Positions 1 through 64,000 of a stretch of DNA of 64,000 bases are shown here, piece after piece. Within the stretch, counting starts at the first letter, position 1. Every line of letters begins with the position of its first letter. The stretch covers positions 22,481 through 86,480 of the forward strand of contig NZ_LFIJ01000002.1 in NCBI RefSeq assembly GCF_001187555.1. Reading direction: 5' to 3'. The position numbers and the translations under genes are program-made. The stretch comes from Gilvimarinus polysaccharolyticus. GTDB taxonomy: Bacteria > Pseudomonadota > Gammaproteobacteria > Pseudomonadales > Cellvibrionaceae. Under the pieces are notes generated by a model. It did not search any database. It saw only the letters and a list, made by a program, of their open reading frames with translations, and was not told the DNA's origin.

Positions 1-2
1 TT

Positions 3-140
3 GGGGCTTCACAATTACCTTCGCATTTACAAAGCTGTCGCCTCATCTATGACATACGTGGGCAAGTGGTATCCGACAATGTGATCGACCAAATTCGTCA
101 AGCTCTTGGTCAAGACTGTATTTTGGAGTTTAAAAGCTGA
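3..140 (+). CDS. C-terminal end of an unidentified protein (partial)
   Basis: An open frame enters from the left edge and ends with TGA at 138-140, giving 45 residues that finish in QALGQDCILEFKS. There is no start in the window, so this is read as the tail of a gene beginning upstream. The family is not recognised. Composition looks protein-like, but the piece is too short to prove coding. It precedes an attC-like site, so it could belong to a cassette or to flanking sequence. Confidence 0.35.
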   Translation, partial: GASQLPSHLQSCRLIYDIRGQVVSDNVIDQIRQALGQDCILEFKS

Positions 141-182
141 TGGGGATTCAAGCAGTAGTAAAAACGGAAAATCCCAAGAGAG

Positions 183-380
183 TTGAGTCAGTTTTTGACG
201 AGTTTTTTGGGGAAATTGAGTTTTCCCCTTGAAAATGGTTTCTTCGGACTCTCCATCCCAACAAAAGTCGTTGATACTCTTGGTGAGAGAGCTGTTTTCG
301 GAAAGCTCGCTACTCTGGATCACTATGAGCTTTGGTCGGGCTCTTGGCGTAAACCAAAATCAAAATGGAGGCTATGGTAA
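183..380 (+). CDS. possible small cassette ORF, 65 aa
   Basis: TTG-started frame of 65 residues, with its stop at 378-380 only eight bases before the attC-like site at 388. That spacing is typical of integron cassette genes, and it is the only reason for listing it. There is no convincing ribosome binding site and the protein is not recognised. A competing antisense frame covers much of the same stretch. It may be a decayed cassette gene or chance. Confidence 0.2.
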   Translation: MSQFLTSFLGKLSFPLENGFFGLSIPTKVVDTLGERAVFGKLATLDHYELWSGSWRKPKSKWRLW

Positions 381-387
381 AGGTGGC

Positions 388-471
388 ACCTAACAATCGC
401 AGGCACAGCGACGGCTTTTTCGTTGCGGCCTCGCCTTCACTACAAAGCCGCGCGTGCTGCGGGCGTTATAG
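388..471 (+). repeat. integron attC-like recombination site
   Basis: The site starts with ACCTAAC (388-394, fitting RYYYAAC) and ends with GTTATAG (465-471, conserved GTT). The arms 391-417 and 443-470 are imperfect inverted repeats (TAACAATCGCAGGCACAGCG pairing with the GCGTGCTGCGGGCGTTA side) around a loop of about 25 bases. At 84 nt it is within the normal attC size range. A GTG-started gene begins 16 bases downstream. No integrase gene is in the window. Confidence 0.6.
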
Positions 472-486
472 CCTCAAGAGAATTAA

Positions 487-1143
487 GTGAAGTATTTTAA
501 ACTAGTTCTGAAAATCATTGGTGCGGCATTTTTATTGCTTATTGTGTCGTTTGTCGGCCTGCAAGTTTACGCATCAATCGATAAAGAGAGTCACTTCTAT
601 ACCCGTGGCGCAGAACTGTCTTTGCCAGAGTATTACAGTGACATTGAAAAACAGTACAAAGATAACCCTAATGATTTTCGCTTCTCAGAAAATAATCCGC
701 CGGTCTATGCCCATAGAGTAATGGCCGGGTCTGGAATAGTCATTGGCTACCGCTGGTATAGTAATGGCGATGTAAATACGATAGATGATGGGACGTATGA
801 GAAAATGACTATTTCTCTTGGCGAGCAATCTCAGATCAGCCAAGGAAAATTCAAAATAAGCCACAATGTCAGAGTTATTTCTATACGTGGAGGTGCCGCG
901 TGGCCTACTTCTGCTTGTATTGGTGAGGTAACAAGCGGAGATGTTGCCATACGAGAGATTGGCGGGGAAATTGAAGTTACAGTATTAGGGTACTTCATCC
1001 CGGTTCCAAATCAAATAAGCAGTAGTCACTGCGAAGAAAAACAAATGAATATGACTTTTGTAGCAAAAGGAATAAATGTTAATGAGCTATCTACCTTTCA
1101 AGGGGCTCCGGGTGATCATCCCTACGATGAAACTTACTGGTAG
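487..1143 (+). CDS. hypothetical membrane-anchored protein (cassette-like)
   Basis: 218 residues starting with GTG at 487. One hydrophobic segment lies at residues 5-28 (LVLKIIGAAFLLLIVSFVGL), so the protein is probably an inner-membrane anchor with a periplasmic domain, or secreted. Two cysteines at about 143 and 178 could form a disulfide. No family is recognised. The gene lies 16 bases after an attC-like site whose right core is GTTATAG, and three bases after its stop comes CTATAAC (1147-1153), the exact complement. That pattern is expected for an integron cassette. GC content is lower than in the conserved genes further right. The start choice rests only on frame length, since the upstream GAGAATTA is a weak ribosome binding site. 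Confidence 0.6.
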   Translation: MKYFKLVLKIIGAAFLLLIVSFVGLQVYASIDKESHFYTRGAELSLPEYYSDIEKQYKDNPNDFRFSENNPPVYAHRVMAGSGIVIGYRWYSNGDVNTIDDGTYEKMTISLGEQSQISQGKFKISHNVRVISIRGGAAWPTSACIGEVTSGDVAIREIGGEIEVTVLGYFIPVPNQISSSHCEEKQMNMTFVAKGINVNELSTFQGAPGDHPYDETYW

Positions 1144-1146
1144 TTG

Positions 1147-1193
1147 CTATAACAAGTGTATTCACAATTAGTAGACCCCCTACATCGTTATAT
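1147..1193 (+). repeat. possible short or decayed second attC site
   Basis: CTATAAC at 1147-1153 and GTTATAT at 1187-1193 are inverted core-like heptamers flanking an imperfect stem, 47 nt in all. That is shorter than usual attC sites. It is supported mainly by the left core being complementary to the right core of the attC-like site at 465-471. Confidence 0.25.
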
Positions 1194-1312
1194 TAACGGG
1201 TATAAAAGTACTTCACAGGGCAACAAAAAGGATAATTGCAAGCTGTATTCCTTAGGCATATTCAGCTGTGCTGTTTGAAAAAACCTAACAAACATTAAAC
1301 TTAGGGATAAAA

Positions 1313-1864
1313 TTGAAGTCGACTACTGATTATAGGCTCATCATCATAGCGTCAACATTCTTGATTACTGCACTAGTTTTTAGATTTAACGTTTTTATGA
1401 CCATAATTCCATTTGAATGCTGGTCAGCCGCAGACATTTGGCTACAGCCGCCTAAAATATTTTCTCCATACTGGCTGTATGTAACCATTTTTTCTTTGTA
1501 TGCGACGTATGCTTTAATTGAAGCGTATATCGGATTCTTTGTTTCAAAGAGTCTTTTTGTTCGTGTTGTTTCCCCGTTGCTTTTTATCGTCGCCAGCGGG
1601 TTTCTTTTAGTGATGTATTGCTTTTGGGTATTTTTTAAAATTGAGAGCGGTGAATTAACGTATATAGATTACCCTATTAAAATTATGAGTATGCCCCCTG
1701 CTGAGCAGATTCAAGAGTATCAATCCAAGTATCCCTCTCAAAACGAGATCGTGATTGCAGAGCGATGCGACAAGGGGTTAGCCGTATCTACCATGACCCG
1801 CGAAGATTGGGAGCACATATGGAAGATACAAAAAGCTTACAACCAAGGTACACTTAACAACTAA
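1313..1864 (+). CDS. hypothetical multi-pass membrane protein
   Basis: 183 residues from a TTG start at 1313, preceded by TTAGGGAT as a possible ribosome binding site. Hydrophobic segments sit at about residues 8-28, 55-78 and 82-110, followed by a polar C-terminal half. This suggests an inner-membrane protein with its tail on one side. No family is recognised. Base composition is AT-rich like the preceding gene. The stop falls inside a short tandem repeat at 1854-1888. The gene could be an integron cassette, but no clear attC follows it. Confidence 0.55.
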   Translation: MKSTTDYRLIIIASTFLITALVFRFNVFMTIIPFECWSAADIWLQPPKIFSPYWLYVTIFSLYATYALIEAYIGFFVSKSLFVRVVSPLLFIVASGFLLVMYCFWVFFKIESGELTYIDYPIKIMSMPPAEQIQEYQSKYPSQNEIVIAERCDKGLAVSTMTREDWEHIWKIQKAYNQGTLNN

Positions 1865-1888
1865 CAACTAACAACTAACAACCAACAA
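1854..1888 (+). repeat. 7-bp tandem repeat, five units
   Basis: Five consecutive heptamers: TTAACAA, three CTAACAA and CCAACAA. The repeat overlaps the end of the membrane protein gene and places stops in all three frames. It probably arose by replication slippage. Confidence 0.8.
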
Positions 1889-1912
1889 AAGAATCTAAAA
1901 GGACTTTTAGCG

Positions 1913-2191
1913 ATGACTAAAATAGCCACGTTACTTTTAATACTGAGCTGCACAAGCTGTTTGGTTTTACCTGAAAAAGACCAAACACAAGACTATCGAT
2001 GCGCATTATCAACCGATAGAAACGTACTAAAATTAGTGAATTTAACCGATGGAGATACTACGTTTTACGAGTGGAACGATGAGGTATTGGCAGTCATCAC
2101 CGTTCCCACATCGGCTATAATTTCAGCCAGCTATGTGTTGGTTAATAACATCTATCATATAGGTGAAAAGCAAATAAAGTGTAAGCAATAA
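1913..2191 (+). CDS. small hypothetical lipoprotein
   Basis: 92 residues from an ATG at 1913 with an AAAGGA ribosome binding site about 11 bases upstream. The N-terminus MTKIATLLLILSC is a short lipoprotein signal; the lipidated residue is probably Cys13 (ILSC), with Cys16 as an alternative. The remaining 76 residues contain a Cys near each end of the mature domain, possibly paired in the periplasm. No family is recognised. It follows the membrane protein gene by 48 bases and may be co-transcribed with it. Confidence 0.6.
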   Translation: MTKIATLLLILSCTSCLVLPEKDQTQDYRCALSTDRNVLKLVNLTDGDTTFYEWNDEVLAVITVPTSAIISASYVLVNNIYHIGEKQIKCKQ

Positions 2192-2296
2192 ACAGCAGAT
2201 ACTATGGGCAATTTTAGACATTGGCGATAAAAGCCAAATAAGGTACTCATTAAGCACCCAAATTATCTAAAATTATAATAAGGAGAGTAGAGGCGT

Positions 2297-2501
2297 ATGC
2301 CCGCAGGCTCAATACCAAAAAAGACCAACCGCGCCACTCTACGCTTTAATCATCGCAGCTGATAGCGCTTTACTGCTTTATTTTTATACAGTTACCGGCG
2401 GTAAGATGCATTGGCTGCAAAAAGGTTTTGCATTAACAATGTTTAAACGAGAAACGACACCGGCACAAAGGTATCTACCGCACATTAAAAGACGCCTTTA
2501 A
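2297..2501 (+). pseudogene. small gene with a probable one-base frameshift
   Basis: AAGGAG at 2280-2285 lies 11 bases before ATG 2297. The first frame reads MPAGSIPKK and then runs to an early stop. From the A6 run at 2317-2322 the next frame (open from 2271) continues as RPTAPLYALIIAADSALLLY and then to TAA at 2499-2501. With five As instead of six, the two halves join into one protein of about 67 residues with a hydrophobic centre and a basic tail. No family is recognised. It could be a real frameshift, a read error in the homopolymer, or two chance frames. Confidence 0.4.
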
Positions 2502-2540
2502 ATAACAAACCTCGCCCAATAAAAATCAACTAAAGACAAA

Positions 2541-2580
2541 AAAATAGAGCGCCGACTCAAGCCGGCGCCCTATTTTTATT
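2541..2580 (-). terminator. intrinsic terminator of the choice-of-anchor I gene
   Basis: Inverted repeat GGCGCCGGC / GCCGGCGC-like with flanking A and T tracts (TATTTTTATT on one side, AAAAAAATA on the other), 21 bases beyond the minus-strand stop at 2602. The A/T symmetry would also let it work on the plus strand. Confidence 0.8.
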
Positions 2581-2601
2581 TAACATTTAAAACCAAGCGA
2601 C

Positions 2602-4452
2602 TTAATCGAACGCTTGCACAACGGTATACACTGCCGTGCTGCCACTCACTTCATTGCCCACCACCACTAAGGCATCGTTGGTCGGTGAATCTTCGGGCGA
2701 GATAAACACCAAGCCCTCTGGACCAAGATCACCAACGCTGGCCAAAACAGTTTCGGCGTCCTCGGTGACCCAGTCTTCGCGAGTGTTTAAGTAATCTTGG
2801 AACACTGGGGCATCGGGGTTGCTAATGTCGTACACCAACACGCCGCCCATGCGCTCAAGCCCAACAAAAACAAAGGTTTTCTCACCGATACCACCAATGG
2901 CCAAGCCTTCTGGTTCGGGGCCTTTGGCATCGCTGCGGCTATCAAGGCTACTGCCCTCATCGTGGGCGCTGTTAAAAAAGTCTTTACAAGGAATGTCGCG
3001 CGTTGCGCTTAACATACAGGCGTCACTTGCCAAGAATTGCTCGATGGCATCGCCCGAATCCCACACTTGCTGCCCCTCATCATCCCAAATGGTAAATGAG
3101 CGTGCGCCGTAGCTGTAAAGGTTGTCATACATTAGACGGTCGCCATCGGTCGACTCGTTACCCGCAGCATCAAACATGACCGGGGAGCCGTCGGCGTTTT
3201 TGCGGTAGCCCTCGGTCCAGGTAATGTTTAAACGGCCCAGCATTTCATCGTCGCGACAATCACCCGGATCACCGGCGGTGGCACCACAGTAGCTAAAGGT
3301 GGTTGGGTTAAGTAAGGCGCCGGCTGCAAGCGTGCGCAATTGCGGTGGTAAATCGTCACCAGCCCGGCGATCAAAACCGTCTTTATGCACTAAATGCTTA
3401 ACGCGAAACTCTTCGACAAAACCTTTGCTGGCGTCGCCTGCCCAGTAGTCGTCATTGTCTTCACCCCAAGCGCGGGCATCGCCTTCGTTAGCGGTAACCA
3501 AGTAGGTCATACCGTTAACCTCATAGGCCGCCATCGCATCGGGCAAGTAAAGGCCACGCACGCCGGGCCAGGCGTTAATCTCTACCGGGCCTTCGTCGCT
3601 GGCATCAAAGCCGTTGCCGGTAACGCTGTGATCTTTGTAACCGAGTGAAATAATTTGCTGCACGCTGGCCGAGGTAATATCAATTCGGGCAATGGCGTTG
3701 TTCTCTTGCAGTACAACCCAAGCGGTTTCGCTGTCTGATGATACGGCAATGTATTCAGGCTCTAGGTCCTGAGCAACGCTGGCGTTAGGGCCATAAATGC
3801 GTACGCCATCGGCGCGCAATACATCCGCCTGCGCATTAAACGCCACAAAATCTGCAAGGCTAGCGCTAGGGTTGGCCATATCTGAAATGTCGATAATGGC
3901 TACCGAGCCCTCGGGGTCGATGCTGTAATCATCGTTTGGCTCGCCTTCGTTGGCGGCCAGCACGTAGTTACCGTCTGGAGTAAAGATCAGCATATCGGGC
4001 TGAGCACCTACCATCACACTTGAGATCATCGATAGGTCATCGGCGTGGTACAGGGCAACGGCGCCGCTGTCGGTTTTTATATCTGCCTCAATGGCAACCG
4101 CTACAACGCCGTCTTTCACGGCTACCGAGTTCACTTCACCGCCGGCCAAAACACTACCGGCTTCGATCGTGTCAATTAAGCTCGGGTTGGCAGGGCTAGA
4201 CATGTCCAACACATCCAACATACCTTTTTCGGCATTCACGACAAACAAACGCTGACTTGCGGCGTCGTAAGCGGGAATCTCGGCGGCGCTTTCGTCAAAC
4301 TGGCCGGCGCTGTAGCGGCCAGCAAACTCAAGCGATACAGATACAGGGGTTTCTACCACCGGGGTATCGATGTTGTTATCGTCGTCACTGCCACAACCTA
4401 CCATTGCGAGGGTACTGCAGGCGGCTAAGATGTAAGGGAAACGCTTTCTCAT
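2602..4452 (-). CDS. choice-of-anchor I family lipoprotein (beta-propeller, esterase/phosphatase-like)
   Basis: 616 residues. The start is taken at ATG 4452 (MRKRFPYILAAC...) because TTGGAG lies seven bases upstream; a TTG at 4464 in the same frame is less likely. The signal ends in AMVGC, so the protein is an exported lipoprotein, followed by an acidic DDDNN spacer. The rest shows repeated propeller-like blades with phrases such as AAYDAASQRLFVVNAE, VLAANEGEPNDDY and YLVTANEGDARAWGED, typical of the choice-of-anchor I family related to secreted alkaline-phosphatase-like proteins. Exact activity is not known from sequence. It is monocistronic with its own terminator. Family assignment is fairly sure, function is not. 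Confidence 0.8.
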   Translation of the reverse strand: MRKRFPYILAACSTLAMVGCGSDDDNNIDTPVVETPVSVSLEFAGRYSAGQFDESAAEIPAYDAASQRLFVVNAEKGMLDVLDMSSPANPSLIDTIEAGSVLAGGEVNSVAVKDGVVAVAIEADIKTDSGAVALYHADDLSMISSVMVGAQPDMLIFTPDGNYVLAANEGEPNDDYSIDPEGSVAIIDISDMANPSASLADFVAFNAQADVLRADGVRIYGPNASVAQDLEPEYIAVSSDSETAWVVLQENNAIARIDITSASVQQIISLGYKDHSVTGNGFDASDEGPVEINAWPGVRGLYLPDAMAAYEVNGMTYLVTANEGDARAWGEDNDDYWAGDASKGFVEEFRVKHLVHKDGFDRRAGDDLPPQLRTLAAGALLNPTTFSYCGATAGDPGDCRDDEMLGRLNITWTEGYRKNADGSPVMFDAAGNESTDGDRLMYDNLYSYGARSFTIWDDEGQQVWDSGDAIEQFLASDACMLSATRDIPCKDFFNSAHDEGSSLDSRSDAKGPEPEGLAIGGIGEKTFVFVGLERMGGVLVYDISNPDAPVFQDYLNTREDWVTEDAETVLASVGDLGPEGLVFISPEDSPTNDALVVVGNEVSGSTAVYTVVQAFD

Positions 4453-4670
4453 GGCAAACTCCAAGGGGTCATTGTGCGCATGAGACTACTGAGCGATTGT
4501 TACAAGTTTGTGGCGAGTATTAATTCTAGTGCCACCAAGACGGGTGAGTTGTTCGCTTATCGACCATAAAAGATTGAATTAAACCGCGCCTTTAGGTACC
4601 TTGCCCGCTTATCTCAAATCGGCCGTATTCGGCCCATCCGCCCGCTGGCGACCAGCAAGAGGCAAGCTAA

Positions 4671-6335
4671 ATGGCACAGTACGTTTATACAATGAATCGG
4701 GTGGGAAAAGTTGTCCCGCCTAAGCGTGAAATACTAAAAGACATTTCTTTGTCGTTTTTCCCCGGCGCCAAGATCGGCGTATTGGGCTTAAACGGCTCGG
4801 GTAAATCCACCCTGCTGCGTATTATGGCTGGCGTAGATACCGATTTTAACGGTGAAGCGCGCCCCATGCCCGATATTAAAATCGGCTATTTACCGCAAGA
4901 GCCCGTGCTAGACCCCGCCAAAGACGTGCGCGGCAATGTGGAAGACGGCATGCGCGAGGCCGTGGATGCGCTGGCCGAGCTCGAAGGTATTTATGCCGCT
5001 TACGCTGAGCCCGATGCCGACTTTGACGAGCTGGCTAAAAAACAGGCGCGCTGTGAAGACATTATTCAGGCGTGGGATGCGCACAACCTAGATCACACTT
5101 TAGAAATCGCCGCCGATGCGTTGCGCCTACCGCCGTGGGACGCCGACGTCACTAAACTCTCTGGTGGTGAGCGCCGCCGTGTGGCCCTGTGCCGCCTGTT
5201 GCTGTCGCGCCCCGATATGCTGCTGCTGGACGAACCCACCAACCACTTGGATGCCGAGAGCGTCCATTGGCTAGAGCAGTTTTTGCAAAACTTTAGCGGC
5301 ACCGTGGTGGCTATTACCCACGATCGCTACTTCCTCGATAACGCCGCAGGCTGGATTTTGGAGCTGGATCGCGGTTACGGTATTCCGTACGAGGGCAACT
5401 ACTCGAACTGGCTTGAGACCAAAGAGAAACGTTTAGAGCAAGAAGCCAAAAGTGAAGCCTCGCATCAAAAAGCGATTAAAGCCGAGCTGGAGTGGGTACG
5501 CACCAACCCCAAAGGCCGCCAAGCCAAAAGCAAAGCACGTTTGGCCCGCTTTGATGAGCTGCAATCGCAAGAGTTTCAAACCCGTAATGAAACTAACGAG
5601 ATCTACATTCCGCCGGGCGAACGCTTGGGCGATAAAGTCATCGAGCTTGAAAATGTCAGTAAAGGCTACGGCGAACGCCTGCTGATCGACAACCTTACGC
5701 TAAACATTCCCAAAGGTGCGGTGGTGGGTATTGTCGGCGGTAACGGTGCGGGTAAATCAACCTTGTTCCGTATGCTTGCCGGCACCGAGCAACCCGACAG
5801 CGGCACGATTACCTTAGGTGAAACCGTTAACGTCGCCTATGTAGAGCAGAGCCGCGAAAACCTAGAAGACAAAAAGACCGTCTGGGAGGCGATCTCTGAA
5901 GGGCAGGATATTCTGCGCATCGGCAACTACGAAGTTCCTAGCCGCTCGTACGTGGGCCGCTTTAACTTTAAAGGCTCGGACCAACAAAAACGTGTGGGAG
6001 AGTTATCCGGTGGTGAGCGCGGCCGCTTACATTTGGCCAACACGCTAAAGCAAGGCGCCAACGTTTTGCTGCTGGATGAACCGTCAAACGATTTGGACAT
6101 TGAAACCCTGCGCGCGCTGGAAGATGCGATTCTCGCCTTCCCCGGTTGCGTAATGGTTATCTCGCACGACCGCTGGTTCCTCGACCGTATCGCCACCCAT
6201 ATTTTGGCTTACGAGGGCGATTCTGAAGCGGTATTCTTTGAGGGTAACTACACCGATTACCACGAAGACTTTGTTAAGCGCAAAGGTAACGATGCGCAGC
6301 CTAAGCGGGTTAAATATAAGCCGTTAAAAGGCTAA
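4671..6335 (+). CDS. ettA: energy-dependent translational throttle protein EttA
   Basis: 554 residues, matching the E. coli EttA length. Two ABC-F ATPase domains: first Walker A GLNGSGKST at 39-47, signature LSGGE at 163-167 and Walker B LLLDEPTNHLD; then a charged linker around 240-300 rich in Lys/Arg/Glu (the P-site tRNA interaction region); then a second Walker A GGNGAGKST and signature LSGGERGR. There are no membrane segments. In the family, EttA binds the ribosomal E site and gates the first peptide bond according to ADP/ATP. arfB follows 153 bases downstream, so two translation-quality genes sit side by side. Confidence 0.95.
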   Translation: MAQYVYTMNRVGKVVPPKREILKDISLSFFPGAKIGVLGLNGSGKSTLLRIMAGVDTDFNGEARPMPDIKIGYLPQEPVLDPAKDVRGNVEDGMREAVDALAELEGIYAAYAEPDADFDELAKKQARCEDIIQAWDAHNLDHTLEIAADALRLPPWDADVTKLSGGERRRVALCRLLLSRPDMLLLDEPTNHLDAESVHWLEQFLQNFSGTVVAITHDRYFLDNAAGWILELDRGYGIPYEGNYSNWLETKEKRLEQEAKSEASHQKAIKAELEWVRTNPKGRQAKSKARLARFDELQSQEFQTRNETNEIYIPPGERLGDKVIELENVSKGYGERLLIDNLTLNIPKGAVVGIVGGNGAGKSTLFRMLAGTEQPDSGTITLGETVNVAYVEQSRENLEDKKTVWEAISEGQDILRIGNYEVPSRSYVGRFNFKGSDQQKRVGELSGGERGRLHLANTLKQGANVLLLDEPSNDLDIETLRALEDAILAFPGCVMVISHDRWFLDRIATHILAYEGDSEAVFFEGNYTDYHEDFVKRKGNDAQPKRVKYKPLKG

Positions 6336-6488
6336 TCCCACAAAGCCACGAGCACTGCAACGGTGCTCGCGGCTTGCCTTTACCCCAAGCACTATAAGCC
6401 CCATCACAAAAACACATCAGCTTTGCCTTTTGATTTTAGCCAATTAAAGTCACTTTCTTTTAAACGCCCATTACGATACTTTAGCCCC

Positions 6489-6902
6489 ATGCTATTTATC
6501 ACCAACAATATACAAATCGCCGACTGGGAAATCGAATTAACCGCGATTCGCGCCCAAGGTGCCGGCGGCCAAAACGTTAATAAAGTCTCCAGTGCGATGC
6601 ACCTACGATTTGATATCCGGCGATCTACCTTGCCTGATGCTTATAAAGAACAGCTGCTTAACATGACCGATCAGCGCATCACCAAAGATGGCGTAATTGT
6701 GATTAAAGCGCAGCAGCATCGCACCCAAGAGCAAAACCGTGCCGATGCCTTAGCGCGCTTGCAGGCAATGGTGCAGCAAGCGGGTAAGCAGCGCAAAGTA
6801 CGCCGCCCCACCAAACCCTCGCGCGGTTCGCAATTAAAGCGGATGGACAAAAAAACCAAACACGGTCGCACTAAACAGTTGCGTGGCAAAGTCGACTTAT
6901 AA
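6489..6902 (+). CDS. arfB: alternative ribosome-rescue factor / peptidyl-tRNA hydrolase ArfB
   Basis: 137 residues when started at ATG 6489; the open frame extends further upstream but only this start gives the family length (E. coli about 140) and N-terminus. The catalytic GGQ motif is at residues 26-28 within RAQGAGGQNVNKV. The C-terminal tail is strongly basic (KRMDKKTKHGRTKQLRGK), as needed to enter the empty mRNA channel of stalled ribosomes. ArfB hydrolyses peptidyl-tRNA on non-stop ribosomes. No Shine-Dalgarno is visible at the chosen start. Confidence 0.93.
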   Translation: MLFITNNIQIADWEIELTAIRAQGAGGQNVNKVSSAMHLRFDIRRSTLPDAYKEQLLNMTDQRITKDGVIVIKAQQHRTQEQNRADALARLQAMVQQAGKQRKVRRPTKPSRGSQLKRMDKKTKHGRTKQLRGKVDL

Positions 6903-7239
6903 ACCTCGCAGCGGTACCCAATAGGTAAAATGAATCCCGCCATTTAAAGCGGGCACAGCACACTTACAGGTAAATATTACAAAAAATTTTACCCCAAATG
7001 CCCCTACAGATCGCTTTGGCGCCCAAACAGCTGGCCAAACAGCCAAAACCCTCATGACACACACGATTGCCAGTAAAATGTCGCTGGCACCAATCCTGCT
7101 ACCTTTACCACACGCCATAGTATATATAGGCTATATGTTAAGGCCGCGAGCAGCCCCTATGGGGCGGCCGACCGATGCATAATCAGGGTTTTGCTGCCAT
7201 ACTGAAACTCTGTCAGTGGACAACCAAAAAGGAACCTCT
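6903..7239. other. intergenic region before the beta-oxidation pair
   Basis: 337 bases with no credible gene. A weak CCCGC/GCGGG hairpin sits at 6936-6953. A nested GC-rich hairpin at 7142-7169 (GGCCGC pairing with GCGGCC around CCCCTATGGGG) lies about 70 bases before the thiolase start and could affect leader RNA. AAAAAGGAA at 7226-7234 is the thiolase ribosome binding site. A fatty-acid regulator site could be expected here, but I cannot identify one. Confidence 0.5.
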
Positions 7240-8553
7240 ATGAGCTTGCACACCCAAGCCAGCACTAATGGCGGACGCCCGGTCTATATCGTAGATGGGG
7301 CCCGTACTCCGTTTATTAAAGCGCGTGGTAAACCCGGCCCCTTCACCCCTGTCGATTTAGCCGTACAAGCAGGCCGCCCTTTACTACTGCGCCAGCCGGT
7401 AGCGGCTGAGCATTTTGATCGAGTGATTTTAGGCTGTGTTAACGTCATTGCTGCCGAGATGAACCCCGCACGGATTGCCGCATTGCGTTTAGGTTTGGGC
7501 GAAACCATGCCCGCCTTTACCATGCAAATAAACTGCGGCTCGGGGATGCAATCTGTTGAAACCGCGTTTCGCTACATTAGCGAAGGCAATGACGATCTCA
7601 TTCTAGCCGGCGGCGCCGAAGCGCTCAGCCACGCCCCTCTGATTTTGCAAGATGAAGCCACCCAATGGCTTGCAGGGCTGGGGCAAGCGCGCTCGCTGCC
7701 CGCCAAGCTGAAGCATTTACTCAAGCTCAAACCCGGCTACTTTAAGCCCGAGATCAGCCTTAAAAAAGGCCTGACCGACCCGGTGGTGGAGCTAAACATG
7801 GGCCAAACTGCCGAGGTGGTCGCCAACCTATTTAACATTAGCCGAACCGACGCCGATGCCTACGCCGTACGTAGCCATTTGCGGTTAGCCCAGGCCCAAA
7901 AAGAGGGCTGGCTCGACAACGAAGTGGTTCCCTTAGTTGCCAACGACGGCAGCGTGTATAGCAGTGATGATGGCGTGCGCCCAGACAGCTCAGTCGAGCA
8001 CTTGGCAAAGCTTAAACCAGTATTCGAGCGGCCCTACGGTAAAGTGACAGCCGGTAATAGCTCGCAAATTACCGACGGCGCCTCCTGGTTAATTCTTGCC
8101 TCGGAAGAGGCCGTTAAAAAATACAACCTTAAACCCAAGGCTGTTATTGTCGACAGTGAGTGGTCGGGGCTTGAGCCCGAGATCATGGGGCTGGGGCCCG
8201 CAGTAAGTGTTGGCCGGCTCGCGCTGCGCAATCAGATGAGCCTCGATGACATTGAGCTGCTAGAGCTTAATGAAGCGTTCTCGGCGCAAGTATTGGGCTG
8301 CTTAGCCGCTTGGAACGATAAAGACTTTTGTCACGGCGTATTCGGCATCGACACCGTATTGGGTGAGTTTGATCACGAGCGACTCAATATTGATGGCGGC
8401 GCCATTAGCCTTGGCCACCCTGTCGGCACCAGTGGCAACCGGATTCTGTTGCATCTTATGCACGCGCTAGAGCGAAAAGGCCTTAAGCGCGGCATTGCCA
8501 CACAATGTATCGGCGGTGGCCAAGCCGGCGCCATGCTAATAGAAATGCTCTAA
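7240..8553 (+). CDS. acetyl-CoA C-acyltransferase (FadI-type thiolase)
   Basis: 437 residues from ATG 7240, supported by AAAAAGGAA just upstream; a GTG at 7216 in frame is less likely. Thiolase signatures are present: nucleophile Cys99 in MQINCGSGMQ, NEAFSAQ, GGAISLGHPVGTSG, and the second catalytic Cys in ATQCIGGGQAGAM. It would perform the last, thiolytic step of fatty-acid beta-oxidation in the cytoplasm. The next gene, 14 bases on, encodes the matching hydratase/dehydrogenase, so the two probably form an alpha/beta complex. The order beta-alpha is that of fadI-fadJ. The preferred substrate chain length cannot be read from sequence. Confidence 0.9.
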   Translation: MSLHTQASTNGGRPVYIVDGARTPFIKARGKPGPFTPVDLAVQAGRPLLLRQPVAAEHFDRVILGCVNVIAAEMNPARIAALRLGLGETMPAFTMQINCGSGMQSVETAFRYISEGNDDLILAGGAEALSHAPLILQDEATQWLAGLGQARSLPAKLKHLLKLKPGYFKPEISLKKGLTDPVVELNMGQTAEVVANLFNISRTDADAYAVRSHLRLAQAQKEGWLDNEVVPLVANDGSVYSSDDGVRPDSSVEHLAKLKPVFERPYGKVTAGNSSQITDGASWLILASEEAVKKYNLKPKAVIVDSEWSGLEPEIMGLGPAVSVGRLALRNQMSLDDIELLELNEAFSAQVLGCLAAWNDKDFCHGVFGIDTVLGEFDHERLNIDGGAISLGHPVGTSGNRILLHLMHALERKGLKRGIATQCIGGGQAGAMLIEML

Positions 8554-8567
8554 GCCAGGAGAAACTT

Positions 8568-10679
8568 ATGAACGGATTAGTACTAAAGACCCTGAGCGAC
8601 CGGGCAAAAGCCATCGGCCCTTTTAGCGATACCAGTAGCCATGTGGCCACCGCATGGCAACACTGGCAGTTACGTGTCGACAACGACGGCGTTGCCTGGT
8701 TGATGTTTGATTGCGCAGAGGCCGAAGTAAACGTCCTGTCGCAAACCGCCCTTAAAGAACTTGATGAAGTGGTGATGGCTCTTGAGGCAGACAAGCCCAA
8801 AGCTTTAGTGTTGCGCTCGGCAAAAATTAGCAGTTTTTGTGTCGGTGCAGACATTAAAGAGTTTGGCCAAATCGATACCTTAGAAGCCGCACGCGACAAA
8901 TTAAACGCCGCTCACGCGGTAGCCAATCGTTTTGCCGCGTTGCCTTTTACCAAAGTCGCGGTGATACACGGCCACTGTTTTGGTGGCGGGCTTGAGCTAG
9001 CGCTAGTATGCGACTACCGCGTTGGAGTATCGGGCGCAAGTTTTGGCTTTCCTGAAATATTATTAGGTTTACATCCGGGGCTTGGCGGCACCGGCCGCAG
9101 TGTCGAGCTGATCGATCCGGTTGAAGCTATGACGATGATGCTTACTGGTAAAACTGTGCATGACAAGCGCGCTAAAAGCTTAGGGCTTATTGATGCCCTA
9201 GTGCCCGAGCGTCATGTCTACGGTGCCATAGAGGCCGCCATTAACGGCAAGCTTAAGCACAAACAGCCCAATCTTAAAACCAAACTAATGAACTCCGGCC
9301 CGGCGCGCAAATTTATTGCCAAAAAAATGCGCGAGCAAGCCGCCGCTAAGGCATCACCTGCTCACTACCCCGCCCCAGAAAAGTTAATTGCTTTGTGGGA
9401 AGACGCGGGCGGTGATCCGCAAAAAATGCTGGCTGCCGAGGTAGACTCGTTTTCTGAGCTGTTACTGACCGACACCTCACGCAACTTGGTTCGGGTTTTC
9501 TTTTTGCAAGAAAAAATGAAAAAGCTCGCCAGCAGTATTGAAGGGGTAGAGAAAGCAAAACACATCCACGTTATTGGCGCGGGTGCCATGGGCGGAGACA
9601 TCGCCGGCTGGTGTGCACTGCAAGGATTAACCGTCACTTTGTTTGATATGAAGGCCGAGATTATCGGCAAAGCTGTAGCTCGCACCGCCAAATTGTGCGA
9701 CCGTAAACGTCTGAGCCCTGCAGCCAAACGCGCCGTACTCGACCGTTTGACTCCAGACTTAACTCACGAAGGTGCACGCCATGCAGATATCGTGATTGAG
9801 GCTGTGCCAGAAAAAATCGAAATCAAACGGCAGGTGTACAACCAGGTCGAGCCACTGCTAAAAGAAGGGGCTATTCTGGCCACCAACACCTCTAGCATTC
9901 CGCTGGATGACTTGCAGCAAGAGCTTCAAGACCCAAGTCGCTTAGTAGGCCTACACTTTTTTAATCCCGTATCTCAGATGCAATTATTAGAGATTGTACG
10001 CCACAGTAAATTGAGCGATGCCACCTACCAAAAAGCACTGGCGTTTGCGGGGCAAATTAAACGCCTGCCAACCCCCGTTACCGGCACACCGGGATTTTTG
10101 GTCAACCGCGCATTAACGCCTTATTTATTAGAGGCTATGGTACTGATGGACGAGGGCATCGCCCCAGAAACCATCGACCGCGCCGCAGAGAAATTTGGCA
10201 TGCCTATGGGGCCAATCGAGCTGGCCGATGTGGTTGGGCTGGACATTTGTATGGGTGTCGCCGAAATGCTTAATGCCGGCCTCAAACAGCCAATGCCTGC
10301 CGTACCAAAATGGCTAGCCGATAAAGTCGCCAAAGGTGATTTAGGTAAGAAAACCGGTAAAGGCTTATACACGTGGGAGAAAGGCAAAGCCAAAAAAGCG
10401 GACAACCCCGCCACCGGCCCAGATAACCTTACCGACCGGTTATTATTGCCGATGCTAAACACCTGTATGGCCTGTTTACGTGAAGGAGTCATTGACGACG
10501 CCGATTTGCTTGATGGCGCCATGATTTTTGGCACCGGCTTTGCGCCTTTCCGGGGCGGTCCAATGCATTACAGCCAAGCTCGCGATTATGATGCAATTAA
10601 AGCTGAACTGGAAAAGTTAACCGAGCAACATGGCGAACGTTACACCCCAGACGCCGGCTGGCTGACTAAATCGGATTGA
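8568..10679 (+). CDS. 3-hydroxyacyl-CoA dehydrogenase / enoyl-CoA hydratase (FadJ-type alpha subunit)
   Basis: 703 residues from ATG 8568, with CAGGAG at 8556-8561; the open frame extends back into the thiolase gene but without a site. The N-terminal crotonase domain has FCVGADIKEF and the two catalytic glutamates E143 (GGGLELAL) and E163 (GFPEILLGLHPGLGG). The NAD-binding domain begins at about 335 with GAGAMGG (337-343), followed by LVGLHFFNPV carrying the catalytic His, and two C-terminal helical domains. It hydrates trans-2-enoyl-CoA and oxidises the 3-hydroxy product. It is translationally close to the thiolase gene and likely co-expressed. Confidence 0.92.
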   Translation: MNGLVLKTLSDRAKAIGPFSDTSSHVATAWQHWQLRVDNDGVAWLMFDCAEAEVNVLSQTALKELDEVVMALEADKPKALVLRSAKISSFCVGADIKEFGQIDTLEAARDKLNAAHAVANRFAALPFTKVAVIHGHCFGGGLELALVCDYRVGVSGASFGFPEILLGLHPGLGGTGRSVELIDPVEAMTMMLTGKTVHDKRAKSLGLIDALVPERHVYGAIEAAINGKLKHKQPNLKTKLMNSGPARKFIAKKMREQAAAKASPAHYPAPEKLIALWEDAGGDPQKMLAAEVDSFSELLLTDTSRNLVRVFFLQEKMKKLASSIEGVEKAKHIHVIGAGAMGGDIAGWCALQGLTVTLFDMKAEIIGKAVARTAKLCDRKRLSPAAKRAVLDRLTPDLTHEGARHADIVIEAVPEKIEIKRQVYNQVEPLLKEGAILATNTSSIPLDDLQQELQDPSRLVGLHFFNPVSQMQLLEIVRHSKLSDATYQKALAFAGQIKRLPTPVTGTPGFLVNRALTPYLLEAMVLMDEGIAPETIDRAAEKFGMPMGPIELADVVGLDICMGVAEMLNAGLKQPMPAVPKWLADKVAKGDLGKKTGKGLYTWEKGKAKKADNPATGPDNLTDRLLLPMLNTCMACLREGVIDDADLLDGAMIFGTGFAPFRGGPMHYSQARDYDAIKAELEKLTEQHGERYTPDAGWLTKSD

Positions 10680-10707
10680 GGTATCAATTGAACTCAAAGC
10701 TCTAACC

Positions 10708-10742
10708 ATTAACGGGTAAGCACATTGTGCTTACCCATTAAT
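10708..10742. terminator. long hairpin after the beta-oxidation pair
   Basis: Two 16-base arms (ATTAACGGGTAAGCAC and its complement, one mismatch) around a 3-base ATT loop, 28 bases after the stop. There is no T tract, so it may be a Rho-assisted terminator or an RNA-stabilising stem. Confidence 0.6.
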
Positions 10743-10846
10743 GTTATGTATGGCGCAGGCCTAAACAAACCAAGTTAAAATAAAACAATACGAAAAAAAA
10801 ACCGGAGAGCTTCTACCTACCATCAAAAGCAGGTCGTTATCAGAGG

Positions 10847-12112
10847 TTAAAGAAAGTTCTTACCGTCACCCTCTGATGCATGCAGTACACGCTCAACATC
10901 AACACCTAACGTAATCACGCCTGCGGCTGTAGCATCGAGCAGTAACGGTAGACTTATCTGCACCTGAAAACGGTGACTGGAACTGTCGAACACCACCTCA
11001 TCAAAAAACCACTGCCCGGCCGGCTGAGCGATTCCATGACGAAACTTAAGCTCGTCACCTTGCCAGTAATCCGAGCTGTAAGGCACTGCCGCAACGTTCA
11101 TTCCGCGCCCGCCAGTAATAATAATTTCGCTGATATAGCTCGAAGTATCGCCGTCATACCACTGCGTCAATTCACGCATTAAGTCGGATGACAACATTTG
11201 ATCGAGAGATTCTATATCTGTTTTTTGGTAAGCGGTACGCCAGTGATGATCGAGCTGCTGAATGTCCGGTTCAGTCAAGCCAGCACGTTTTAAATTGTAC
11301 TTAGCCAACACTTGCGCCAACGTAGGCGAGACCAGCCAGCGATTGACCACAGGTTCAATACGCTGCCGAATAATCGTCTTCTCTTGGGAACTTAAAGTAA
11401 AACCATCCGGTGCGCAAAAGGGTATTTGTTTATTAAAGCTGGATAAGAAATCACTATTGCTCGCCAAAAAATCTTGGCCCATATAAACACCCAACGGCAC
11501 ATAGCGAAAGAACGTTGCTTGATACCGGCTTGGCGCTATACTCAGAACATTAGCAGCCTCGATAAAGTGCTTGTGATCAGCCAAAATCACATCTACTCGG
11601 CCGGCAAACAAAAGTTTAATTAGCTGCGGTAAGTCTTGGGCCCCTAATGCCGTGTTATGGCCATTCAGCTCGTACCATAATTGCTGTGGGCTACCCAGTA
11701 TGGCGCCTATACGCAAGCTACTTGGATCGACATCGACCGACGTGCCAGCACGACTAAACCAATACCATTTTTCCAGTATCAGCGGGTCGGTCAGGCTCGC
11801 GTATTTATCAACTTGTGGATCTGACATGGCGGTAAAAAAACCATCGGATACGCCAGTTAACACCTCTTGCTGTACTCGCCGCCAAGGCTGGACATGCATA
11901 CTTACTTCGTAAGGTAGTCGAGCAAACACACAGCGGACTAAATCGGCCGATTGCCCCAGACTACTCGGTGTTTTAACGGCACTATTGGCTGCGGGGATAT
12001 TGGTACCCAACACTACCCGCACTATCGGCGAGTCACTTTGGACGGCGGCAGTACCATAACAACAAAAAAATAGAGGGATTAACCATAACATTTGAGGCAG
12101 TTTTATAATCAT
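10847..12112 (-). CDS. periplasmic solute-binding-like protein with a C-terminal sensor-like domain
   Basis: 421 residues if started at ATG 12112, chosen because it gives a clean signal peptide (MIIKLPQMLWLIPLFFCCYG). An in-frame ATG at 12214 would place a non-signal extension in front. Residues 30-250 resemble family 3 solute-binding proteins (YEVSMHVQPWRRV, GFFTAMSDPQVDKY, LLFAGRVDVILADH), a fold often used in sensors. The last 150 residues resemble an extracytoplasmic Cache/PDC-type domain (LTQWYDGDTSSYISEII). There is no transmembrane helix or signalling domain after it, so the protein looks like a free periplasmic binding or sensing module. The ligand is unknown and no transporter genes adjoin it. 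Confidence 0.6.
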   Translation of the reverse strand: MIIKLPQMLWLIPLFFCCYGTAAVQSDSPIVRVVLGTNIPAANSAVKTPSSLGQSADLVRCVFARLPYEVSMHVQPWRRVQQEVLTGVSDGFFTAMSDPQVDKYASLTDPLILEKWYWFSRAGTSVDVDPSSLRIGAILGSPQQLWYELNGHNTALGAQDLPQLIKLLFAGRVDVILADHKHFIEAANVLSIAPSRYQATFFRYVPLGVYMGQDFLASNSDFLSSFNKQIPFCAPDGFTLSSQEKTIIRQRIEPVVNRWLVSPTLAQVLAKYNLKRAGLTEPDIQQLDHHWRTAYQKTDIESLDQMLSSDLMRELTQWYDGDTSSYISEIIITGGRGMNVAAVPYSSDYWQGDELKFRHGIAQPAGQWFFDEVVFDSSSHRFQVQISLPLLLDATAAGVITLGVDVERVLHASEGDGKNFL

Positions 12113-12418
12113 CCGGCTTTTACCCTTAATACCGGCGTGCCTATTGTTAACAGCTAATGATACAACGCTAAGCTCTATAGGATATTGACAATAAAAGCTT
12201 AAGCTGTGAGTCATTTAGGTTTAGCGGCACGACCTGTACCAGAGTATAGCAGCCAAAATACAAAACACACATGCACAGACGTTGGGTCGATTGGCAATTA
12301 AAAGCTTGAGAGAAATGATAAAACAAAGCAGCGCGACACAAATTAGAGCCGCGCTTTTAGGAGGTAGAAGCTTAAATTAAGAGTTAAATAGAGGCTTAGG
12401 TATTTAACCACTTAAGAA

Positions 12419-12871
12419 TTAAGTGATTCGCTTAATTTGTGGAGAAAAGTGCCACTCTTCTAGACCAACAGGCACGTCCGTTGGCAGCCCCAACAAGAAT
12501 ATGCCCACTTCGCTGATTCGCCCCCGCGCTTCAATTGTGACGCTGCCGTTAAGCAATGCACTTTTATAAACGCCTGGCTTACAGAGATCGACCAAAACGG
12601 TTTTCTCACCTTTTTGATCGGTGTAACGTAAAGCCAGTTGCAGCGGATGCTGGCTACCTTGAGGTAATCGCAACCACACAGCCAACTCAAAAACGCCGCT
12701 CCAATTACCCGCAGGCTGCCAGCTGGCGTGAGTACTAAGACTGGATACAGGAACATCGGCAATTCGTTTATCGCGCTTGCCAATTGAAGGCCTTGCGGGG
12801 GGAACAGCCATCGCGCCAGCATGGCGCAGTGTTTCGGTAGCAGCTTGTGGATTTTTACGATTAAACAACAT
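12419..12871 (-). CDS. hypothetical protein, 150 aa
   Basis: 150 residues from ATG 12871, with GGAG seven bases upstream (the frame opens at 12886). There is no signal peptide or membrane helix, so it is probably cytoplasmic. After a basic, flexible first 40 residues, the remainder looks like a small beta-sheet domain (VFELAVWLRLPQGSQ, LALRYTDQKGEKTVLVDL, VGLEEWHFSPQIKRI), reminiscent of carbohydrate-binding jelly rolls, but I do not recognise a family. It is monocistronic. Confidence 0.6.
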   Translation of the reverse strand: MLFNRKNPQAATETLRHAGAMAVPPARPSIGKRDKRIADVPVSSLSTHASWQPAGNWSGVFELAVWLRLPQGSQHPLQLALRYTDQKGEKTVLVDLCKPGVYKSALLNGSVTIEARGRISEVGIFLLGLPTDVPVGLEEWHFSPQIKRIT

Positions 12872-13169
12872 GGCGAACTCCAGCACAGGTGTTATGTTTT
12901 GACTGAGGCCACCTTAGCACTAGCGCTTAGCCTAAAATGTGATTCAGCCTGCATTGTGCAACCTGCCGCCTTACTAACAGCACACAATGCACCCAATCTG
13001 TGGATGGTAGCGCTTACATTGTTATATACCGCCTTAAATTTACGCTGCCAAGACACTACCCGCTACTCTTGAAGGCTCACTATGGTAGTATACGCGCGCG
13101 TAAATGGTGTACTTGGGCTTTAAGCCCCTGCCCGCGCATCCCGTCAAAAACTAAAACCTGGTAGCCACG

Positions 13170-14615
13170 ATGTCTAACCTACACTCCCGCGTGCTTGCGA
13201 TACTGGGGATATGTTTGTGTGTCATATCGCCCGCAGCATTCGCCAATACTGGCGAGATCAACCTAACCCGCTCTGGGGTTGGTTATATTGCCTTAATACT
13301 TTTCTGCATTGCTTATGTTGTTGTAATGCTGGAGGAGAAACTTCACCTGCGAAAATCCAAACCTGTGCTAATTGCCGCGGGTATTATTTGGATGCTAATC
13401 GGCTGGGTATACACTCAAGCGGGGCTATCTCACGAAGCCGAGCACGCCTTCCGTGAGACGTTGTTGGAATTTGCCGAGCTGTTACTATTTTTGTTAGTTG
13501 CCATGACCTACATCAACGCGCTAGAGGAGCGTCGTCTATTTGACGTGCTACGCGCCTGGATGGTGCGCAAAGGCTTTAACTACAAAACCTTATTTTGGTT
13601 AACTGGGTTTTTAGCATTTTTTATCTCGCCCATCGCCGACAACCTAACCACTGCACTATTAATGTGCGCGGTAATCATTAAAGTCGCAGGCGACGACAAG
13701 AAGTTTATTAACTTATGCTGCATTAACGTTGTGGTAGCGGCCAATGCTGGCGGCGCCTTTAGCCCCTTTGGCGATATCACCACGCTAATGGTATGGCAGG
13801 CGGGTATTGTGCAGTTTGAGGAGTTTTTAGCGCTGTTTTTACCATCACTGGTGAACTTCCTAATCCCCGCCATCATCATGAGCTTTTTTGTTGCCAATCG
13901 TAAGCCCCATGCAATCGGTGAAGATGTTGTCCTTAAACGCGGCGCGTTGCGTATTTTAACGCTGTTTCTACTTACCGTTGCCACCGCAGTACTGTGTCAC
14001 CTATTACTCCATCTGCCGCCGGTACTAGGCATGATGACAGGCTTGGGTTATTTACAATTTTTTGGCTACTTTTTACGTCGCACCTTACCTGGCTCATTGG
14101 CGCGCAAGCGTGCAGTAGCCGAGCGTGCAGGCGACCAACAAGCGCTAGAGCGGTTGGGGGGAGTGGTTCCATTTGATGTATTTAATCGAGTTGCTCGTGC
14201 TGAGTGGGACACCTTGCTGTTCTTCTACGGGGTGGTCATGTGCGTAGGCGGATTAGGTTATATGGGCTATTTGGCCTATATGTCCGACCTACTTTACAGC
14301 GGTGTTGGCGCGACCCAAACCAACATTATTCTAGGCCTTGCATCGGCGGTTATTGATAACATTCCGGTGATGTTTGCGGTACTCACAATGGAGCCCGAAA
14401 TGTCGCACGGCCACTGGCTGCTGATCACCCTAACCGCTGGCACCGGCGGTAGCTTGCTGTCTATCGGCTCGGCCGCGGGTGTCGCACTAATGGGTCAGGC
14501 GCGGGGGATGTACACATTTTTTGGTCACTTAAAATGGACTCCCGTGATCGCCCTTGGTTATGCTGCCAGCGTCGCGCTACACCTTTGGCTAAATGCGGCA
14601 ATGTTTGATCATTAA
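13170..14615 (+). CDS. nhaD: sodium/proton antiporter NhaD
   Basis: 481 residues with a hydrophobic N-terminal segment and about 12 further membrane helices. Ion-transporter superfamily signatures include FFISPIADNLTTALL (about 152-166), AANAGGAFSPFGDITTLMVW and the second-half repeat IDNIPVMFAVLTMEP. NhaD exports Na+ (or Li+) in exchange for protons across the inner membrane and is common in marine and halophilic gammaproteobacteria. A bidirectional terminator separates it from the convergent mak gene. The start ATG at 13170 has only a weak GGTAG-like site upstream. Confidence 0.92.
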   Translation: MSNLHSRVLAILGICLCVISPAAFANTGEINLTRSGVGYIALILFCIAYVVVMLEEKLHLRKSKPVLIAAGIIWMLIGWVYTQAGLSHEAEHAFRETLLEFAELLLFLLVAMTYINALEERRLFDVLRAWMVRKGFNYKTLFWLTGFLAFFISPIADNLTTALLMCAVIIKVAGDDKKFINLCCINVVVAANAGGAFSPFGDITTLMVWQAGIVQFEEFLALFLPSLVNFLIPAIIMSFFVANRKPHAIGEDVVLKRGALRILTLFLLTVATAVLCHLLLHLPPVLGMMTGLGYLQFFGYFLRRTLPGSLARKRAVAERAGDQQALERLGGVVPFDVFNRVARAEWDTLLFFYGVVMCVGGLGYMGYLAYMSDLLYSGVGATQTNIILGLASAVIDNIPVMFAVLTMEPEMSHGHWLLITLTAGTGGSLLSIGSAAGVALMGQARGMYTFFGHLKWTPVIALGYAASVALHLWLNAAMFDH

Positions 14616-14639
14616 TTAAACTGTACCGCCCATCCAATA

Positions 14640-14670
14640 AAAAGCCCCGCATTTATGCGGGGCTTTTTAT
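14640..14670. terminator. bidirectional terminator between nhaD and mak
   Basis: AAAGCCCCGC and GCGGGGCTTTTTAT form a 10-bp GC-rich stem with ATTTAT as loop, with A and T tracts on both sides. It serves both convergent genes. Confidence 0.92.
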
Positions 14671-14698
14671 TGGGCGATATGTAATGCTCTCGTGTAGG

Positions 14699-15607
14699 CT
14701 ACAGTGGATTTAACCAGGCTGCACCACGCACACCACTAGAGTCGCCATGTTTGGCCTGTAGAATCGGGGTGTCACACTCACCGCCAAACACATAACGCGG
14801 CAATCTATCGGGCAGCTCATCGTAAATAGCCACAATGTTTGATGCGCCTCCACCAATCACAATCGCATCTGGGTCCAGCACGTTAATCACCCCAGCAAAG
14901 GCACGGGCCAAATGCTCCATATAAATATCCATTACCTGCAGAGCGTTACCGTCACCGCCTTCACATGCAGCAAGAATCTCTACCCCCGTTAAACTCGCCC
15001 CCGTAAGCAAGCGATATGTTTCGGTCAGACCTGTGCCAGACACAAACCGTTCTTGGCAACCAAAGCGACCGCAGTAGCAAGAGCGTTCACTTAACTGAGC
15101 CTGCTCGGTCCAAGGCAATGAATTATGTCCCCACTCCCCCCCGACACCATTTGGTCCGGTCAAAGGCGCTGTTCGATAGCAAACACCACCGCCACAACCG
15201 GTACCTAAAATAGCGGCAAACACCAGATCGTATTCGGCACCGGCACCATCCGTGGCCTCAGACACCGCAAAACAGTTGGCATCGTTAGTCACCATCACCT
15301 GGCGCTTAAGCCGCAATGAGATATCCTCTTGCAGCTGCTGACCATTCAACCACGTCGAGTTAGCATTCTTAACTCGTCCGGTCTTACGTGACACCGTACC
15401 AGGAATCCCTAAACCTACCGGTAAGTCGCTGGCACCTACCGCCGTTTCAGCATCCTCAACCAACTGGGCAATATCGTCCAAGGTGCGCGGGTAATCATCG
15501 CGATAAGTCGGAATACGCTTACGATAAAGCTCCTCGCTAATGCTGTTTAGCACAATCACTTCGGTTTTAGTACCGCCGAGGTCAATACCCACTCTGTATT
15601 GCGTCAT
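14699..15607 (-). CDS. mak: fructokinase (ROK family)
   Basis: 302 residues from ATG 15607, the same length as E. coli Mak; the longer frame to 15646 is not needed. The ATP-binding motif GIDLGGTKTE is at residues 7-16, catalytic Asp109 in TNDANC, and the ROK zinc site H161-C177-C179-C184 in GHNSLPW...CYCGRFGCQE. The strings VKNANSTWLNGQ and AKHGDSSGVRGAAWL closely match Mak, so fructose is the likely substrate (phosphorylated to fructose-6-phosphate in the cytosol). Glucose or GlcNAc kinase remain possible. It is monocistronic. Confidence 0.88.
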   Translation of the reverse strand: MTQYRVGIDLGGTKTEVIVLNSISEELYRKRIPTYRDDYPRTLDDIAQLVEDAETAVGASDLPVGLGIPGTVSRKTGRVKNANSTWLNGQQLQEDISLRLKRQVMVTNDANCFAVSEATDGAGAEYDLVFAAILGTGCGGGVCYRTAPLTGPNGVGGEWGHNSLPWTEQAQLSERSCYCGRFGCQERFVSGTGLTETYRLLTGASLTGVEILAACEGGDGNALQVMDIYMEHLARAFAGVINVLDPDAIVIGGGASNIVAIYDELPDRLPRYVFGGECDTPILQAKHGDSSGVRGAAWLNPL

Positions 15608-15741
15608 AGTCGTCCCACTTAAAAAATTGAGCTGTATTGCCCGCACTTAATAAAATGCCATTATAACAGTCGGCAAGTACCGCTTAAATCTACTACACTG
15701 GAGCGACGCAATCCCAGATACAACCACAGCGGGCATACCTT

Positions 15742-16095
15742 ATGACCGATTCAGACCGTCGCCACTTTCAGCGTATTCCGTTTCATACCGATGTCAGCTT
15801 GTCTCAGGCCGGTTTTCACTGGCACGCTCAACTGTTGGACATCTCTCTTAAAGGATTACTGATACAAGGCCCCCTACCGCCAGAGGTGGACACCAGCGCC
15901 ATGATACGCGCCGAAATCTCATTATCAGAACTGCAAGATATTTGCATGCAAGTTGAAGTAGCCCACCACGATAACAACTGCATTGGGCTTAACAGTATCT
16001 CGATTGATGTGGTTAGTATCCGTCACCTGCGGCGCTTGGTCGAACTAAACATCGGCGCTGAGGCTGCCGAGCGGGAACTGCATGAGCTGCTGTAA
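15742..16095 (+). CDS. PilZ-domain cyclic-di-GMP-binding protein
   Basis: 117 residues covering a single PilZ domain. The c-di-GMP-binding motifs are present: RRHFQRIPF (the RxxxR element) near residue 6, and DISLKG (the [D/N]xSxxG element) at about 33-38. It is a cytoplasmic single-domain receptor, so its output must be through a partner. The gene stands alone between mak and a gene-poor stretch, so neighbours do not reveal the partner. Motility, biofilm or polysaccharide export would be typical. Confidence 0.88.
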   Translation: MTDSDRRHFQRIPFHTDVSLSQAGFHWHAQLLDISLKGLLIQGPLPPEVDTSAMIRAEISLSELQDICMQVEVAHHDNNCIGLNSISIDVVSIRHLRRLVELNIGAEAAERELHELL

Positions 16096-16536
16096 CAACT
16101 TCAAGCTACTAAAGTCTAACCCCGTGCAGTCTTAACCAATACGGTATTAGCTACTAGCCATACATCTCACTGCGAGCTGTTGTGTGTACCATCTAAAATA
16201 CCAACGATGGCTTTATTTAAAGTACCTTAGCCGCAGCCAAACGTTTTAGTTTCGCTGCTAAAAGTAACCGGCTTATCAATTTTTGCGGTACTGACAAAAC
16301 AATAAGGGTATCCCATCACAACCGGCGAGCCGCAGTTATTACCTTCTTTTAAAGCATTACATCATTTAAGCGAAAATACTGCATCAAGGGCAAGTCTATT
16401 GGACTTTACTTACATTACCGCAGAGTCATTTATACCCCAGCTTATTCTAAGAATTAGAAACCGTGATGAAGATCATCAGCAATATTGGGCGATCAATAAT
16501 ATTGACCACCCTAAGAAACACGAGCCCAGCGTGAGC
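16096..16536. other. gene-poor stretch between pilZ gene and the chemoreceptor
   Basis: No intact gene is seen in these 441 bases. The stretch contains a minus-strand coding-like remnant at 16227-16361, described separately. No clear terminator was found for either flanking gene. Confidence 0.5.
16227..16361 (-). pseudogene. possible remnant of a cysteine-containing protein
   Basis: A 44-codon minus-strand open frame without a start (preceded by TGA) ends in a protein-like sequence containing EGNNCGSPVVMGYPYCFVS and a final FGCG before TAA at 16227-16229. The Cys/Gly/aromatic pattern looks like the end of a secreted protein rather than random translation. The upstream part is not found. It is a possible gene fragment and the family is not recognised. 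Confidence 0.3.
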
Positions 16537-18033
16537 CTACGTTTGAAACTCGGCAATCGCAAGACGATTTTGCGATGTCATCTCACGTAAATCAGCAGCA
16601 CCACGAACCAACTCTTGTGACAGCAAGGATAATTGTCGTCCCTCTTTATTAATTGAGCCACTGTTGACGCCGATCTGCTCCATCATGCAGCGTTGATTCT
16701 CAATGGCTTGCGCGATGGATTTTGACATTTGACTGACTCTTTGTGACTCTTCGGCAATAACATCCAGCTTATCGCCGACAGCTAGCACTTGCGCGCTACT
16801 GCGAGTCAATTCTTCTTGCCGTTGCGCCATAGACTCAACCGTTGTTAAAACACTGTAATTCAGCCGCTCAATCAGTGCACTAATTTCACTGGCAGAGCTT
16901 TTTGAGCGGGCGGCCAAAGTTCTCACCTCATCGGCAACAACCGCAAAACCACGCCCCGATTCTCCAGCTCGAGCTGCTTCAATCGCCGCATTCAGTGCCA
17001 GTAAATTTGTTTGCTCAGAAATCGCCGTAATACTATCAACAATAGTACTCACCGCTTTGGTATCATCATTCACTTGATTGAGAGAGTCAGACACTTCACT
17101 CATTTCTGATTCGAGCCCACGTATAGACGAAACTATATCGCACATACTCGTGCTGGCACCGGCAACCTCAGTCTCTAACTGCTCCGTAAGCCGAGCCGAC
17201 TGTGTGCTGTTATCTTCTACTTCTGCAATACTACCCAGCATCTGCTCAGTAGACTCTGCAATACGTGTTGTTTGATCATATTGCAACGTGGTAATGCGCC
17301 CGATATTTTCACTGATGCCATCCAGTATTCCGCTGACGTTATCTAACGATGTCGCCCGCTCGCGAAACCCTACAAATATTTCATTTAAGGTTTTAACTAA
17401 TTGGTTTACAGCTTTTTCGGCCTCGGTATCGTCTGTAGGGGTCGCCACACGCAAATTACGATCGTTGGCGACCTCTTGCACAATACTGACAACGGCTAAA
17501 TCCGTTTGCGTGCGATTGTGTAACAAGCGGGCCAAGATCGATAAAATGATAGCTTCCGATGCGGCAAATGCCGCGTGTAATATTGTAATCCCCCAAGAAC
17601 ACTCCACCGCAAAAGCGATCAAGGGTACGCCTGCGAAGTCTGCACCTGTCATTTGCAATGCGGTAAAACTGATATGGTGTACAGCTACCGTCAAGAGTGC
17701 CGCTATTATCGGGCGCCAGTCTTCATAAATTAGAAACACCGCCATCATGGCAAAAATATGGAAGTGCATCTCAATCATGCCCATCTGTGATTGAATCAGC
17801 AGTCCAGAGAAACTCATCATCAAAATGGCAAAAGCGATCGATAATATCCAGTGACCTCGCAATAAGACATAACATCCAATACTTGCGCCGCCAAGCACCA
17901 CAGCTCCAATCACACTGAACCAAAACAAGCCGGCACCCAGCATTCCCGAAAGCAAGAGAATCGGCACTTGAATCAGCAGTATAATTAGAACTGACTGATC
18001 ATTTTTTGCCTGAGGACTATTCTCGCTGTTCAT
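16537..18033 (-). CDS. methyl-accepting chemotaxis protein with histidine-rich membrane sensor
   Basis: 498 residues. The N-terminal 175 residues are six or so membrane helices with no periplasmic ligand domain. Within them are His90, His92, His119, His120 and His153 ([22 protein letters not shown]). Next come a short linker and a standard cytoplasmic signalling coiled coil, whose hairpin tip is [19 protein letters not shown] at about 345-363. Receptors of this type signal to CheA/CheW. The clustered membrane histidines suggest a metal, heme or redox input; that is inference. The gene starts 18 bases after the SCO gene with AGAGG as its ribosome site, so the two form an operon. Confidence 0.88.
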
Positions 18034-18051
18034 GACAACCTCTTTGATATA

Positions 18052-18612
18052 TTAGACATTCAACTTACTCAACCTACTTTTAACGGTATCGACACTTAAG
18101 GACTGATTACCAAACACTGTGATCAACTTACCCGCGGGACTCAAGACATAAACGTTTGCCGAATGAAGGGATATATCGCCTTGTCGATCATTTAACTCAA
18201 ACCTTAAGCGCGACAGTGCTTTATCATCCATAGCCCCTGCAGATATGCCCAGTGAAGCCACCAATTCTTTGCGCCGCTCTAGAGTGTCTCGATTAGGGTC
18301 AAGAGTAATAAACAATAGTGTTAATTCTTGGCTGGGGATGCTTCTGGAGATTGTCACCAACTCACCTAATCGAGCGGGACACACAGAATCGCAAGACAAA
18401 TAACCGACAAACAGCATCACCAAAGGTGATTTTACAGAGGATAATTCGACCAACTCGCCATCGGTATTAGTCCATGAAAACGGACTCACGGTAAGTGAAT
18501 TTGTGCTATGAACCCCGGGCGAAAAAATATGACTTGCCCACAAGCCAAAGGGCAATGCTGAAACTGCCAGCGTTAACACCAACAAATGACGCAACTTTAT
18601 GTTGTTTACCAT
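18052..18612 (-). CDS. SCO1/SenC family protein (copper chaperone / thiol-redox)
   Basis: 186 residues from ATG 18612 (a TTG at 18633 is in frame). One N-terminal hydrophobic anchor spans residues 9-27, followed by a thioredoxin-like SCO domain. The copper/redox residues are Cys74 and Cys78 in CDSVCP and His150 in DISLHSANVYVLSP, the complete SCO ligand set. SCO proteins deliver copper to the CuA site of cytochrome oxidase or act in periplasmic thiol chemistry. No oxidase genes are nearby; instead it heads an operon with a chemoreceptor, which is unusual. Confidence 0.87.
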   Translation of the reverse strand: MVNNIKLRHLLVLTLAVSALPFGLWASHIFSPGVHSTNSLTVSPFSWTNTDGELVELSSVKSPLVMLFVGYLSCDSVCPARLGELVTISRSIPSQELTLLFITLDPNRDTLERRKELVASLGISAGAMDDKALSRLRFELNDRQGDISLHSANVYVLSPAGKLITVFGNQSLSVDTVKSRLSKLNV

Positions 18613-19017
18613 GCCACCCACACAAACACCCAAATGCCCATCAATACGGCTATATACCTATTATGGATCTATTTGAGAAAAGAACGTTGAACTCTCGCCA
18701 CCAACCATTAAGTCTATATGACCATAACGAGAAAGCCCCGCAGACCTCATTTTAATAAAGATTATAGCGGCTGGTGCATAGAAAAGATGAGCGACTTTGC
18801 GTGGCAATTAACAAAAACACTATGAATATATGGCTGGACATATCCCGATAAGATTTATTCGTGAGCTTAAGGTACTCCAAGCTCATAACACTTGGGAGCC
18901 CCAAAATAGTTATATTTGTGCCTATCGCGGTTGACGGCGTTCCAGCTTGAATTCAAAAAAACCCAGTTGCGATAACGCAACTGGGTTTTTTAGGGGCTTA
19001 AAACTCGTATTTTCTGT
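18613..19017. other. upstream region of the SCO-chemoreceptor operon
   Basis: 405 bases with no gene. It should contain the promoter of the minus-strand SCO operon; I cannot fix its -35/-10. Its left part ends in the terminator at 18954-18992. Confidence 0.5.
18954..18992 (-). terminator. terminator of the Kelch/glycosidase-like gene
   Basis: AACCCAGTTGC and GCAACTGGGTT form an 11-bp stem around GATAAC, flanked by A7 and T6 runs, 26 bases beyond the stop at 19018. The symmetry allows function on both strands. Confidence 0.92.
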
Positions 19018-21882
19018 TTATGGCATATCTGGTACTTGTTTAATCATAAGAACCCAATCACGGCCATCACTCACCGGCGGCAGGCCTAACTCAACCCAGT
19101 CTGAGCCTTGCACAAGCTTAACGGAGCCACCTTGCAGTCCACCGCCATGCTGTGGATCAAACCAATGCAACTCATAACGATGCTCATTGGGCAATTTTAA
19201 AATACCGGTTCTACCCTCGGGTAAATAAAGGCTGTAAAGCTTATCAGCTTGGGCAAAACAATAAGTGTCTTGGCGGTCGATAACACTGTCATTACAGGGG
19301 GCCATTTCCCAATAGGGTAAATAAGCCTGAAAAAACTCCCGCGCATAGCGTGTTTGCATCCATAAGTTGTGACGCGAACGAAAGTCCTCTACACCAAGAT
19401 CATTAGACGGGAAGTGTGCACCAAAATACCACTCGACGCCGGCTCCGCCACCCAACAAATGTCCCCATAGCGCATGTCGTCTTAGGCTATTATGATTGCC
19501 CGCGTGCGAGTCAGGCATAGCACCGGTGTGCCACTCACCAATCTCATCCATCGTAATCGCCCAAGGTGCTTGAGCAGTTTCAGACAGCGCCCGCCACTTA
19601 CGTGTCTCACTATTCACAGTGGTGCGATCAGCCACTTGAAACGACAAACCTTGCAGTTCGGTCAAGCCTAACAGAGGCCCAACAATATCGTCTTTGTCTT
19701 TGGCTCCTGAGTGTGTGTGTAAAAATACCGGATGCTGATAAGGGTCGTGCGTATTAAAAAATTGTGCCATCGCGCGACGCTGGGCATCCGTTTGCCCTTT
19801 AGGGCTCCAGTGAATAGGGCCGTTCTCTTCACCTAAATTCCACACTAAGCCTGGGTGATGCCCAAAGCGGGCAATAAGCTCACTGTAGTACAGCGAGCGA
19901 TGCAAGCCCGTATCTCCACCGTCGAGCAATAATTCGTTTTCGGTTTCTTGTGTAACTATGTGCAGCAACAAGCCTTTAGCCTGCATGTGTTCAAACAGTA
20001 TATTCCACTGCTCTAATTTACTGACATCAAAACGGGTAAACTCATCTGGCTGGATATATGGCCAGACATCTTTGCCATCACCGATAAGATTTAACGTTAA
20101 AAAGTAAGCAGCGTTGACGCCCTCAGACGCTAAATAATTCATTGCTCCAATAATTGCTTTACCTTTGCCCTCGCCCCACGTCGGGTCACCTGGGCGCCAA
20201 TCAGCCTGGTGCGAACGGTAACTGTGAATTGCCTTATCGGGGGCAGCCTCACCACTTCGCGCTTTATTATTTAAGCGGTAAGTATTATCAAAATCAGTGT
20301 ACGCCAACAGGTTTTCTGGACTGTTAGTGCCGCCTTTTAACCAGCGCTGGCCCGATTGCTTAAAGGTAAAGTAACCACCCTGGGTTTGCAGTAACCCGGC
20401 ATTGGCGGCGCGAAAGTCAGGTGCCTTTTTGTTGGAGGCAAGTACCGTAAAAGTACCTTTATTGGGGCTGATGGCAACGCTATCACCCAGCTCAGGGTCT
20501 CGCTCAATCGCAATGTTTTTACCCTGCTTTAGACTTGCCGTGTAATGCCAATCACCGGCACTCTCGGGGCTAAACCGCACCTGCCATACATTGCCCTTAG
20601 TGGCCCCCGTGTTAGCTGCATTGCCATCTGCGGCATAAAAACCGCGCACTAGATGGCGTGTATTGCCCGAGCGAAACTCAACCAACAAACGATAATCGGT
20701 AAAGGGATTAAGCGCCGCACCTTCTTCCGTCTCTGGGCCGTTAAAGCTCAAAGCTAAACTATGGTGCTGCATCGGTTGACTGGCAGAGTTAGGCTCTGGG
20801 TTTATTTTTTTACCAAACGCCGCGTCTGAAGCTGGAAGTTTTAACCGCTCGATACTGTTCAGCTCTGGCTCACCGCCGCGCTGACCACAACCGGAGGCAA
20901 GGTAAGCGTAATCATCAATGATCACCAAGGCGGAACCATGTCGACCTTGATTTAAACTCGGCCAAGTGCTCCAAGTTTTATCGTTCGTATTAAACGCTTC
21001 GACATTAGCGTGCGCCGGCACTTGAGTATCGCTTTCGCCACCACCGACTATTAGCTTATCCCCCCAGGCCATCGCCATAGAGCCTGAGCGCCCGGTGGGC
21101 AATGCCATACTGGCGTCAGTAGCCAGCCACTGGCCAGTCTCGAAATCAAAAATATCACCAAATAATTGTGACGGGCCAAAGTTATTACCTAACGCATGGT
21201 TAGATTGACGGCCGCCAAATGCGTAAAGCTTGTGGCCGATAACAGCCGCCGAGAAATGATCGCGTTTATGAGGCGCATCGGGTAATACTCGCCATTGGCC
21301 AGTACTGGGGTCGTACTCATCCAGCCAGTTAACCGTGCCATTCATATGACCATTTTTAATACCGCCAACGATATAGATTTTTTGCTTATAAACCACGACG
21401 CCTGCACCACCACGCTGTCTCGCGGCAGGAATATCATGCAAAGTTTCAAAGCGGTCTTCTGCCGGCACGTAGGCCATAACCTTGGTTAACGGCGTTTCAT
21501 TGGGCCAACCACCGGTCATGGCACCAATCAAGTAAATTTTTTCTCCCAGCACCACCGCTTGAAAATGGTGTAGCTCAATAGGGGGCTTGGCTTTTTCTTC
21601 CCAGCGGTTAGTGGCTGGATCATAAACATCGGTAGGATTAATACGTCGCCCACCCAATAAATAAAGCTTACCTTCAAAGGCCACGGCCGCCGCTTCATGG
21701 CGGGCAGTCGGTGTGCCTTGGGCGTCCAACACCTTCCAGGTGTTAGTCGGCTCGCCTGCGGCAAACACACCTGCCGACAACAAGAGCGATGCGCTCAAAA
21801 GCAGTAAAGGTTTAGCAAATTTGCACAGAGAATTTAGATAAAAACAAAAATATTTCATAAGTATCATTCTATTATTAATCAT
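19018..21882 (-). CDS. secreted Kelch-propeller / DUF5060 / glycosidase-like fusion protein
   Basis: 954 residues with a hydrophobic signal at about 24-42 (LLLLSASLLLSAGVFAAG). Residues 45-350 contain five or six Kelch repeats (for example KLYLLGGRRINPTDVYDPATNRWEE, with further copies of IYIVGG and LYAFGG), a beta-propeller. Residues 370-470 resemble the DUF5060 Ig-like domain (LSFNGPETEEGAALNPF). Residues 480-860 look like an (alpha/beta)8 glycoside-hydrolase-like barrel with candidate acids in WNLGEENGP and AITMDEIGEWH. The C-terminus is a small beta domain. The likely role is secreted polysaccharide attack or binding; the substrate is unknown. The start (21882 or ATG 21858) is uncertain, with no clear ribosome site. 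It is monocistronic. Confidence 0.75.
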   Translation of the reverse strand: MINNRMILMKYFCFYLNSLCKFAKPLLLLSASLLLSAGVFAAGEPTNTWKVLDAQGTPTARHEAAAVAFEGKLYLLGGRRINPTDVYDPATNRWEEKAKPPIELHHFQAVVLGEKIYLIGAMTGGWPNETPLTKVMAYVPAEDRFETLHDIPAARQRGGAGVVVYKQKIYIVGGIKNGHMNGTVNWLDEYDPSTGQWRVLPDAPHKRDHFSAAVIGHKLYAFGGRQSNHALGNNFGPSQLFGDIFDFETGQWLATDASMALPTGRSGSMAMAWGDKLIVGGGESDTQVPAHANVEAFNTNDKTWSTWPSLNQGRHGSALVIIDDYAYLASGCGQRGGEPELNSIERLKLPASDAAFGKKINPEPNSASQPMQHHSLALSFNGPETEEGAALNPFTDYRLLVEFRSGNTRHLVRGFYAADGNAANTGATKGNVWQVRFSPESAGDWHYTASLKQGKNIAIERDPELGDSVAISPNKGTFTVLASNKKAPDFRAANAGLLQTQGGYFTFKQSGQRWLKGGTNSPENLLAYTDFDNTYRLNNKARSGEAAPDKAIHSYRSHQADWRPGDPTWGEGKGKAIIGAMNYLASEGVNAAYFLTLNLIGDGKDVWPYIQPDEFTRFDVSKLEQWNILFEHMQAKGLLLHIVTQETENELLLDGGDTGLHRSLYYSELIARFGHHPGLVWNLGEENGPIHWSPKGQTDAQRRAMAQFFNTHDPYQHPVFLHTHSGAKDKDDIVGPLLGLTELQGLSFQVADRTTVNSETRKWRALSETAQAPWAITMDEIGEWHTGAMPDSHAGNHNSLRRHALWGHLLGGGAGVEWYFGAHFPSNDLGVEDFRSRHNLWMQTRYAREFFQAYLPYWEMAPCNDSVIDRQDTYCFAQADKLYSLYLPEGRTGILKLPNEHRYELHWFDPQHGGGLQGGSVKLVQGSDWVELGLPPVSDGRDWVLMIKQVPDMP

Positions 21883-21977
21883 TATTTAAACGTGAGTCGG
21901 TGCTCAAGCACCGCTTAGCATGACGCGAGAGAAAATGTAGATACAGTCAATATTAGTAAAGATCGAGCAGGACAACA

Positions 21978-23351
21978 CTAATCAATCGCCTCCAACGCTT
22001 CCGTCAAATTATTCACCGCCACCACCTCAAATCCCGGAATGCTTTTTTGCGGTGCATTACCTGCAGGAACAATGGCCCGCTTAAAGCCGTGTTTTGATGC
22101 CTCGCGCAAGCGCTCTTGCCCACTCGGTACGGGGCGAATTTCGCCGGCCAACCCCACCTCGCCAAACACCATTAAGTCTCGCGGCAGCGGGCGATCACGA
22201 AAGCTGGACACAACCGCCAACAATAACGCTAGATCGGCGCTAGTTTCGGCAACACGCACGCCACCCACTACGTTTACAAATACATCTTGATCACCCACCA
22301 TAATGCCGCCGTGACGGTGTAGTACCGCCAGCAACATAGACAAGCGGTTTTGATCTAAACCTACCGCGACGCGCCGTGGATTACCTAGATGGCTGTCATC
22401 AACTAAAGCTTGTATCTCGACCAGCAATGGCCGAGTACCTTCCCACATAACCATCACCACCGAGCCGGATGAAACATCCTCGCCGCGCTGTAAAAATATT
22501 GCCGATGGATTGCTGACCTCTTTCATGCCTTGCTCCGTCATGGCAAAAACACCTAGCTCGTTAACCGCACCAAAACGGTTTTTACTGCCGCGTAACGTTC
22601 TAAAGCGTGAGTCGTGAGAGCCCTCCAATAAAATCGAGCAATCGATCATGTGCTCTAACACTTTAGGGCCGGCCAGCGAACCGTCTTTAGTCACATGGCC
22701 CACCAAAATCACCACGGTGCCGGTTTGTTTGGCAAAGCGAGTCAAAAAAGCCGCCGCTTCACGCACTTGCGAGACCGAGCCCGGGGCTGATTGAATATCA
22801 CTTAAGTGCACCACCTGGATAGAATCCACCACCATCACCTTGGGGCGAACTTTTTCAGCGCTCATACAAATAAGCTCGACACTGGTCTCACTGAGCATTT
22901 GCAGTTTATCGGTAGGCAGCCCCAAACGTTTCGCGCGCATAGCAACTTGCTGTAATGACTCTTCGCCGGTTACATAAAGTGCTGGCACAGACTCTGCCAA
23001 CTTGCAGAGTGTTTGCAATAACAACGTGCTTTTGCCCGCTCCTGGGTGCCCACCAATTAAAACCACTGAGCCCGGCACTAAGCCGCCACCCAATACTCGA
23101 TCAAACTCACCGGTACCACTGGGTAAACGCGGCAAATCTTCTAAACTAATCTGCGCTAGAGTTTGTACTTGCGCCTGAGTGCTGCCCGAGTAACCCGAGA
23201 ACTCTGCACCTCTGGCCCCACCTTTGGGTGCCGGGCCAAGTTTCATTTCCACCACAGAGTTCCAGGTACCACACTCGCTGCATTGACCTTGCCATTTGCC
23301 AAAATCGGCGCCACATTCGTTGCACACAAATGCTACTTTACTTTTTGCCAC
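21978..23351 (-). CDS. radA: DNA repair and recombination protein RadA
   Basis: 457 residues. The N-terminal zinc finger uses Cys10, Cys13, Cys24 and Cys27. The RecA-like ATPase has Walker A GGHPGAGKST at 100-109, and the RadA-specific KNRFG motif is present. The C-terminal Lon-like domain includes DLMVFGEVGLAGEIRPV. RadA drives branch migration and processing of recombination intermediates. It is a conserved housekeeping gene on its own transcript; the ATG at 23351 gives the full family N-terminus. Confidence 0.96.
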   Translation of the reverse strand: MAKSKVAFVCNECGADFGKWQGQCSECGTWNSVVEMKLGPAPKGGARGAEFSGYSGSTQAQVQTLAQISLEDLPRLPSGTGEFDRVLGGGLVPGSVVLIGGHPGAGKSTLLLQTLCKLAESVPALYVTGEESLQQVAMRAKRLGLPTDKLQMLSETSVELICMSAEKVRPKVMVVDSIQVVHLSDIQSAPGSVSQVREAAAFLTRFAKQTGTVVILVGHVTKDGSLAGPKVLEHMIDCSILLEGSHDSRFRTLRGSKNRFGAVNELGVFAMTEQGMKEVSNPSAIFLQRGEDVSSGSVVMVMWEGTRPLLVEIQALVDDSHLGNPRRVAVGLDQNRLSMLLAVLHRHGGIMVGDQDVFVNVVGGVRVAETSADLALLLAVVSSFRDRPLPRDLMVFGEVGLAGEIRPVPSGQERLREASKHGFKRAIVPAGNAPQKSIPGFEVVAVNNLTEALEAID

Positions 23352-23391
23352 AGTAACTCCGTCATCTTGATCGGGTGAATCACACTGTATT

Positions 23392-24564
23392 TTACAGGCG
23401 CTGCTCTTTACGATATTGCGAAGGCGTTTTTCCCACCTGCTTTTTAAAAATAGCGTTAAAAGTCGATTTACTGGTAAACCCAGACTCCGCTAACACTTGT
23501 AACATCGTCCAGCTTTGCTTATCTGAATCCAATAACAATTGTTTTGCCTGCTCGACCCGGTAACTATTAATAAACTCAAAAAAGTTTTTACCAAAATGTT
23601 GATTTAAAATACGCGATAACGTGCGCTCTGGCAGCGATAACCGCTTAGCTAATGTGTCCAGTGAGATATCAGCCAATAAATAAGGTTGCTGGACGCGCAT
23701 ATACTCGTCAACTCGGGCAACCTGCTCAGGTTTATAAGGTTCGGGCTCACCGCTGGCGGGCTCGGCGCCTAAACCGCCAAATAAGTGGGTATAGCGTATG
23801 CTAATAAAAACCAGCGCGTTGACAAAAATAAAGGCGATATAGTGACTGGCAATACCCAGTATATTAGACAAGCTCTCACCGATACGCTGCCCCAATAGGT
23901 GTACCATCAGCTGCCAGGCGGCAATCAGCATAAACCCTAACACCATCCACATTAACCAACGCCGCTCACTGACCTCGACATTAGCGTAACGCTCTAACAG
24001 CTGACGTCGATAACGCCACAAAAGCCATAGGCTTGCGCCCCCGTAAACCAGCACACTTAAGTGCCATACGGTCACGAGCCGAGTCATTAACGGCGTCCAC
24101 ATAAACCCCAAGTCGGACATCGCCGCCACTTTAGCCGCCGAGGGCAGACTGTAGTAATGAACATACAACAGCGCTCCCGCCACTAACGCGGGCAATAGAT
24201 GCCAAGCGTAGCGCTTGCGCAGGGGTAATTGTTTATACAACACGCTGGCAACAAACCCATACAGTAATGGCCCTTGCAACCAATAACTAAAGCTGCCTAA
24301 AAACAGTAAGTCTGGGTGCCAATCCAGCACCACATGGCGCAGGGTATGGCTCCAAATAAATAGAGAATCCAACTCTTGTACGGCAATCACAAGCAATGTT
24401 GCCGCCAACAAACAAGCGCTCAGATCGCCTTTGCGACGGGTTGCCACTAACAACCCCGCCAGCAGCAGAAACTGTGCCGCCGCCAGCACCAGCACTAAAT
24501 CATGGATGTTAAATAACAGGGAGTCGTGAGTTAGCGTATTCAAGCTGAGCTCTCTTTTAATCAT
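23392..24564 (-). CDS. membrane-anchored AraC-family transcriptional regulator
   Basis: 390 residues. About seven membrane helices fill residues 20-255, a 7TM-type sensor region. An AraC/XylS DNA-binding domain follows at about 285-388, with the second-helix signature ESGFTSKSTFNAIFKKQVGKTPSQYR. Such regulators in marine polysaccharide degraders often control adjacent carbohydrate genes. It is divergent from the GH16/GH5 genes, and an inverted repeat lies between them (24606-24682), so control of those genes is a reasonable inference. The inducer is unknown. Confidence 0.88.
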   Translation of the reverse strand: MIKRELSLNTLTHDSLLFNIHDLVLVLAAAQFLLLAGLLVATRRKGDLSACLLAATLLVIAVQELDSLFIWSHTLRHVVLDWHPDLLFLGSFSYWLQGPLLYGFVASVLYKQLPLRKRYAWHLLPALVAGALLYVHYYSLPSAAKVAAMSDLGFMWTPLMTRLVTVWHLSVLVYGGASLWLLWRYRRQLLERYANVEVSERRWLMWMVLGFMLIAAWQLMVHLLGQRIGESLSNILGIASHYIAFIFVNALVFISIRYTHLFGGLGAEPASGEPEPYKPEQVARVDEYMRVQQPYLLADISLDTLAKRLSLPERTLSRILNQHFGKNFFEFINSYRVEQAKQLLLDSDKQSWTMLQVLAESGFTSKSTFNAIFKKQVGKTPSQYRKEQRL

Positions 24565-24605
24565 TATTATCAGTTTGCGGTCAAATTATACCTAGGTCAC
24601 GCCCA

Positions 24606-24682
24606 TTAAGGCGTCCGACTTATGACCACATCAAACTCGGACATACCGATTATACGTTTTATCGGCAATTTGGACGCTTTAA
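24606..24682. promoter_or_regulatory. candidate operator between AraC regulator and GH16 gene
   Basis: TTAAGGCGTCC (24606-24616) and GGACGCTTTAA (24672-24682) are inverted copies with one mismatch, 55 bases apart. Between them lies CCGAT...ATCGG around TATACGTTTT. This spacing suits a looped or doubly bound regulator. The role is inferred from position only. Confidence 0.4.
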
Positions 24683-24786
24683 GCCAGCGCTAACGTTACG
24701 GTTGGTCACGGACGGTAGTGCGCGCAAGCTAGCCTGCACCACACGTGCCGTTAGACTAAGACAAATAATAACGAGAGGTCAAAAAG

Positions 24787-25537
24787 ATGATACAGAGTAT
24801 TTATCGCAATATCGCTATCGCCGGCATCGCCCTGCTGGCACAATTTTAGCTGGGGGTTTAACAGCAGTATTTGGCAGGCCCGCAGTGGCAGTAACGGCAG
24901 CCCGTTTGGCTGCACTTTTGAGCCAAGCATGATCAACCCCAGCTCTCATGGCATTACTCTAGGCGTTACCCCGGGCCAATGTGCCGAGCTGCGTACGCAA
25001 CAATTGCTCAGTTACGGCGATATCCAAAGCCGCCTAAAGACCGGCAATACCCCTGGCACAGTATCATCAATTTTCACCTATACCTCGTGGTATGACGTCC
25101 CGGGACGCGCCTGGCAGGAGATAGACATTGAATTTTTACCGAGCCTTGGCAATGTAGTCCACACTAACGTTATCTATCAGCCCCAAGGCGGTACCTATCA
25201 GAGCTGGGAGCAAGACATCGATCTCGGCCAATACGGTTTAAATATCACACAGGATTTAGTCACCATAGGCTTTGATTGGTCGAGTTGGAAAATTGAGTGG
25301 TATTTAGATGACGCTTGGGGCAATCGCCAGGTGATTCGTACCCTGTATAAAGATAATGGCGACGGCTATGTGGCCAACAACGAGATCCCACAGTACGCCT
25401 GGCCTAAAGACCCAACCCGCCTTATGCTCAACCATTGGCATGGCGATAACTCGGCCTCGGCCATGTACTTTCCTCAAGAGTATTACTGGGGCAATGCCTG
25501 GGCGTATTACGATTATTTTGAATACACTCCCCAATAG
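24787..25537 (+). pseudogene. GH16 beta-glucanase (lichenase/laminarinase-like), frameshifted after the signal peptide
   Basis: ATG 24787, preceded by GAGAGG, opens a signal peptide (MIQSIYRNIAIAGIALLAQF) that stops at TAG 24847-24849. One frame over, the sequence continues without a stop as SWGFNSSIWQARSGSNGSPF and then the whole GH16 domain to TAG at 25535-25537. One T too many in the TTTT run at 24844-24847 explains the break. The catalytic EIDIE motif has its first Glu at 25118-25120 and the fold resembles bacterial lichenases. An internal ATG at 24929 would lose the signal and the first strands. Either the gene is inactive or the base is a sequencing error. It would hydrolyse beta-1,3/1,4-glucans outside the cell. 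Confidence 0.8.
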
Positions 25538-25647
25538 AATGGGTTTAAAAAACCAGACATAACGATAAACTGACCGTCGTAACCACCACAGCGAACTAAG
25601 TGTACTGTGGTGCGTTACCTCGATACATTCTAATAACAGGCCAAATT

Positions 25648-27216
25648 ATGAATTCTTGGAGCAATCTCTTTTTACGCGCAGGCCTAATCGCCAGCATTAG
25701 CACTTTAGTCGCCTGCGGCAGTAGCGGTGGCACCCAAACTGCCCCTCCTTCGACCTCATCCAGCGCCAGCAGTAGCAGCTCGAGCAGTGTGCTATCTAGC
25801 GTTGTATCAAGCAGTGTTAGCTCAAGCGCATCATCGTCCAGCTCCAGCAATAGCTCTGGATGCGCACAAGACGTAGCGACGCTGATAGGCACAAATACTA
25901 GCCGTATTGAAGCTGAAGATTACAGCCTTTGCGACGAGCAAACCAAAACCACCGAGAGCGGTGACAGTCTTTCTGCGGGACTCGCTATTAGCGACACCGG
26001 CGCCAGCTTAAGTTATCTGGTGGACATACAAACCTCTGGGTTATATACCATTAGCTATCAGGTACGAGCGAGTGCCAATGGCAGTGTTTGGTCATTAACA
26101 ACCGACAACCGGCCATTAACCGACAGCACCCTTGAGCTAGCCGCAAGCGATGCCCCTATGTGGCAAGAGATAAGCACTACCGCTCTTTACTTGAGCGACG
26201 GCCCACAAACGTTAACCCTAAATTTTGCTCAAGCGGATACCGCGCTAGATTATTTAGAGCTGCGCTACGCCGAACCCACTCAGTACACACCCCACGAGGC
26301 GGTGGCTCAAATGGGTATCGGTATCAACCTTGGCAACACTTTGGACGCCTACCCCAATGAGGGCGACTGGGCTCCAGTGGCGCAAGAGGCACACTTAGTC
26401 GCTTTTGCAGACGCGGGCTTTAATCATGTGCGCATTCCCGCCACCTGGGATAATCACACAGCCACTAGCGCGCCTTACGCAGTAAATGCCTCGCGCATGG
26501 ATCGCACCGAGCAGGTAGTAGATTGGGCGTTGGCCCAAGGCTACCACGTGGTTTTAAACGCTCACCATGAAATTTGGTTAAAACAAGATTACGCCAATGC
26601 CGCTAAGCGGGCGCGCTTTGATGCTATTTGGAAACAAATTGCCGAGCGCTTTAAAAACAAATCGGCGCGCTTGTCGTTTGAAATTCTAAACGAACCTAAC
26701 GGTATGACTGCGGCACAAAGCAACGACTTAAATCCACGAATATTGAATATTATTCGGGTAAGCAATCCAAATCGATTGGTTGTAATTGCCGGCAGCGGCT
26801 TTACACCGATAAATACTCTGGCTGACATTGAACTGCCTAACGACAGTCAGTTAATTGCCAATTTTCACTCCTACGATCCTTGGCCCTTTGCCGGTCAGTG
26901 TGTGCGTGGCTGGAGCACCAGCGCCGACAAGGCCGAACTGGAAAAAGTTTATCAAACTGCACGAGATTGGGCCCAAACTAACGGTGTTCCAGTTACCGTT
27001 AACGAGTTTGGCGCAGCACACTATGACCACCAAAACCCAGAAAACATCTGTGCCGAAGCCGACCGTTTAGCTTATTTACGCGAGCACGTAAACTTAGCTA
27101 CAGAGTATGGCATTGCCGCTACAGTTTGGGATGATAACGGTTCGTTCGGTGTATACGATCGGGAGCAAGAAAGCTGGGGGCCAGAGAAAGACATTCTGGT
27201 CGCGCCAAACCCTTAG
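25648..27216 (+). CDS. GH5 family endo-beta-glucanase lipoprotein with a CBM6-like module
   Basis: 522 residues from ATG 25648, with AACAGG upstream; the longer frame to 25600 lacks a site. Lipobox STLVAC puts Cys23 at the mature N-terminus. A serine-rich linker follows (about 35-75), then a beta-sandwich resembling CBM6 (SRIEAEDYSL, LDYLELRYA), then a GH5 barrel. Barrel motifs include GIGINLGNTLDA, HVRIPATWD, LNAHHE, acid/base Glu in FEILNEPNG, NFHSYDPW and nucleophile Glu in VTVNEFGA. It probably acts on beta-glucan or a mannan at the outer membrane; the subfamily cannot be fixed by eye. It lies 110 bases after the GH16 gene and may share its control. Confidence 0.87.
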   Translation: MNSWSNLFLRAGLIASISTLVACGSSGGTQTAPPSTSSSASSSSSSSVLSSVVSSSVSSSASSSSSSNSSGCAQDVATLIGTNTSRIEAEDYSLCDEQTKTTESGDSLSAGLAISDTGASLSYLVDIQTSGLYTISYQVRASANGSVWSLTTDNRPLTDSTLELAASDAPMWQEISTTALYLSDGPQTLTLNFAQADTALDYLELRYAEPTQYTPHEAVAQMGIGINLGNTLDAYPNEGDWAPVAQEAHLVAFADAGFNHVRIPATWDNHTATSAPYAVNASRMDRTEQVVDWALAQGYHVVLNAHHEIWLKQDYANAAKRARFDAIWKQIAERFKNKSARLSFEILNEPNGMTAAQSNDLNPRILNIIRVSNPNRLVVIAGSGFTPINTLADIELPNDSQLIANFHSYDPWPFAGQCVRGWSTSADKAELEKVYQTARDWAQTNGVPVTVNEFGAAHYDHQNPENICAEADRLAYLREHVNLATEYGIAATVWDDNGSFGVYDREQESWGPEKDILVAPNP

Positions 27217-27226
27217 TGATTATAGC

Positions 27227-27266
27227 CACCATAAAAACTGGACGATGACGTCCGGTTTTTATGGTG
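27227..27266 (+). terminator. terminator of the GH5 gene
   Basis: CACCATAAAAACTGGACG pairs completely with CGTCCGGTTTTTATGGTG around a short ATGA loop, apart from one wobble. The right arm includes the T tract. It starts 11 bases after the stop. Confidence 0.88.
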
Positions 27267-27321
27267 CTATCACAACCTTAAAAATTTTATACATAGCAGC
27301 AAGCTACATATAAACTCAAAA

Positions 27322-28797
27322 TTAACCCACCTTAGCCTGTGGCAGCTCGAAAGAAAAACACGTACCCGCCCCCTCTTCAGAGGTCACGGATATCTGGCAG
27401 TGGTGTAAATCCAATATGCGCTTAACAATAGCCAGCCCTAGACCGGTACCTTCGCCCTGTGCAAACCGCGGCCCTTTAGCCTGATAATAACGTTCAAAAA
27501 TACGTGGCAGCTTTTCTTTGGCAACGCCTACCCCGGTATCCGCCACATCGACGGCAACACCATTATCACCGGCTGCTAATGATACGGTAATACTGCCGCC
27601 ATCTGGCGTGTAGCACAAAGCGTTGTCGATCAGGTTTTCGAACACGCGCTCCATTAAACCGATATCAGCCGTTACAGCATAGGCGCGCTGCGCCAGATCA
27701 GTGTTAACGGATATATTGCGCTGACTGGCTTTTAATTCAAACTTTTGCAACACATCTTGCAACAGCTCGGCCAAAAAGAAAGTTTCACAACTAAGTTCAG
27801 TGCGTCCGGTGTCTAACTTACTTAACTCAAACAACTCCTGAACTAATTTAGTTAAGCGGCGACAATGGGTGTAAGCAATCGTCAAATACCTAGATCGCTC
27901 AGTATCGTTAAGTTTGTCACCACTAATGGATAATGTTTCTAAATAGCCTTGCATCGAAGCTAACGGGGTACGTAAATCGTGTGACACATTCGATACCAAT
28001 TCGCGGCGCAGTCGATCTGTTTGCTCCAAGCGCTGCAATTGATCGTGTATTTTTTCACGCATACGGTGAAAGGTATCCTGTAAGTAAGCGATCTCATCAC
28101 CCGTACTGACACCAGCTTGCGCCACATTCAAATCAGTCTCCTGAAAATTTTGCATATCTCGCGCAAGACGCCGCAGTGGGCGAGTCATTGCCGCAAAAAT
28201 TAATACTGCCGTCAATAAAGCAAAAAAGACAATGGCGACTAACCCACCTAAACTTAAACGCAACACATAACTTTCGGTTAATGAATCACGCAGAGATTGA
28301 TATAACTTACCCCCTAACACCACATATAAATAACCCACTTGTTGGCCGGCATCTTCGACGGGCCAAGCCGAAAAAACTTTGTCGGCACGACCGGTACGCG
28401 GATCGGTGCCAACAATCGGCAATGGCCGCTGATCGCTAAGCCATGCTTTAATGGGCTCTACATCGATCTGACGCAAAGCCAAATCGGATTCAGAAAACGC
28501 ATGATCCAAAATGTTTCCGGAGGTGTCCGTTAAATACACTTCGACAATTGGATTCACCACCATCACCAGCGCTGCCAATTCTTGCATGGCTGTGTGGTTA
28601 ACAACACCGTCTGAAATTAAAGGCGCACGATTGACAATATACATCCCCAAACTACGATTTAAATTTTGGGTCATCTCTTGGTAGTAACGATTACTGCTCC
28701 AATACACTAGCGCTAAATAAGCAATCCCAATACTTGCAAAGAGTACAATCAACACCAGTGACATGCGCGCATATAGCGTAGTAAACCAACGGTTCAT
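27322..28797 (-). CDS. sensor histidine kinase
   Basis: 491 residues. A helix at about 10-30 and another near 190-212 flank a periplasmic sensor of roughly 160 residues. HAMP follows, then a HisKA domain with the phospho-acceptor His in NVSHDLRTPLASM. The HATPase domain has N box NLIDNALCYTP and G boxes DTGVGVAKEK and GEGTGLGLAI. All catalytic motifs are intact. Its start overlaps the stop of the response regulator gene by four bases (ATGA), so the two are translationally coupled. The sensed signal is unknown; upstream spondin-domain genes suggest an envelope or surface cue. Confidence 0.93.
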   Translation of the reverse strand: MNRWFTTLYARMSLVLIVLFASIGIAYLALVYWSSNRYYQEMTQNLNRSLGMYIVNRAPLISDGVVNHTAMQELAALVMVVNPIVEVYLTDTSGNILDHAFSESDLALRQIDVEPIKAWLSDQRPLPIVGTDPRTGRADKVFSAWPVEDAGQQVGYLYVVLGGKLYQSLRDSLTESYVLRLSLGGLVAIVFFALLTAVLIFAAMTRPLRRLARDMQNFQETDLNVAQAGVSTGDEIAYLQDTFHRMREKIHDQLQRLEQTDRLRRELVSNVSHDLRTPLASMQGYLETLSISGDKLNDTERSRYLTIAYTHCRRLTKLVQELFELSKLDTGRTELSCETFFLAELLQDVLQKFELKASQRNISVNTDLAQRAYAVTADIGLMERVFENLIDNALCYTPDGGSITVSLAAGDNGVAVDVADTGVGVAKEKLPRIFERYYQAKGPRFAQGEGTGLGLAIVKRILDLHHCQISVTSEEGAGTCFSFELPQAKVG

Positions 28798-29567
28798 GAC
28801 GTCACCTCAATGCACGGCTCGCCGCAAAACTTATACCCCACGCCCCACACCGTTTTTAAATATTTAGGTTCAGCGGGGTTATCCTCGATTTTGCCACGCA
28901 ACCGATTAATATGACTGTTTACTGTATGTTCGTAACCATCGTGACCATAGCCCCACACTGCATCCAGCAATTCGGAGCGGCGAAACACCCGGCCGGGATG
29001 CGAAACAAAATACCAAATAAGTTCAAACTCGCGCGCGGTTAACTCGACCGACTCACCATTAACACTGACGCTGCGCTGCGCTTGATCGATATGCAAACCG
29101 CCCACGCTTACCGTTTGCGCAGGGGAGTCATCTATTACCGCATTATGCTCGGCGCGGCGCAACAATGCTTTTATTCGAGCTTTTAATTCCAGTGTACTAA
29201 AGGGTTTAGTCAAGTAATCATCGGCCCCTAACTCTAAACCCAAAACACGATCGAGTTCGGTTGAGCGTGAGGTTAAAATTAAAACGGGAGTAACGACACC
29301 TTGGCTGCGCAATTCGCGGCAAATATCTAAACCGTCAATACCCGGCAATGATAGGTCTAGTACGATGGCGTGCCAAACTTGAGATAATGCCAATTGTAAT
29401 GCCTCATCGCCGCGGTAAGAAACCGTCACGTCGGCATCTAGCTCGGATAGATGCATGCGAACCAGCTCGGCCAAATCCTGCTCATCTTCCACCACCAAAA
29501 ATCGTTTCTTCTCACGGTTTTGCGGCGATTTAGTATTAACATAAGCTAGGTGAATAGAGTCTGCCAT
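28794..29567 (-). CDS. OmpR/PhoB-family response regulator
   Basis: 257 residues. The receiver domain at about 22-135 has the phospho-acceptor Asp in AIVLDLSLPGIDGLDI and the signalling Lys in DYLTKPFS. A winged-helix DNA-binding domain covers about 155-250 (SVELTAREFELIWYF, VNSHINRLRGKIE). It forms a pair with the overlapping histidine kinase. A large inverted repeat (29628-29683) lies directly upstream and could be an autoregulatory site or a terminator of the preceding spondin gene. Confidence 0.93.
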   Translation of the reverse strand: MADSIHLAYVNTKSPQNREKKRFLVVEDEQDLAELVRMHLSELDADVTVSYRGDEALQLALSQVWHAIVLDLSLPGIDGLDICRELRSQGVVTPVLILTSRSTELDRVLGLELGADDYLTKPFSTLELKARIKALLRRAEHNAVIDDSPAQTVSVGGLHIDQAQRSVSVNGESVELTAREFELIWYFVSHPGRVFRRSELLDAVWGYGHDGYEHTVNSHINRLRGKIEDNPAEPKYLKTVWGVGYKFCGEPCIEVTS

Positions 29568-29627
29568 AGATAATTCTCAGTGCATCATTAAAATATTTTT
29601 TGAGCGATAGAATTAAGATGCACCAAG

Positions 29628-29683
29628 CCGGCAATTGTTACAACTGTTATCGCGACAGTGACAACAGTTGTAACAATCGCCGG
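29628..29683. repeat. long inverted repeat upstream of the response regulator gene
   Basis: Perfect 15-base arms ATTGTTACAACTGTT (29634-29648) and complement (29663-29677), extended by CCGG at both outer ends. There is no T tract after either arm. It may be a regulator operator or a transcription-attenuating stem between the spondin gene and the two-component genes. Confidence 0.7.
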
Positions 29684-29696
29684 GAAGTACGACTTA

Positions 29697-30485
29697 CTAC
29701 TGCATCCGAGTGATATCGACACGCATGACTGGATTGTCAAAGCGTTGCGCCTCACTCAAGGCAGAGCCCATTAAGCCATCATCGTAAGATATCACACCAC
29801 TGTGGAGTCTTAATTCATCGACAATGTCATCCCGCACAGCATTAAACCCTTCCTGTAGACCACCAGCTGCGGCCGGCCCAATGATGGTATCTGCGCTTTC
29901 GCTATTCAGCTCTGTCCCTGTATCGTAGCTTAAAGTGGTCCAGCTTGCGCTTTCATCCACTTGTAGTTGCGCTAAATCGGTTGCATCCAACATCGTGATG
30001 CCATCGTTAGTATTGGCCAACATAGAGACTAAACCTAAGTACATATCGGCTGGCACTTCTGCGCCGGGGTCAACCTCCAACATCACAGTCGTGCTGGCAC
30101 CTGGTAGCAGTGGGCCACCTTCGGCAGACGTACTCATGTAGACATGCTCATCCACCATTGCCGCTTGCAACCATTGGCTGTTATCACCACTTTCGGCCAA
30201 CACCTCTAAGGCAACGCTTGCTGGCTCACCGATTTGCGGCATTTGATATTCGCCGTTAAAAATCATTGCAGCCAAAGGTGACAGTGGCTGGCCACGGGTA
30301 ATATTGGTCACCTTTACCGCGTAGATAAACGGCTCAAACACGGGCTCCGGTTCAGGGGTAGGGGTAGGTACAGGCTCAGGGGTAGGCGTCACAACCATGG
30401 TATCGTTGTGATCATCGTCACTACCACAAGCGGTCAGCGTCAAAGACAGAACGCATAAACTCGCCAATATATAGTGCTTGTTCAT
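29697..30485 (-). CDS. spondin-domain lipoprotein
   Basis: 262 residues from ATG 30485, with AAGGAG eight bases upstream. Lipobox LTLTAC gives a lipidated Cys20. A Thr/Pro/Glu-rich linker (PTPEPVPTPTPEPEP) leads into a spondin N-like domain (YAVKVTNITRGQPLSPLAAMIF, MLANTNDGITMLDA, NPVMRVDITR). This is predicted to be attached to the outer membrane with an exposed adhesion-type domain. It lies ten bases after the upstream spondin gene, with which it shares the domain but not the lipid anchor. The biological role of bacterial spondin domains is not settled. Confidence 0.85.
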   Translation of the reverse strand: MNKHYILASLCVLSLTLTACGSDDDHNDTMVVTPTPEPVPTPTPEPEPVFEPFIYAVKVTNITRGQPLSPLAAMIFNGEYQMPQIGEPASVALEVLAESGDNSQWLQAAMVDEHVYMSTSAEGGPLLPGASTTVMLEVDPGAEVPADMYLGLVSMLANTNDGITMLDATDLAQLQVDESASWTTLSYDTGTELNSESADTIIGPAAAGGLQEGFNAVRDDIVDELRLHSGVISYDDGLMGSALSEAQRFDNPVMRVDITRMQ

Positions 30486-30495
30486 AGCGCTCTCC

Positions 30496-31197
30496 TTACT
30501 TAACAGTGATGGTGACGCGAGCAACAGGGTTTAACCACCGATGGCGAGTCGCATCGATATCACTTGCACCCGCTACGCTATCAGTATCGCCCAGTACGCC
30601 ACGATGGATATGTACAAAGCCTTCAGCATCCCCAGGCATACCTGTACCATTAGTCCCTAGTAGTGGATCGAGCGGTGGTGGTACCGGCATACCCGCCTCG
30701 CCTGGCGCGCCGCTGCCGCGCAACTCATTGTTGGCTTCAGTACCGGCATCGTATCCTTTAAGCATATATCGGTAAGTACCGGGCTCAGTAGGCAGTAACA
30801 TTGAATCTAAGCCGACAAAACCATCGTTGGTCGGCAACAACATGGCAACAATAGATAAATGATCATTGGTGGGGGCAGCGTCGTTGTTAAACATAGCCGT
30901 GGTGGTAGCACCTGCAACCAATAATCCACCGGCTGGATTTTCTACGATCATGCCACCGGCGTCGCTAATCTCAGCCGCTAAAGGCGTAATATTGCCTCCT
31001 TCGGCCATGGTTTGCAGTGCTAAGGTAGCCGGCTCGCCAACACTAAATAAATCGCTATCAGTAGAGTGAGCGGCCACCAACAGTGGGGTAAACAAGGTAC
31101 TACGAGTAAGGTTTTGAACCTCAATTGTGTAGTCAGCGGCATTTGCGCCAACGGTGGCTAGCATCATTAGGCTTGCCAGTGCAGATAATTTTTTCAT
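30496..31197 (-). CDS. secreted spondin-domain protein
   Basis: 233 residues from ATG 31197, preceded by AGGGAG; the open frame to 31284 has no site. The signal peptide MKKLSALASLMMLATVGANA ends at an AxA cleavage site, so it is exported without lipid. The mature part is one spondin N-type domain (YTIEVQNLTRSTLFTPLLVA, AMLLPTNDGFVGLDS, NPVARVTITVK) with a Pro/Gly-rich insertion near residue 165. It is the first gene of a probable four-gene transcript: spondin, spondin lipoprotein, response regulator, kinase. Confidence 0.85.
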   Translation of the reverse strand: MKKLSALASLMMLATVGANAADYTIEVQNLTRSTLFTPLLVAAHSTDSDLFSVGEPATLALQTMAEGGNITPLAAEISDAGGMIVENPAGGLLVAGATTTAMFNNDAAPTNDHLSIVAMLLPTNDGFVGLDSMLLPTEPGTYRYMLKGYDAGTEANNELRGSGAPGEAGMPVPPPLDPLLGTNGTGMPGDAEGFVHIHRGVLGDTDSVAGASDIDATRHRWLNPVARVTITVK

Positions 31198-31521
31198 CCT
31201 GTGCTCCCTATTCGACATGGTTACGGTTACGACACAAGTGTGCCGATAACCCATTGTCACGAGAGCGAGGCCGAGAGTCCTCACAGAAGTATCACGGACT
31301 GATAACGTTTTATAAAACGTATCTTTAGGTGGAATTAAGCCTCAAGGCCAACAGTAGGATTTTACCCAACAAACAACCGCATCCGCTGACGGGTCATAAA
31401 AAGAAAAACCCGTCAGCCGATAGCACTCAAACTACCACCAACAAACCTAGTGATTGATACACACATCCACTCACGGCATAAAAAATGGCGTTAAATGCAC
31501 TTGAAGATGTAACCCGCTCGA
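31198..31521. other. intergenic region upstream of the spondin genes
   Basis: 324 bases with no gene. A 10-bp stem GCTGACGGGT / ACCCGTCAGC at 31385-31417, with an A-rich 13-base loop, is a possible terminator of the lipoprotein gene to its right or a regulatory site. The promoter of the spondin genes should be near 31200-31330 but I cannot define it. Confidence 0.5.
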
Positions 31522-32151
31522 CTAAGGAACCTCTATTAACGCTGGAGCTCTAGCCCATAAGGTTCCGTGGCGGGTCAGAACCATTGATATTTCCAGCGTA
31601 GCGCCTCTCACCTCTTGCTTATCCGGCATATCAAACTGAATACGATAACGGCGCCAAGGTGAGACCCCCATAACTTCTACTACGGGTTCACTTTTAGAGA
31701 ATAAAGTAGAGCTTCCCATCATCCCCGGGGTGCCGGCCCTTAAGCCTTTAATCATGATTGATATAGTTGGCGGCTCCAATGCTTGTTCTGAGTCATCGGT
31801 AAACTCGCCTTTTATATCAATTGAGAACTCGAGTGTTTTACCTAACAAGGGCGCTATATCTGCTTTTTTAAACTGTTGATTTACCTTTCCCCAAGGCTCT
31901 TCGCCAACCCTAGTTAACGCTAAAACAGCATCATCGACACTAACCGTGTAAGACGTATTATTCGCGTGCTGCAACAGCCCCCAATCAATCACCTTGTCAT
32001 TGCCATCAATGACAAACGTTGGGTTTTTGATATAACCAGGCTCTGGCGCCACATAAGGTTCACTAACTTTAGGGGCAGGCTCGGTGTTATCTTCACAGCC
32101 GACTAGCATAAACCAAAGACTCAGAAACCCGACTTGCTTTAGATACTTCAT
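31522..32151 (-). CDS. hypothetical lipoprotein with a jelly-roll-like domain
   Basis: 209 residues from ATG 32151, with AAAGGA about nine bases upstream. Lipobox MLVGC gives Cys19. After a Pro-rich spacer, the mature part (WGLLQHANNTSYTVSVDD, GKTLEFSIDIKGEF, WRRYRIQFDMPDKQEVRGATL) reads like a beta-sandwich carbohydrate-binding module of the CBM4/9/16 kind, but lacks features to name a family. It is monocistronic, with no neighbour suggesting a substrate. Confidence 0.6.
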   Translation of the reverse strand: MKYLKQVGFLSLWFMLVGCEDNTEPAPKVSEPYVAPEPGYIKNPTFVIDGNDKVIDWGLLQHANNTSYTVSVDDAVLALTRVGEEPWGKVNQQFKKADIAPLLGKTLEFSIDIKGEFTDDSEQALEPPTISIMIKGLRAGTPGMMGSSTLFSKSEPVVEVMGVSPWRRYRIQFDMPDKQEVRGATLEISMVLTRHGTLWARAPALIEVP

Positions 32152-32401
32152 TACTACATCCTTTGAATGCGCCACTATTAAAATTTAAACAACTTTAATA
32201 TCGAGAAATGTGTTAGCGTAAATTTGTCTATATATTTAAAATTTCTCTAACAGGTCAATTTAGCTAGCATACTACCTAATATTCAACAATATCTCCTCCC
32301 CCCCTCCAAAAAAAACAAATCTCTTCCTACAAACATACTCGACAAAAACAAACTTATGGTGCTAGCTCCTATCGATCTTTAGCACCTTTTTATGCGGCAA
32401 C

Positions 32402-33163
32402 TTACGGCGTCACAGTAAATACGCTAGGCAAGTCTGCCGATGGGCCATCGTAAACAATGCGGCCATCGGTCAACCGAATGGTTCTGGGGCAACGCGCACT
32501 AAGGCGTGGATCGTGCGTCACAATCACAATGGCGCACTGATGCTCAACATTAAAGCGTTCAAACAAGGCAAACACTTCATCGGCTGTTTGTGTGTCTAAG
32601 TTACCGGTTGGCTCATCGGCCAAGACTAAAGCTGGACGGGTTACTAACGCCCGAGCAATAGCCACCCGCTGTTGTTGCCCGCCCGATAAACGGCTGGTGG
32701 ACTGAGCGATGTAGTTAGATAACCCCACCTCATTTAATAAGTGCTCGGCGTATTCGATTTGCTCTTTAGAGGGCTTGCCAAAGCGCAACATTAACGGCAT
32801 AAGCACGTTATCGAGCACACTAAAGGCGCTAATTAAATGATGAAACTGAAACACAAAGCCAATAGATTCGCTACGCAACTGGGTTCGCTGTTGTTCGCTC
32901 ATACCCTGAATTAAATGACCTTGTATACGCAGTTCACCTGATGTCGACACATCCAATAACCCCATCATATTAAGTAAAGTACTTTTACCCGAGCCCGAGG
33001 TGCCCACTAAAGCCACAAGCTCGCTGGGACATACCCGCAAGCTAACATCGTGTAAAACATGATTTTGCAGTGGCGTATCGGCATTAAAAATTTTGTTGAG
33101 CTTATCCAGCTGCAAAACAGCCTGCCCTGTAATTTGGCTGACGGTTAACTGCGAGTTAGACAT
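32402..33163 (-). CDS. ABC transporter ATP-binding protein (MacB/LolD type)
   Basis: 253 residues from ATG 33163; a longer frame is present but overlaps the permease. Walker A is GTSGSGKST at 54-62, followed by the signature [15 protein letters not shown], Walker [13 protein letters not shown] and the H-loop IVIVTHD. The subfamily is that of LolD/MacB/FtsE ATPases working with FtsX-type permeases. It overlaps the permease stop by eight bases, indicating coupled translation in a fusion protein - permease - ATPase operon. Confidence 0.92.
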
Positions 33164-34397
33164 AACGGATTGCCACTGCAGGATCGTATTGTGCGGCACG
33201 GCGCGCCGGCACCGCTGCGGCAATAACACCAGCTGCGGTTGAAATCATAATGGCCGACAACAGCATTGAAGGCTCTAGCCGGATAACAAATAAAAGCTCA
33301 CTCATCGTGTTAAATAGCTGTACCAAACTGTAACCCACCAATACTCCAAGCGCAGATCCGGCCAAACCCAACAACCCACCTTGCAGTAAAAACACTCGCA
33401 AAATTTGCTGCTGTGAACCACCCATCGCCCGTAATATTCCTACCTCACGGGTGCGCTGTACAACACTCACCGCCAGTACGCTGGCAATGCCAAAAATAAC
33501 CGATAACGCCACAAACACTCGAATCATTTGCGTCGTCATGCTTTGCGAGCTAAGGGCATTAAGCAACTGACTGTTGGTTTCCATCCAGCTTTGTACGTGT
33601 AAACCCGTTAATTTTTTAAAGCGCTGAGCCCAATGTTCCGCATCAAAAATATCGGCGATTTTAAGCTCAAGCATAGTGATACCGCCGGGTAAGTTAAGGA
33701 GCGTTTGCGCTTGTTTTAAGTCGGTATATACATAGCGACTATCGAGCTCGCGCACCCCCAACTCAAAAACCCCCACAACTTTACTCACCGCCTGCCGATC
33801 ATCGCCGGCATCCAAGCGGAGTTTATCGCCGACGCGTAAGCCTAAGTCCTCGGCCAGTTGACTGCCGATCATGACATCACTAGCGCCAACACTAAAACGT
33901 CCAGCCCGCAAGTAGTCTTGTAACTTAATAATGCCGTCGTAGCGATTAGGGTCGATTCCCATCAGTGCAATGGAGGCCCGCGCTGTGCCATTTTGTGCAA
34001 AAGCTGGTCCAGTGATCAGTGGTGAAACCGTGGTTAAGACCCCGTATTGATCTAGCGCATCGCGCACTTCTTGCCAGTTATTAATAGTCTGTAAGCGCTG
34101 GGCACGCGGGCTTTCTAACACCCAAAGGTATTGCCCGTGGGGCGCTGCCGATAAAATATTATGCTGCCGAGTCGCTTCGATCCGAATGTGCGCTTGGGTG
34201 CCTAAAGTTTTGTCGATGGTGTTATTTTGCAATCCCATAATAAGCGCGGTAATAAACACAATAACCGCAGCACCTACCGAAATTGCCACGCTTATTAAAA
34301 AGGTTTGCAGGGGATTATCGGCTAAAAAACGCAGCGCAATTCGCCACTCGATCCAGAGCGATCGACCCAGTTGACCTAAGGGCTTAGCGAATAACAT
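33156..34397 (-). CDS. FtsX/MacB-type ABC transporter permease
   Basis: 413 residues from ATG 34397. There is one N-terminal membrane helix (about 28-50), then a periplasmic MacB-like core domain of roughly 210 residues. Three C-terminal helices form the FtsX domain (VFVALSVIFGIASVLAVSVV, REVGILRAMGGSQQQILRVF). This is the topology of mechanotransmission-type exporters. The start overlaps the end of the fusion protein gene by 14 bases. The substrate is unknown; such systems export lipids, peptides or antibiotics through an outer-membrane partner not encoded here. Confidence 0.9.
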   Translation of the reverse strand: MLFAKPLGQLGRSLWIEWRIALRFLADNPLQTFLISVAISVGAAVIVFITALIMGLQNNTIDKTLGTQAHIRIEATRQHNILSAAPHGQYLWVLESPRAQRLQTINNWQEVRDALDQYGVLTTVSPLITGPAFAQNGTARASIALMGIDPNRYDGIIKLQDYLRAGRFSVGASDVMIGSQLAEDLGLRVGDKLRLDAGDDRQAVSKVVGVFELGVRELDSRYVYTDLKQAQTLLNLPGGITMLELKIADIFDAEHWAQRFKKLTGLHVQSWMETNSQLLNALSSQSMTTQMIRVFVALSVIFGIASVLAVSVVQRTREVGILRAMGGSQQQILRVFLLQGGLLGLAGSALGVLVGYSLVQLFNTMSELLFVIRLEPSMLLSAIMISTAAGVIAAAVPARRAAQYDPAVAIRYV

Positions 34398-35592
34398 AAG
34401 GCGGTTGCTCCAGTCGCACACGCACACGCTGCCCCTTATTAAGGCCCTCGGTTTGCAGCACGATATCTCCTTGTGCCAAACCCGTTGTTATCTCGCTGTG
34501 GGTCATATTGCGCAACCCCAACTGCACCTCTACCGGTTTAACCGTACCGTTGCTCCAGTGCAACACCTGCGGCTTACCGCTGGCGTTAACCTGCAAGTAA
34601 TCATTGGGCAGCACTAGAGTGCGCTCCCGATCAGCGACCATAATATTGGCGGATACGGTCATGCCATTAAGTAACTTGCTGCGCTGGTCGGCGGCATCAC
34701 CCAATACGCTGATATGAATATCAATAGTGCCCCGCCCGCTATCGACGACCGGGGCGATAAAACTGACAACACCCGGTACGGTTTGCTCGGGCCAAGCATC
34801 GGCAATGAGTTGTACTTGTTGCTGCAGCTGTAACGGCGCAAAGTTTTTTTCATCCAGAGCCACGACTACCTCTAGGCCATCGCCAGGGGTACCGTAGCGA
34901 TCAAGGCCATCACTACGGGCAATTTCTAACAGCACTTTGCCCGGCTGCACCAGATCACCCGGCTCAACGTTGCGAGTTTGTACTCGCCCGGTAAAGGGAG
35001 CATAGATGCGAGTTTTGGCCAGCTCCGCCTCGGCGCTAGCGACACGTTGCTGCAGTAACTGCTCTTCTGTGCTGCCTGCGGCCAATGCCTCGGCCGATAG
35101 TTGCGCCCGTGTTAAAGCAGTTTGTGTATTTAGTTTTAACCGCTGAGCTTGCTCAACTTGCTCGGCGGCGATCAACCCCTCGGCGGCCAGCGCTTCACGG
35201 CGGCTTGCCTCGCGATTGGCTTGACTTAGATTATCTTGGGCCTCGGCCAGTGCCGCTTGGGCTTGAGGGCGGCTAACCTTGTGCAACTGCTGTAATTGGG
35301 TTTTGGCCTGATCTAGGCGCGACTGTAACTCACTTGGATTTAACTCGATCAGTAAATCGCCTGAGTTAACCCAGTCACCCTCGATAACATGGCGTGCGAT
35401 TACTGTGCCGGTGATTTCACTGCCGATATGGGCAAGCGATTGATAGCGCACCTCGCCACTGGCGACCACTCGCAACTCAAGCGGCATAAGCTCTACCGCT
35501 AAGCCCGACACTACCGGGCCGCGCCACTTTTGTATGCCTACCACTAAGGCAGTACACAACACCGCGATAATAACCCCAACAATAATGCGCAT
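34384..35592 (-). CDS. HlyD/MacA-family periplasmic adaptor protein
   Basis: 402 residues. The N-terminal anchor is at about 3-20, followed by a split lipoyl/barrel-sandwich domain (SLAHIGSEITGTVIARHVIEG and YAPFTGRVQTRNVEPGDLV). A long alpha-hairpin coiled coil at 80-190 is rich in Ala/Gln/Glu, and beta-barrel domains complete the protein. It is the first gene of a three-gene exporter operon and would link the inner-membrane permease to an outer-membrane channel. Confidence 0.9.
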   Translation of the reverse strand: MRIIVGVIIAVLCTALVVGIQKWRGPVVSGLAVELMPLELRVVASGEVRYQSLAHIGSEITGTVIARHVIEGDWVNSGDLLIELNPSELQSRLDQAKTQLQQLHKVSRPQAQAALAEAQDNLSQANREASRREALAAEGLIAAEQVEQAQRLKLNTQTALTRAQLSAEALAAGSTEEQLLQQRVASAEAELAKTRIYAPFTGRVQTRNVEPGDLVQPGKVLLEIARSDGLDRYGTPGDGLEVVVALDEKNFAPLQLQQQVQLIADAWPEQTVPGVVSFIAPVVDSGRGTIDIHISVLGDAADQRSKLLNGMTVSANIMVADRERTLVLPNDYLQVNASGKPQVLHWSNGTVKPVEVQLGLRNMTHSEITTGLAQGDIVLQTEGLNKGQRVRVRLEQPPYVIR

Positions 35593-35774
35593 GGCAACCT
35601 CGTGGCAGCAGCTTTATAGACTAACAGCAATGAGCGGCCGCATGTTTTAGATGGCTCGGGCGATGCTCGTACCTATGAACTTTAGTATACCGCTATAAAG
35701 CAACTTGGGTAAGAATCAACAAGTGATTGACAAGACTGGGGCCAGCGCCACTGCTAGACCAAACCGTTTTAAAT

Positions 35775-35810
35775 AAAAAAGGCCCACTCATAAATATGAA
35801 TGGGCCTTTT
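35775..35810 (-). terminator. terminator of the PL18-like lyase gene
   Basis: AAAAGGCCCA and TGGGCCTTTT pair through a CTCAT...ATGAA extension around a short AT loop. A6 and T4 flank it, 28 bases after the stop at 35838. Confidence 0.9.
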
Positions 35811-35837
35811 GACAATCGCTGAGTGCGCTAGACTAAC

Positions 35838-37466
35838 TTATCGCTCTACTCGCTGGTAGGTAACGTTCGTCATAGTCACGGTGGACTGAGCGATCCCGAG
35901 ATCTTCAAAACACTGCTCAAACGAATCTGAGTCTCCCGGTTGTCCGCAATTATCGTTGGTACTGGTATCTTGCGACTGCAGATAGTTACCAAACTTAAAG
36001 TACGACGCCGAATCATCCTCTACCGGAATACCAAACGAGTTGCCCATAGCGTAAACATGAACATCGCCGTAGTCATTGATAACTTTTAAGTTAAAGGTAT
36101 CGCCGCTTTGAATGGTGCCCAGCGCGTATTTCTCTTCATTGCCACTGGTGTTGCGCAGGCGCACATAAACATCAAAGACACCGTTTCCGGCAACGCTATC
36201 ATTAAAGCCTGACTCCGACGAATCGGACACATACAGCTTCATAATCGTGCCGGTATCACTAGCATGGTGCTGAGCGACAATGGTTTTTCCGCCATCGGAC
36301 ATATCCACTTTAATATCGGCCTGAAACAGCTCGTAGGTGTCAGTCATGGCGATACGAAGACCCGATTTGATTTTGTACTCATGACGCCAGCCATTACCGT
36401 TGGGAGTTGTTACCCGAGCTTGCAGTGGTACAAATCTAAGAGTGCTGCTGTTAACCAACGGATGCGGACTGCTGCCCTCCAAATCAAACAAACTACCATT
36501 GGTGATGGTACTAGGGATATTGGAACCAGAGCCGTTACTGCTTGAGCTTGAGCTGCTTGAACTAGAGCTTGAGCTACTGGAGCTACCAGAACCGCCATTA
36601 CCGCAACCGTAGACATCGACCTCAAGTAAGCTGTTCCAGCTGTTTGAGGTGTTGCCGTAACCGGTGATTTTTACGTAGCGAGCCGCGACACTGGCAATTG
36701 GCGAAGACTCAAGATTTGAGCTTCCTTGAGATGTGGTGCTATACAGTACAGTACTCCACTGACTACCGTTACTTGAAACGGCAACATCAAAGGTTTGAGT
36801 GCGCTGATCACCCTTAAACCAAGCTGTTTTTAGCTCAGTGATGGTGCTGGTACCGCCTAAATCTAGAGTAATAGATTTGCCATTACCGCTAGAAGACCAA
36901 CGGCTCGATAAATTGCCATCAATGGCGTTGCCGGGGCCGTTACCGTCGTGGCTGCCATCATCGCTAGCGCTGGAGATATTTAAGTTGCCGGGGTTGTTAC
37001 AACCTTGCGAACTACTTGATGATGACGAAGACGAGCCGCCCAAAGCGACAATCGAGAAATCATCAAAGCGGCCCGTGCCACCGTTGTATTTTGCAAACAA
37101 CTCGGCCGAGGTATTAGAGCCAGAATTAAAATCCACCTGCACTTTTTTCCAGCTTCCACTGTTAGAGTCGACATCAAAAACCGCGCCGTTGATATTCACA
37201 CCGACCGTGCCTTTATCTAACACATAGGCGGTCAGCCGGTAATTGGTGTTGGCACTTAAAGAAATTTGCTGATCTACCCGACCACTGCTACCGGTTATTT
37301 TGGCTGATTTGCTACCGGAGTAAGCATCGCTCGATATCGCTGACGGGTCGTCATCATTCCAGCCCGTAAAGCTGTTTTCAAAACCGGGATTATTAATGCT
37401 AACGGCACTGGCTGATGCCGCCGTCATACTTAAAAATAGTATTGAGCTTTTAGAAAAAAATTTCAT
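35838..37466 (-). CDS. secreted alginate lyase, PL18-like, with CBM16-like and CBM32 modules
   Basis: 542 residues. The signal peptide is about 1-21. A CBM16-like sandwich spans 22-145 (INNPGFENSFTGWNDD), then a Ser tract. An F5/8-type C (CBM32) module spans about 156-292 (ASDDGSHDGNGPGNAIDG), then a longer Ser run. The C-terminal domain at 320-542 carries QHHASDTGT and YFKFGNYLQSQDT, an alginate-lyase jelly-roll pattern close to PL18/PL7. The order CBM16-CBM32-PL18 is what I recall for Saccharophagus Alg18J, hence the call; PL7 is the alternative. It would depolymerise alginate outside the cell. It is divergent from a PL7 gene that shares its CBM32 type. Confidence 0.82.
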   Translation of the reverse strand: MKFFSKSSILFLSMTAASASAVSINNPGFENSFTGWNDDDPSAISSDAYSGSKSAKITGSSGRVDQQISLSANTNYRLTAYVLDKGTVGVNINGAVFDVDSNSGSWKKVQVDFNSGSNTSAELFAKYNGGTGRFDDFSIVALGGSSSSSSSSSQGCNNPGNLNISSASDDGSHDGNGPGNAIDGNLSSRWSSSGNGKSITLDLGGTSTITELKTAWFKGDQRTQTFDVAVSSNGSQWSTVLYSTTSQGSSNLESSPIASVAARYVKITGYGNTSNSWNSLLEVDVYGCGNGGSGSSSSSSSSSSSSSSSSNGSGSNIPSTITNGSLFDLEGSSPHPLVNSSTLRFVPLQARVTTPNGNGWRHEYKIKSGLRIAMTDTYELFQADIKVDMSDGGKTIVAQHHASDTGTIMKLYVSDSSESGFNDSVAGNGVFDVYVRLRNTSGNEEKYALGTIQSGDTFNLKVINDYGDVHVYAMGNSFGIPVEDDSASYFKFGNYLQSQDTSTNDNCGQPGDSDSFEQCFEDLGIAQSTVTMTNVTYQRVER

Positions 37467-38316
37467 AGTTGTTCTCCGATGAAAGCTCCATCAGCTAAAG
37501 CACGTACTACTAATCAAGCGAGCCGCTTAATCATCGTGAATCGGTAAGCTGAATCGAAGCTGTCCGTATCAATGTTGCATGAGTTTGATTTATCCATTTT
37601 TCAAATCACATCCACGTGCACTTAAATCTGAACGGTGCGTCTAAGCGCAGTGGATAACGAACGATAAGAGAGCTGTATGAACACAAGAAATACCTATCAA
37701 CTCTCACCGCCAACCGAGTTTGATTAACTGTGAGCACCTGCGTATTTAGCATCTTATTGTTCGCATGGCGTTACCAAAGACCTCAGACGAAACACCAAGC
37801 TGACTCAGCATGGGGCCGCCACTCTGGCACATTGTTTAACAAGCTAACGTTAAGTGCCTGCGCACCGCCGCTTGCCAAACAAGGCACAGACATTACCGCA
37901 TTGAGAACCAATATGTATACCTATTATTCTGCCAATTATTACGACCACACACACAAAACAGAATAATATGTAACATTTGGCAGCTATATCTACATACCAT
38001 TCAAAATTTGGCAAACAGGGAAGCAATCTCAGCCATCCGACGACACTATCGAAAACACTCAATTCATCGACTAATAGCTTCAACTTGGCGTAGCCATGCA
38101 CGAAAACCACTCACGTTAAAGTCGGCATACAATACAGCCCCGCCAATTGGTCTAACTATTGATTGACAATTAGGCCGGCAAACGTAAACTCAACTGACCA
38201 TAAAAGCTTCTCGCCAAGCGAGGGCTCAAAAATAACAGTTACCTCACATACCAGTACTGCAGCCATAAAAGAGCAGAGCACTGACGACCTGGACCTACCC
38301 TTTTAGGAGCAAACCT
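37467..38316. other. large divergent regulatory region between two lyase genes
   Basis: 850 bases with only short, unsupported frames. TTGACA at 38163-38168 with TAAACT 16 bases further (38185-38190) is a possible promoter for the PL7 gene, and TAGGAG at 38306-38311 is its ribosome site. The promoter of the minus-strand lyase should lie near 37500-37700. The length is unusual for two simple promoters. Confidence 0.5.
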
Positions 38317-39750
38317 ATGCCCCGCATCACCCCTCTTACCCTAATACTGCCTTTGGCTGTCGCAATATGTACCGGCTGCGGCGGGTCATCGGGCTCCTCC
38401 CCCACTCCTACTGTCGCCAGCTCATCTTCAAGCTCATCGGTTGCAAGCAGCAATACATGCACCGACACTGCGGCCCTGATCATTGACGCCGCCAGTGACG
38501 ACGGCAGCCATGACGGTCACGGCCCCAGCAACGCTATTGATGCCAGCCTTGACAGTGAATCACGCTGGTCTTCTCTGGGAGATGGCAAGATATTACTGTT
38601 AGATTTGGGGGTCACCGCGAGCATTGCCGAGATTAAAACAGCCTGGCTCAATGCTGATACACGCACCTCGCTTTATGAGATTGAAGCCTCTACCGACAAC
38701 AGTAATTGGAGCACCTTAGTTGCCAATGGCCAAGCTCAGAGCTCTGATGTCTTTGTAACAGATTCCTTTACCCGGATAGCCGCGCGGTATGTGCGGATTA
38801 TCGGTCACGGCAACTCAGAAAATCTCTGGAACAGCTTAATAGAAGTAGAGGTACACGGCTGTGGCGGACTGGACACCCCAACCATCAAGCCAAGTGGAGC
38901 ACCACCTATAGCCGAGCTAGACTCAAGCCTACCCCCCTCTGGCAACTTCGATTTATCACGCTGGTATGTGAGCGTACCGACCGACGATGACAAGGACGGA
39001 CGAGCCGACAGCATTAAAGAAAGCACTTTGGATAACGGCTACCAACTACCAGAGTATTTCTTTACCGCTGCCGACGGCGGCATGGTGTTCCGAGTCTTCC
39101 CGTCAGGATTCAAAACCTCGACCAACACCAGCTACACCCGCGTTGAGCTACGGGAGATGCTGCGCGCCGGCAACACCAATATTAAGACCCAAGGGGTTAA
39201 TGCCAACAACTGGGTATTTGGCAGCGCACCAGCCGCTGAACGTGCGGCCGCCGGCGGTGTAGACGGCAATATGCGAGCGACCTTGGCGGTGAACCGAGTA
39301 TCCACCACCGGAGAAACCTACCAAATCGGCCGGGTAATTGTCGGGCAGATCCACGCCAACGATGACGAGCCGATTCGTCTTTACTACCGCAAACTACCAG
39401 GCAACAGCAAAGGTTCTATTTATTTTGCCCACGAGATAAAAGGGGGCGATGACACCTGGCATGAAATGATCGGCAGTCGCAGCGACAGCGCATCAAACCC
39501 AACCGACGGCATTGCGCTGAATGAGAAGTTTAGCTACGAGATAGACGTGCAAGGTCACACCCTAACCGTGTTTATTTATCGCGAGGGCAAACCTACCGTC
39601 AGCAAAACCGTTGATATGAGCAGCAGCGGTTATGACGAGGGCGGTCAGTACATGTACTTTAAAGCCGGCGCGTACAACCAAAACAACAGTGGCGGCGATG
39701 ATGACTATACCCAGGTAACCTTCTACGCTCTGGAGCACTCGCACAATTAA
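38317..39750 (+). CDS. PL7 alginate lyase lipoprotein with a CBM32 module
   Basis: 477 residues. A lipoprotein-type signal leads to Cys21, followed by a short Ser linker and a CBM32 module at about 50-190 (ASDDGSHDGHGPSNAIDAS), very like that in the divergent lyase gene. The PL7 (alginate lyase 2) domain covers about 210-475 with all three family motifs: RVELREM, VGQIH and YMYFKAGAYNQN. The catalytic Arg, Gln/His and Tyr are therefore present. It is probably attached to the outer membrane and cleaves alginate by beta-elimination. Endo- or exo-mode cannot be told by eye. Confidence 0.93.
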   Translation: MPRITPLTLILPLAVAICTGCGGSSGSSPTPTVASSSSSSSVASSNTCTDTAALIIDAASDDGSHDGHGPSNAIDASLDSESRWSSLGDGKILLLDLGVTASIAEIKTAWLNADTRTSLYEIEASTDNSNWSTLVANGQAQSSDVFVTDSFTRIAARYVRIIGHGNSENLWNSLIEVEVHGCGGLDTPTIKPSGAPPIAELDSSLPPSGNFDLSRWYVSVPTDDDKDGRADSIKESTLDNGYQLPEYFFTAADGGMVFRVFPSGFKTSTNTSYTRVELREMLRAGNTNIKTQGVNANNWVFGSAPAAERAAAGGVDGNMRATLAVNRVSTTGETYQIGRVIVGQIHANDDEPIRLYYRKLPGNSKGSIYFAHEIKGGDDTWHEMIGSRSDSASNPTDGIALNEKFSYEIDVQGHTLTVFIYREGKPTVSKTVDMSSSGYDEGGQYMYFKAGAYNQNNSGGDDDYTQVTFYALEHSHN

Positions 39751-39764
39751 CCCAAATTTAAACA

Positions 39765-39790
39765 CGGGCAGAGCGTCTTTGCTCCGCCCG
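39765..39790 (+). terminator. possible terminator after the PL7 gene
   Basis: CGGGCAGAGC and GCTCCGCCCG form a 9-bp stem with one mismatch and a GTCTTT loop, 15 bases past the stop. It lacks a strong T tract. Confidence 0.55.
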
Positions 39791-39968
39791 AGTTCAATAA
39801 AACTGTACACCAAAGAACGTGCAACCTATAAACCTCAGCATTTTATAGTAATAGCCGTCATCACTTGGCCACCCTGTCGCAGTCGAAATAAAAAAGCACC
39901 AAGCAATCGAGCCTGACGATCATAAAACCCCAAAACAGACTAGTATCATAGATGACTCACAATCTCAT

Positions 39969-39980
39969 TTGGTCAACCAA
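39969..39980. promoter_or_regulatory. candidate GntR-type operator palindrome
   Basis: TTGGTCAACCAA is a perfect 12-bp palindrome with the TGGT-N-ACCA form typical of FadR-subfamily GntR operators. A GntR regulator gene lies at the far end of the locus. The link is inferred. Confidence 0.45.
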
Positions 39981-40174
39981 TTTTGACACGCAGGCGGGCG
40001 AAGAGCCTCAGAAAATAATCAACACCAAGAGCAGAATATATTACCGTTATTACCTTTTATACTAATTTCACAAACGACTAATAACTGAACTTCTCGAAGA
40101 ATATGAATAAAAACCTAGAAACAAACTGTTTTTAGATATTGTTCAGCACCGCCCTTGCATCCTGAAGTCATTTT

Positions 40175-40203
40175 GGTTGACAATGGCTATTACCACGTAT
40201 AGC
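40175..40203 (+). promoter_or_regulatory. candidate promoter of the first TonB-dependent receptor gene
   Basis: GGTTGACAATG matches the -35 block found before the other receptor and a PL6 gene. The best -10 is TATAGC at 40198-40203, spaced only 15 bases, so the exact promoter is less certain than in the other three cases. Confidence 0.4.
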
Positions 40204-40267
40204 CAAATTGGGCGCCAAAGAGCGCTTACGTTAATATCAACAATAATGGTTCCCCCTGGAGGAAGAC

Positions 40268-43200
40268 ATGCGAAATAACAATAAACTCGCGAATGAAATA
40301 GTTAAAAAGCACAGCTTTAAACGATCTGTTTTGGTCAGCGCTATTGCCGCCGCTTCATGCGTAAGCGCAGCCCAAGCACAGGAAGAGCAAACACAAAACT
40401 CGGCCAATGAAACGCCAATAGTGGAAGAGGTTATCGTACAAGGCACTCGTGCCACGATCCAAACCACCATCGACATTAAACGCAGCTCCACCACCATCGT
40501 CGACGGTATGTCCGCTAACGATATCGGTGACATGCCTGCGCTATCGATTGGTGAAGCACTTGAGTCCATTACCGGCGCATCATCGCATCGTGAAAACGGC
40601 GGCGCGACCGAGATTTCTATTCGTGGCCTTGGCCCCTACCTAAGCGCAACCACCTTTAATGGGCGCAACGCCACTAACGGTAGCGGTGACCGCTCAGTTA
40701 ACTTCTCGCAGTTTCCGTCCGAGCTGGTTAACAAAGTTGCTATTTATAAGACCCAAGATGCCAGCCTGATCGAAGGCGGTGTGGCAGGGTTAATTGCGAT
40801 AGAAACCGTTAAGCCGCTTGATTTTAATAAGCGCCGCCTGCAAATCGAGGCGAAAGCCGGCATTCAGCCTAACCAACAAAATATCAGCGATTCTATGTCC
40901 GGTGATATCGGCTTTCGCGGCAGTGTTAGCTACGTTGATCAGTTTGAGTTTGATAACGGCTCGGCATTAGGCATTTCATTGGGCTATGAGCAAAGCGATA
41001 TTGCTCAGCCAGAATCCGAGATGCGCGCCTCCAGCCCCAGCGGTACCTCACTGTTTGCTTGCATTAACGATCCTAATGTCACCGACCGAGGCTACTACCT
41101 CAGCTCCGCCGGCGATTGCGAAGATCCAACTAGCGGCCCATCCAATTCTGGTGGCTATAACACCGAAATTAACCCCGAGACCGGCAAAGCCTACAGTGAC
41201 GGCAGTCCTTACGCATTTGCCCCAAGCTCTAACGGCTACCGCCAAAACGACACATCGGATGAGCGTGAAGCATTTTTTGCCGCCGTACAGTTCCAGCCCA
41301 ATGACAAAATAGACATTAACCTTGATTACCAGCAATCCGAGCGTATTCAGGCAGAAAAGCGTCACGACTTAAACTTCGCCAATATGAAGCGCGTAACTCC
41401 AGGCGTTACGGCGGAGAATTTAGTCGTAACCGATACCGGCGCCATTACCAACTGGATGGGCGAAACAGCCATTGAGTCGAACAGCGAGCTATACCGTCGC
41501 AACGAAGACTATACCGGTTACGGTTTAAACATCGCATATGACGTTAGCGATAATTTAACCGTTTCTGCCGATTACTCTTTTTCTGAAACCGAACGCGTCG
41601 AGCACCAGCTGTTGCTTCGCACCCAGTCTGATGACCGCAATGTTTTCGCCGAGCTTAACTCGCAGTATCGCCCCATGGTGCAATGGGATACCGACTCAGG
41701 CATTCGTCAGTACCAAATCACCGATTTCGACATTACCGATCATACTCTATTCTCGGATCGCTACCGTGCACGTATCGATAGCGATGTCGATCGTACTAAC
41801 ACCATCGAAGCCTTCCGTGCAGACTTTGATTTACGTTTAGATGGTGGCGCTATTACAGGGATTAAAGGTGGTGTTCGGGTCTCCGAGCTTGAATATCTCG
41901 ACATGGGACCAACCGCTCGTAATGAATTTGAAGTTACCATCGGCGAGCACGAGTTTTTAGCCGAAGTAAACCAAACCTGTGCTATCGACTTTCCCGAAAG
42001 CAACTTTATGTCCTCTGAGCGCGACGGCGCATTGTTCACCATCGTTGATGAGCAAGGCAATGTCACCAAAGCGGTGAACAGCTGGGCCACATTCGACACC
42101 GCCTGCGCTGTGTCGATGTTAGCCGACTTCACTGGGGAATCAATGGAATTCCCAGAAATGCCGGAGTCATTGGCCGGTGTTACCGACGTCACTGAGACGA
42201 CCAAGGCGGCCTACATTATGGCCGACTTCGACAGCCAGCTAATGAACAAAACGGTTAGAGGTAATTTTGGTCTTCGCGTGGTACAAACCGACGTAGAGTC
42301 CATTGGCTACCGCACGCCTTACACCATCGCCACCTCTGATTCTGACATCCTCTCTTTAGTGCCCGTTGACGGCGCCGACCTTGAACGCGTAGAAGCCGGC
42401 GGTGACTACACTGAAGTTCTGCCAAGTTTTAACCTGATCGTCGACCTAACCGATGACCTTATGTTACGCGGTGCGATTTACCGTGGCCTGTCGCGCCCCG
42501 AGCCGGCCGACATGAGCTATCAGCGCGGCTTTACCGTCAGCAGTGAAGAAGACATCACCCAACTGGATGAGCTGATTCAAAACGTGAGTGGCGACGGCAA
42601 CCCGAACCTGCAACCGTTAACCTCTTGGAGCTTTGACACCGCCATCGAGTGGTACCCAAATCAAGACACCCTGTTGGCACTTGGCATTTACCACAAGAAG
42701 TTCCAAGGTGGATTTGATACAACTCGCGTGACCGAACAGTTCAATATTGATGGGGTAACCGTACCCGCCCAGTTTGACCTAACTCAAACTAACGACGAAA
42801 CCAGCAATCTGACGGGTTTTGAAGTTACCGCGACTCACAACCTCTCTTACCTACCAGGTTTTTTAAGCGGCTTTGGTGTTAAAGCGAGCTATAACTACGC
42901 TGACTCTGACTTTGAATTTGAAGACAGTAATTACGGCGACATCACTGTTCGCGACGAAGACGGAAATGTTGTCTCGCAATCCGAAGGAATCGTCGCGCCC
43001 GCTAACGTTCCTGGCTTTTCTAACCACGTATTCTCAAGCCAGCTGTATTACTCGGTAGGCGACTTTGATGCTAACTTGATCTACAAGTATCGCAGTGAAT
43101 ACTTCCAGCCTTACACCAGCAATGGCACCCGCTTACGCTACGTAGGTGACACCGGTGTGTGGGAAGCGCGCATGTCTTACTACATCACCGATAATATTCG

Positions 43201-43330
43201 CTTGAGCTTAGAAGGTATTAACCTGTTTGATGAACCCAAACAGCAATACTTTTACTCCAACGACAATTTGGGTGAAGTTAACAGCTACGGCCCTCGCGTC
43301 TTCTTTGGCGTAAAAGCTAAGTTCCTTTAA
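40268..43330 (+). CDS. TonB-dependent receptor, probably for alginate oligosaccharides
   Basis: 1020 residues. The signal peptide runs to about residue 38 (SCVSAAQAQ). The plug domain starts with IVEEVIVQGTR and contains MPALSIGEALESITGASS and ISIRGLGPYLSATTFNGR. A 22-strand outer-membrane beta-barrel follows, ending in YGPRVFFGVKAKFL with the terminal aromatic needed for insertion. CTGGAGGAAGAC precedes the ATG. Substrate is inferred from position among alginate lyases. It shows the long-receptor form common in Cellvibrionales and is oriented opposite to the second receptor. Confidence 0.93.
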   Translation: MRNNNKLANEIVKKHSFKRSVLVSAIAAASCVSAAQAQEEQTQNSANETPIVEEVIVQGTRATIQTTIDIKRSSTTIVDGMSANDIGDMPALSIGEALESITGASSHRENGGATEISIRGLGPYLSATTFNGRNATNGSGDRSVNFSQFPSELVNKVAIYKTQDASLIEGGVAGLIAIETVKPLDFNKRRLQIEAKAGIQPNQQNISDSMSGDIGFRGSVSYVDQFEFDNGSALGISLGYEQSDIAQPESEMRASSPSGTSLFACINDPNVTDRGYYLSSAGDCEDPTSGPSNSGGYNTEINPETGKAYSDGSPYAFAPSSNGYRQNDTSDEREAFFAAVQFQPNDKIDINLDYQQSERIQAEKRHDLNFANMKRVTPGVTAENLVVTDTGAITNWMGETAIESNSELYRRNEDYTGYGLNIAYDVSDNLTVSADYSFSETERVEHQLLLRTQSDDRNVFAELNSQYRPMVQWDTDSGIRQYQITDFDITDHTLFSDRYRARIDSDVDRTNTIEAFRADFDLRLDGGAITGIKGGVRVSELEYLDMGPTARNEFEVTIGEHEFLAEVNQTCAIDFPESNFMSSERDGALFTIVDEQGNVTKAVNSWATFDTACAVSMLADFTGESMEFPEMPESLAGVTDVTETTKAAYIMADFDSQLMNKTVRGNFGLRVVQTDVESIGYRTPYTIATSDSDILSLVPVDGADLERVEAGGDYTEVLPSFNLIVDLTDDLMLRGAIYRGLSRPEPADMSYQRGFTVSSEEDITQLDELIQNVSGDGNPNLQPLTSWSFDTAIEWYPNQDTLLALGIYHKKFQGGFDTTRVTEQFNIDGVTVPAQFDLTQTNDETSNLTGFEVTATHNLSYLPGFLSGFGVKASYNYADSDFEFEDSNYGDITVRDEDGNVVSQSEGIVAPANVPGFSNHVFSSQLYYSVGDFDANLIYKYRSEYFQPYTSNGTRLRYVGDTGVWEARMSYYITDNIRLSLEGINLFDEPKQQYFYSNDNLGEVNSYGPRVFFGVKAKFL

Positions 43331-43371
43331 TCCCTGTTCCTCGCCGTCTTAAATCAGACGGCAACGACTTT

Positions 43372-43396
43372 GGCCCGCATTAGCGGGCCTTTTTTT
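43372..43396 (+). terminator. terminator of the first receptor gene
   Basis: GGCCCGC - ATTA - GCGGGCC followed by seven Ts, 42 bases after the stop. Confidence 0.95.
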
Positions 43397-43810
43397 ACCC
43401 TTAAATTAACCACCACCACACTAAAAACTACCCTCCCCATCATCACTCTTGCACTTAAACACTTCTGCTTAGATCTTGTATCTACATCAACGCTGTTACT
43501 CTTAATAATTTTTATCGCGTAACAACAAAATAACGCACATGCAACTTAACCGCATCAATGACAAGTCAACCTATCAGCCACCTTTCCGCTTAAACGCCCT
43601 GAAGGCGCACACTGATAACTGGCCAAGCATCAACTTGTCCGCGTTACTCTATCGCCCACAGACTTAAATCATAACCAGAACAAAAAGCTCAACAGTTAAC
43701 CGAGAGCGAAACATTAGCTTACACATTACGGCTCGTAATAGCGCAACACACATGCACCACTGACAACGGCAAGCTTTAAACAAGGTAGACAAAAAGCCAA
43801 TTTAAAACCC

Positions 43811-43850
43811 AAACGCAAAAAACCCCGGATAAACCGGGGTTTTTTGCGTT
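43811..43850 (-). terminator. terminator of the second receptor gene
   Basis: AACCCCGG - ATAAA - CCGGGGTT, extended outward by AACGCAAAA/TTTTGCGTT pairing. The U tract is provided on the minus strand, 46 bases past the stop at 43896. Confidence 0.95.
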
Positions 43851-43895
43851 AAGCCAGAAACACTCTCTGGCGTTACATTAAGTTTTAAATGTTAA

Positions 43896-46877
43896 TTAAA
43901 ACTTATAGCTGGCGCCAACAGTGATACGACGATCGGTGAGGCCTTGATAACAAAGCATAGCACCATCATTCACGCAGTATTGGTTAACCTCAGACTTGGT
44001 CAAGTTAACACCTTCGATGCCGATGTTTAACTGATCGGTAACATCGTAAGAGATACTTGCATTAAGCTGACCACGGTCGCCCTGAACCACTGGGAAGCCC
44101 CATGGGTAGCTTGAAGTACTACCAAAGTCTTCCGAGCGATACGCTTCACGCCAAGTGTAACGAAGACGTGCAGAGATACCGTGCTTCTCGTAGTAAGTGG
44201 TAATGTTGTAAGCGTTTTCAGACAAGTCCAATAGCGCCTGCTTAAAGGTCACATCAGTAAGGCCAGAAGTCGCCTCAAACACATCAGATGCTCGGCTAGT
44301 AGCGTCGTTTACAGTATCGCCACCAGAGAACTCCTGCCAAGTGTAGTTAGCCATAAAACCAAAACCAGAACCCCAACCCAACACATCTTCGAAGTCAGCT
44401 AAATCGTACTGAAAGGCAAGCTCGATACCTTTCTGAGTAGTTTCGGCATCATCATTGATGGTGGTTGATCTTGGTACACAGATGCCAGAACCTTGGTTAG
44501 CATCTGACGCCAATACGTTGCGGTCAGCAATTGGGTTCCAAATACCGCCACTGGCACAAGTCTGATCGTTGATTTCACGATAACCGTTGGCATCCAATGG
44601 AGCATCTTCGGTTTGCGCACGGTGCAAGTTAGTACGCTTCTTCTCAAAGTAACCAATGCTGGCTACGGCAGAAGGTGCAAAGTAGTATTCCGCCGAGATA
44701 TCAAATGACTCTACCTCTTCTGGCTGTAAGCCTGGGTTACCAATAGTTACCGCAGGGTTTGGACTGGTGCTGTAGCTAGTAGAGGTAGACAGAGCGGTGA
44801 AGCCCGCACGGTTAATATCTTGGCTATAGCCTGCACGAAGAACTAAGTCATCGGTAATGTTGGCCACCACGTTAATACGTGGCAACAAGAAGTCATAATC
44901 ACCTTTGTAGGTAACCAACTGCTCTTCACCATCCAAAGAAGAAATACCAGTTGAAGCCACTTCTGATTCGACGTAACGGAAACCAGCATTACCACGGAAG
45001 ATACCGTACTCAAAGTTTGCTTGAGCATAAAGCGCGTGAGTTTCTTCTGAAATATCGAAGAAGCTATTAGTTTCTGAAGAAGGCGTGCTTAAAAGCTTCT
45101 TATCGTCTTCCGCTAAACCGGCCTGATGCGCGGCAGTAGCGTCGATAAGAGTCTGCATAGTGCCTTCAAAATCTGAAGCAATCAGCTCTGGGTTAACCAT
45201 CAGGAAGTCGGCAATATAAAGATCGCGACCGTCGCCATCACCAAAGTTATCAGGACCTGCAGTCATCAACTCAGAAAAACTGCTAGCGCGTGCCGAGTGA
45301 ATCATGCTGCTGTAACCAACGTTCACGCCGGCATCTTCGTTCAAGCTAGATGCTTCGCTATAACGGTAGCCGAAATCAACAGTAGTGATGCCGCCAGCAC
45401 TTACGTCGAAGGTAAAGTCCGCACGGAAAGCGTCTTCTTTGTTTTCGGCAAAGTCGTTAGCAACTTCAAATGCATCCAACACATAGTTGTCTGCATTCAA
45501 CATATCTTCACGGGTTGGTGCATTAGCAGTGCCATAAGCAATACCGAAAGCCAAACCATCACGCAGATCGTACTCAAAAGGTACAGCGTTATCATTACCG
45601 CCACCCGCATCCAAAGGTGCGTTAGGGTTAATAAAGTTAAGCGTGGTGTTGATGCGTGGGTTAACGGTCGTCGACTTAGAGCGAGCAACCTCTACAGTAC
45701 CGGACAATCGACCAGCTTCCCAGTCGGTTCCCAAGCGAAGAATTTCACTTTCGGTATTGCGAGAGTCAGTGTCTGTTGAGATACGCAAGTTTGGATCGTC
45801 ATCGTCGTGGGCAATATTAACGCCAATAACACCTACTTGTGCCGCCTTAATGGAACCTAAGTCTTGAGAACCGTTTTCACCAGGGAGCACACCAAAATCG
45901 ATATCCTGGAAGTGAGTAGGCGTAGAGGTTTGCAACATCGCACTAACACCAGAAGCCTGGGCGCGGTAGCTTTCTTCTTTAACATCTTGATCGTTTAAAA
46001 TTGCATCGGCGTAGATTTTTACGCTGTCATTAGGTGCCCACTCAAACGCACCAGAAAAGTTAGTGGTTTCGTATTCAAAGCTTTCAGCTTGTTGAATTAA
46101 GAACTGCACCGGAAGAAAGTCAAACGATTGGGCGCTAGGGTAGCCGCTATCGGAGGCAACCAAGTTATCCAAATCAACGCGTGGGCGGAAGTTAGAAACA
46201 TCTTGTTCGGCGTAGCTCGCACTAATCACAAAGCCCATATCACCGGCACTGGTTTCCCAGTTGTTACCAAAGGTGCCAGAAATTCGTGGCGTAAGCGTAC
46301 TGTCAGTCGCCAGGCTGCTGTTTTCACCTTGGACGCGGACCGAACCGAGCATCTCTTTAAGCTCAAGTGGTCGAATTGTTCTTAGGTTGATAGTACCGCC
46401 AACCGAGCCTTCAATGGTCTTGGCATCTGGTGCTTTGGTTACTTCAACAGCCGCAATAATTGCAGCAGAAACATCTTCAAAGTCGATACCGCCACGACCA
46501 CCACCAGAACCCACAGTAGATACGCCGTTGATTTCAGTGCGGTTAGCGTTAGTACCACGAATCTGAACGCCAGTACCTACACCACCGGTACGAGTGATCT
46601 GAACACCAGGAACGTTTTCGAGTACTTCGGCTAGGTTTTGGTCGGGCAATTTACCAATATCTTCCGATTTAATAACTTCGATAAGGTTATCTGATGCACG
46701 TTTTTCTTGGATAGCGCTTTCAAGAGAGGCGCGAATACCTGTTACCACCACCTCTTCTATTACCGCTGATTCTTGTGCAACAGCAACTTGGGCAAACGTC
46801 AGTGCTGACGCGGTCATCATTGCGCCACTGATAGCCGCAATAGCTTTAGATAAATTAGTTTTTTTATAGTCGCTCAC
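43896..46877 (-). CDS. TonB-dependent receptor, probably for alginate oligosaccharides
   Basis: 993 residues. Signal to about residue 34 (FAQVAVAQ), then IEEVVVTGIRASLESAIQEK and a plug with SEDIGKLPDQNLAEVLENVP and VQIRGTNANRTEINGV, the classic form of the large Cellvibrio/Caulobacter-type carbohydrate receptors. A beta-barrel follows, ending in RRITVGASYKF. It has its own promoter (46932-46961) 55 bases upstream and its own terminator. Substrate is inferred from the surrounding lyases and the promoter shared with PL6 genes. Confidence 0.94.
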   Translation of the reverse strand: MSDYKKTNLSKAIAAISGAMMTASALTFAQVAVAQESAVIEEVVVTGIRASLESAIQEKRASDNLIEVIKSEDIGKLPDQNLAEVLENVPGVQITRTGGVGTGVQIRGTNANRTEINGVSTVGSGGGRGGIDFEDVSAAIIAAVEVTKAPDAKTIEGSVGGTINLRTIRPLELKEMLGSVRVQGENSSLATDSTLTPRISGTFGNNWETSAGDMGFVISASYAEQDVSNFRPRVDLDNLVASDSGYPSAQSFDFLPVQFLIQQAESFEYETTNFSGAFEWAPNDSVKIYADAILNDQDVKEESYRAQASGVSAMLQTSTPTHFQDIDFGVLPGENGSQDLGSIKAAQVGVIGVNIAHDDDDPNLRISTDTDSRNTESEILRLGTDWEAGRLSGTVEVARSKSTTVNPRINTTLNFINPNAPLDAGGGNDNAVPFEYDLRDGLAFGIAYGTANAPTREDMLNADNYVLDAFEVANDFAENKEDAFRADFTFDVSAGGITTVDFGYRYSEASSLNEDAGVNVGYSSMIHSARASSFSELMTAGPDNFGDGDGRDLYIADFLMVNPELIASDFEGTMQTLIDATAAHQAGLAEDDKKLLSTPSSETNSFFDISEETHALYAQANFEYGIFRGNAGFRYVESEVASTGISSLDGEEQLVTYKGDYDFLLPRINVVANITDDLVLRAGYSQDINRAGFTALSTSTSYSTSPNPAVTIGNPGLQPEEVESFDISAEYYFAPSAVASIGYFEKKRTNLHRAQTEDAPLDANGYREINDQTCASGGIWNPIADRNVLASDANQGSGICVPRSTTINDDAETTQKGIELAFQYDLADFEDVLGWGSGFGFMANYTWQEFSGGDTVNDATSRASDVFEATSGLTDVTFKQALLDLSENAYNITTYYEKHGISARLRYTWREAYRSEDFGSTSSYPWGFPVVQGDRGQLNASISYDVTDQLNIGIEGVNLTKSEVNQYCVNDGAMLCYQGLTDRRITVGASYKF

Positions 46878-46931
46878 TTCTCATTCTCCATAATTATGTT
46901 TTTAGGCAGGACAACTTCTTTCGCCATGGAA

Positions 46932-46963
46932 ACATTACCCAAAACACCACCACATTGTCAACC
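46932..46963 (-). promoter_or_regulatory. promoter of the second receptor gene (shared motif)
   Basis: On the minus strand: GG then TTGACA (46961-46956), 18 bases, and TAATGT (46937-46932). The same -35 block and spacing occur before both PL6 genes. Confidence 0.65.
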
Positions 46964-46977
46964 ATTTTGAATACATA

Positions 46978-46989
46978 TGGTTACAACCA
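46978..46989. promoter_or_regulatory. candidate GntR-type operator upstream of the second receptor
   Basis: TGGTTACAACCA is a near-perfect palindrome (TGGTT/AACCA), 16 bases upstream of the -35 element. A repressor or activator of the GntR type could bind here; this is inferred from form and location. Confidence 0.4.
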
Positions 46990-47202
46990 ATATGGCACCA
47001 TTCCGGAATTATTTTAAAATCTATATATATCAATAGGTTAAAGCGCCGCAAAGAGTCGCGGAAAACTTATATAATTACGCTAAAAGAGACCCCGAAAAGT
47101 CAGAGCCAGCAATCAATATGGTCGAAATCACCATTACGACAGGGGATAACAAGGATGTACGGTTTACCAATTTGAAAACCACGATTGACAAAATAGGAGA
47201 AA

Positions 47203-47322
47203 ATGGCCCGGAACCGTAAAACTCGAGTAAAACCGCGCAGTATCGCCAATAATTTGTATCGCCGACAAGGAAGGCTGGTCAACACGGAGGGAGTATCAAG
47301 GGGGATTTTGAGAGGAAAATAA
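47203..47322 (+). CDS. possible 39-aa basic small protein
   Basis: ATG 47203 is preceded immediately by TAGGAGAAA, a good ribosome site though close. It encodes 39 residues rich in Arg/Lys (MARNRKTRVKPRSIANNLY at the N-terminus) and stops one base before a terminator stem. A 33-codon frame (47118-47219) overlaps its start. No family is recognised and the frames may be chance or remnants of a lost gene. Confidence 0.22.
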   Translation: MARNRKTRVKPRSIANNLYRRQGRLVNTEGVSRGILRGK

Positions 47323-47323
47323 A

Positions 47324-47350
47324 ATCTGCCCCCGCAGAGCGAGGGCAGAT
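47324..47350 (-). terminator. terminator of the VCBS lipoprotein gene
   Basis: ATCTGCCC and GGGCAGAT arms with an inner CGC/GCG pair, followed on the minus strand by TTTTATTTT, 26 bases past the stop. Confidence 0.88.
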
Positions 47351-47376
47351 ATAACCACCATAAAACTTTAAAGAAC

Positions 47377-49185
47377 TTACTCTTGTCCGACGACTACTTC
47401 AGCGCTGTTGCTGTGGTAGATCGAATCAGCGTTCACGTCTGGGTCCAATGAATCACCAACGCCGTAAGCTTCAAAGTCATCCTCAAACACTACCGCTGTA
47501 CCCGCAAGGTCAGAGAACACTTTGACATCATCAACGCTATAAACCGCCGTAGGAATCGTTGAACCATTATCACCAAACTTAAAGATAATATATTCAACAC
47601 CTTCCATAACCTCAGATGGCGAAGATGATGCCGATGCAAATGGGTCAACGGTCACGCTTACACCATTAATGGTAATGGTAAGCATGGGCGTGGTGCTGGC
47701 ATCGGCAGCGGATGCATCCCAAGTTACTTCCACGTTGTTCCACACATCTGGGGCGTAAGGAACCGCCACATCAATACCGTCTTGATCGCGAATAGCGTAT
47801 TTATCCGCTTGAATCCGCAAATCAACAATAGCTTTACTGGTGCTGGTAGATGAGCCAAACAAGCCAATATAAGCATCTTTAGCGCTGCCATCGGCGGTTT
47901 CAGCATTGTCATCTTTTAAGAAAGCGACTGACAACTTACCTTTCTCAATAGCTGAGTCGAATTTATAGCGCAACTCACCAGCATCATCGATCATGTTGTC
48001 GGTGATTTTTGCTATTTTATTTCCGGCATTGCCCGGACCTGTCCCGCCACCAGTGCCACCACCTGAACCTTGCTCTTCCGTGACCGACACACTTGCCACG
48101 ACCACTTCAGCGGTATTGTTGTGATAGACCGAGGCCGCGTCTTCTTCTGGATCAAGTGAAGCGCCTACCGTGTAGCTTTCAAAATCATCTTCAAACGCCA
48201 ACGTCGCCCCGTCTTTATCAGAGTAAACTTTAACGTTATCAACATAGAAAGCCGCATGAGGAATCGTTGAGCCGTTATCACCCAATTTAAACACTAGCGT
48301 CTCAACACCACCTTGAACGGTGGTCGGAATAGATGACGCCGACGAGAACGGCTCGGTAGTTACACTGACACCATTAATCGTAATGGTGACAAGCGGAGTG
48401 ACTGAGTCGGAGGCGCCAGAAGCATCCCAGGTCATTTCCACATCGGTCCACTCACCGGGAACAAACGGAATATCCACATCGATACCGTCTTGATCGCGAA
48501 TGACATATTTGTCAGCCTGGATACGCAAATCAACCATCGCTTGACTGGTGCTAGTTGACGAGCCGTACAGACCTATATAGGCGTCTTTAGCTGTGCCATC
48601 TTCGGTTTCCGCTTTATCATCTTTCAAGAAAGATAAAGTCAATTTACCCTGAGATATTGCTTCACCAAACTTATAGCGTAGCTCACCGGCATCGTCGATC
48701 ATGTTATCGGTAATTCTTGCCGCTTGAGTGGTACTCACAACCGTATCAGCACCAGTAATGGTGATCTCTAAAGTCGCAGCCGTACCATCGGCAGACTGAA
48801 GCTCTACCGTATCCACGATCGAATCTTCCGCGCCGGACAAGGAAGCAACTGTGGTATCGGACGTGTCAAGAGAGTAGAGCCAAGAACCGTCAGCACTGAT
48901 CGAGAAGGTGCCATACATAGTGCTTTCATCGGTCAGCGGCTGAATCGTAGCTTCACCTGAGTCAGAGTCAGACACTGACACGGTTCCGGCCAAATCATCT
49001 TCGGTGCTATTGGTAATAGTCGCCGTCAAGTTTCCAAAAGTGGCCGGAGTATTAACGGCCGGAGTTGAACTTGAGCTGCTGCTACTGTTGGAGACATCTG
49101 GGACATCAAAAACATCATCGCCATCGCCCCCACAAGCTGCCAATGTTGCGGCCAATATAGACACAGTTAAAAGCTTCATCTTCAT
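47377..49185 (-). CDS. VCBS-type lipoprotein with tandem duplicated domain, candidate alginate-binding protein
   Basis: 602 residues. Lipobox LAAC gives Cys18, then a short Ser run. Residues 50-148 resemble a VCBS/cadherin-like repeat (GTVSVSDSDSGEATIQP, YGTFSISADGSWLYSLD). Two copies of a domain of about 208 residues follow, at 156-363 and 391-599, joined by a Gly-rich linker. Both contain ITDNMIDDAGELRYKF, DAYIGL.GSSTSTS and IRDQDGIDV, and end in FEDDFE.Y.VG. The repeats read as beta-sandwich carbohydrate-binding modules, but no family or catalytic motif is recognised. Position between a receptor and a PL6 gene suggests capture of alginate at the cell surface. It has its own terminator. The promoter is not found. 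Confidence 0.7.
   Translation of the reverse strand: MKMKLLTVSILAATLAACGGDGDDVFDVPDVSNSSSSSSSTPAVNTPATFGNLTATITNSTEDDLAGTVSVSDSDSGEATIQPLTDESTMYGTFSISADGSWLYSLDTSDTTVASLSGAEDSIVDTVELQSADGTAATLEITITGADTVVSTTQAARITDNMIDDAGELRYKFGEAISQGKLTLSFLKDDKAETEDGTAKDAYIGLYGSSTSTSQAMVDLRIQADKYVIRDQDGIDVDIPFVPGEWTDVEMTWDASGASDSVTPLVTITINGVSVTTEPFSSASSIPTTVQGGVETLVFKLGDNGSTIPHAAFYVDNVKVYSDKDGATLAFEDDFESYTVGASLDPEEDAASVYHNNTAEVVVASVSVTEEQGSGGGTGGGTGPGNAGNKIAKITDNMIDDAGELRYKFDSAIEKGKLSVAFLKDDNAETADGSAKDAYIGLFGSSTSTSKAIVDLRIQADKYAIRDQDGIDVAVPYAPDVWNNVEVTWDASAADASTTPMLTITINGVSVTVDPFASASSSPSEVMEGVEYIIFKFGDNGSTIPTAVYSVDDVKVFSDLAGTAVVFEDDFEAYGVGDSLDPDVNADSIYHSNSAEVVVGQE
47389..48015 (-). repeat. second copy of the duplicated domain
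   Basis: Encodes residues 391-599 of the VCBS lipoprotein. It aligns along its whole length with the copy at 48097-48720 and keeps the same motif order. Confidence 0.8.
48097..48720 (-). repeat. first copy of the duplicated domain
   Basis: Encodes residues 156-363 of the VCBS lipoprotein, the partner of the copy at 47389-48015. Many codons differ between the copies, so the duplication is not recent. Confidence 0.8.
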
Positions 49186-49266
49186 AAGTTTACACCCTTA
49201 TTATTTGTTAAAGATTTTATGTAAAAACGTCTGAATATATAAAATTTAATCTTACTTTTAAAAAGA

Positions 49267-52005
49267 TCAGTCGCCCGACGCATGACTCACCAATCTAAAA
49301 CTATCAAAAATCGCCTCATCCTCTAAAGTTGGAGCGGTTTCATGGGTCAACTCGATATTGTCTATGCGTAACTCGTATTGTTTCCGAGCATCGCTATCTA
49401 GCTCAGCAGGAGAACCTGGATTATTAGCAATTAGTTCTGGATTAAATTTCGCGAACACCATCATGGAGGTACGATTGCCACTATTAAAAGTGGTTGTAGC
49501 TTGATAATAACTATCACTTGAAGATTCAGCAGCGCCGTTGTTTTTTAAATCGTCATAGTTGACCGACACTTCATGCAACACTTGTGTACCACCAGAATCT
49601 TTCACGCCAATACTGGCTGTCGAGCTTGCAACAGACTTTACGAGCAAATACATACTTAACGTATATTCGGTATTGGGAAGAATTCCATCGACCACCTGGT
49701 ACAGGCTCGGAGTGCTGCTTTCATCGGCCGCGTAACGATAACCTAACTTAGCCGAGCCGCTTGATGAATCATCAAATGCTGTATTGCTGGAGTTGCCTAC
49801 GTCACCCAGCCCTTGGGTTTCCTTCCCATCGCCCGAATTTTCCAGGGTTGTCCAACCAGTAGACAGATCCTCATCAAAATTAGCATTTACAATAGCCACA
49901 GATTTACGCAGCGCCATAGGCATACGAGCGATAATCTTTGCCTCAGTGTTATCACCGGAGTTAAAGGTAACCGAACGAAACTCAAAATCATTCGAGCTAT
50001 CCGTTGCCATGTGCTCACTTCCATCGTCCAACACTACGCCAAACTCGCCCGCACCTTTGACAAAAGCCGACAGGGTGTAAATAGTATTTTCCTGTAACGA
50101 TATGTTTTGAGTTAAGTTGCCAGTGCCGGAAACCACTGCCGAAAAGCCTCGCGAAAACACCTGATCACTGTCGCTGGAAACCTCTGTCGTGCCAGAAAAT
50201 ATCCAGCCATCGGCACCGTCATCAAAATCGTGATTGTTTATCGGATAACGAATCACATAGCCTTGACTATAGGGGGGCGTATAACTTTTAGGGCCAACCT
50301 GGGTAGCAGTGAGCGGAAAACGACTCACTGGGCTTAATGCAGGGTGATCGGCACCAACATAGGTATTGGATTCACGAGACTGACCATCCATGTCTTTATC
50401 CACATGATCAAAATCACCTGTGCTGGCCACTACCGCCCCCAAGTTAGGGCTATTTACACTTGGCCGCCATAAACCATCCTCGGCTTTAGCAAGTACGGCA
50501 TCAATAAAGTGAATACCCTCCACCGCACTTAAGTCGTCACTGTCCGAAAAGCTCTGCCCGTAAACAATATTCCCAGCTATTTCTGTATCACCGCCTGGCA
50601 TCCCGTCACTCGCCTGAGTCAAAACGGGTCCAATCGCATTGGCAATGAGATTATTAACTAGGTATACATCTTTAGGGTTTTTAGATTTTTTACCACCATC
50701 AACATTTAAACTATTAACACTATCAACAATCGTATTAAAACCAACATATACGTTTTCTAGCTGCTGATAACCACTATCGCTGGGACTGGAGTCCGCCCCC
50801 ATCAGAACAATGCCGCCGTGATGAGTGGTATTTTTATAGCGCACGCCTTCGATATAATTGTTAACAACTAAATGACCGTCGTCGATAAGGCGTATCCCCC
50901 CCGCATAAGGGTGATCATCGCCAATAATAAAATTATTGGCGATGATGGCATCCGCACCATGGCGAGTAGTAATAGAGCCATAGCTGTCACGAATGGTATT
51001 GTGAACAATGCTGTTATTGCCGGCTTTATTGGAAATCACCTCAGCCTCGGCATCTATTCTTTCAAAATAATTATGTGCCACCACAGAATAAGAGTCTGCG
51101 CTATGGCTAGTGCTTAAGCCTATCCGTACGGCTTCATATTCATTGTCGTCACTAGATGCGTACGCTTTACCCGCAGCCGGAGCTCTATCACCAAAATAAT
51201 TGTGGTCAATTTTTGCGTAATCTATTTGAGTGGTTGCCGGATCGGTATCGTCATCAATCCAACGATCCACCACCAACAGTGCACCACGCGAGGTTTTCCC
51301 CGCAAACCAGTTATGATCTATACGGGTGTACTCACCGTAATCGTAGATCCACTTAGTGTTGTTACCACTACCGGAATCCATGTCGACAATCGCGATTTCC
51401 GTTATACGACAATGGCTGCATACCGTACCGCCACCTAAGCGCGTTGCAATCATATTACTGTTAGCGGTTTCGCCGCCTTTAAAAACAAAACCTTGCAACA
51501 CCAAATAAGAGCCGCCCATCTGCACTTGCACTTCACCACCGATGATTACTTGACCGGGGTTCTCGGCGGCAATGGTAATAGGATTATCTGCCGAGCCATT
51601 ACCACCAAACGACAGCTCGAAGTCGGTGTATTCACCATCCGCCAGACACAGGGTCGTACCCGCTGTCATAGCTGTGCTCGCCGCACTTTTTAGCGCCGAG
51701 ACAGAATTAACCACTTGTGAACACTCAATACTCGGAACAGTGTCAGCATCGGTAAATTCACCGGCAACCGGCACATCATCGGCGTGAGAGGGGACGCTCG
51801 ACTGCATTGAGGAGCTGCTACTTTGTTGGCTGCTGGAACTAACATCAGACGACGCTAGCGAAGAAGAACTGGATGAGGTACCCGCAGAAGACGATGGTAA
51901 TGACGAACTAGAATTGCCGCCATTAGACGAATCTCCCCCACCAGAGCCACCGCAAGCGGCAACCATCATGGTTGATAGCATTAAAAAGCTTCTTACAACT
52001 CGCAT
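49267..52005 (-). CDS. PL6 alginate lyase lipoprotein with two C-terminal CBM16-like modules
   Basis: 912 residues from ATG 52005 (TTG 52011 is in frame). Lipobox MVAAC gives Cys18, followed by a Ser-rich stretch to about 72. A right-handed parallel beta-helix of the PL6/chondroitinase-B family spans 95-560. The catalytic pair is Lys327 (SNKAGN) and Arg348 (TTRHGA), 21 residues apart as in AlyGC. Two sandwich modules follow (about 585-690 and 700-890; NHDFDDGADGWIFSG and NANFDEDLSTGWTTLEN), like CBM16. It probably sits on the cell surface and cuts alginate or poly-MG blocks. It is transcribed from its own promoter 244 bases upstream. Confidence 0.9.
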   Translation of the reverse strand: MRVVRSFLMLSTMMVAACGGSGGGDSSNGGNSSSSLPSSSAGTSSSSSSLASSDVSSSSQQSSSSSMQSSVPSHADDVPVAGEFTDADTVPSIECSQVVNSVSALKSAASTAMTAGTTLCLADGEYTDFELSFGGNGSADNPITIAAENPGQVIIGGEVQVQMGGSYLVLQGFVFKGGETANSNMIATRLGGGTVCSHCRITEIAIVDMDSGSGNNTKWIYDYGEYTRIDHNWFAGKTSRGALLVVDRWIDDDTDPATTQIDYAKIDHNYFGDRAPAAGKAYASSDDNEYEAVRIGLSTSHSADSYSVVAHNYFERIDAEAEVISNKAGNNSIVHNTIRDSYGSITTRHGADAIIANNFIIGDDHPYAGGIRLIDDGHLVVNNYIEGVRYKNTTHHGGIVLMGADSSPSDSGYQQLENVYVGFNTIVDSVNSLNVDGGKKSKNPKDVYLVNNLIANAIGPVLTQASDGMPGGDTEIAGNIVYGQSFSDSDDLSAVEGIHFIDAVLAKAEDGLWRPSVNSPNLGAVVASTGDFDHVDKDMDGQSRESNTYVGADHPALSPVSRFPLTATQVGPKSYTPPYSQGYVIRYPINNHDFDDGADGWIFSGTTEVSSDSDQVFSRGFSAVVSGTGNLTQNISLQENTIYTLSAFVKGAGEFGVVLDDGSEHMATDSSNDFEFRSVTFNSGDNTEAKIIARMPMALRKSVAIVNANFDEDLSTGWTTLENSGDGKETQGLGDVGNSSNTAFDDSSSGSAKLGYRYAADESSTPSLYQVVDGILPNTEYTLSMYLLVKSVASSTASIGVKDSGGTQVLHEVSVNYDDLKNNGAAESSSDSYYQATTTFNSGNRTSMMVFAKFNPELIANNPGSPAELDSDARKQYELRIDNIELTHETAPTLEDEAIFDSFRLVSHASGD

Positions 52006-52555
52006 AAACAACCCACAATTTTAACTATTATTGTTATTACAACGACAAGCACAAACAGCTAAACCGTTCATGCTTTCCTTGTTCTCAACTGCTTATTGAT
52101 CAGCTAAAAAACTGCACCCAGCCAGCCAATCATTCCGTCATCTTAACGAATAGAGCAACACACTCAGGGTATCAACTAGACGTTAAACCAAAGCCTGCTG
52201 TTGCTATAAAGCCATTTGTCAGCGGTCAGCCCCGCTCACCAGACAACGACACTACCGAATTGACGACAGCATTGTCAACCGATTTGGAATACACAAAATA
52301 AACCAATATAGGGAAAACTTATGACACTAGGAGATATCCTTAAGTATCAAGGACTTATCAACGAGGGATTAGATACGATAAAATTCTGCGGCATCGCACG
52401 GCAAGACATAAACCGCCGAAAAAGCTTAATGAGGCAAAGCAAGCTGAAGCTTCACCAGAGATTCGCAAGAAAGAATCCCTCAGAAAGGGGACGCTAGCAC
52501 CGCCCACCTTGCTAGGTAAACGGCGCTTATTCAGGAAACTAAGGTCTGTGTGTTA
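52006..52555. other. regulatory region upstream of the PL6 lipoprotein gene
   Basis: 550 bases with no gene. It contains the promoter at 52249-52280. The right half (52330-52555) lies downstream of the PL7 stop, and I see no convincing terminator there for the long minus-strand gene run. Confidence 0.55.
52249..52280 (-). promoter_or_regulatory. promoter of the PL6 lipoprotein gene (shared motif)
   Basis: On the minus strand: GG, TTGACA (52278-52273), 18 bases, TAGTGT (52254-52249). Upstream is TGTATTCCAAATC, resembling TGTATTCAAAAT before the second receptor's -35. Confidence 0.65.
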
Positions 52556-53644
52556 TCAGTCTAAGGTAATGGACGAGAAGGTCGCCTGCGCATAGTGACC
52601 CGCTTGCGAATCTTCTGCCCAAACTCCCGAACCTGCACAGCCTGCGTACCACATGCCGTCCTGGTCTTTACTGCTGCATTGGTTGTAAGCACCGGCCTTA
52701 AAGTAAAACCAATCACCGCTGTAACCACGCGGGTTATCTAGCTCATCCACGTTACCGTTAGGATCTACATTGTTTGACAGATCTACCGAGTACTCAACTT
52801 TAGGGCGGCCCTCCGCCTCGAAGGTCAAATGCATCACATTACCCACCACATCAACGGTATAACTAAAGGGTTGATTAAGCTGAACACCCTGCTCTTTCGG
52901 GTCGTCCGCAGAATCCCAAAGGTTACCCCACACGGGGTACGCAATATCCGTGCGATTGGGATCATCTTTCGCTAGATTACGCTCATAAGTCCAAAATACA
53001 GAGCCATAATCATGATTGGGGAATTTTTTATAATATATCTTTAATGGCTCATTACCGTAGCCAAAACCTCGAGCCATTTTGTCATCTTTACCCGCATGTA
53101 TTTGCCCCACAACCACAGAGTAAGCAGGTTTTTTATTGGGGTTTTTAGCTTCTACGGCAACATGATTAACCGCTAAGGTTGCCGACAAGCGTCCACCAAT
53201 TGATCCATAACGAGACGCCTTAGAATGCGCCGCTAAAGCAAAGTTATTTCCTGGGGCTTTAGTTTTAGAGCCTGCAGGGTCAATCATTTGCCGCAGTTCA
53301 CTGCGAGTATTAGTGGAGCCTGATGTGGTTATGGCCTTATTCGGCGCGGTAAATACCACTCCCCCATCGTTAGCATAAAAAAACCGCGGTTCGAGTAACC
53401 GGCCAATATGGGGTGGCGCGACCTCATCGATTTTACCATCGCGATTGCTGTCCATTGGCAGGGTGATTTTCCAATGGGACAAATCCATAACTGAACCAGG
53501 TATTTTTTTTCCAATAAGATCCTCAGACTTAAAGGCTTCTTTCTCCATCGGCCCTTGGCATGCAGTCAGAAGTATAAAAGAGGACACTATTGCACAAGCG
53601 GCAATCGGTATAGTAGACACTGACTTTTTAAAGTTTATTATCAT
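52556..53644 (-). CDS. PL7 alginate lyase lipoprotein
   Basis: 362 residues. Lipobox LLTAC gives Cys29. A single PL7 jelly-roll domain with no binding module covers about 50-362. Family motifs are RSELRQM, VVGQIH and WFYFKAGAYNQC, so the catalytic residues are present. Extra Cys pairs near the C-terminus (NQCSS, YAGCAGS) suggest a disulfide. It is the last gene of the run, 43 bases after the fructose bisphosphatase gene, an odd place for a secreted enzyme and probably a sign of a single regulon. Confidence 0.93.
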   Translation of the reverse strand: MIINFKKSVSTIPIAACAIVSSFILLTACQGPMEKEAFKSEDLIGKKIPGSVMDLSHWKITLPMDSNRDGKIDEVAPPHIGRLLEPRFFYANDGGVVFTAPNKAITTSGSTNTRSELRQMIDPAGSKTKAPGNNFALAAHSKASRYGSIGGRLSATLAVNHVAVEAKNPNKKPAYSVVVGQIHAGKDDKMARGFGYGNEPLKIYYKKFPNHDYGSVFWTYERNLAKDDPNRTDIAYPVWGNLWDSADDPKEQGVQLNQPFSYTVDVVGNVMHLTFEAEGRPKVEYSVDLSNNVDPNGNVDELDNPRGYSGDWFYFKAGAYNQCSSKDQDGMWYAGCAGSGVWAEDSQAGHYAQATFSSITLD

Positions 53645-53687
53645 TTTTCACTCCCGTTAACGACACTACTTATAGATTTTAAAAACT

Positions 53688-55343
53688 TTATAGTTTATGA
53701 AAACACAACCTCAAATCGAGATCTTCCACAATAAACAAATGAGGTTTTCTACTATCAACAACCAACACCATACCGGCCGCACCAGTTAATGACCGGTAAG
53801 CTTTAGCAAAGCCACCATCAATACAGATTAACTGTCCCTGTGCATATATTGGCGATTCAGCATCTTTCAGTTTCACTGGAACATGACCATTAATTAACAC
53901 ACTTCTTTCATCGCCACTAAGCTCTTTAGCTACTTTTGCAACAAAATCTTGGTTGTTTCGAGCATCAAAATATGGGTTTTTTCCTTCCCGGTGGTAGTGC
54001 TTATCCTCAATAAAATAGCGTTCAAACGTTGTCATTTTATCGCGACCAAACAACGGCGAACTAGGGCCGCACCATAAATACCAAGCAATATCCGACAAGT
54101 ACTTACAGCTATTAGTATTGCGCCGCGAGTAAGCTTTTCTAAGCTGTAACTCTAAGGCATCAAATAACGCACGTCCTTTAAGCTCTCGATCATTCACACA
54201 AAACGGAATCGGCTCAAGGTTTTCATCAACAGGAAGGCAGCCGTGGCACATAGTGTAGCCATCGTCCGTCTCTAACAAGCCGCCATTGGCAAACAAGAAA
54301 TTTATATGTTTTTGCAACCGCTCCGAGCCAATAAATTGCAGTTTTAAATATTCTATTAGCTGCCATTCCTGTTCGGTCAATGAGGAGGTAGACTCTGGAT
54401 TAACCGTAGGGAATCGCGTATCAGACAAGACAACTGTATTACCCTGAAGGTTAATAGCCCCTGAGGTGAAGTCAACTTTGCTAAGCATGGCCCGATCAGC
54501 AAGAGAAAAATGGGGGTTGCGTTCGATGATTTGCTGCTCCAGCTTAAATTGCACAATCGCAATAGCTTTATGCATCATCGAGTAAGAGCGGCTAGAGAAT
54601 GCATCAGCATTACAACTAGAGACAAAATTTAAACAGGGATCATCAGAGTAATATTCTTCAGCCAGATCGGCCAAGCGGTTTAAACAAATACCATAGTCTT
54701 CGGTCAAAGTGCTGACATCGCCATACTTAAGGCATAAGCGCACTACCGTCGCAATGCACTCTAATGAACCAGATGCCGCCCCCATCCACAACACATCATG
54801 ATTACCCCACTGGATACTCACTGACGGCAGTGCCTCTAACTGTTCTAATATTTTCGCAGCATCTGGTCCTCTATCGTATATATCACCAACCACATACAAA
54901 CGATAGCGGATTAAAGCGGTAATCGCTTTGGCGATATAACGACACAGCTGCTCACGATCTTGATCGTCAAGCAAAGCAATCGCCTCCCGGCGCTGCTCAT
55001 CAAGTTCACCCGTTATAGCGTATTCATCTAATATATTTAAAAACCAGCTACAACTAGAAAACGTCTCAACTCCGACCGGCCAAAAACGACGATCCTGCTT
55101 AAAGTTAAGCAGGATCTCCATCATGGCAGTTAGGTTATTAAAATGTTCAAGATTATCCGCAGAAGGCAAGCTTTCACCCAGCAAATAATGACGCAAAGCC
55201 TCTAACGGAGCCTTGGGGTTGCGAGCAACATACTCATCAATCAGCGTTTCGACCACAGCAAAACGCTGCCGCACCAAGGATTCAAACATATCCCCCTGGC
55301 CATGCAAGTCAGATATAAAAACTTTATAGGGCGTTGTTGACAT
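53688..55343 (-). CDS. class III fructose-1,6-bisphosphatase
   Basis: 551 residues with the metallophosphatase core: SDLHGQGD (Asp12, His14), GDIYDRGPD starting at 153 and GNHDVLWMG at 180-188. Long insertions are typical of the Firmicutes-type class III enzyme (Bacillus Fbp, about 670 residues), here somewhat shorter. It hydrolyses fructose-1,6-bisphosphate to fructose-6-phosphate, the committed gluconeogenic step, in the cytoplasm. It lies 23 bases after fbaA in the alginate run. Class III enzymes are not the usual one in gammaproteobacteria, so transfer into the locus is possible. Confidence 0.88.
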   Translation of the reverse strand: MSTTPYKVFISDLHGQGDMFESLVRQRFAVVETLIDEYVARNPKAPLEALRHYLLGESLPSADNLEHFNNLTAMMEILLNFKQDRRFWPVGVETFSSCSWFLNILDEYAITGELDEQRREAIALLDDQDREQLCRYIAKAITALIRYRLYVVGDIYDRGPDAAKILEQLEALPSVSIQWGNHDVLWMGAASGSLECIATVVRLCLKYGDVSTLTEDYGICLNRLADLAEEYYSDDPCLNFVSSCNADAFSSRSYSMMHKAIAIVQFKLEQQIIERNPHFSLADRAMLSKVDFTSGAINLQGNTVVLSDTRFPTVNPESTSSLTEQEWQLIEYLKLQFIGSERLQKHINFLFANGGLLETDDGYTMCHGCLPVDENLEPIPFCVNDRELKGRALFDALELQLRKAYSRRNTNSCKYLSDIAWYLWCGPSSPLFGRDKMTTFERYFIEDKHYHREGKNPYFDARNNQDFVAKVAKELSGDERSVLINGHVPVKLKDAESPIYAQGQLICIDGGFAKAYRSLTGAAGMVLVVDSRKPHLFIVEDLDLRLCFHKL

Positions 55344-55366
55344 CTATGCGCCACTCACTGAATAAA

Positions 55367-56440
55367 TTAAAAAACACTTTCACAATTAAGCTGACGGCAG
55401 ATATCAGTCAATTTTGACGAGAACCCTTCCTCGGCTTTACGCAGCCAAACTCGAGGGTCATAGAACTTTTTATTCGGAACATCGGAGCCCTCTGGATTGC
55501 CAATTTGAGCACAGAGATAATCCTTGCGGTCCTCATAAAACTCACGCACACCAGACCAGTACGCCCACTGTAAATCAGTATCGACATTCACCTTAATAAC
55601 ACCGTACTCAATCCCCAGTGCGATATCTTCAGCAGATGAACCGGAACCGCCGTGAAATACAAAGTCTATCGGGTTGTGGCCCAAAGCAAATTTTTTGCTT
55701 ACATAATCCTGAGATTCTCTTAAAATTTCAGGCCGAAGAATGACATTGCCAGGAGAATAAACTCCGTGAACGTTACCAAATGAAGCCGCAATAGTGAACT
55801 TGTCACTAATTTGACTGAGTTTTTCATGGGCATAAGCAACCTCAGAAGGTTGAGTGTACAAACGCGATGAATCTATATCTGTATTATCAACCCCATCTTC
55901 TTCGCCGCCGGTTACCCCGAGCTCAATCTCCAGAGTCATTCCTATTGCACTCATACGCTTAAGGTACTCGCAGCATGTTGCAATATTGTCCTCTAATGAC
56001 TCTTCCGACAAATCGATCATATGCGATGAAAATAATGGCTTTCCATATTGCTTAAAGTACTGCTCTCCCGCATCCAGCATCCCGTCAATCCACGGCAGAA
56101 GCTTACGTGCGGCATGATCAGTGTGAAGCATTACATGAGCGCCATAACTAGGCGCCATAGAGTGAACATGTAGTGCCGCCGAAACAGCGCCTTTAATCGA
56201 ACCTTGGTGATTCGAATTGCTAACTGACTTGCCACCATAGAAAGCGGCACCGCCATGAGACAGCTGAATAATAATCGGAGCACTCAGCTCCGCCGCAACA
56301 GCCATAACGCTATTAGCCGTGCTTGAACTGGTAATATTTACGGCGGGCAATGCCATCCGTTGCGCTTTGGCGTAAGAAAAAGTCTCAGCGACTGCGTCGC
56401 CGAGAATAACATTTTCAGGTAGGGTTAATTTATTAATCAT
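55367..56440 (-). CDS. fbaA: class II fructose-bisphosphate aldolase
   Basis: 357 residues from ATG 56440 (the frame opens further up at 56503 without a ribosome site), matching E. coli FbaA in length. The zinc/catalytic motif LHTDHA has Asp108 and His109. SFGNVHGVYSPGNV and the phosphate-binding FVFHGGSGS follow. It condenses glyceraldehyde-3-phosphate and dihydroxyacetone phosphate to fructose-1,6-bisphosphate, or the reverse. Next to a bisphosphatase and after kdgK, it probably works in the gluconeogenic direction during growth on alginate. It is not a KDPG aldolase, which belongs to another family. Confidence 0.93.
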   Translation of the reverse strand: MINKLTLPENVILGDAVAETFSYAKAQRMALPAVNITSSSTANSVMAVAAELSAPIIIQLSHGGAAFYGGKSVSNSNHQGSIKGAVSAALHVHSMAPSYGAHVMLHTDHAARKLLPWIDGMLDAGEQYFKQYGKPLFSSHMIDLSEESLEDNIATCCEYLKRMSAIGMTLEIELGVTGGEEDGVDNTDIDSSRLYTQPSEVAYAHEKLSQISDKFTIAASFGNVHGVYSPGNVILRPEILRESQDYVSKKFALGHNPIDFVFHGGSGSSAEDIALGIEYGVIKVNVDTDLQWAYWSGVREFYEDRKDYLCAQIGNPEGSDVPNKKFYDPRVWLRKAEEGFSSKLTDICRQLNCESVF

Positions 56441-56483
56441 GGACAACTCTCTTGTGGATTGTTGGATACTAGAGCTAAATTCA

Positions 56484-57410
56484 CTAAAAGCTGGGCATTT
56501 CACTTTCAGCTATAATTGCGCCCTTATGCTGTATCACCGTTGAGGCCAGGATATGGCCTTTCATCGCAGCACTTTGCTGACTTTCGCCTCGTGAGCGAAA
56601 GTGCAGATAAGCTGCATTAAACGAGTCCCCTGCCGAAGTGGTATCAACCACTTCAACTCGGCGCCCTGTCACCATTGCTCGGGTTTCACCATCGTCAACA
56701 CAGCAGCCGTCCGCACCCATTTTGAGGATGATTTCTCGGGCACCGCATTGACGTATTCTGTCAATCACTGCATCTTTATCGGCGTCGCCATAAAGCATCG
56801 ACTCATCATCGATGGTCGGCAAAGCTATATCACTAATGGCATAAGCTCTGTTAAACGCCTGTTGCGCATCATCGGTGTTGCACCATAAAACCGGACGATA
56901 GTTCCCGTCAAAGACAATTTTCTTGCCCGTCGACTGCAAGCTTTCTAACAGTGCAAAAAGTCTTTCGCGAGATGGCTCATCAAGTACAGCCAAGCTAATT
57001 CCCGACAAATAAATAAAATCAAAGTCAGACAGTTTCGTCATAAGCTGTTGCTGCTTAACATCACTGTCTAAAATGTATTTTGCTGCAGAATCGTTGCGCC
57101 AGTAAATAAAATGGCGCTCGCCAGACCCATCGTTACTGATATGATAGATACCTGGTCGCTTGCTTGTATCAACTTGCACTAAGCGAGTATCTACGCCATT
57201 TTTTTGCCACTGAGCAATCATCCAACGACTTACTTGATCGTCACCCATTGCAGTCACAAAGCTGGCTTTACTGCCAAGCCTAGCCAAATAAATGGATGTA
57301 TTTAGAGTATCCCCTCCATAGCCCATAACCGCCGATATTTTTTCGATATCGCTGGACAAGCTACCACTGGAAATCTCCAGCATGCATTCGCCAATAGCTG
57401 CAATGTTCAC
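56484..57410 (-). CDS. kdgK: 2-keto-3-deoxygluconate kinase
   Basis: 308 residues from GTG 57410, with GAGG upstream. It is a PfkB-family sugar kinase: N-terminal GECMLEIS and GYGGDTLNTSIYLARLG, and the catalytic signature DTTSAGDSFNAAYL with its Asp base. It phosphorylates KDG to KDPG. Placement directly after the DEH reductase gene supports this substrate. It begins 23 bases after an intrinsic terminator, so its expression depends on readthrough or a hidden promoter. Confidence 0.92.
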   Translation of the reverse strand: MNIAAIGECMLEISSGSLSSDIEKISAVMGYGGDTLNTSIYLARLGSKASFVTAMGDDQVSRWMIAQWQKNGVDTRLVQVDTSKRPGIYHISNDGSGERHFIYWRNDSAAKYILDSDVKQQQLMTKLSDFDFIYLSGISLAVLDEPSRERLFALLESLQSTGKKIVFDGNYRPVLWCNTDDAQQAFNRAYAISDIALPTIDDESMLYGDADKDAVIDRIRQCGAREIILKMGADGCCVDDGETRAMVTGRRVEVVDTTSAGDSFNAAYLHFRSRGESQQSAAMKGHILASTVIQHKGAIIAESEMPSF

Positions 57411-57433
57411 AAACTACCTCTTTAATAAAAAAA

Positions 57434-57456
57434 AGACCCGAGCGTTACTCGGGTCT
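57434..57456 (-). terminator. internal terminator between DEH reductase and kdgK
   Basis: AGACCCGAG - CGTTA - CTCGGGTCT, followed on the minus strand by eight Ts. The form is complete for an intrinsic terminator and it splits the gene run. Confidence 0.88.
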
Positions 57457-57469
57457 AATAAGCGGACGA

Positions 57470-58222
57470 TTAAGAAAACAACAAGCCGCCATTAACATCC
57501 ATATTCAACCCGGTCAGGAACGAAGCTTCATCCGAGGCCAAATAAGCAACAACGTCTGCCACTTCATCTGGGGCACCTTCGCGACGCAAAGGTGTCGCGC
57601 CGGCAACATTTGTGCGTGCTTCATTTTTGGTAAAAGTATCGTGAAAGGTTGTACTAATCATACCAGGGCACAATGAGTTCACACGAATACCCTGAGGGCC
57701 CAGCTCTTTCGCCATAGATCGAGTAAAGGTCATAACGGCCCCCTTTGCCGTGGCATAAGCAGAGGCTCCTGGGCCACCACCATCGCGTCCAGCCTGTGAT
57801 GAGAAGTTTATAATCGATCCGCCTTTGCTCATATGAGGAACGACATACTTAGTCATCAAGAAGGTACTGGTTAGGTTTAAGCGAACCACAAAATCAAAAA
57901 ATTCTGGATCCATCTCATTAAGAGTTTTACGCTCGACCAAGCCACCTGCAACGTTCACCAAAATATCAATTTTTTCGCCAAAAGCTTCTTGTGTTTTAGC
58001 AACAAGATCTTGCACTTGCTCGGGCTTCGTCATATCACCACGAACCAAAATTGCCTCGGCTCCCAGCGCTTTTACTTCGCTCAAAGTACTCTCGGCTTGT
58101 TCTTGGCTGCCGTAGTAATTGATTACCAACTTAGCGCCTTCTTTGGCAAGCTTTACAGAAATAGACCGGCCGATGTCACGTGCACCCCCGGTAATGATGC
58201 AAACACGATTTTGAAGCTTCAT
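57470..58222 (-). CDS. SDR-family reductase, probable DEH reductase
   Basis: 250 residues, a short-chain dehydrogenase with the cofactor motif TGGARDIG at 11-18, the NAG-like VNVAGG, and the active site Ser141/142, Tyr156 and Lys160 (YATAK). Its context between kdgF and kdgK, and likeness to alginate-pathway reductases, point to reduction of 4-deoxy-L-erythro-5-hexoseulose uronate (DEH) to 2-keto-3-deoxygluconate with NAD(P)H. The residues after beta-2 (NYYGSQ) suggest NADPH, which is uncertain. It is cytoplasmic. A terminator follows the gene. Confidence 0.88.
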   Translation of the reverse strand: MKLQNRVCIITGGARDIGRSISVKLAKEGAKLVINYYGSQEQAESTLSEVKALGAEAILVRGDMTKPEQVQDLVAKTQEAFGEKIDILVNVAGGLVERKTLNEMDPEFFDFVVRLNLTSTFLMTKYVVPHMSKGGSIINFSSQAGRDGGGPGASAYATAKGAVMTFTRSMAKELGPQGIRVNSLCPGMISTTFHDTFTKNEARTNVAGATPLRREGAPDEVADVVAYLASDEASFLTGLNMDVNGGLLFS

Positions 58223-58361
58223 ATATACCTACCTAAAGACCAATTAGTGATTTCTATTAAAAGGGCCTTTTCTTGCCATCCAAACAGAGGCTTTAACAAA
58301 GACAAGGGAGCCCGCACCTATAAATATTAGCTATAAAGACTCTACAGCAATCAAGCTCGGT

Positions 58362-58709
58362 TTATTCTTTACCCACAAGGTCAGCGCGAATCGGGCTGAA
58401 AATATCAATCAAGATGCCGGCCTCTAAACAAACAGCGCCATGCTCTTCATTAGGTGGAACATAGAAACAATCACCCGCTTGCAAAATCTTCTTTTCACCG
58501 TCGATCATCACTTCAAACTTGCCCCGTTCAACATAAGCAACTTGAGACTGAAAGTGACTGTGAACATAGCCTTCACTGCCGGTTTCGAAGGTGACACGGA
58601 CAACCATAATCTGTTCGTTATAGCCCATGACTCGACGCTTAACACCCGGCGCCACGGCTTCTTCTTCAATGGTGCTCATTTCAATAAACTTTTTAGATTC
58701 AATCAGCAT
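58362..58709 (-). CDS. kdgF: KdgF-type cupin, unsaturated uronate ring-opening enzyme
   Basis: 115 residues from ATG 58709 (a GTG at 58718 is in frame). It is a single cupin domain with metal-ligand His50, His52 (VHSHF), a nearby Gln and His90 (NEEHGAV), and strands VAYVERGKFEVMIDGEKKI. KdgF converts 4,5-unsaturated uronate monomers into linear ketouronate (DEH in the alginate route). It sits between the PL17 lyase and the DEH reductase, exactly where the step is needed. Confidence 0.92.
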   Translation of the reverse strand: MLIESKKFIEMSTIEEEAVAPGVKRRVMGYNEQIMVVRVTFETGSEGYVHSHFQSQVAYVERGKFEVMIDGEKKILQAGDCFYVPPNEEHGAVCLEAGILIDIFSPIRADLVGKE

Positions 58710-58773
58710 TTTTATCACCCGTTACTTTTAAAAATTTAAATATCCGCACCTGCCATGTGAGCGGCCGCAACAA

Positions 58774-60933
58774 TCAATGCTTGCTTGACTGAACAACCTT
58801 GGCCTCAACTGGAGCGGAATCTTTACTGCCATTGGTTAGCACTAAAGTGAAATCACCTAAATCACCCATATTTACGATCAACTCTGAGCCGGTATTGGTC
58901 ACTTTGTAACTCAACGACTCCACTCGGCTATAGGCATTCTGTACATATTCAGCCGTACCGTTGTACTCGCCATGGGGTTCAACCACGGCATACATAACGG
59001 CGTTATCAGCCTGCAAGCGACGCACCACACCCTGATCACGACGAAGATTGTGATTAGGATCATTAGCACCCAGCTGAAAAAATAACGTTTCTGCCGCACC
59101 TTTACCCTCTATGTGGTGGCCATAGGTGTAAGAGTAAAAACGGTTATCTAACAACCACGTTAGTCGGTTATTACTAGCGGAATTATCAGCCTGAGCACGC
59201 AACAACATATGTTGGTAGCCATTAGCATCACCCATGGCTTTCCAAGTATTAAAACTCTTATTGTTAGATAAGTTATGATCTATCACTTGGCCATTAAAAT
59301 GCAGCGGCAAATCATACAAATGTTTAGCGTCAGCCTGCACAGCAACCACATCAATGACAAAGGGCTCTACCGCCTCAGGCTTAACTAACGCCTGAACACG
59401 CGTAAAATTAACACCTTTATAGGCGGTATTTATCCGACCAATACTAATATCTGCCAAATCACTCTGAACGAAAATAACTTGCTCGGCAGGCTTGTCATTC
59501 GCTTCAGACAAATTGGCATTAAATTGGTTTTTTTTGTCTACGACTAAAGTGTTATGAGCAATCGTTTGTTTTGCCCAGGTGTCATTTTCTAGCAAGTAAT
59601 GACCGCCGTATTTAGCCTCGACATTAAGATACCGCGCTGCACCATAATCGCTAACAACTTCATTACCGTTATCGTAGAACTGCCAGCTTAAGCGATCGTA
59701 ATGTCCATGCCCCATACCTTGACTGGTATTTTTAGCCACAACCAAAGTGCCACTCTCGTTATCACCCGAGCGCATCAACGTTAGAGCACCCTGTGTACCC
59801 GAGGCGCCATCACGATAGACTTTTGATGAGTACGGATAAGGCGCGACTGAGTTATTAGCAATAATCTCAGACAGAGCCACGCCACCCGCACTAAGGCTAA
59901 CGCGCTCTTGCTGCCGAGCAATATCGCTTAAGCTTTTATCCAAGGTAATGTCGTAGGCAATTGCGAGTGCCTGCACCAACTCTTCGGTCTTGATGCCTTT
60001 ATCTTTTATCGCATCATTAATGGGTAAAAATAGACCGTTATAACTTAACTCGATCGTGGTCTTGATCGCCTTAAGCAATATTCCATCACGGTATTTGAAA
60101 ATTTCTTTTTTCGGCTCATTGGTTTGAATCGCTTTAGCAAACCAAACAAAAGGCATTAAGGCATAACGTTGATAATAAGGCCCTTCAGTGTAATAGCCGT
60201 CGGGCGAGAACAACTCATCCAACTGCTTGTAAAAACCTGAGTTACCGCTTTCATCCAAACCAGTAAGCGCCTGTGCTACATAATCATCGCGCCCAGTGGC
60301 ATAGCCCACCATACCAACCGCAGCTACCGCCCAAGTACCATGATTGTGAATTTTATCAAAGGTTTGCGGCTGTCCTTTAGACAGATAATCGGCAACAGGA
60401 AACAATAAATTATTCTGTATATTACGTTTCTGCTCGTCCGTCAAAGCTTCAGCAACCATATCGTAAGCCTGTATGGTGTACACCAACCACACAGCTTCAT
60501 TTAAGCTCTGCCAAAACAGCTTCCCTGGGGTTTGCTCTTTTTTCTCGGGGTGTAAACCAAGCATTGGATACATCTGCGCATAAGTGTCGAGCATCTCGGT
60601 CACGTATTCGCTGTAGCGGCTTTCACTGCTTAGCTGAAACTGTAATGCAGCCGCGTACATAGCTTTATAATTACGCTTGTGTTGCTCGTGAGTATAACCA
60701 CCGCCTGCATCCTTAGGCCAAGGCACAACGATACCTTCATCGAGGGCCGCATCGGCTAAGTGTTTATTTGCCTGCATCGATTGCTCTAACAGGCCGCCAC
60801 CGGCTTGCCGTAGTGCAACTATGTCCGCCTCACTAATCACTAACGATGGCGACTCGGCCGCACTGCTCACCGCACCGGTCAGCAACAAACAAAAAATAGC
60901 GCTAACTTTTATAACTACAGAAGATATCTTCAT
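58774..60933 (-). CDS. PL17 oligoalginate lyase
   Basis: 719 residues. Signal peptide about 1-26 (LLLTGAVSSAAES), an alpha/alpha toroid domain to about 370, then a heparinase II/III-type beta-sandwich. Asn197, His198 (KIHNHGTW), Tyr254 (GPYYQRY), His409 (GMGHGHYD) and Tyr446 (GGHYLLEN) fit the Alg17C catalytic residues N201, H202, Y258, H413 and Y450 with a constant offset of four, as I recall that enzyme. It would release unsaturated monomer from alginate oligosaccharides in the periplasm. Its start lies six bases after the PL6 stop, so translation is coupled. Confidence 0.95.
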   Translation of the reverse strand: MKISSVVIKVSAIFCLLLTGAVSSAAESPSLVISEADIVALRQAGGGLLEQSMQANKHLADAALDEGIVVPWPKDAGGGYTHEQHKRNYKAMYAAALQFQLSSESRYSEYVTEMLDTYAQMYPMLGLHPEKKEQTPGKLFWQSLNEAVWLVYTIQAYDMVAEALTDEQKRNIQNNLLFPVADYLSKGQPQTFDKIHNHGTWAVAAVGMVGYATGRDDYVAQALTGLDESGNSGFYKQLDELFSPDGYYTEGPYYQRYALMPFVWFAKAIQTNEPKKEIFKYRDGILLKAIKTTIELSYNGLFLPINDAIKDKGIKTEELVQALAIAYDITLDKSLSDIARQQERVSLSAGGVALSEIIANNSVAPYPYSSKVYRDGASGTQGALTLMRSGDNESGTLVVAKNTSQGMGHGHYDRLSWQFYDNGNEVVSDYGAARYLNVEAKYGGHYLLENDTWAKQTIAHNTLVVDKKNQFNANLSEANDKPAEQVIFVQSDLADISIGRINTAYKGVNFTRVQALVKPEAVEPFVIDVVAVQADAKHLYDLPLHFNGQVIDHNLSNNKSFNTWKAMGDANGYQHMLLRAQADNSASNNRLTWLLDNRFYSYTYGHHIEGKGAAETLFFQLGANDPNHNLRRDQGVVRRLQADNAVMYAVVEPHGEYNGTAEYVQNAYSRVESLSYKVTNTGSELIVNMGDLGDFTLVLTNGSKDSAPVEAKVVQSSKH

Positions 60934-60939
60934 AGCAAA

Positions 60940-63150
60940 TTACTCAGAGAATTTATTATTTTCAGAGGCAAAGGTCGACTCCATACCCGGTACAACGCTC
61001 TGCACCTGATACAAGGGTTTATGGCTGTATGTGTTATCGCTGATACGTACCACCGGGCCACCCACGGTATGCTGAACCAAGATAGGCGCACTGTTATCAA
61101 AGTGACTGTTGCTAACCAAAGCGCGCTGCACGCCGTGCAACAGAATACTATGAGCGTTTGCATCAGCTGCCGGAGAGTTCGTTACGGTCACATTATCGAC
61201 ACTCACGTGCGGGCCAAACGTGCTTTCATCGGTACCACCACGATAAACCGTCATCAGACCGCCATTAACATTACTGACGTTACTGTCTTTAACCGTAATG
61301 TACTCAGCGTTGTACATACCGTAATCATCTCGCTCCGAGTCCAGCTTTAATACTGTGCCGGTAATATTGCTAAAGTTAGAGTCAGTCACGATAACATTGT
61401 CAGCAAAAGTGCTTTGGCGAAGCTTAATCACATCAAAGTCTTTATTGATATTTAGATCCGTCACCTCGACACCCAACAACTCTAATTCAAAGTTTTTAGT
61501 CATCGGTTTGCTGTCAGAGCGAATCACGGCATTCGCTTTATCATCGGGAGCACGCACACCGCTTATGGATAGGTTCTGCAGACGTATTGCGCTGCCGTTT
61601 CTTAAATCGATAAGAGATTTACGTGCAAACGTCAATCGAGTTTTACCTTGACCGGCGCCGCGAATAATTAAAGGCTTATTCAGAATTATGGTTTTTGACG
61701 AGTGGTAATCACCTTCACCTAGCACCAGTTCAGCCGCACCATCCAGCGCTTTATAAGCGTTTAGAATAGTATCTTCACCCGGCTTTACCACAACACTTTT
61801 AGCGGTTTCAAAAAGGGCAGATTTTTCATACTTAGGATACCAAGAGACTCCCACTTGAGCCTTGGTAACCGGCAATTTAGGAGCCGCTACGGTTAGCGAA
61901 TCGACGTTATCAAACCCTTTGCCCAGTTGCTCGCCAGGTGCAAAGTTCGTTTTGTTACCACTAAATTCTACCCCTTCTACACTGTCATGCAATTCAAAGG
62001 GTGAGTCTTTTGAATCATGAATAATCGTGTTGTTTATAAAGCGGCTGTTAGACGCAATAGCGCTTCGCTCTTCGTCGCTGCCGGCACCAAAGATAATACG
62101 ATCCACATTAACTAAAGTGTTGTTTTCGATCAGTGCGTTATCAACCTGATGGTAACGGTTTATGCTCGAGTTAGGCACGCCATTCATCACCACTAAACCA
62201 CCACCAAAACGCGAACCAGCCAGCCCCGACAGGTAATTATTTCTAATGATTTGATCGGCGTTAATCACTCGTATACCACCGGTGTGATCCACACCATTAC
62301 CAATAAACGCATTACCCTCCACTAAGTTGCCATTACCGTGACGCAACGTAAGGGTGCCACGTGACTCAAAAAACACATTGTTTTTAATGACATTTTTGCT
62401 CGACTTATTCGAAAGAATTTCGACCTCACCATCACAGTGCTCAAAGTAGTTATGGGCCACGGTAGTCAGCGAGTCGCTTAAAGAATAATGACTAGTCCCC
62501 ACGCGTAAAGTCTCACCACCATTGGAGCCTAATACTGGCCGTGGGCCAAAATAGTTGTACTCGATAACATGCTTGTTTTCTCGGCTATGCACAGTATCCA
62601 GTCGCACCGCCATGGTGACGCCCTTGTTGCGCTTAAAGCTAAAGTGATTGTGATCTATACGGTTGTTTTTACCATAGACACTCACCCAGTAGTCCGTCTC
62701 GTAGCGATCGGGATTACTAAAATCGTCGATCACCACTTCGGTTAAACGCGTGTTAACCGCAATCGTCGAGTAATCAGAGTCATCGGTTGGCTTGGCGGTA
62801 CGAAAAGAAATTACCGCATCGGAGGGGGTGTAACCGTCCTTAAAGACAAGACCGCGAACCACTAGATGCTCGCCCGCCAATTTTAGGTTAGAACGACCAC
62901 TAATAATCGCCTTGCCGGGGTTAGCAGCGGCCAGAGTAATGGGTTGCGCAGCAGTTCCTTGAGCTGAAAAAACGAACTCGACATCGCGCCAAACACCATC
63001 ATTAAGAAGCACCCGATCACCGGGCTCTAACTCGCTGACGACCTGCTGGTATTCAGAAAAGTTTGCTACTGGGTAATCTTTTGCTGCACAAAGAGCCGGA
63101 ACAAAAGACAACAGAAACATGATGGAAAAAGTCGAATTCTTATTAGTCAT
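60940..63150 (-). CDS. PL6 alginate lyase with duplicated beta-helix domain (AlyGC-like)
   Basis: 736 residues from ATG 63150, chosen for its signal peptide (MTNKNSTFSIMFLLSFVPAL); ATG 63168 is the alternative. Neither start has a clear ribosome site. The first parallel beta-helix (about 30-385) carries the catalytic Lys249 (LSNKSS) and Arg270 (LTLRHGN), 21 apart as in AlyGC. A second beta-helix domain (about 440-735) lacks them and is probably structural. There is no lipid anchor, so it is periplasmic or secreted. It is the first gene of the eight-gene alginate run, with a promoter about 240 bases upstream. Confidence 0.93.
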   Translation of the reverse strand: MTNKNSTFSIMFLLSFVPALCAAKDYPVANFSEYQQVVSELEPGDRVLLNDGVWRDVEFVFSAQGTAAQPITLAAANPGKAIISGRSNLKLAGEHLVVRGLVFKDGYTPSDAVISFRTAKPTDDSDYSTIAVNTRLTEVVIDDFSNPDRYETDYWVSVYGKNNRIDHNHFSFKRNKGVTMAVRLDTVHSRENKHVIEYNYFGPRPVLGSNGGETLRVGTSHYSLSDSLTTVAHNYFEHCDGEVEILSNKSSKNVIKNNVFFESRGTLTLRHGNGNLVEGNAFIGNGVDHTGGIRVINADQIIRNNYLSGLAGSRFGGGLVVMNGVPNSSINRYHQVDNALIENNTLVNVDRIIFGAGSDEERSAIASNSRFINNTIIHDSKDSPFELHDSVEGVEFSGNKTNFAPGEQLGKGFDNVDSLTVAAPKLPVTKAQVGVSWYPKYEKSALFETAKSVVVKPGEDTILNAYKALDGAAELVLGEGDYHSSKTIILNKPLIIRGAGQGKTRLTFARKSLIDLRNGSAIRLQNLSISGVRAPDDKANAVIRSDSKPMTKNFELELLGVEVTDLNINKDFDVIKLRQSTFADNVIVTDSNFSNITGTVLKLDSERDDYGMYNAEYITVKDSNVSNVNGGLMTVYRGGTDESTFGPHVSVDNVTVTNSPAADANAHSILLHGVQRALVSNSHFDNSAPILVQHTVGGPVVRISDNTYSHKPLYQVQSVVPGMESTFASENNKFSE

Positions 63151-63386
63151 ATCAATCACACCACACATTCGCTCAAAAGAAATTGGCCGAGTCCTAGCGA
63201 AGAGCCCAAGCCAAGAAGAGTCACACTCAGAATCAGCTATACACTGACGGCCAGCTTGGGACCAAACTCACACTGCTGGCTTAAAAATGATGCAGAGGCC
63301 TCCAAACTTCGGCGCCGCCCAGACACAGGTCATGCTTCGCAGGCCAAACTCAAACGGTAAGTTTCCACATCAAAATTTCTGACAAC

Positions 63387-63418
63387 AGATTATCAGCCTC
63401 CCGACAATAGTGTCAACC
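63387..63418 (-). promoter_or_regulatory. promoter of the PL6-PL17 run (shared motif)
   Basis: On the minus strand: GG, TTGACA (63416-63411), 18 bases, TAATCT (63392-63387), with the same layout as the second receptor and the PL6 lipoprotein gene. Confidence 0.6.
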
Positions 63419-63626
63419 AATTATTATTACCGATATATCACTGAAGAATGTGGTTAGCCCAACCTACGTGCAGTAAGGCGGAATAGACTCAGCATATTGA
63501 CATCAAGCCGTCTCAATAGAGACGGATCAACCCTTAAGCCAACGCACGCTTAGGCTAATGATTGCAAGCTAGGCACACCCTGCTCAACATTATTGCCACA
63601 TCGGCAGCCAAGCCCTGACCCAAACA

Positions 63627-63684
63627 TTATACCAAAGTGTATACCAATCGATGTGATATATGTTAGGGTTGGTCATATAAACCT
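63627..63684. promoter_or_regulatory. candidate GntR autoregulatory region
   Basis: ATTATACCAAAGTGTATACC contains two direct TATACC(A) half-sites, and GGTTGGTCATATAAACC is a loose inverted repeat. All lie within 90 bases before the GntR start. Binding is inferred. Confidence 0.35.
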
Positions 63685-63712
63685 AATATGTACGAGCTAG
63701 GTAGCGGGAACG

Positions 63713-64000
63713 ATGGCAATGAGCAAGCCCAGTGACAATAAAAAACAACGCACTTACCGCAAGGTCACTCAAAAGATTCTGGAGGCCTTAGATTCCGGCG
63801 AGTACCCCGCTGGCGCACGCCTCCCACCCGAGCGCGAGCTGTCAGAGCGATACGGCGTCAGTCGCCCCACCATTCGCGAAGCAATCATAGCCCTAGAGGT
63901 CATGGGCCGAGTCGAGGTGCGAACTGGCTCTGGGGTATACGCTCTAAAACCGCTCGGTGCCAAAAGCGATAATCCCCGAGAATACAGCCCTTTTGAAGTC
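63713..64000 (+). CDS. GntR-family (FadR-like) transcriptional regulator, N-terminal part
   Basis: 96 codons are present and the gene continues past the right edge. The start is ATG 63713, preceded by GCGGGAA; ATG 63719 is possible. The GntR winged-helix domain covers about residues 14-80, with PPERELSERYGVSRPTIREA and an RTGSGVY wing. The sequence after it (DNPREYSPFEV) begins the effector domain, FadR/FCD type by likeness. It is divergent from the PL6-PL17 run, so it is the natural candidate regulator of the alginate genes, possibly sensing KDG or DEH. Confidence 0.9.
   Translation, partial: MAMSKPSDNKKQRTYRKVTQKILEALDSGEYPAGARLPPERELSERYGVSRPTIREAIIALEVMGRVEVRTGSGVYALKPLGAKSDNPREYSPFEV

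Follow-up and report, generated by a model that had tools for sequence, protein, structure and literature searches.

SusD and the other surface glycan-binding proteins of Bacteroidota are lipoproteins whose genes adjoin that of a TonB-dependent receptor within a polysaccharide locus. The accessible text of two reports on alginate loci of Proteobacteria describes SusC-like receptors but no SusD (PMC7874173, PMC8286568), and a third reports none in the alginate locus of a Microbulbifer (PMC11678492). How such SusD-less Proteobacteria capture alginate for the receptor is the question on which the protein family described here bears, as it offers named and testable candidates spanning Gilvimarinus, Colwelliaceae, Alteromonadaceae, and Shewanella. 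The alginate-binding modules CBM13, 16, 32, 96, and 113, as presented in PMC9971899 and PMC13235733, are appended to alginate lyases, often in tandem; the latter also cites two further alginate-binding proteins (Mei 2020, 2024), which lie outside the comparison made here. A supplementary figure legend on the alginate clusters of Alteromonas sp. 76-1 lists HP genes of unknown function (PMC6431674), which might or might not belong to the present family. In titles and abstract openings of the open-access literature, no paper on this type of protein or its LamG-like domain was encountered, and papers combining alginate with VCBS did not, by the same measure, concern alginate loci.

Architecture and surroundings of P0001

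The window, that is, the whole analysed stretch of 64,000 nucleotides from Gilvimarinus polysaccharolyticus, contains an alginate gene set around the gene of a 602-aa protein, P0001. The features are as follows (coordinates of the window):

40268..43330, plus strand: TonB-dependent receptor 1 (TBDR1), recognised by a Pfam match; its relatives adjoin the domain protein in many other loci
43896..46877, minus strand: TonB-dependent receptor 2 (TBDR2), next gene downstream of P0001 on the same strand (TIGR01782, 501.8 bits; PF00593)
47324..47350, minus strand: terminator-like stem-loop (12 pairs, 8 G-C) just 3′ of the P0001 gene, consensus match only
47377..49185, minus strand: coding sequence of P0001, a 602-aa lipoprotein with a VCBS and two further domains
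47383..48036, minus strand: LamG-like copy 2, residues ~384–601 (copy alignment, HMM boundaries; AlphaFold2 pLDDT 96.7 for residues 380–602)
48025..48078, minus strand: Gly-rich low-confidence linker between the copies, residues 370–387 (pLDDT <50)
48091..48741, minus strand: LamG-like copy 1, residues ~149–365 (copy alignment, HMM boundaries, full-length AlphaFold2 model)
48718..48987, minus strand: VCBS domain, residues 67–156 (TIGR01965, E 4.5e-18)
49132..49185, minus strand: lipoprotein signal peptide with lipobox LAAC and Cys18 (from the sequence)
49267..52011, minus strand: PL6-type lyase with CBM_4_9, next gene upstream of P0001 (PF14592, E 5.7e-69)
52556..63168, minus strand: remaining alginate set, comprising PL7, FBPase_2, class-II aldolase, PfkB kinase, SDR, a PL17-like gene (PF07940 and PF05426), and a second PL6

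The original prediction had described an unrecognised lipoprotein, with a VCBS-like domain and two copies of a second domain, encoded between a receptor and a PL6 gene, and these points were borne out. The minus-strand open reading frame is real and begins with the lipobox region MKMKLLTVSILAATLAAC, in which LAAC occupies residues 15–18, as is characteristic of bacterial lipoproteins, followed by a Ser-rich stretch. C18 is invariant in a 25-row alignment of full-length relatives, and the lipobox pattern is shared by 65 of the 74 domain-bearing proteins (with four truncated ones set aside). The VCBS match to TIGR01965 reached 65.2 bits against an NCBIfam cut-off of 15.5. The two copies of the second domain share 144 of 211 residues (68%) in an ungapped alignment (E 1e-100), and the HMM boundaries of copy 1 are close to residues 156–363, where it had been placed originally. 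When the whole protein was compared with the 3.74-Mb genome at E≤0.01, the one match was P0001 itself. No Pfam family scored above its cut-off on P0001, and phmmer retrieved no PDB chain at E≤1.

The minus-strand genes follow the order PL6, PL17-like, SDR, PfkB kinase, class-II aldolase, FBPase_2, PL7, PL6 with CBM_4_9, P0001, and TBDR2, while TBDR1 and a PL7 gene with an F5/8 domain are divergent from them. Since an 81-bp gap separates the P0001 gene from the upstream PL6 gene, and about 500 bp with the terminator-like 12-pair stem lie before TBDR2 (five such stems were found in the scanned stretch vs. 2.9 ± 1.8 in shuffles), the P0001 gene of the window seems to share a transcript with PL6 and not with the receptor. 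The alginate set also includes, at 53688–56503 on the minus strand, genes of a Firmicute-type fructose-1,6-bisphosphatase (PF06874) and of the class-II aldolase (PF01116). Relatives of both recur in other alginate loci of the same genus (L032, L033, L035, L036, and L038), which suggests that gluconeogenesis may be coupled to alginate breakdown.

Fold and kinship of the repeated domain

The single domain was modelled by AlphaFold2 as a 223-aa segment (residues 380–602) from 64 rows, namely the window copy and 63 relatives of <80% identity drawn from 158 copies. The model is an all-beta sandwich of high confidence (pLDDT 96.7, pTM 0.93), while the full-length prediction from 25 rows (pLDDT 84.0, pTM 0.46, with low confidence at residues 1–42 and 370–387) depicts P0001 as beads on a string. 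Foldseek comparison of the domain model with the PDB gave 83 matches at E≤0.001 (best E 2.6e-5). The best 50 of these were mostly ConA-like jelly rolls (lectins, glucanases, sialidase CBMs, and alginate lyases); query TM-scores were 0.31–0.51 save for one, identities were 7–18%, and a clostridial toxin fragment and a viral spike (probability 0.60) were among a few odd rows. The predicted fold and these matches agree with the jelly roll of the LamG/ConA-like superfamily. The second-best match (E 4.3e-5) was to the X122 domains of Teredinibacter turnerae (PDB 8q28, 8q29, and 8q2a), jelly rolls of unknown function for which the accessible text of PMC10916295 reports neither a clear enzymatic activity nor significant binding to plant cell walls; they differ in that they are set in redox proteins and share only 11–12% identity with the domain (query TM 0.42–0.47).

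Sequence profiles pointed in the same direction. The domain profile found two weak matches in the PDB, the better one being a Neurexin-1 chain (E 0.19), and 20 of the 64 single domains matched Laminin_G_3 (PF13385) at E≤0.01, a count in which family cut-offs were not applied. Copy 2 of the window, by itself, matched no Pfam family at E≤0.01, PF13385 included. By hhalign, the domain family is homologous to the C-terminal tandem repeats of three large proteins (L043–L045; probability 99.2%, E 1.4e-19, 154 columns). The L044 repeats pass the Laminin_G_3 cut-off (29.1 bits vs. 27.6), and those of L044 and L045 pass that of Sialidase-like_CBM (PF22585). On the strength of the fold, the Foldseek results, the Laminin_G_3 matches of relatives, and the homology to these repeats, we regard the domain as a divergent LamG-like, CBM-type domain. 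The likeness to PF13385 and PF22585 thus consists in the beta-sandwich jelly roll and in homologous repeats that pass the cut-offs, whereas the window copies match neither family, no close solved structure was retrieved, and the C-terminal ~40 residues of the domain (DDFE-Y…EVVV) fall outside the profile match. The earlier statement that the domain matches no family consequently holds for the single sequence, which had no Pfam, NCBIfam, or PDB match, but not for the family as a whole. The suggestion of a new binding-module family fared well, as neither Pfam nor NCBIfam returned a model specific to it, yet the module is a divergent member of the LamG/ConA-like group; P0001 likewise differs from the known alginate-binding CBMs in having no Pfam match to any CBM family.

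The large proteins with two or three C-terminal LamG-like repeats are encoded at L043:9551–12277, L044:9216–11849, and L045:6670–10158. A PF14099 polysaccharide lyase domain was matched in those of L043 and L044 but not in the L045 protein; the L043 and L045 genes lie near TBDR1-like receptors, and L043 also beside an esterase-like gene. The C-terminal DDFE-Y strand of the domain resembles the N-terminal DFES strand of these repeats. A circular permutation was rejected, as rotation brought no real gain (124.9 vs. 122.7 unrotated; eight shuffled controls 122.3–129.3, reversed control 122.2). A PLAT identity was also rejected: the P0001 match is sub-threshold (E 0.024), and at E≤0.01 PLAT was hit by a single one of the 64 members. 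The PLAT cut-off is passed by the L070 protein (25.7 vs. 23), and we take the PLAT matches to reflect a shared beta-sandwich character.

Occurrence with alginate lyase and receptor genes

A non-exhaustive pattern scan across the genomes of 84,980 species yielded 150 candidate stretches, of which 76 loci were confirmed and all 76 were examined. At least two domain copies are present in 69 of them. The smallest form is a single-domain 325-aa lipoprotein encoded directly upstream of PL7 in Cellvibrio (L094), two-copy proteins of ~580–830 aa occur, for example, in Gilvimarinus, Thalassotalea, and Colwellia, and three- or four-copy proteins of ~1,190–1,440 aa in Glaciecola, Rheinheimera, Shewanella, and Woeseiaceae, among others. 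A tree built from 47 copies includes six Gilvimarinus proteins, whose first copies form a well-supported group (100/99) and whose second copies form a less firm one (87/91), both inside a 12-row Gilvimarinus group (99/98). These separate groups imply that the copy pair arose before these species diverged. In several other lineages, each protein's copies cluster with one another. Such proteins go under the names “VCBS domain-containing protein” or “hypothetical protein” in the annotated plasmid records examined.

Lyase genes were sought within 10 kb of the domain gene. Whole-protein queries might count matches confined to CBM32 or CBM_4_9, so the queries were restricted to the catalytic parts, and this repeat gave the same counts. 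A PL6-, PL7-, or PL17-like gene was present in 56 of the 76 loci, a TBDR1/2-like receptor in 54, and at least one of the two kinds in 66, counts that are non-independent because some genomes are related. The corresponding figure for control regions was 0/20, the controls being 20 evenly spread 20-kb stretches of five domain-positive genomes of the family, not of the genomes of the 76 loci; in an earlier control run an SDR match occurred in one of 20 regions and a lyase or receptor match in none. The neighbourhood survey proposed originally thus revealed co-occurrence with alginate genes in other loci.

The domain is also fused to a PL6 enzyme (L070), to PL7 enzymes (L079 and L083, the latter also by Pfam), and to a PF05426 alginate lyase (L078). 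These fusion loci come in addition to the 66 with a nearby lyase or receptor. The fusions agree with the description of a CBM as a discrete domain appended to carbohydrate-active enzymes, and the domain itself is presumably non-catalytic; it may represent a new alginate-binding module family common to PL6, PL7, and PF05426 enzymes. In Neiella holothuriorum (L070:4699–13234), two giant domain-bearing proteins are encoded side by side, one fused to PL6 and CBM_4_9, while the other was matched by the whole PL7–CBM32 protein of the window and not by its catalytic part. Six loci (L059, L062, L071, L089, L100, and L119) showed neither a nearby alginate lyase or TBDR1/2-like receptor nor a fusion. 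In L059 the domain gene is followed by a different plug-domain receptor, the L071 and L089 contigs are 4.6 and 6.8 kb long, and the L071 contig, called Rhodothermales, may be mis-binned.

Among 144 genomes of the family, 13 are domain-positive and 11 of these have PL7, against 28 of the 131 domain-negative ones (Fisher p 9e-6, a value that overstates independence because seven of the 13 belong to one genus). An eighth member of that genus (G043) gave no match for the domain, PL7, PL6, or TBDR1, and another genome (G012) contains the domain with no PL7 or PL6 match. Taken as a whole, the module family is widespread and appears tied to alginate use, and the searched libraries contain no model dedicated to it.

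A TBDR1/2-like receptor gene directly adjoins the domain gene, on the same strand, in 40 of the 76 loci. As one locus has a receptor on each side, there are 41 adjacent receptors, of which 34 are relatives of TBDR1 (41–53% identity) and seven of TBDR2 (27–75%). In 34 loci this same-strand receptor lies immediately 5′, with gaps of 26–899 bp, at most 189 bp in 31 of them. In ten loci a receptor was found but no alginate lyase within the surveyed distance; the contigs of three (L046, L102, and L108) are ~6 kb long, and one (L106) has a PF14099 lyase next door. Each of ten genomes picked for holding the domain has one TBDR1 orthologue (52–54% identity) among 12–54 first-look candidates.

The reverse comparison gave a different picture. 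TBDR1 was found at E≤1e-150 in 36 of the 144 family genomes, 24 of which had no domain match (E≤1e-3, window copy as query), and the domain gene adjoined TBDR1 in only one (L144) of 12 fetched TBDR1 loci. Four of the 12, L144 included, came from the order to which G156 (Aestuariibacter) belongs, where a draw on 148 genomes gave eight matches, G156 itself and three of 36–37% identity being left out; of the eight other genomes, three (G122, G003, and G019) hold the domain elsewhere. These results rule out an obligate receptor partner. Because the pair was missing from 24 of 36 genomes and 11 of 12 fetched loci, TBDR1 appears either to need no domain protein beside its gene or to use another partner.

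Proposed role of P0001

Considering the gene context and the predicted fold, we hold it probable, with some reserve, that P0001 is a non-catalytic, lipid-anchored alginate-binding protein. The lipid would anchor the protein, and the Ser-rich stalk and VCBS spacer would hold the sandwich domains off the membrane, where the two LamG/ConA-like domains could bind alginate chains with avidity, as the retention of at least two copies in 69 of the 76 proteins suggests. The bound polymer or oligomers would then be kept near the PL6/PL7 lyases, whether secreted or anchored, and the TonB-dependent alginate receptors, with which P0001 might also be in physical contact. Alginate is the best-supported ligand, and since conserved Asp and Glu accompany the invariant Arg87 of the domain, a calcium-bridged contact to uronates is possible. 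The originally predicted role as a surface glycan-capture partner is favoured by the context, the lyase fusions, and the fold, which together fall short of proof; a surface alginate-capture lipoprotein remains the probable identity of P0001.

The original prediction had also raised a new lyase family, and a jelly-roll enzyme of this kind seems very improbable. It could be argued from the alginate lyases among the best 50 of the 83 Foldseek matches, which are presumably members of PL7, PL14, and PL36, and from the 64-row alignment, where Arg87 is invariant, Arg27 and Glu25 are near-invariant, and Asp/Glu residues are conserved (Arg27 and Arg87 as numbered in the 223-aa model). However, the query TM-scores to those lyases are only ~0.35–0.48, the domain has no conserved His (best column 21/64), and it is an appendage of three lyase types carried at least twice in most loci. 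The catalytic His and Tyr of PL7 enzymes lie within the RSELR, QIH, and YFKAG motifs; these are visible in the PL7 consensus, and no PL7-type catalytic motif was recognised in the domain. Descent from PL7 was ruled out by profile comparison, as hhalign gave a probability of 0.1% against an alignment from which the domain-bearing PL7 of L083 had been left out. A lyase role of the domain is accordingly unlikely on the predicted features, though weak catalytic activity is conceivable. There is equally little to be said for the view that P0001 plays no part in glycan handling and is a structural or calcium-binding lipoprotein of the VCBS type, to which the VCBS domain and the conserved Asp/Glu residues would be suited but which the lyase, fusion, and receptor associations render scarcely credible.

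Two other readings retain glycan binding. P0001 could be a surface adhesin to brown-algal walls or gels, binding alginate for attachment and not for receptor feeding; the VCBS spacer with repeats, the up to four copies in ~1,400-aa relatives, and the relatives outside lyase loci would suit such a role, but the receptor immediately 5′ in 34 of 76 loci and the alginate lyase fusions fit uptake and degradation better, and we consider it unlikely. Alternatively, the domain could bind a different anionic algal polysaccharide, or several such polymers, with the association with alginate being an enrichment only. This is rather improbable given that 56 of 76 loci contain alginate lyase genes, that fusions occur in further loci, and that PL7 co-occurs with the domain, while pointing toward it are the related repeats that L043 and L044 carry on PF14099 lyases whose substrate is unproven, the domain-positive genome with no PL7 or PL6 match, and a Catenovulum copy (L002) adjoining annotated sulfatase and fucosidase genes.

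If P0001 is an alginate-capture lipoprotein, as we favour, it likely serves the receptor much as a glycan-binding partner would, and is not a SusD homologue. SusD is mainly helical, whereas P0001 is modelled as all-beta and matches neither PF07980 nor PF14322, and its pairing with receptors lacks the constancy of SusD with SusC. The two SusD-like models were also without a match in the whole genome of G. polysaccharolyticus, in line with the earlier remark on a phylum that lacks SusD, but SusD_RagB (PF07980) occurs in 9 of the 144 family genomes and in 2 of 24 genomes carrying the domain (those given for 24 of the 76 loci). SusD is therefore not wholly absent from Cellvibrionaceae. As to a functional counterpart of SusD, the tight receptor–domain gene pairs speak for the idea, while the many receptors that have no domain protein, and the stem and ~500 bp in the window, speak against it. 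It is a tentative and doubtful proposal that marine Gammaproteobacteria replaced SusD at alginate receptors by unrelated tandem LamG-like lipoproteins, often in a two-gene unit with orthologous TBDR1, which would dock physically on it to hand over alginate.

Plasmids also carry distant relatives, in Vibrio penaeicida within a PL7/KdgM cluster and in Catenovulum next to a TonB receptor. The V. penaeicida protein (L003:11557–13287) has one distant domain copy and a Laminin_G_3-like domain below the cut-off; its cluster, in which four genes are annotated as PL7, includes a KdgM porin, with no TonB receptor annotated in the stretch. In Catenovulum adriaticum (L004:9259–12966), two distant VCBS-type relatives are encoded in tandem directly after the TonB receptor and possibly form a paralogous capture pair.
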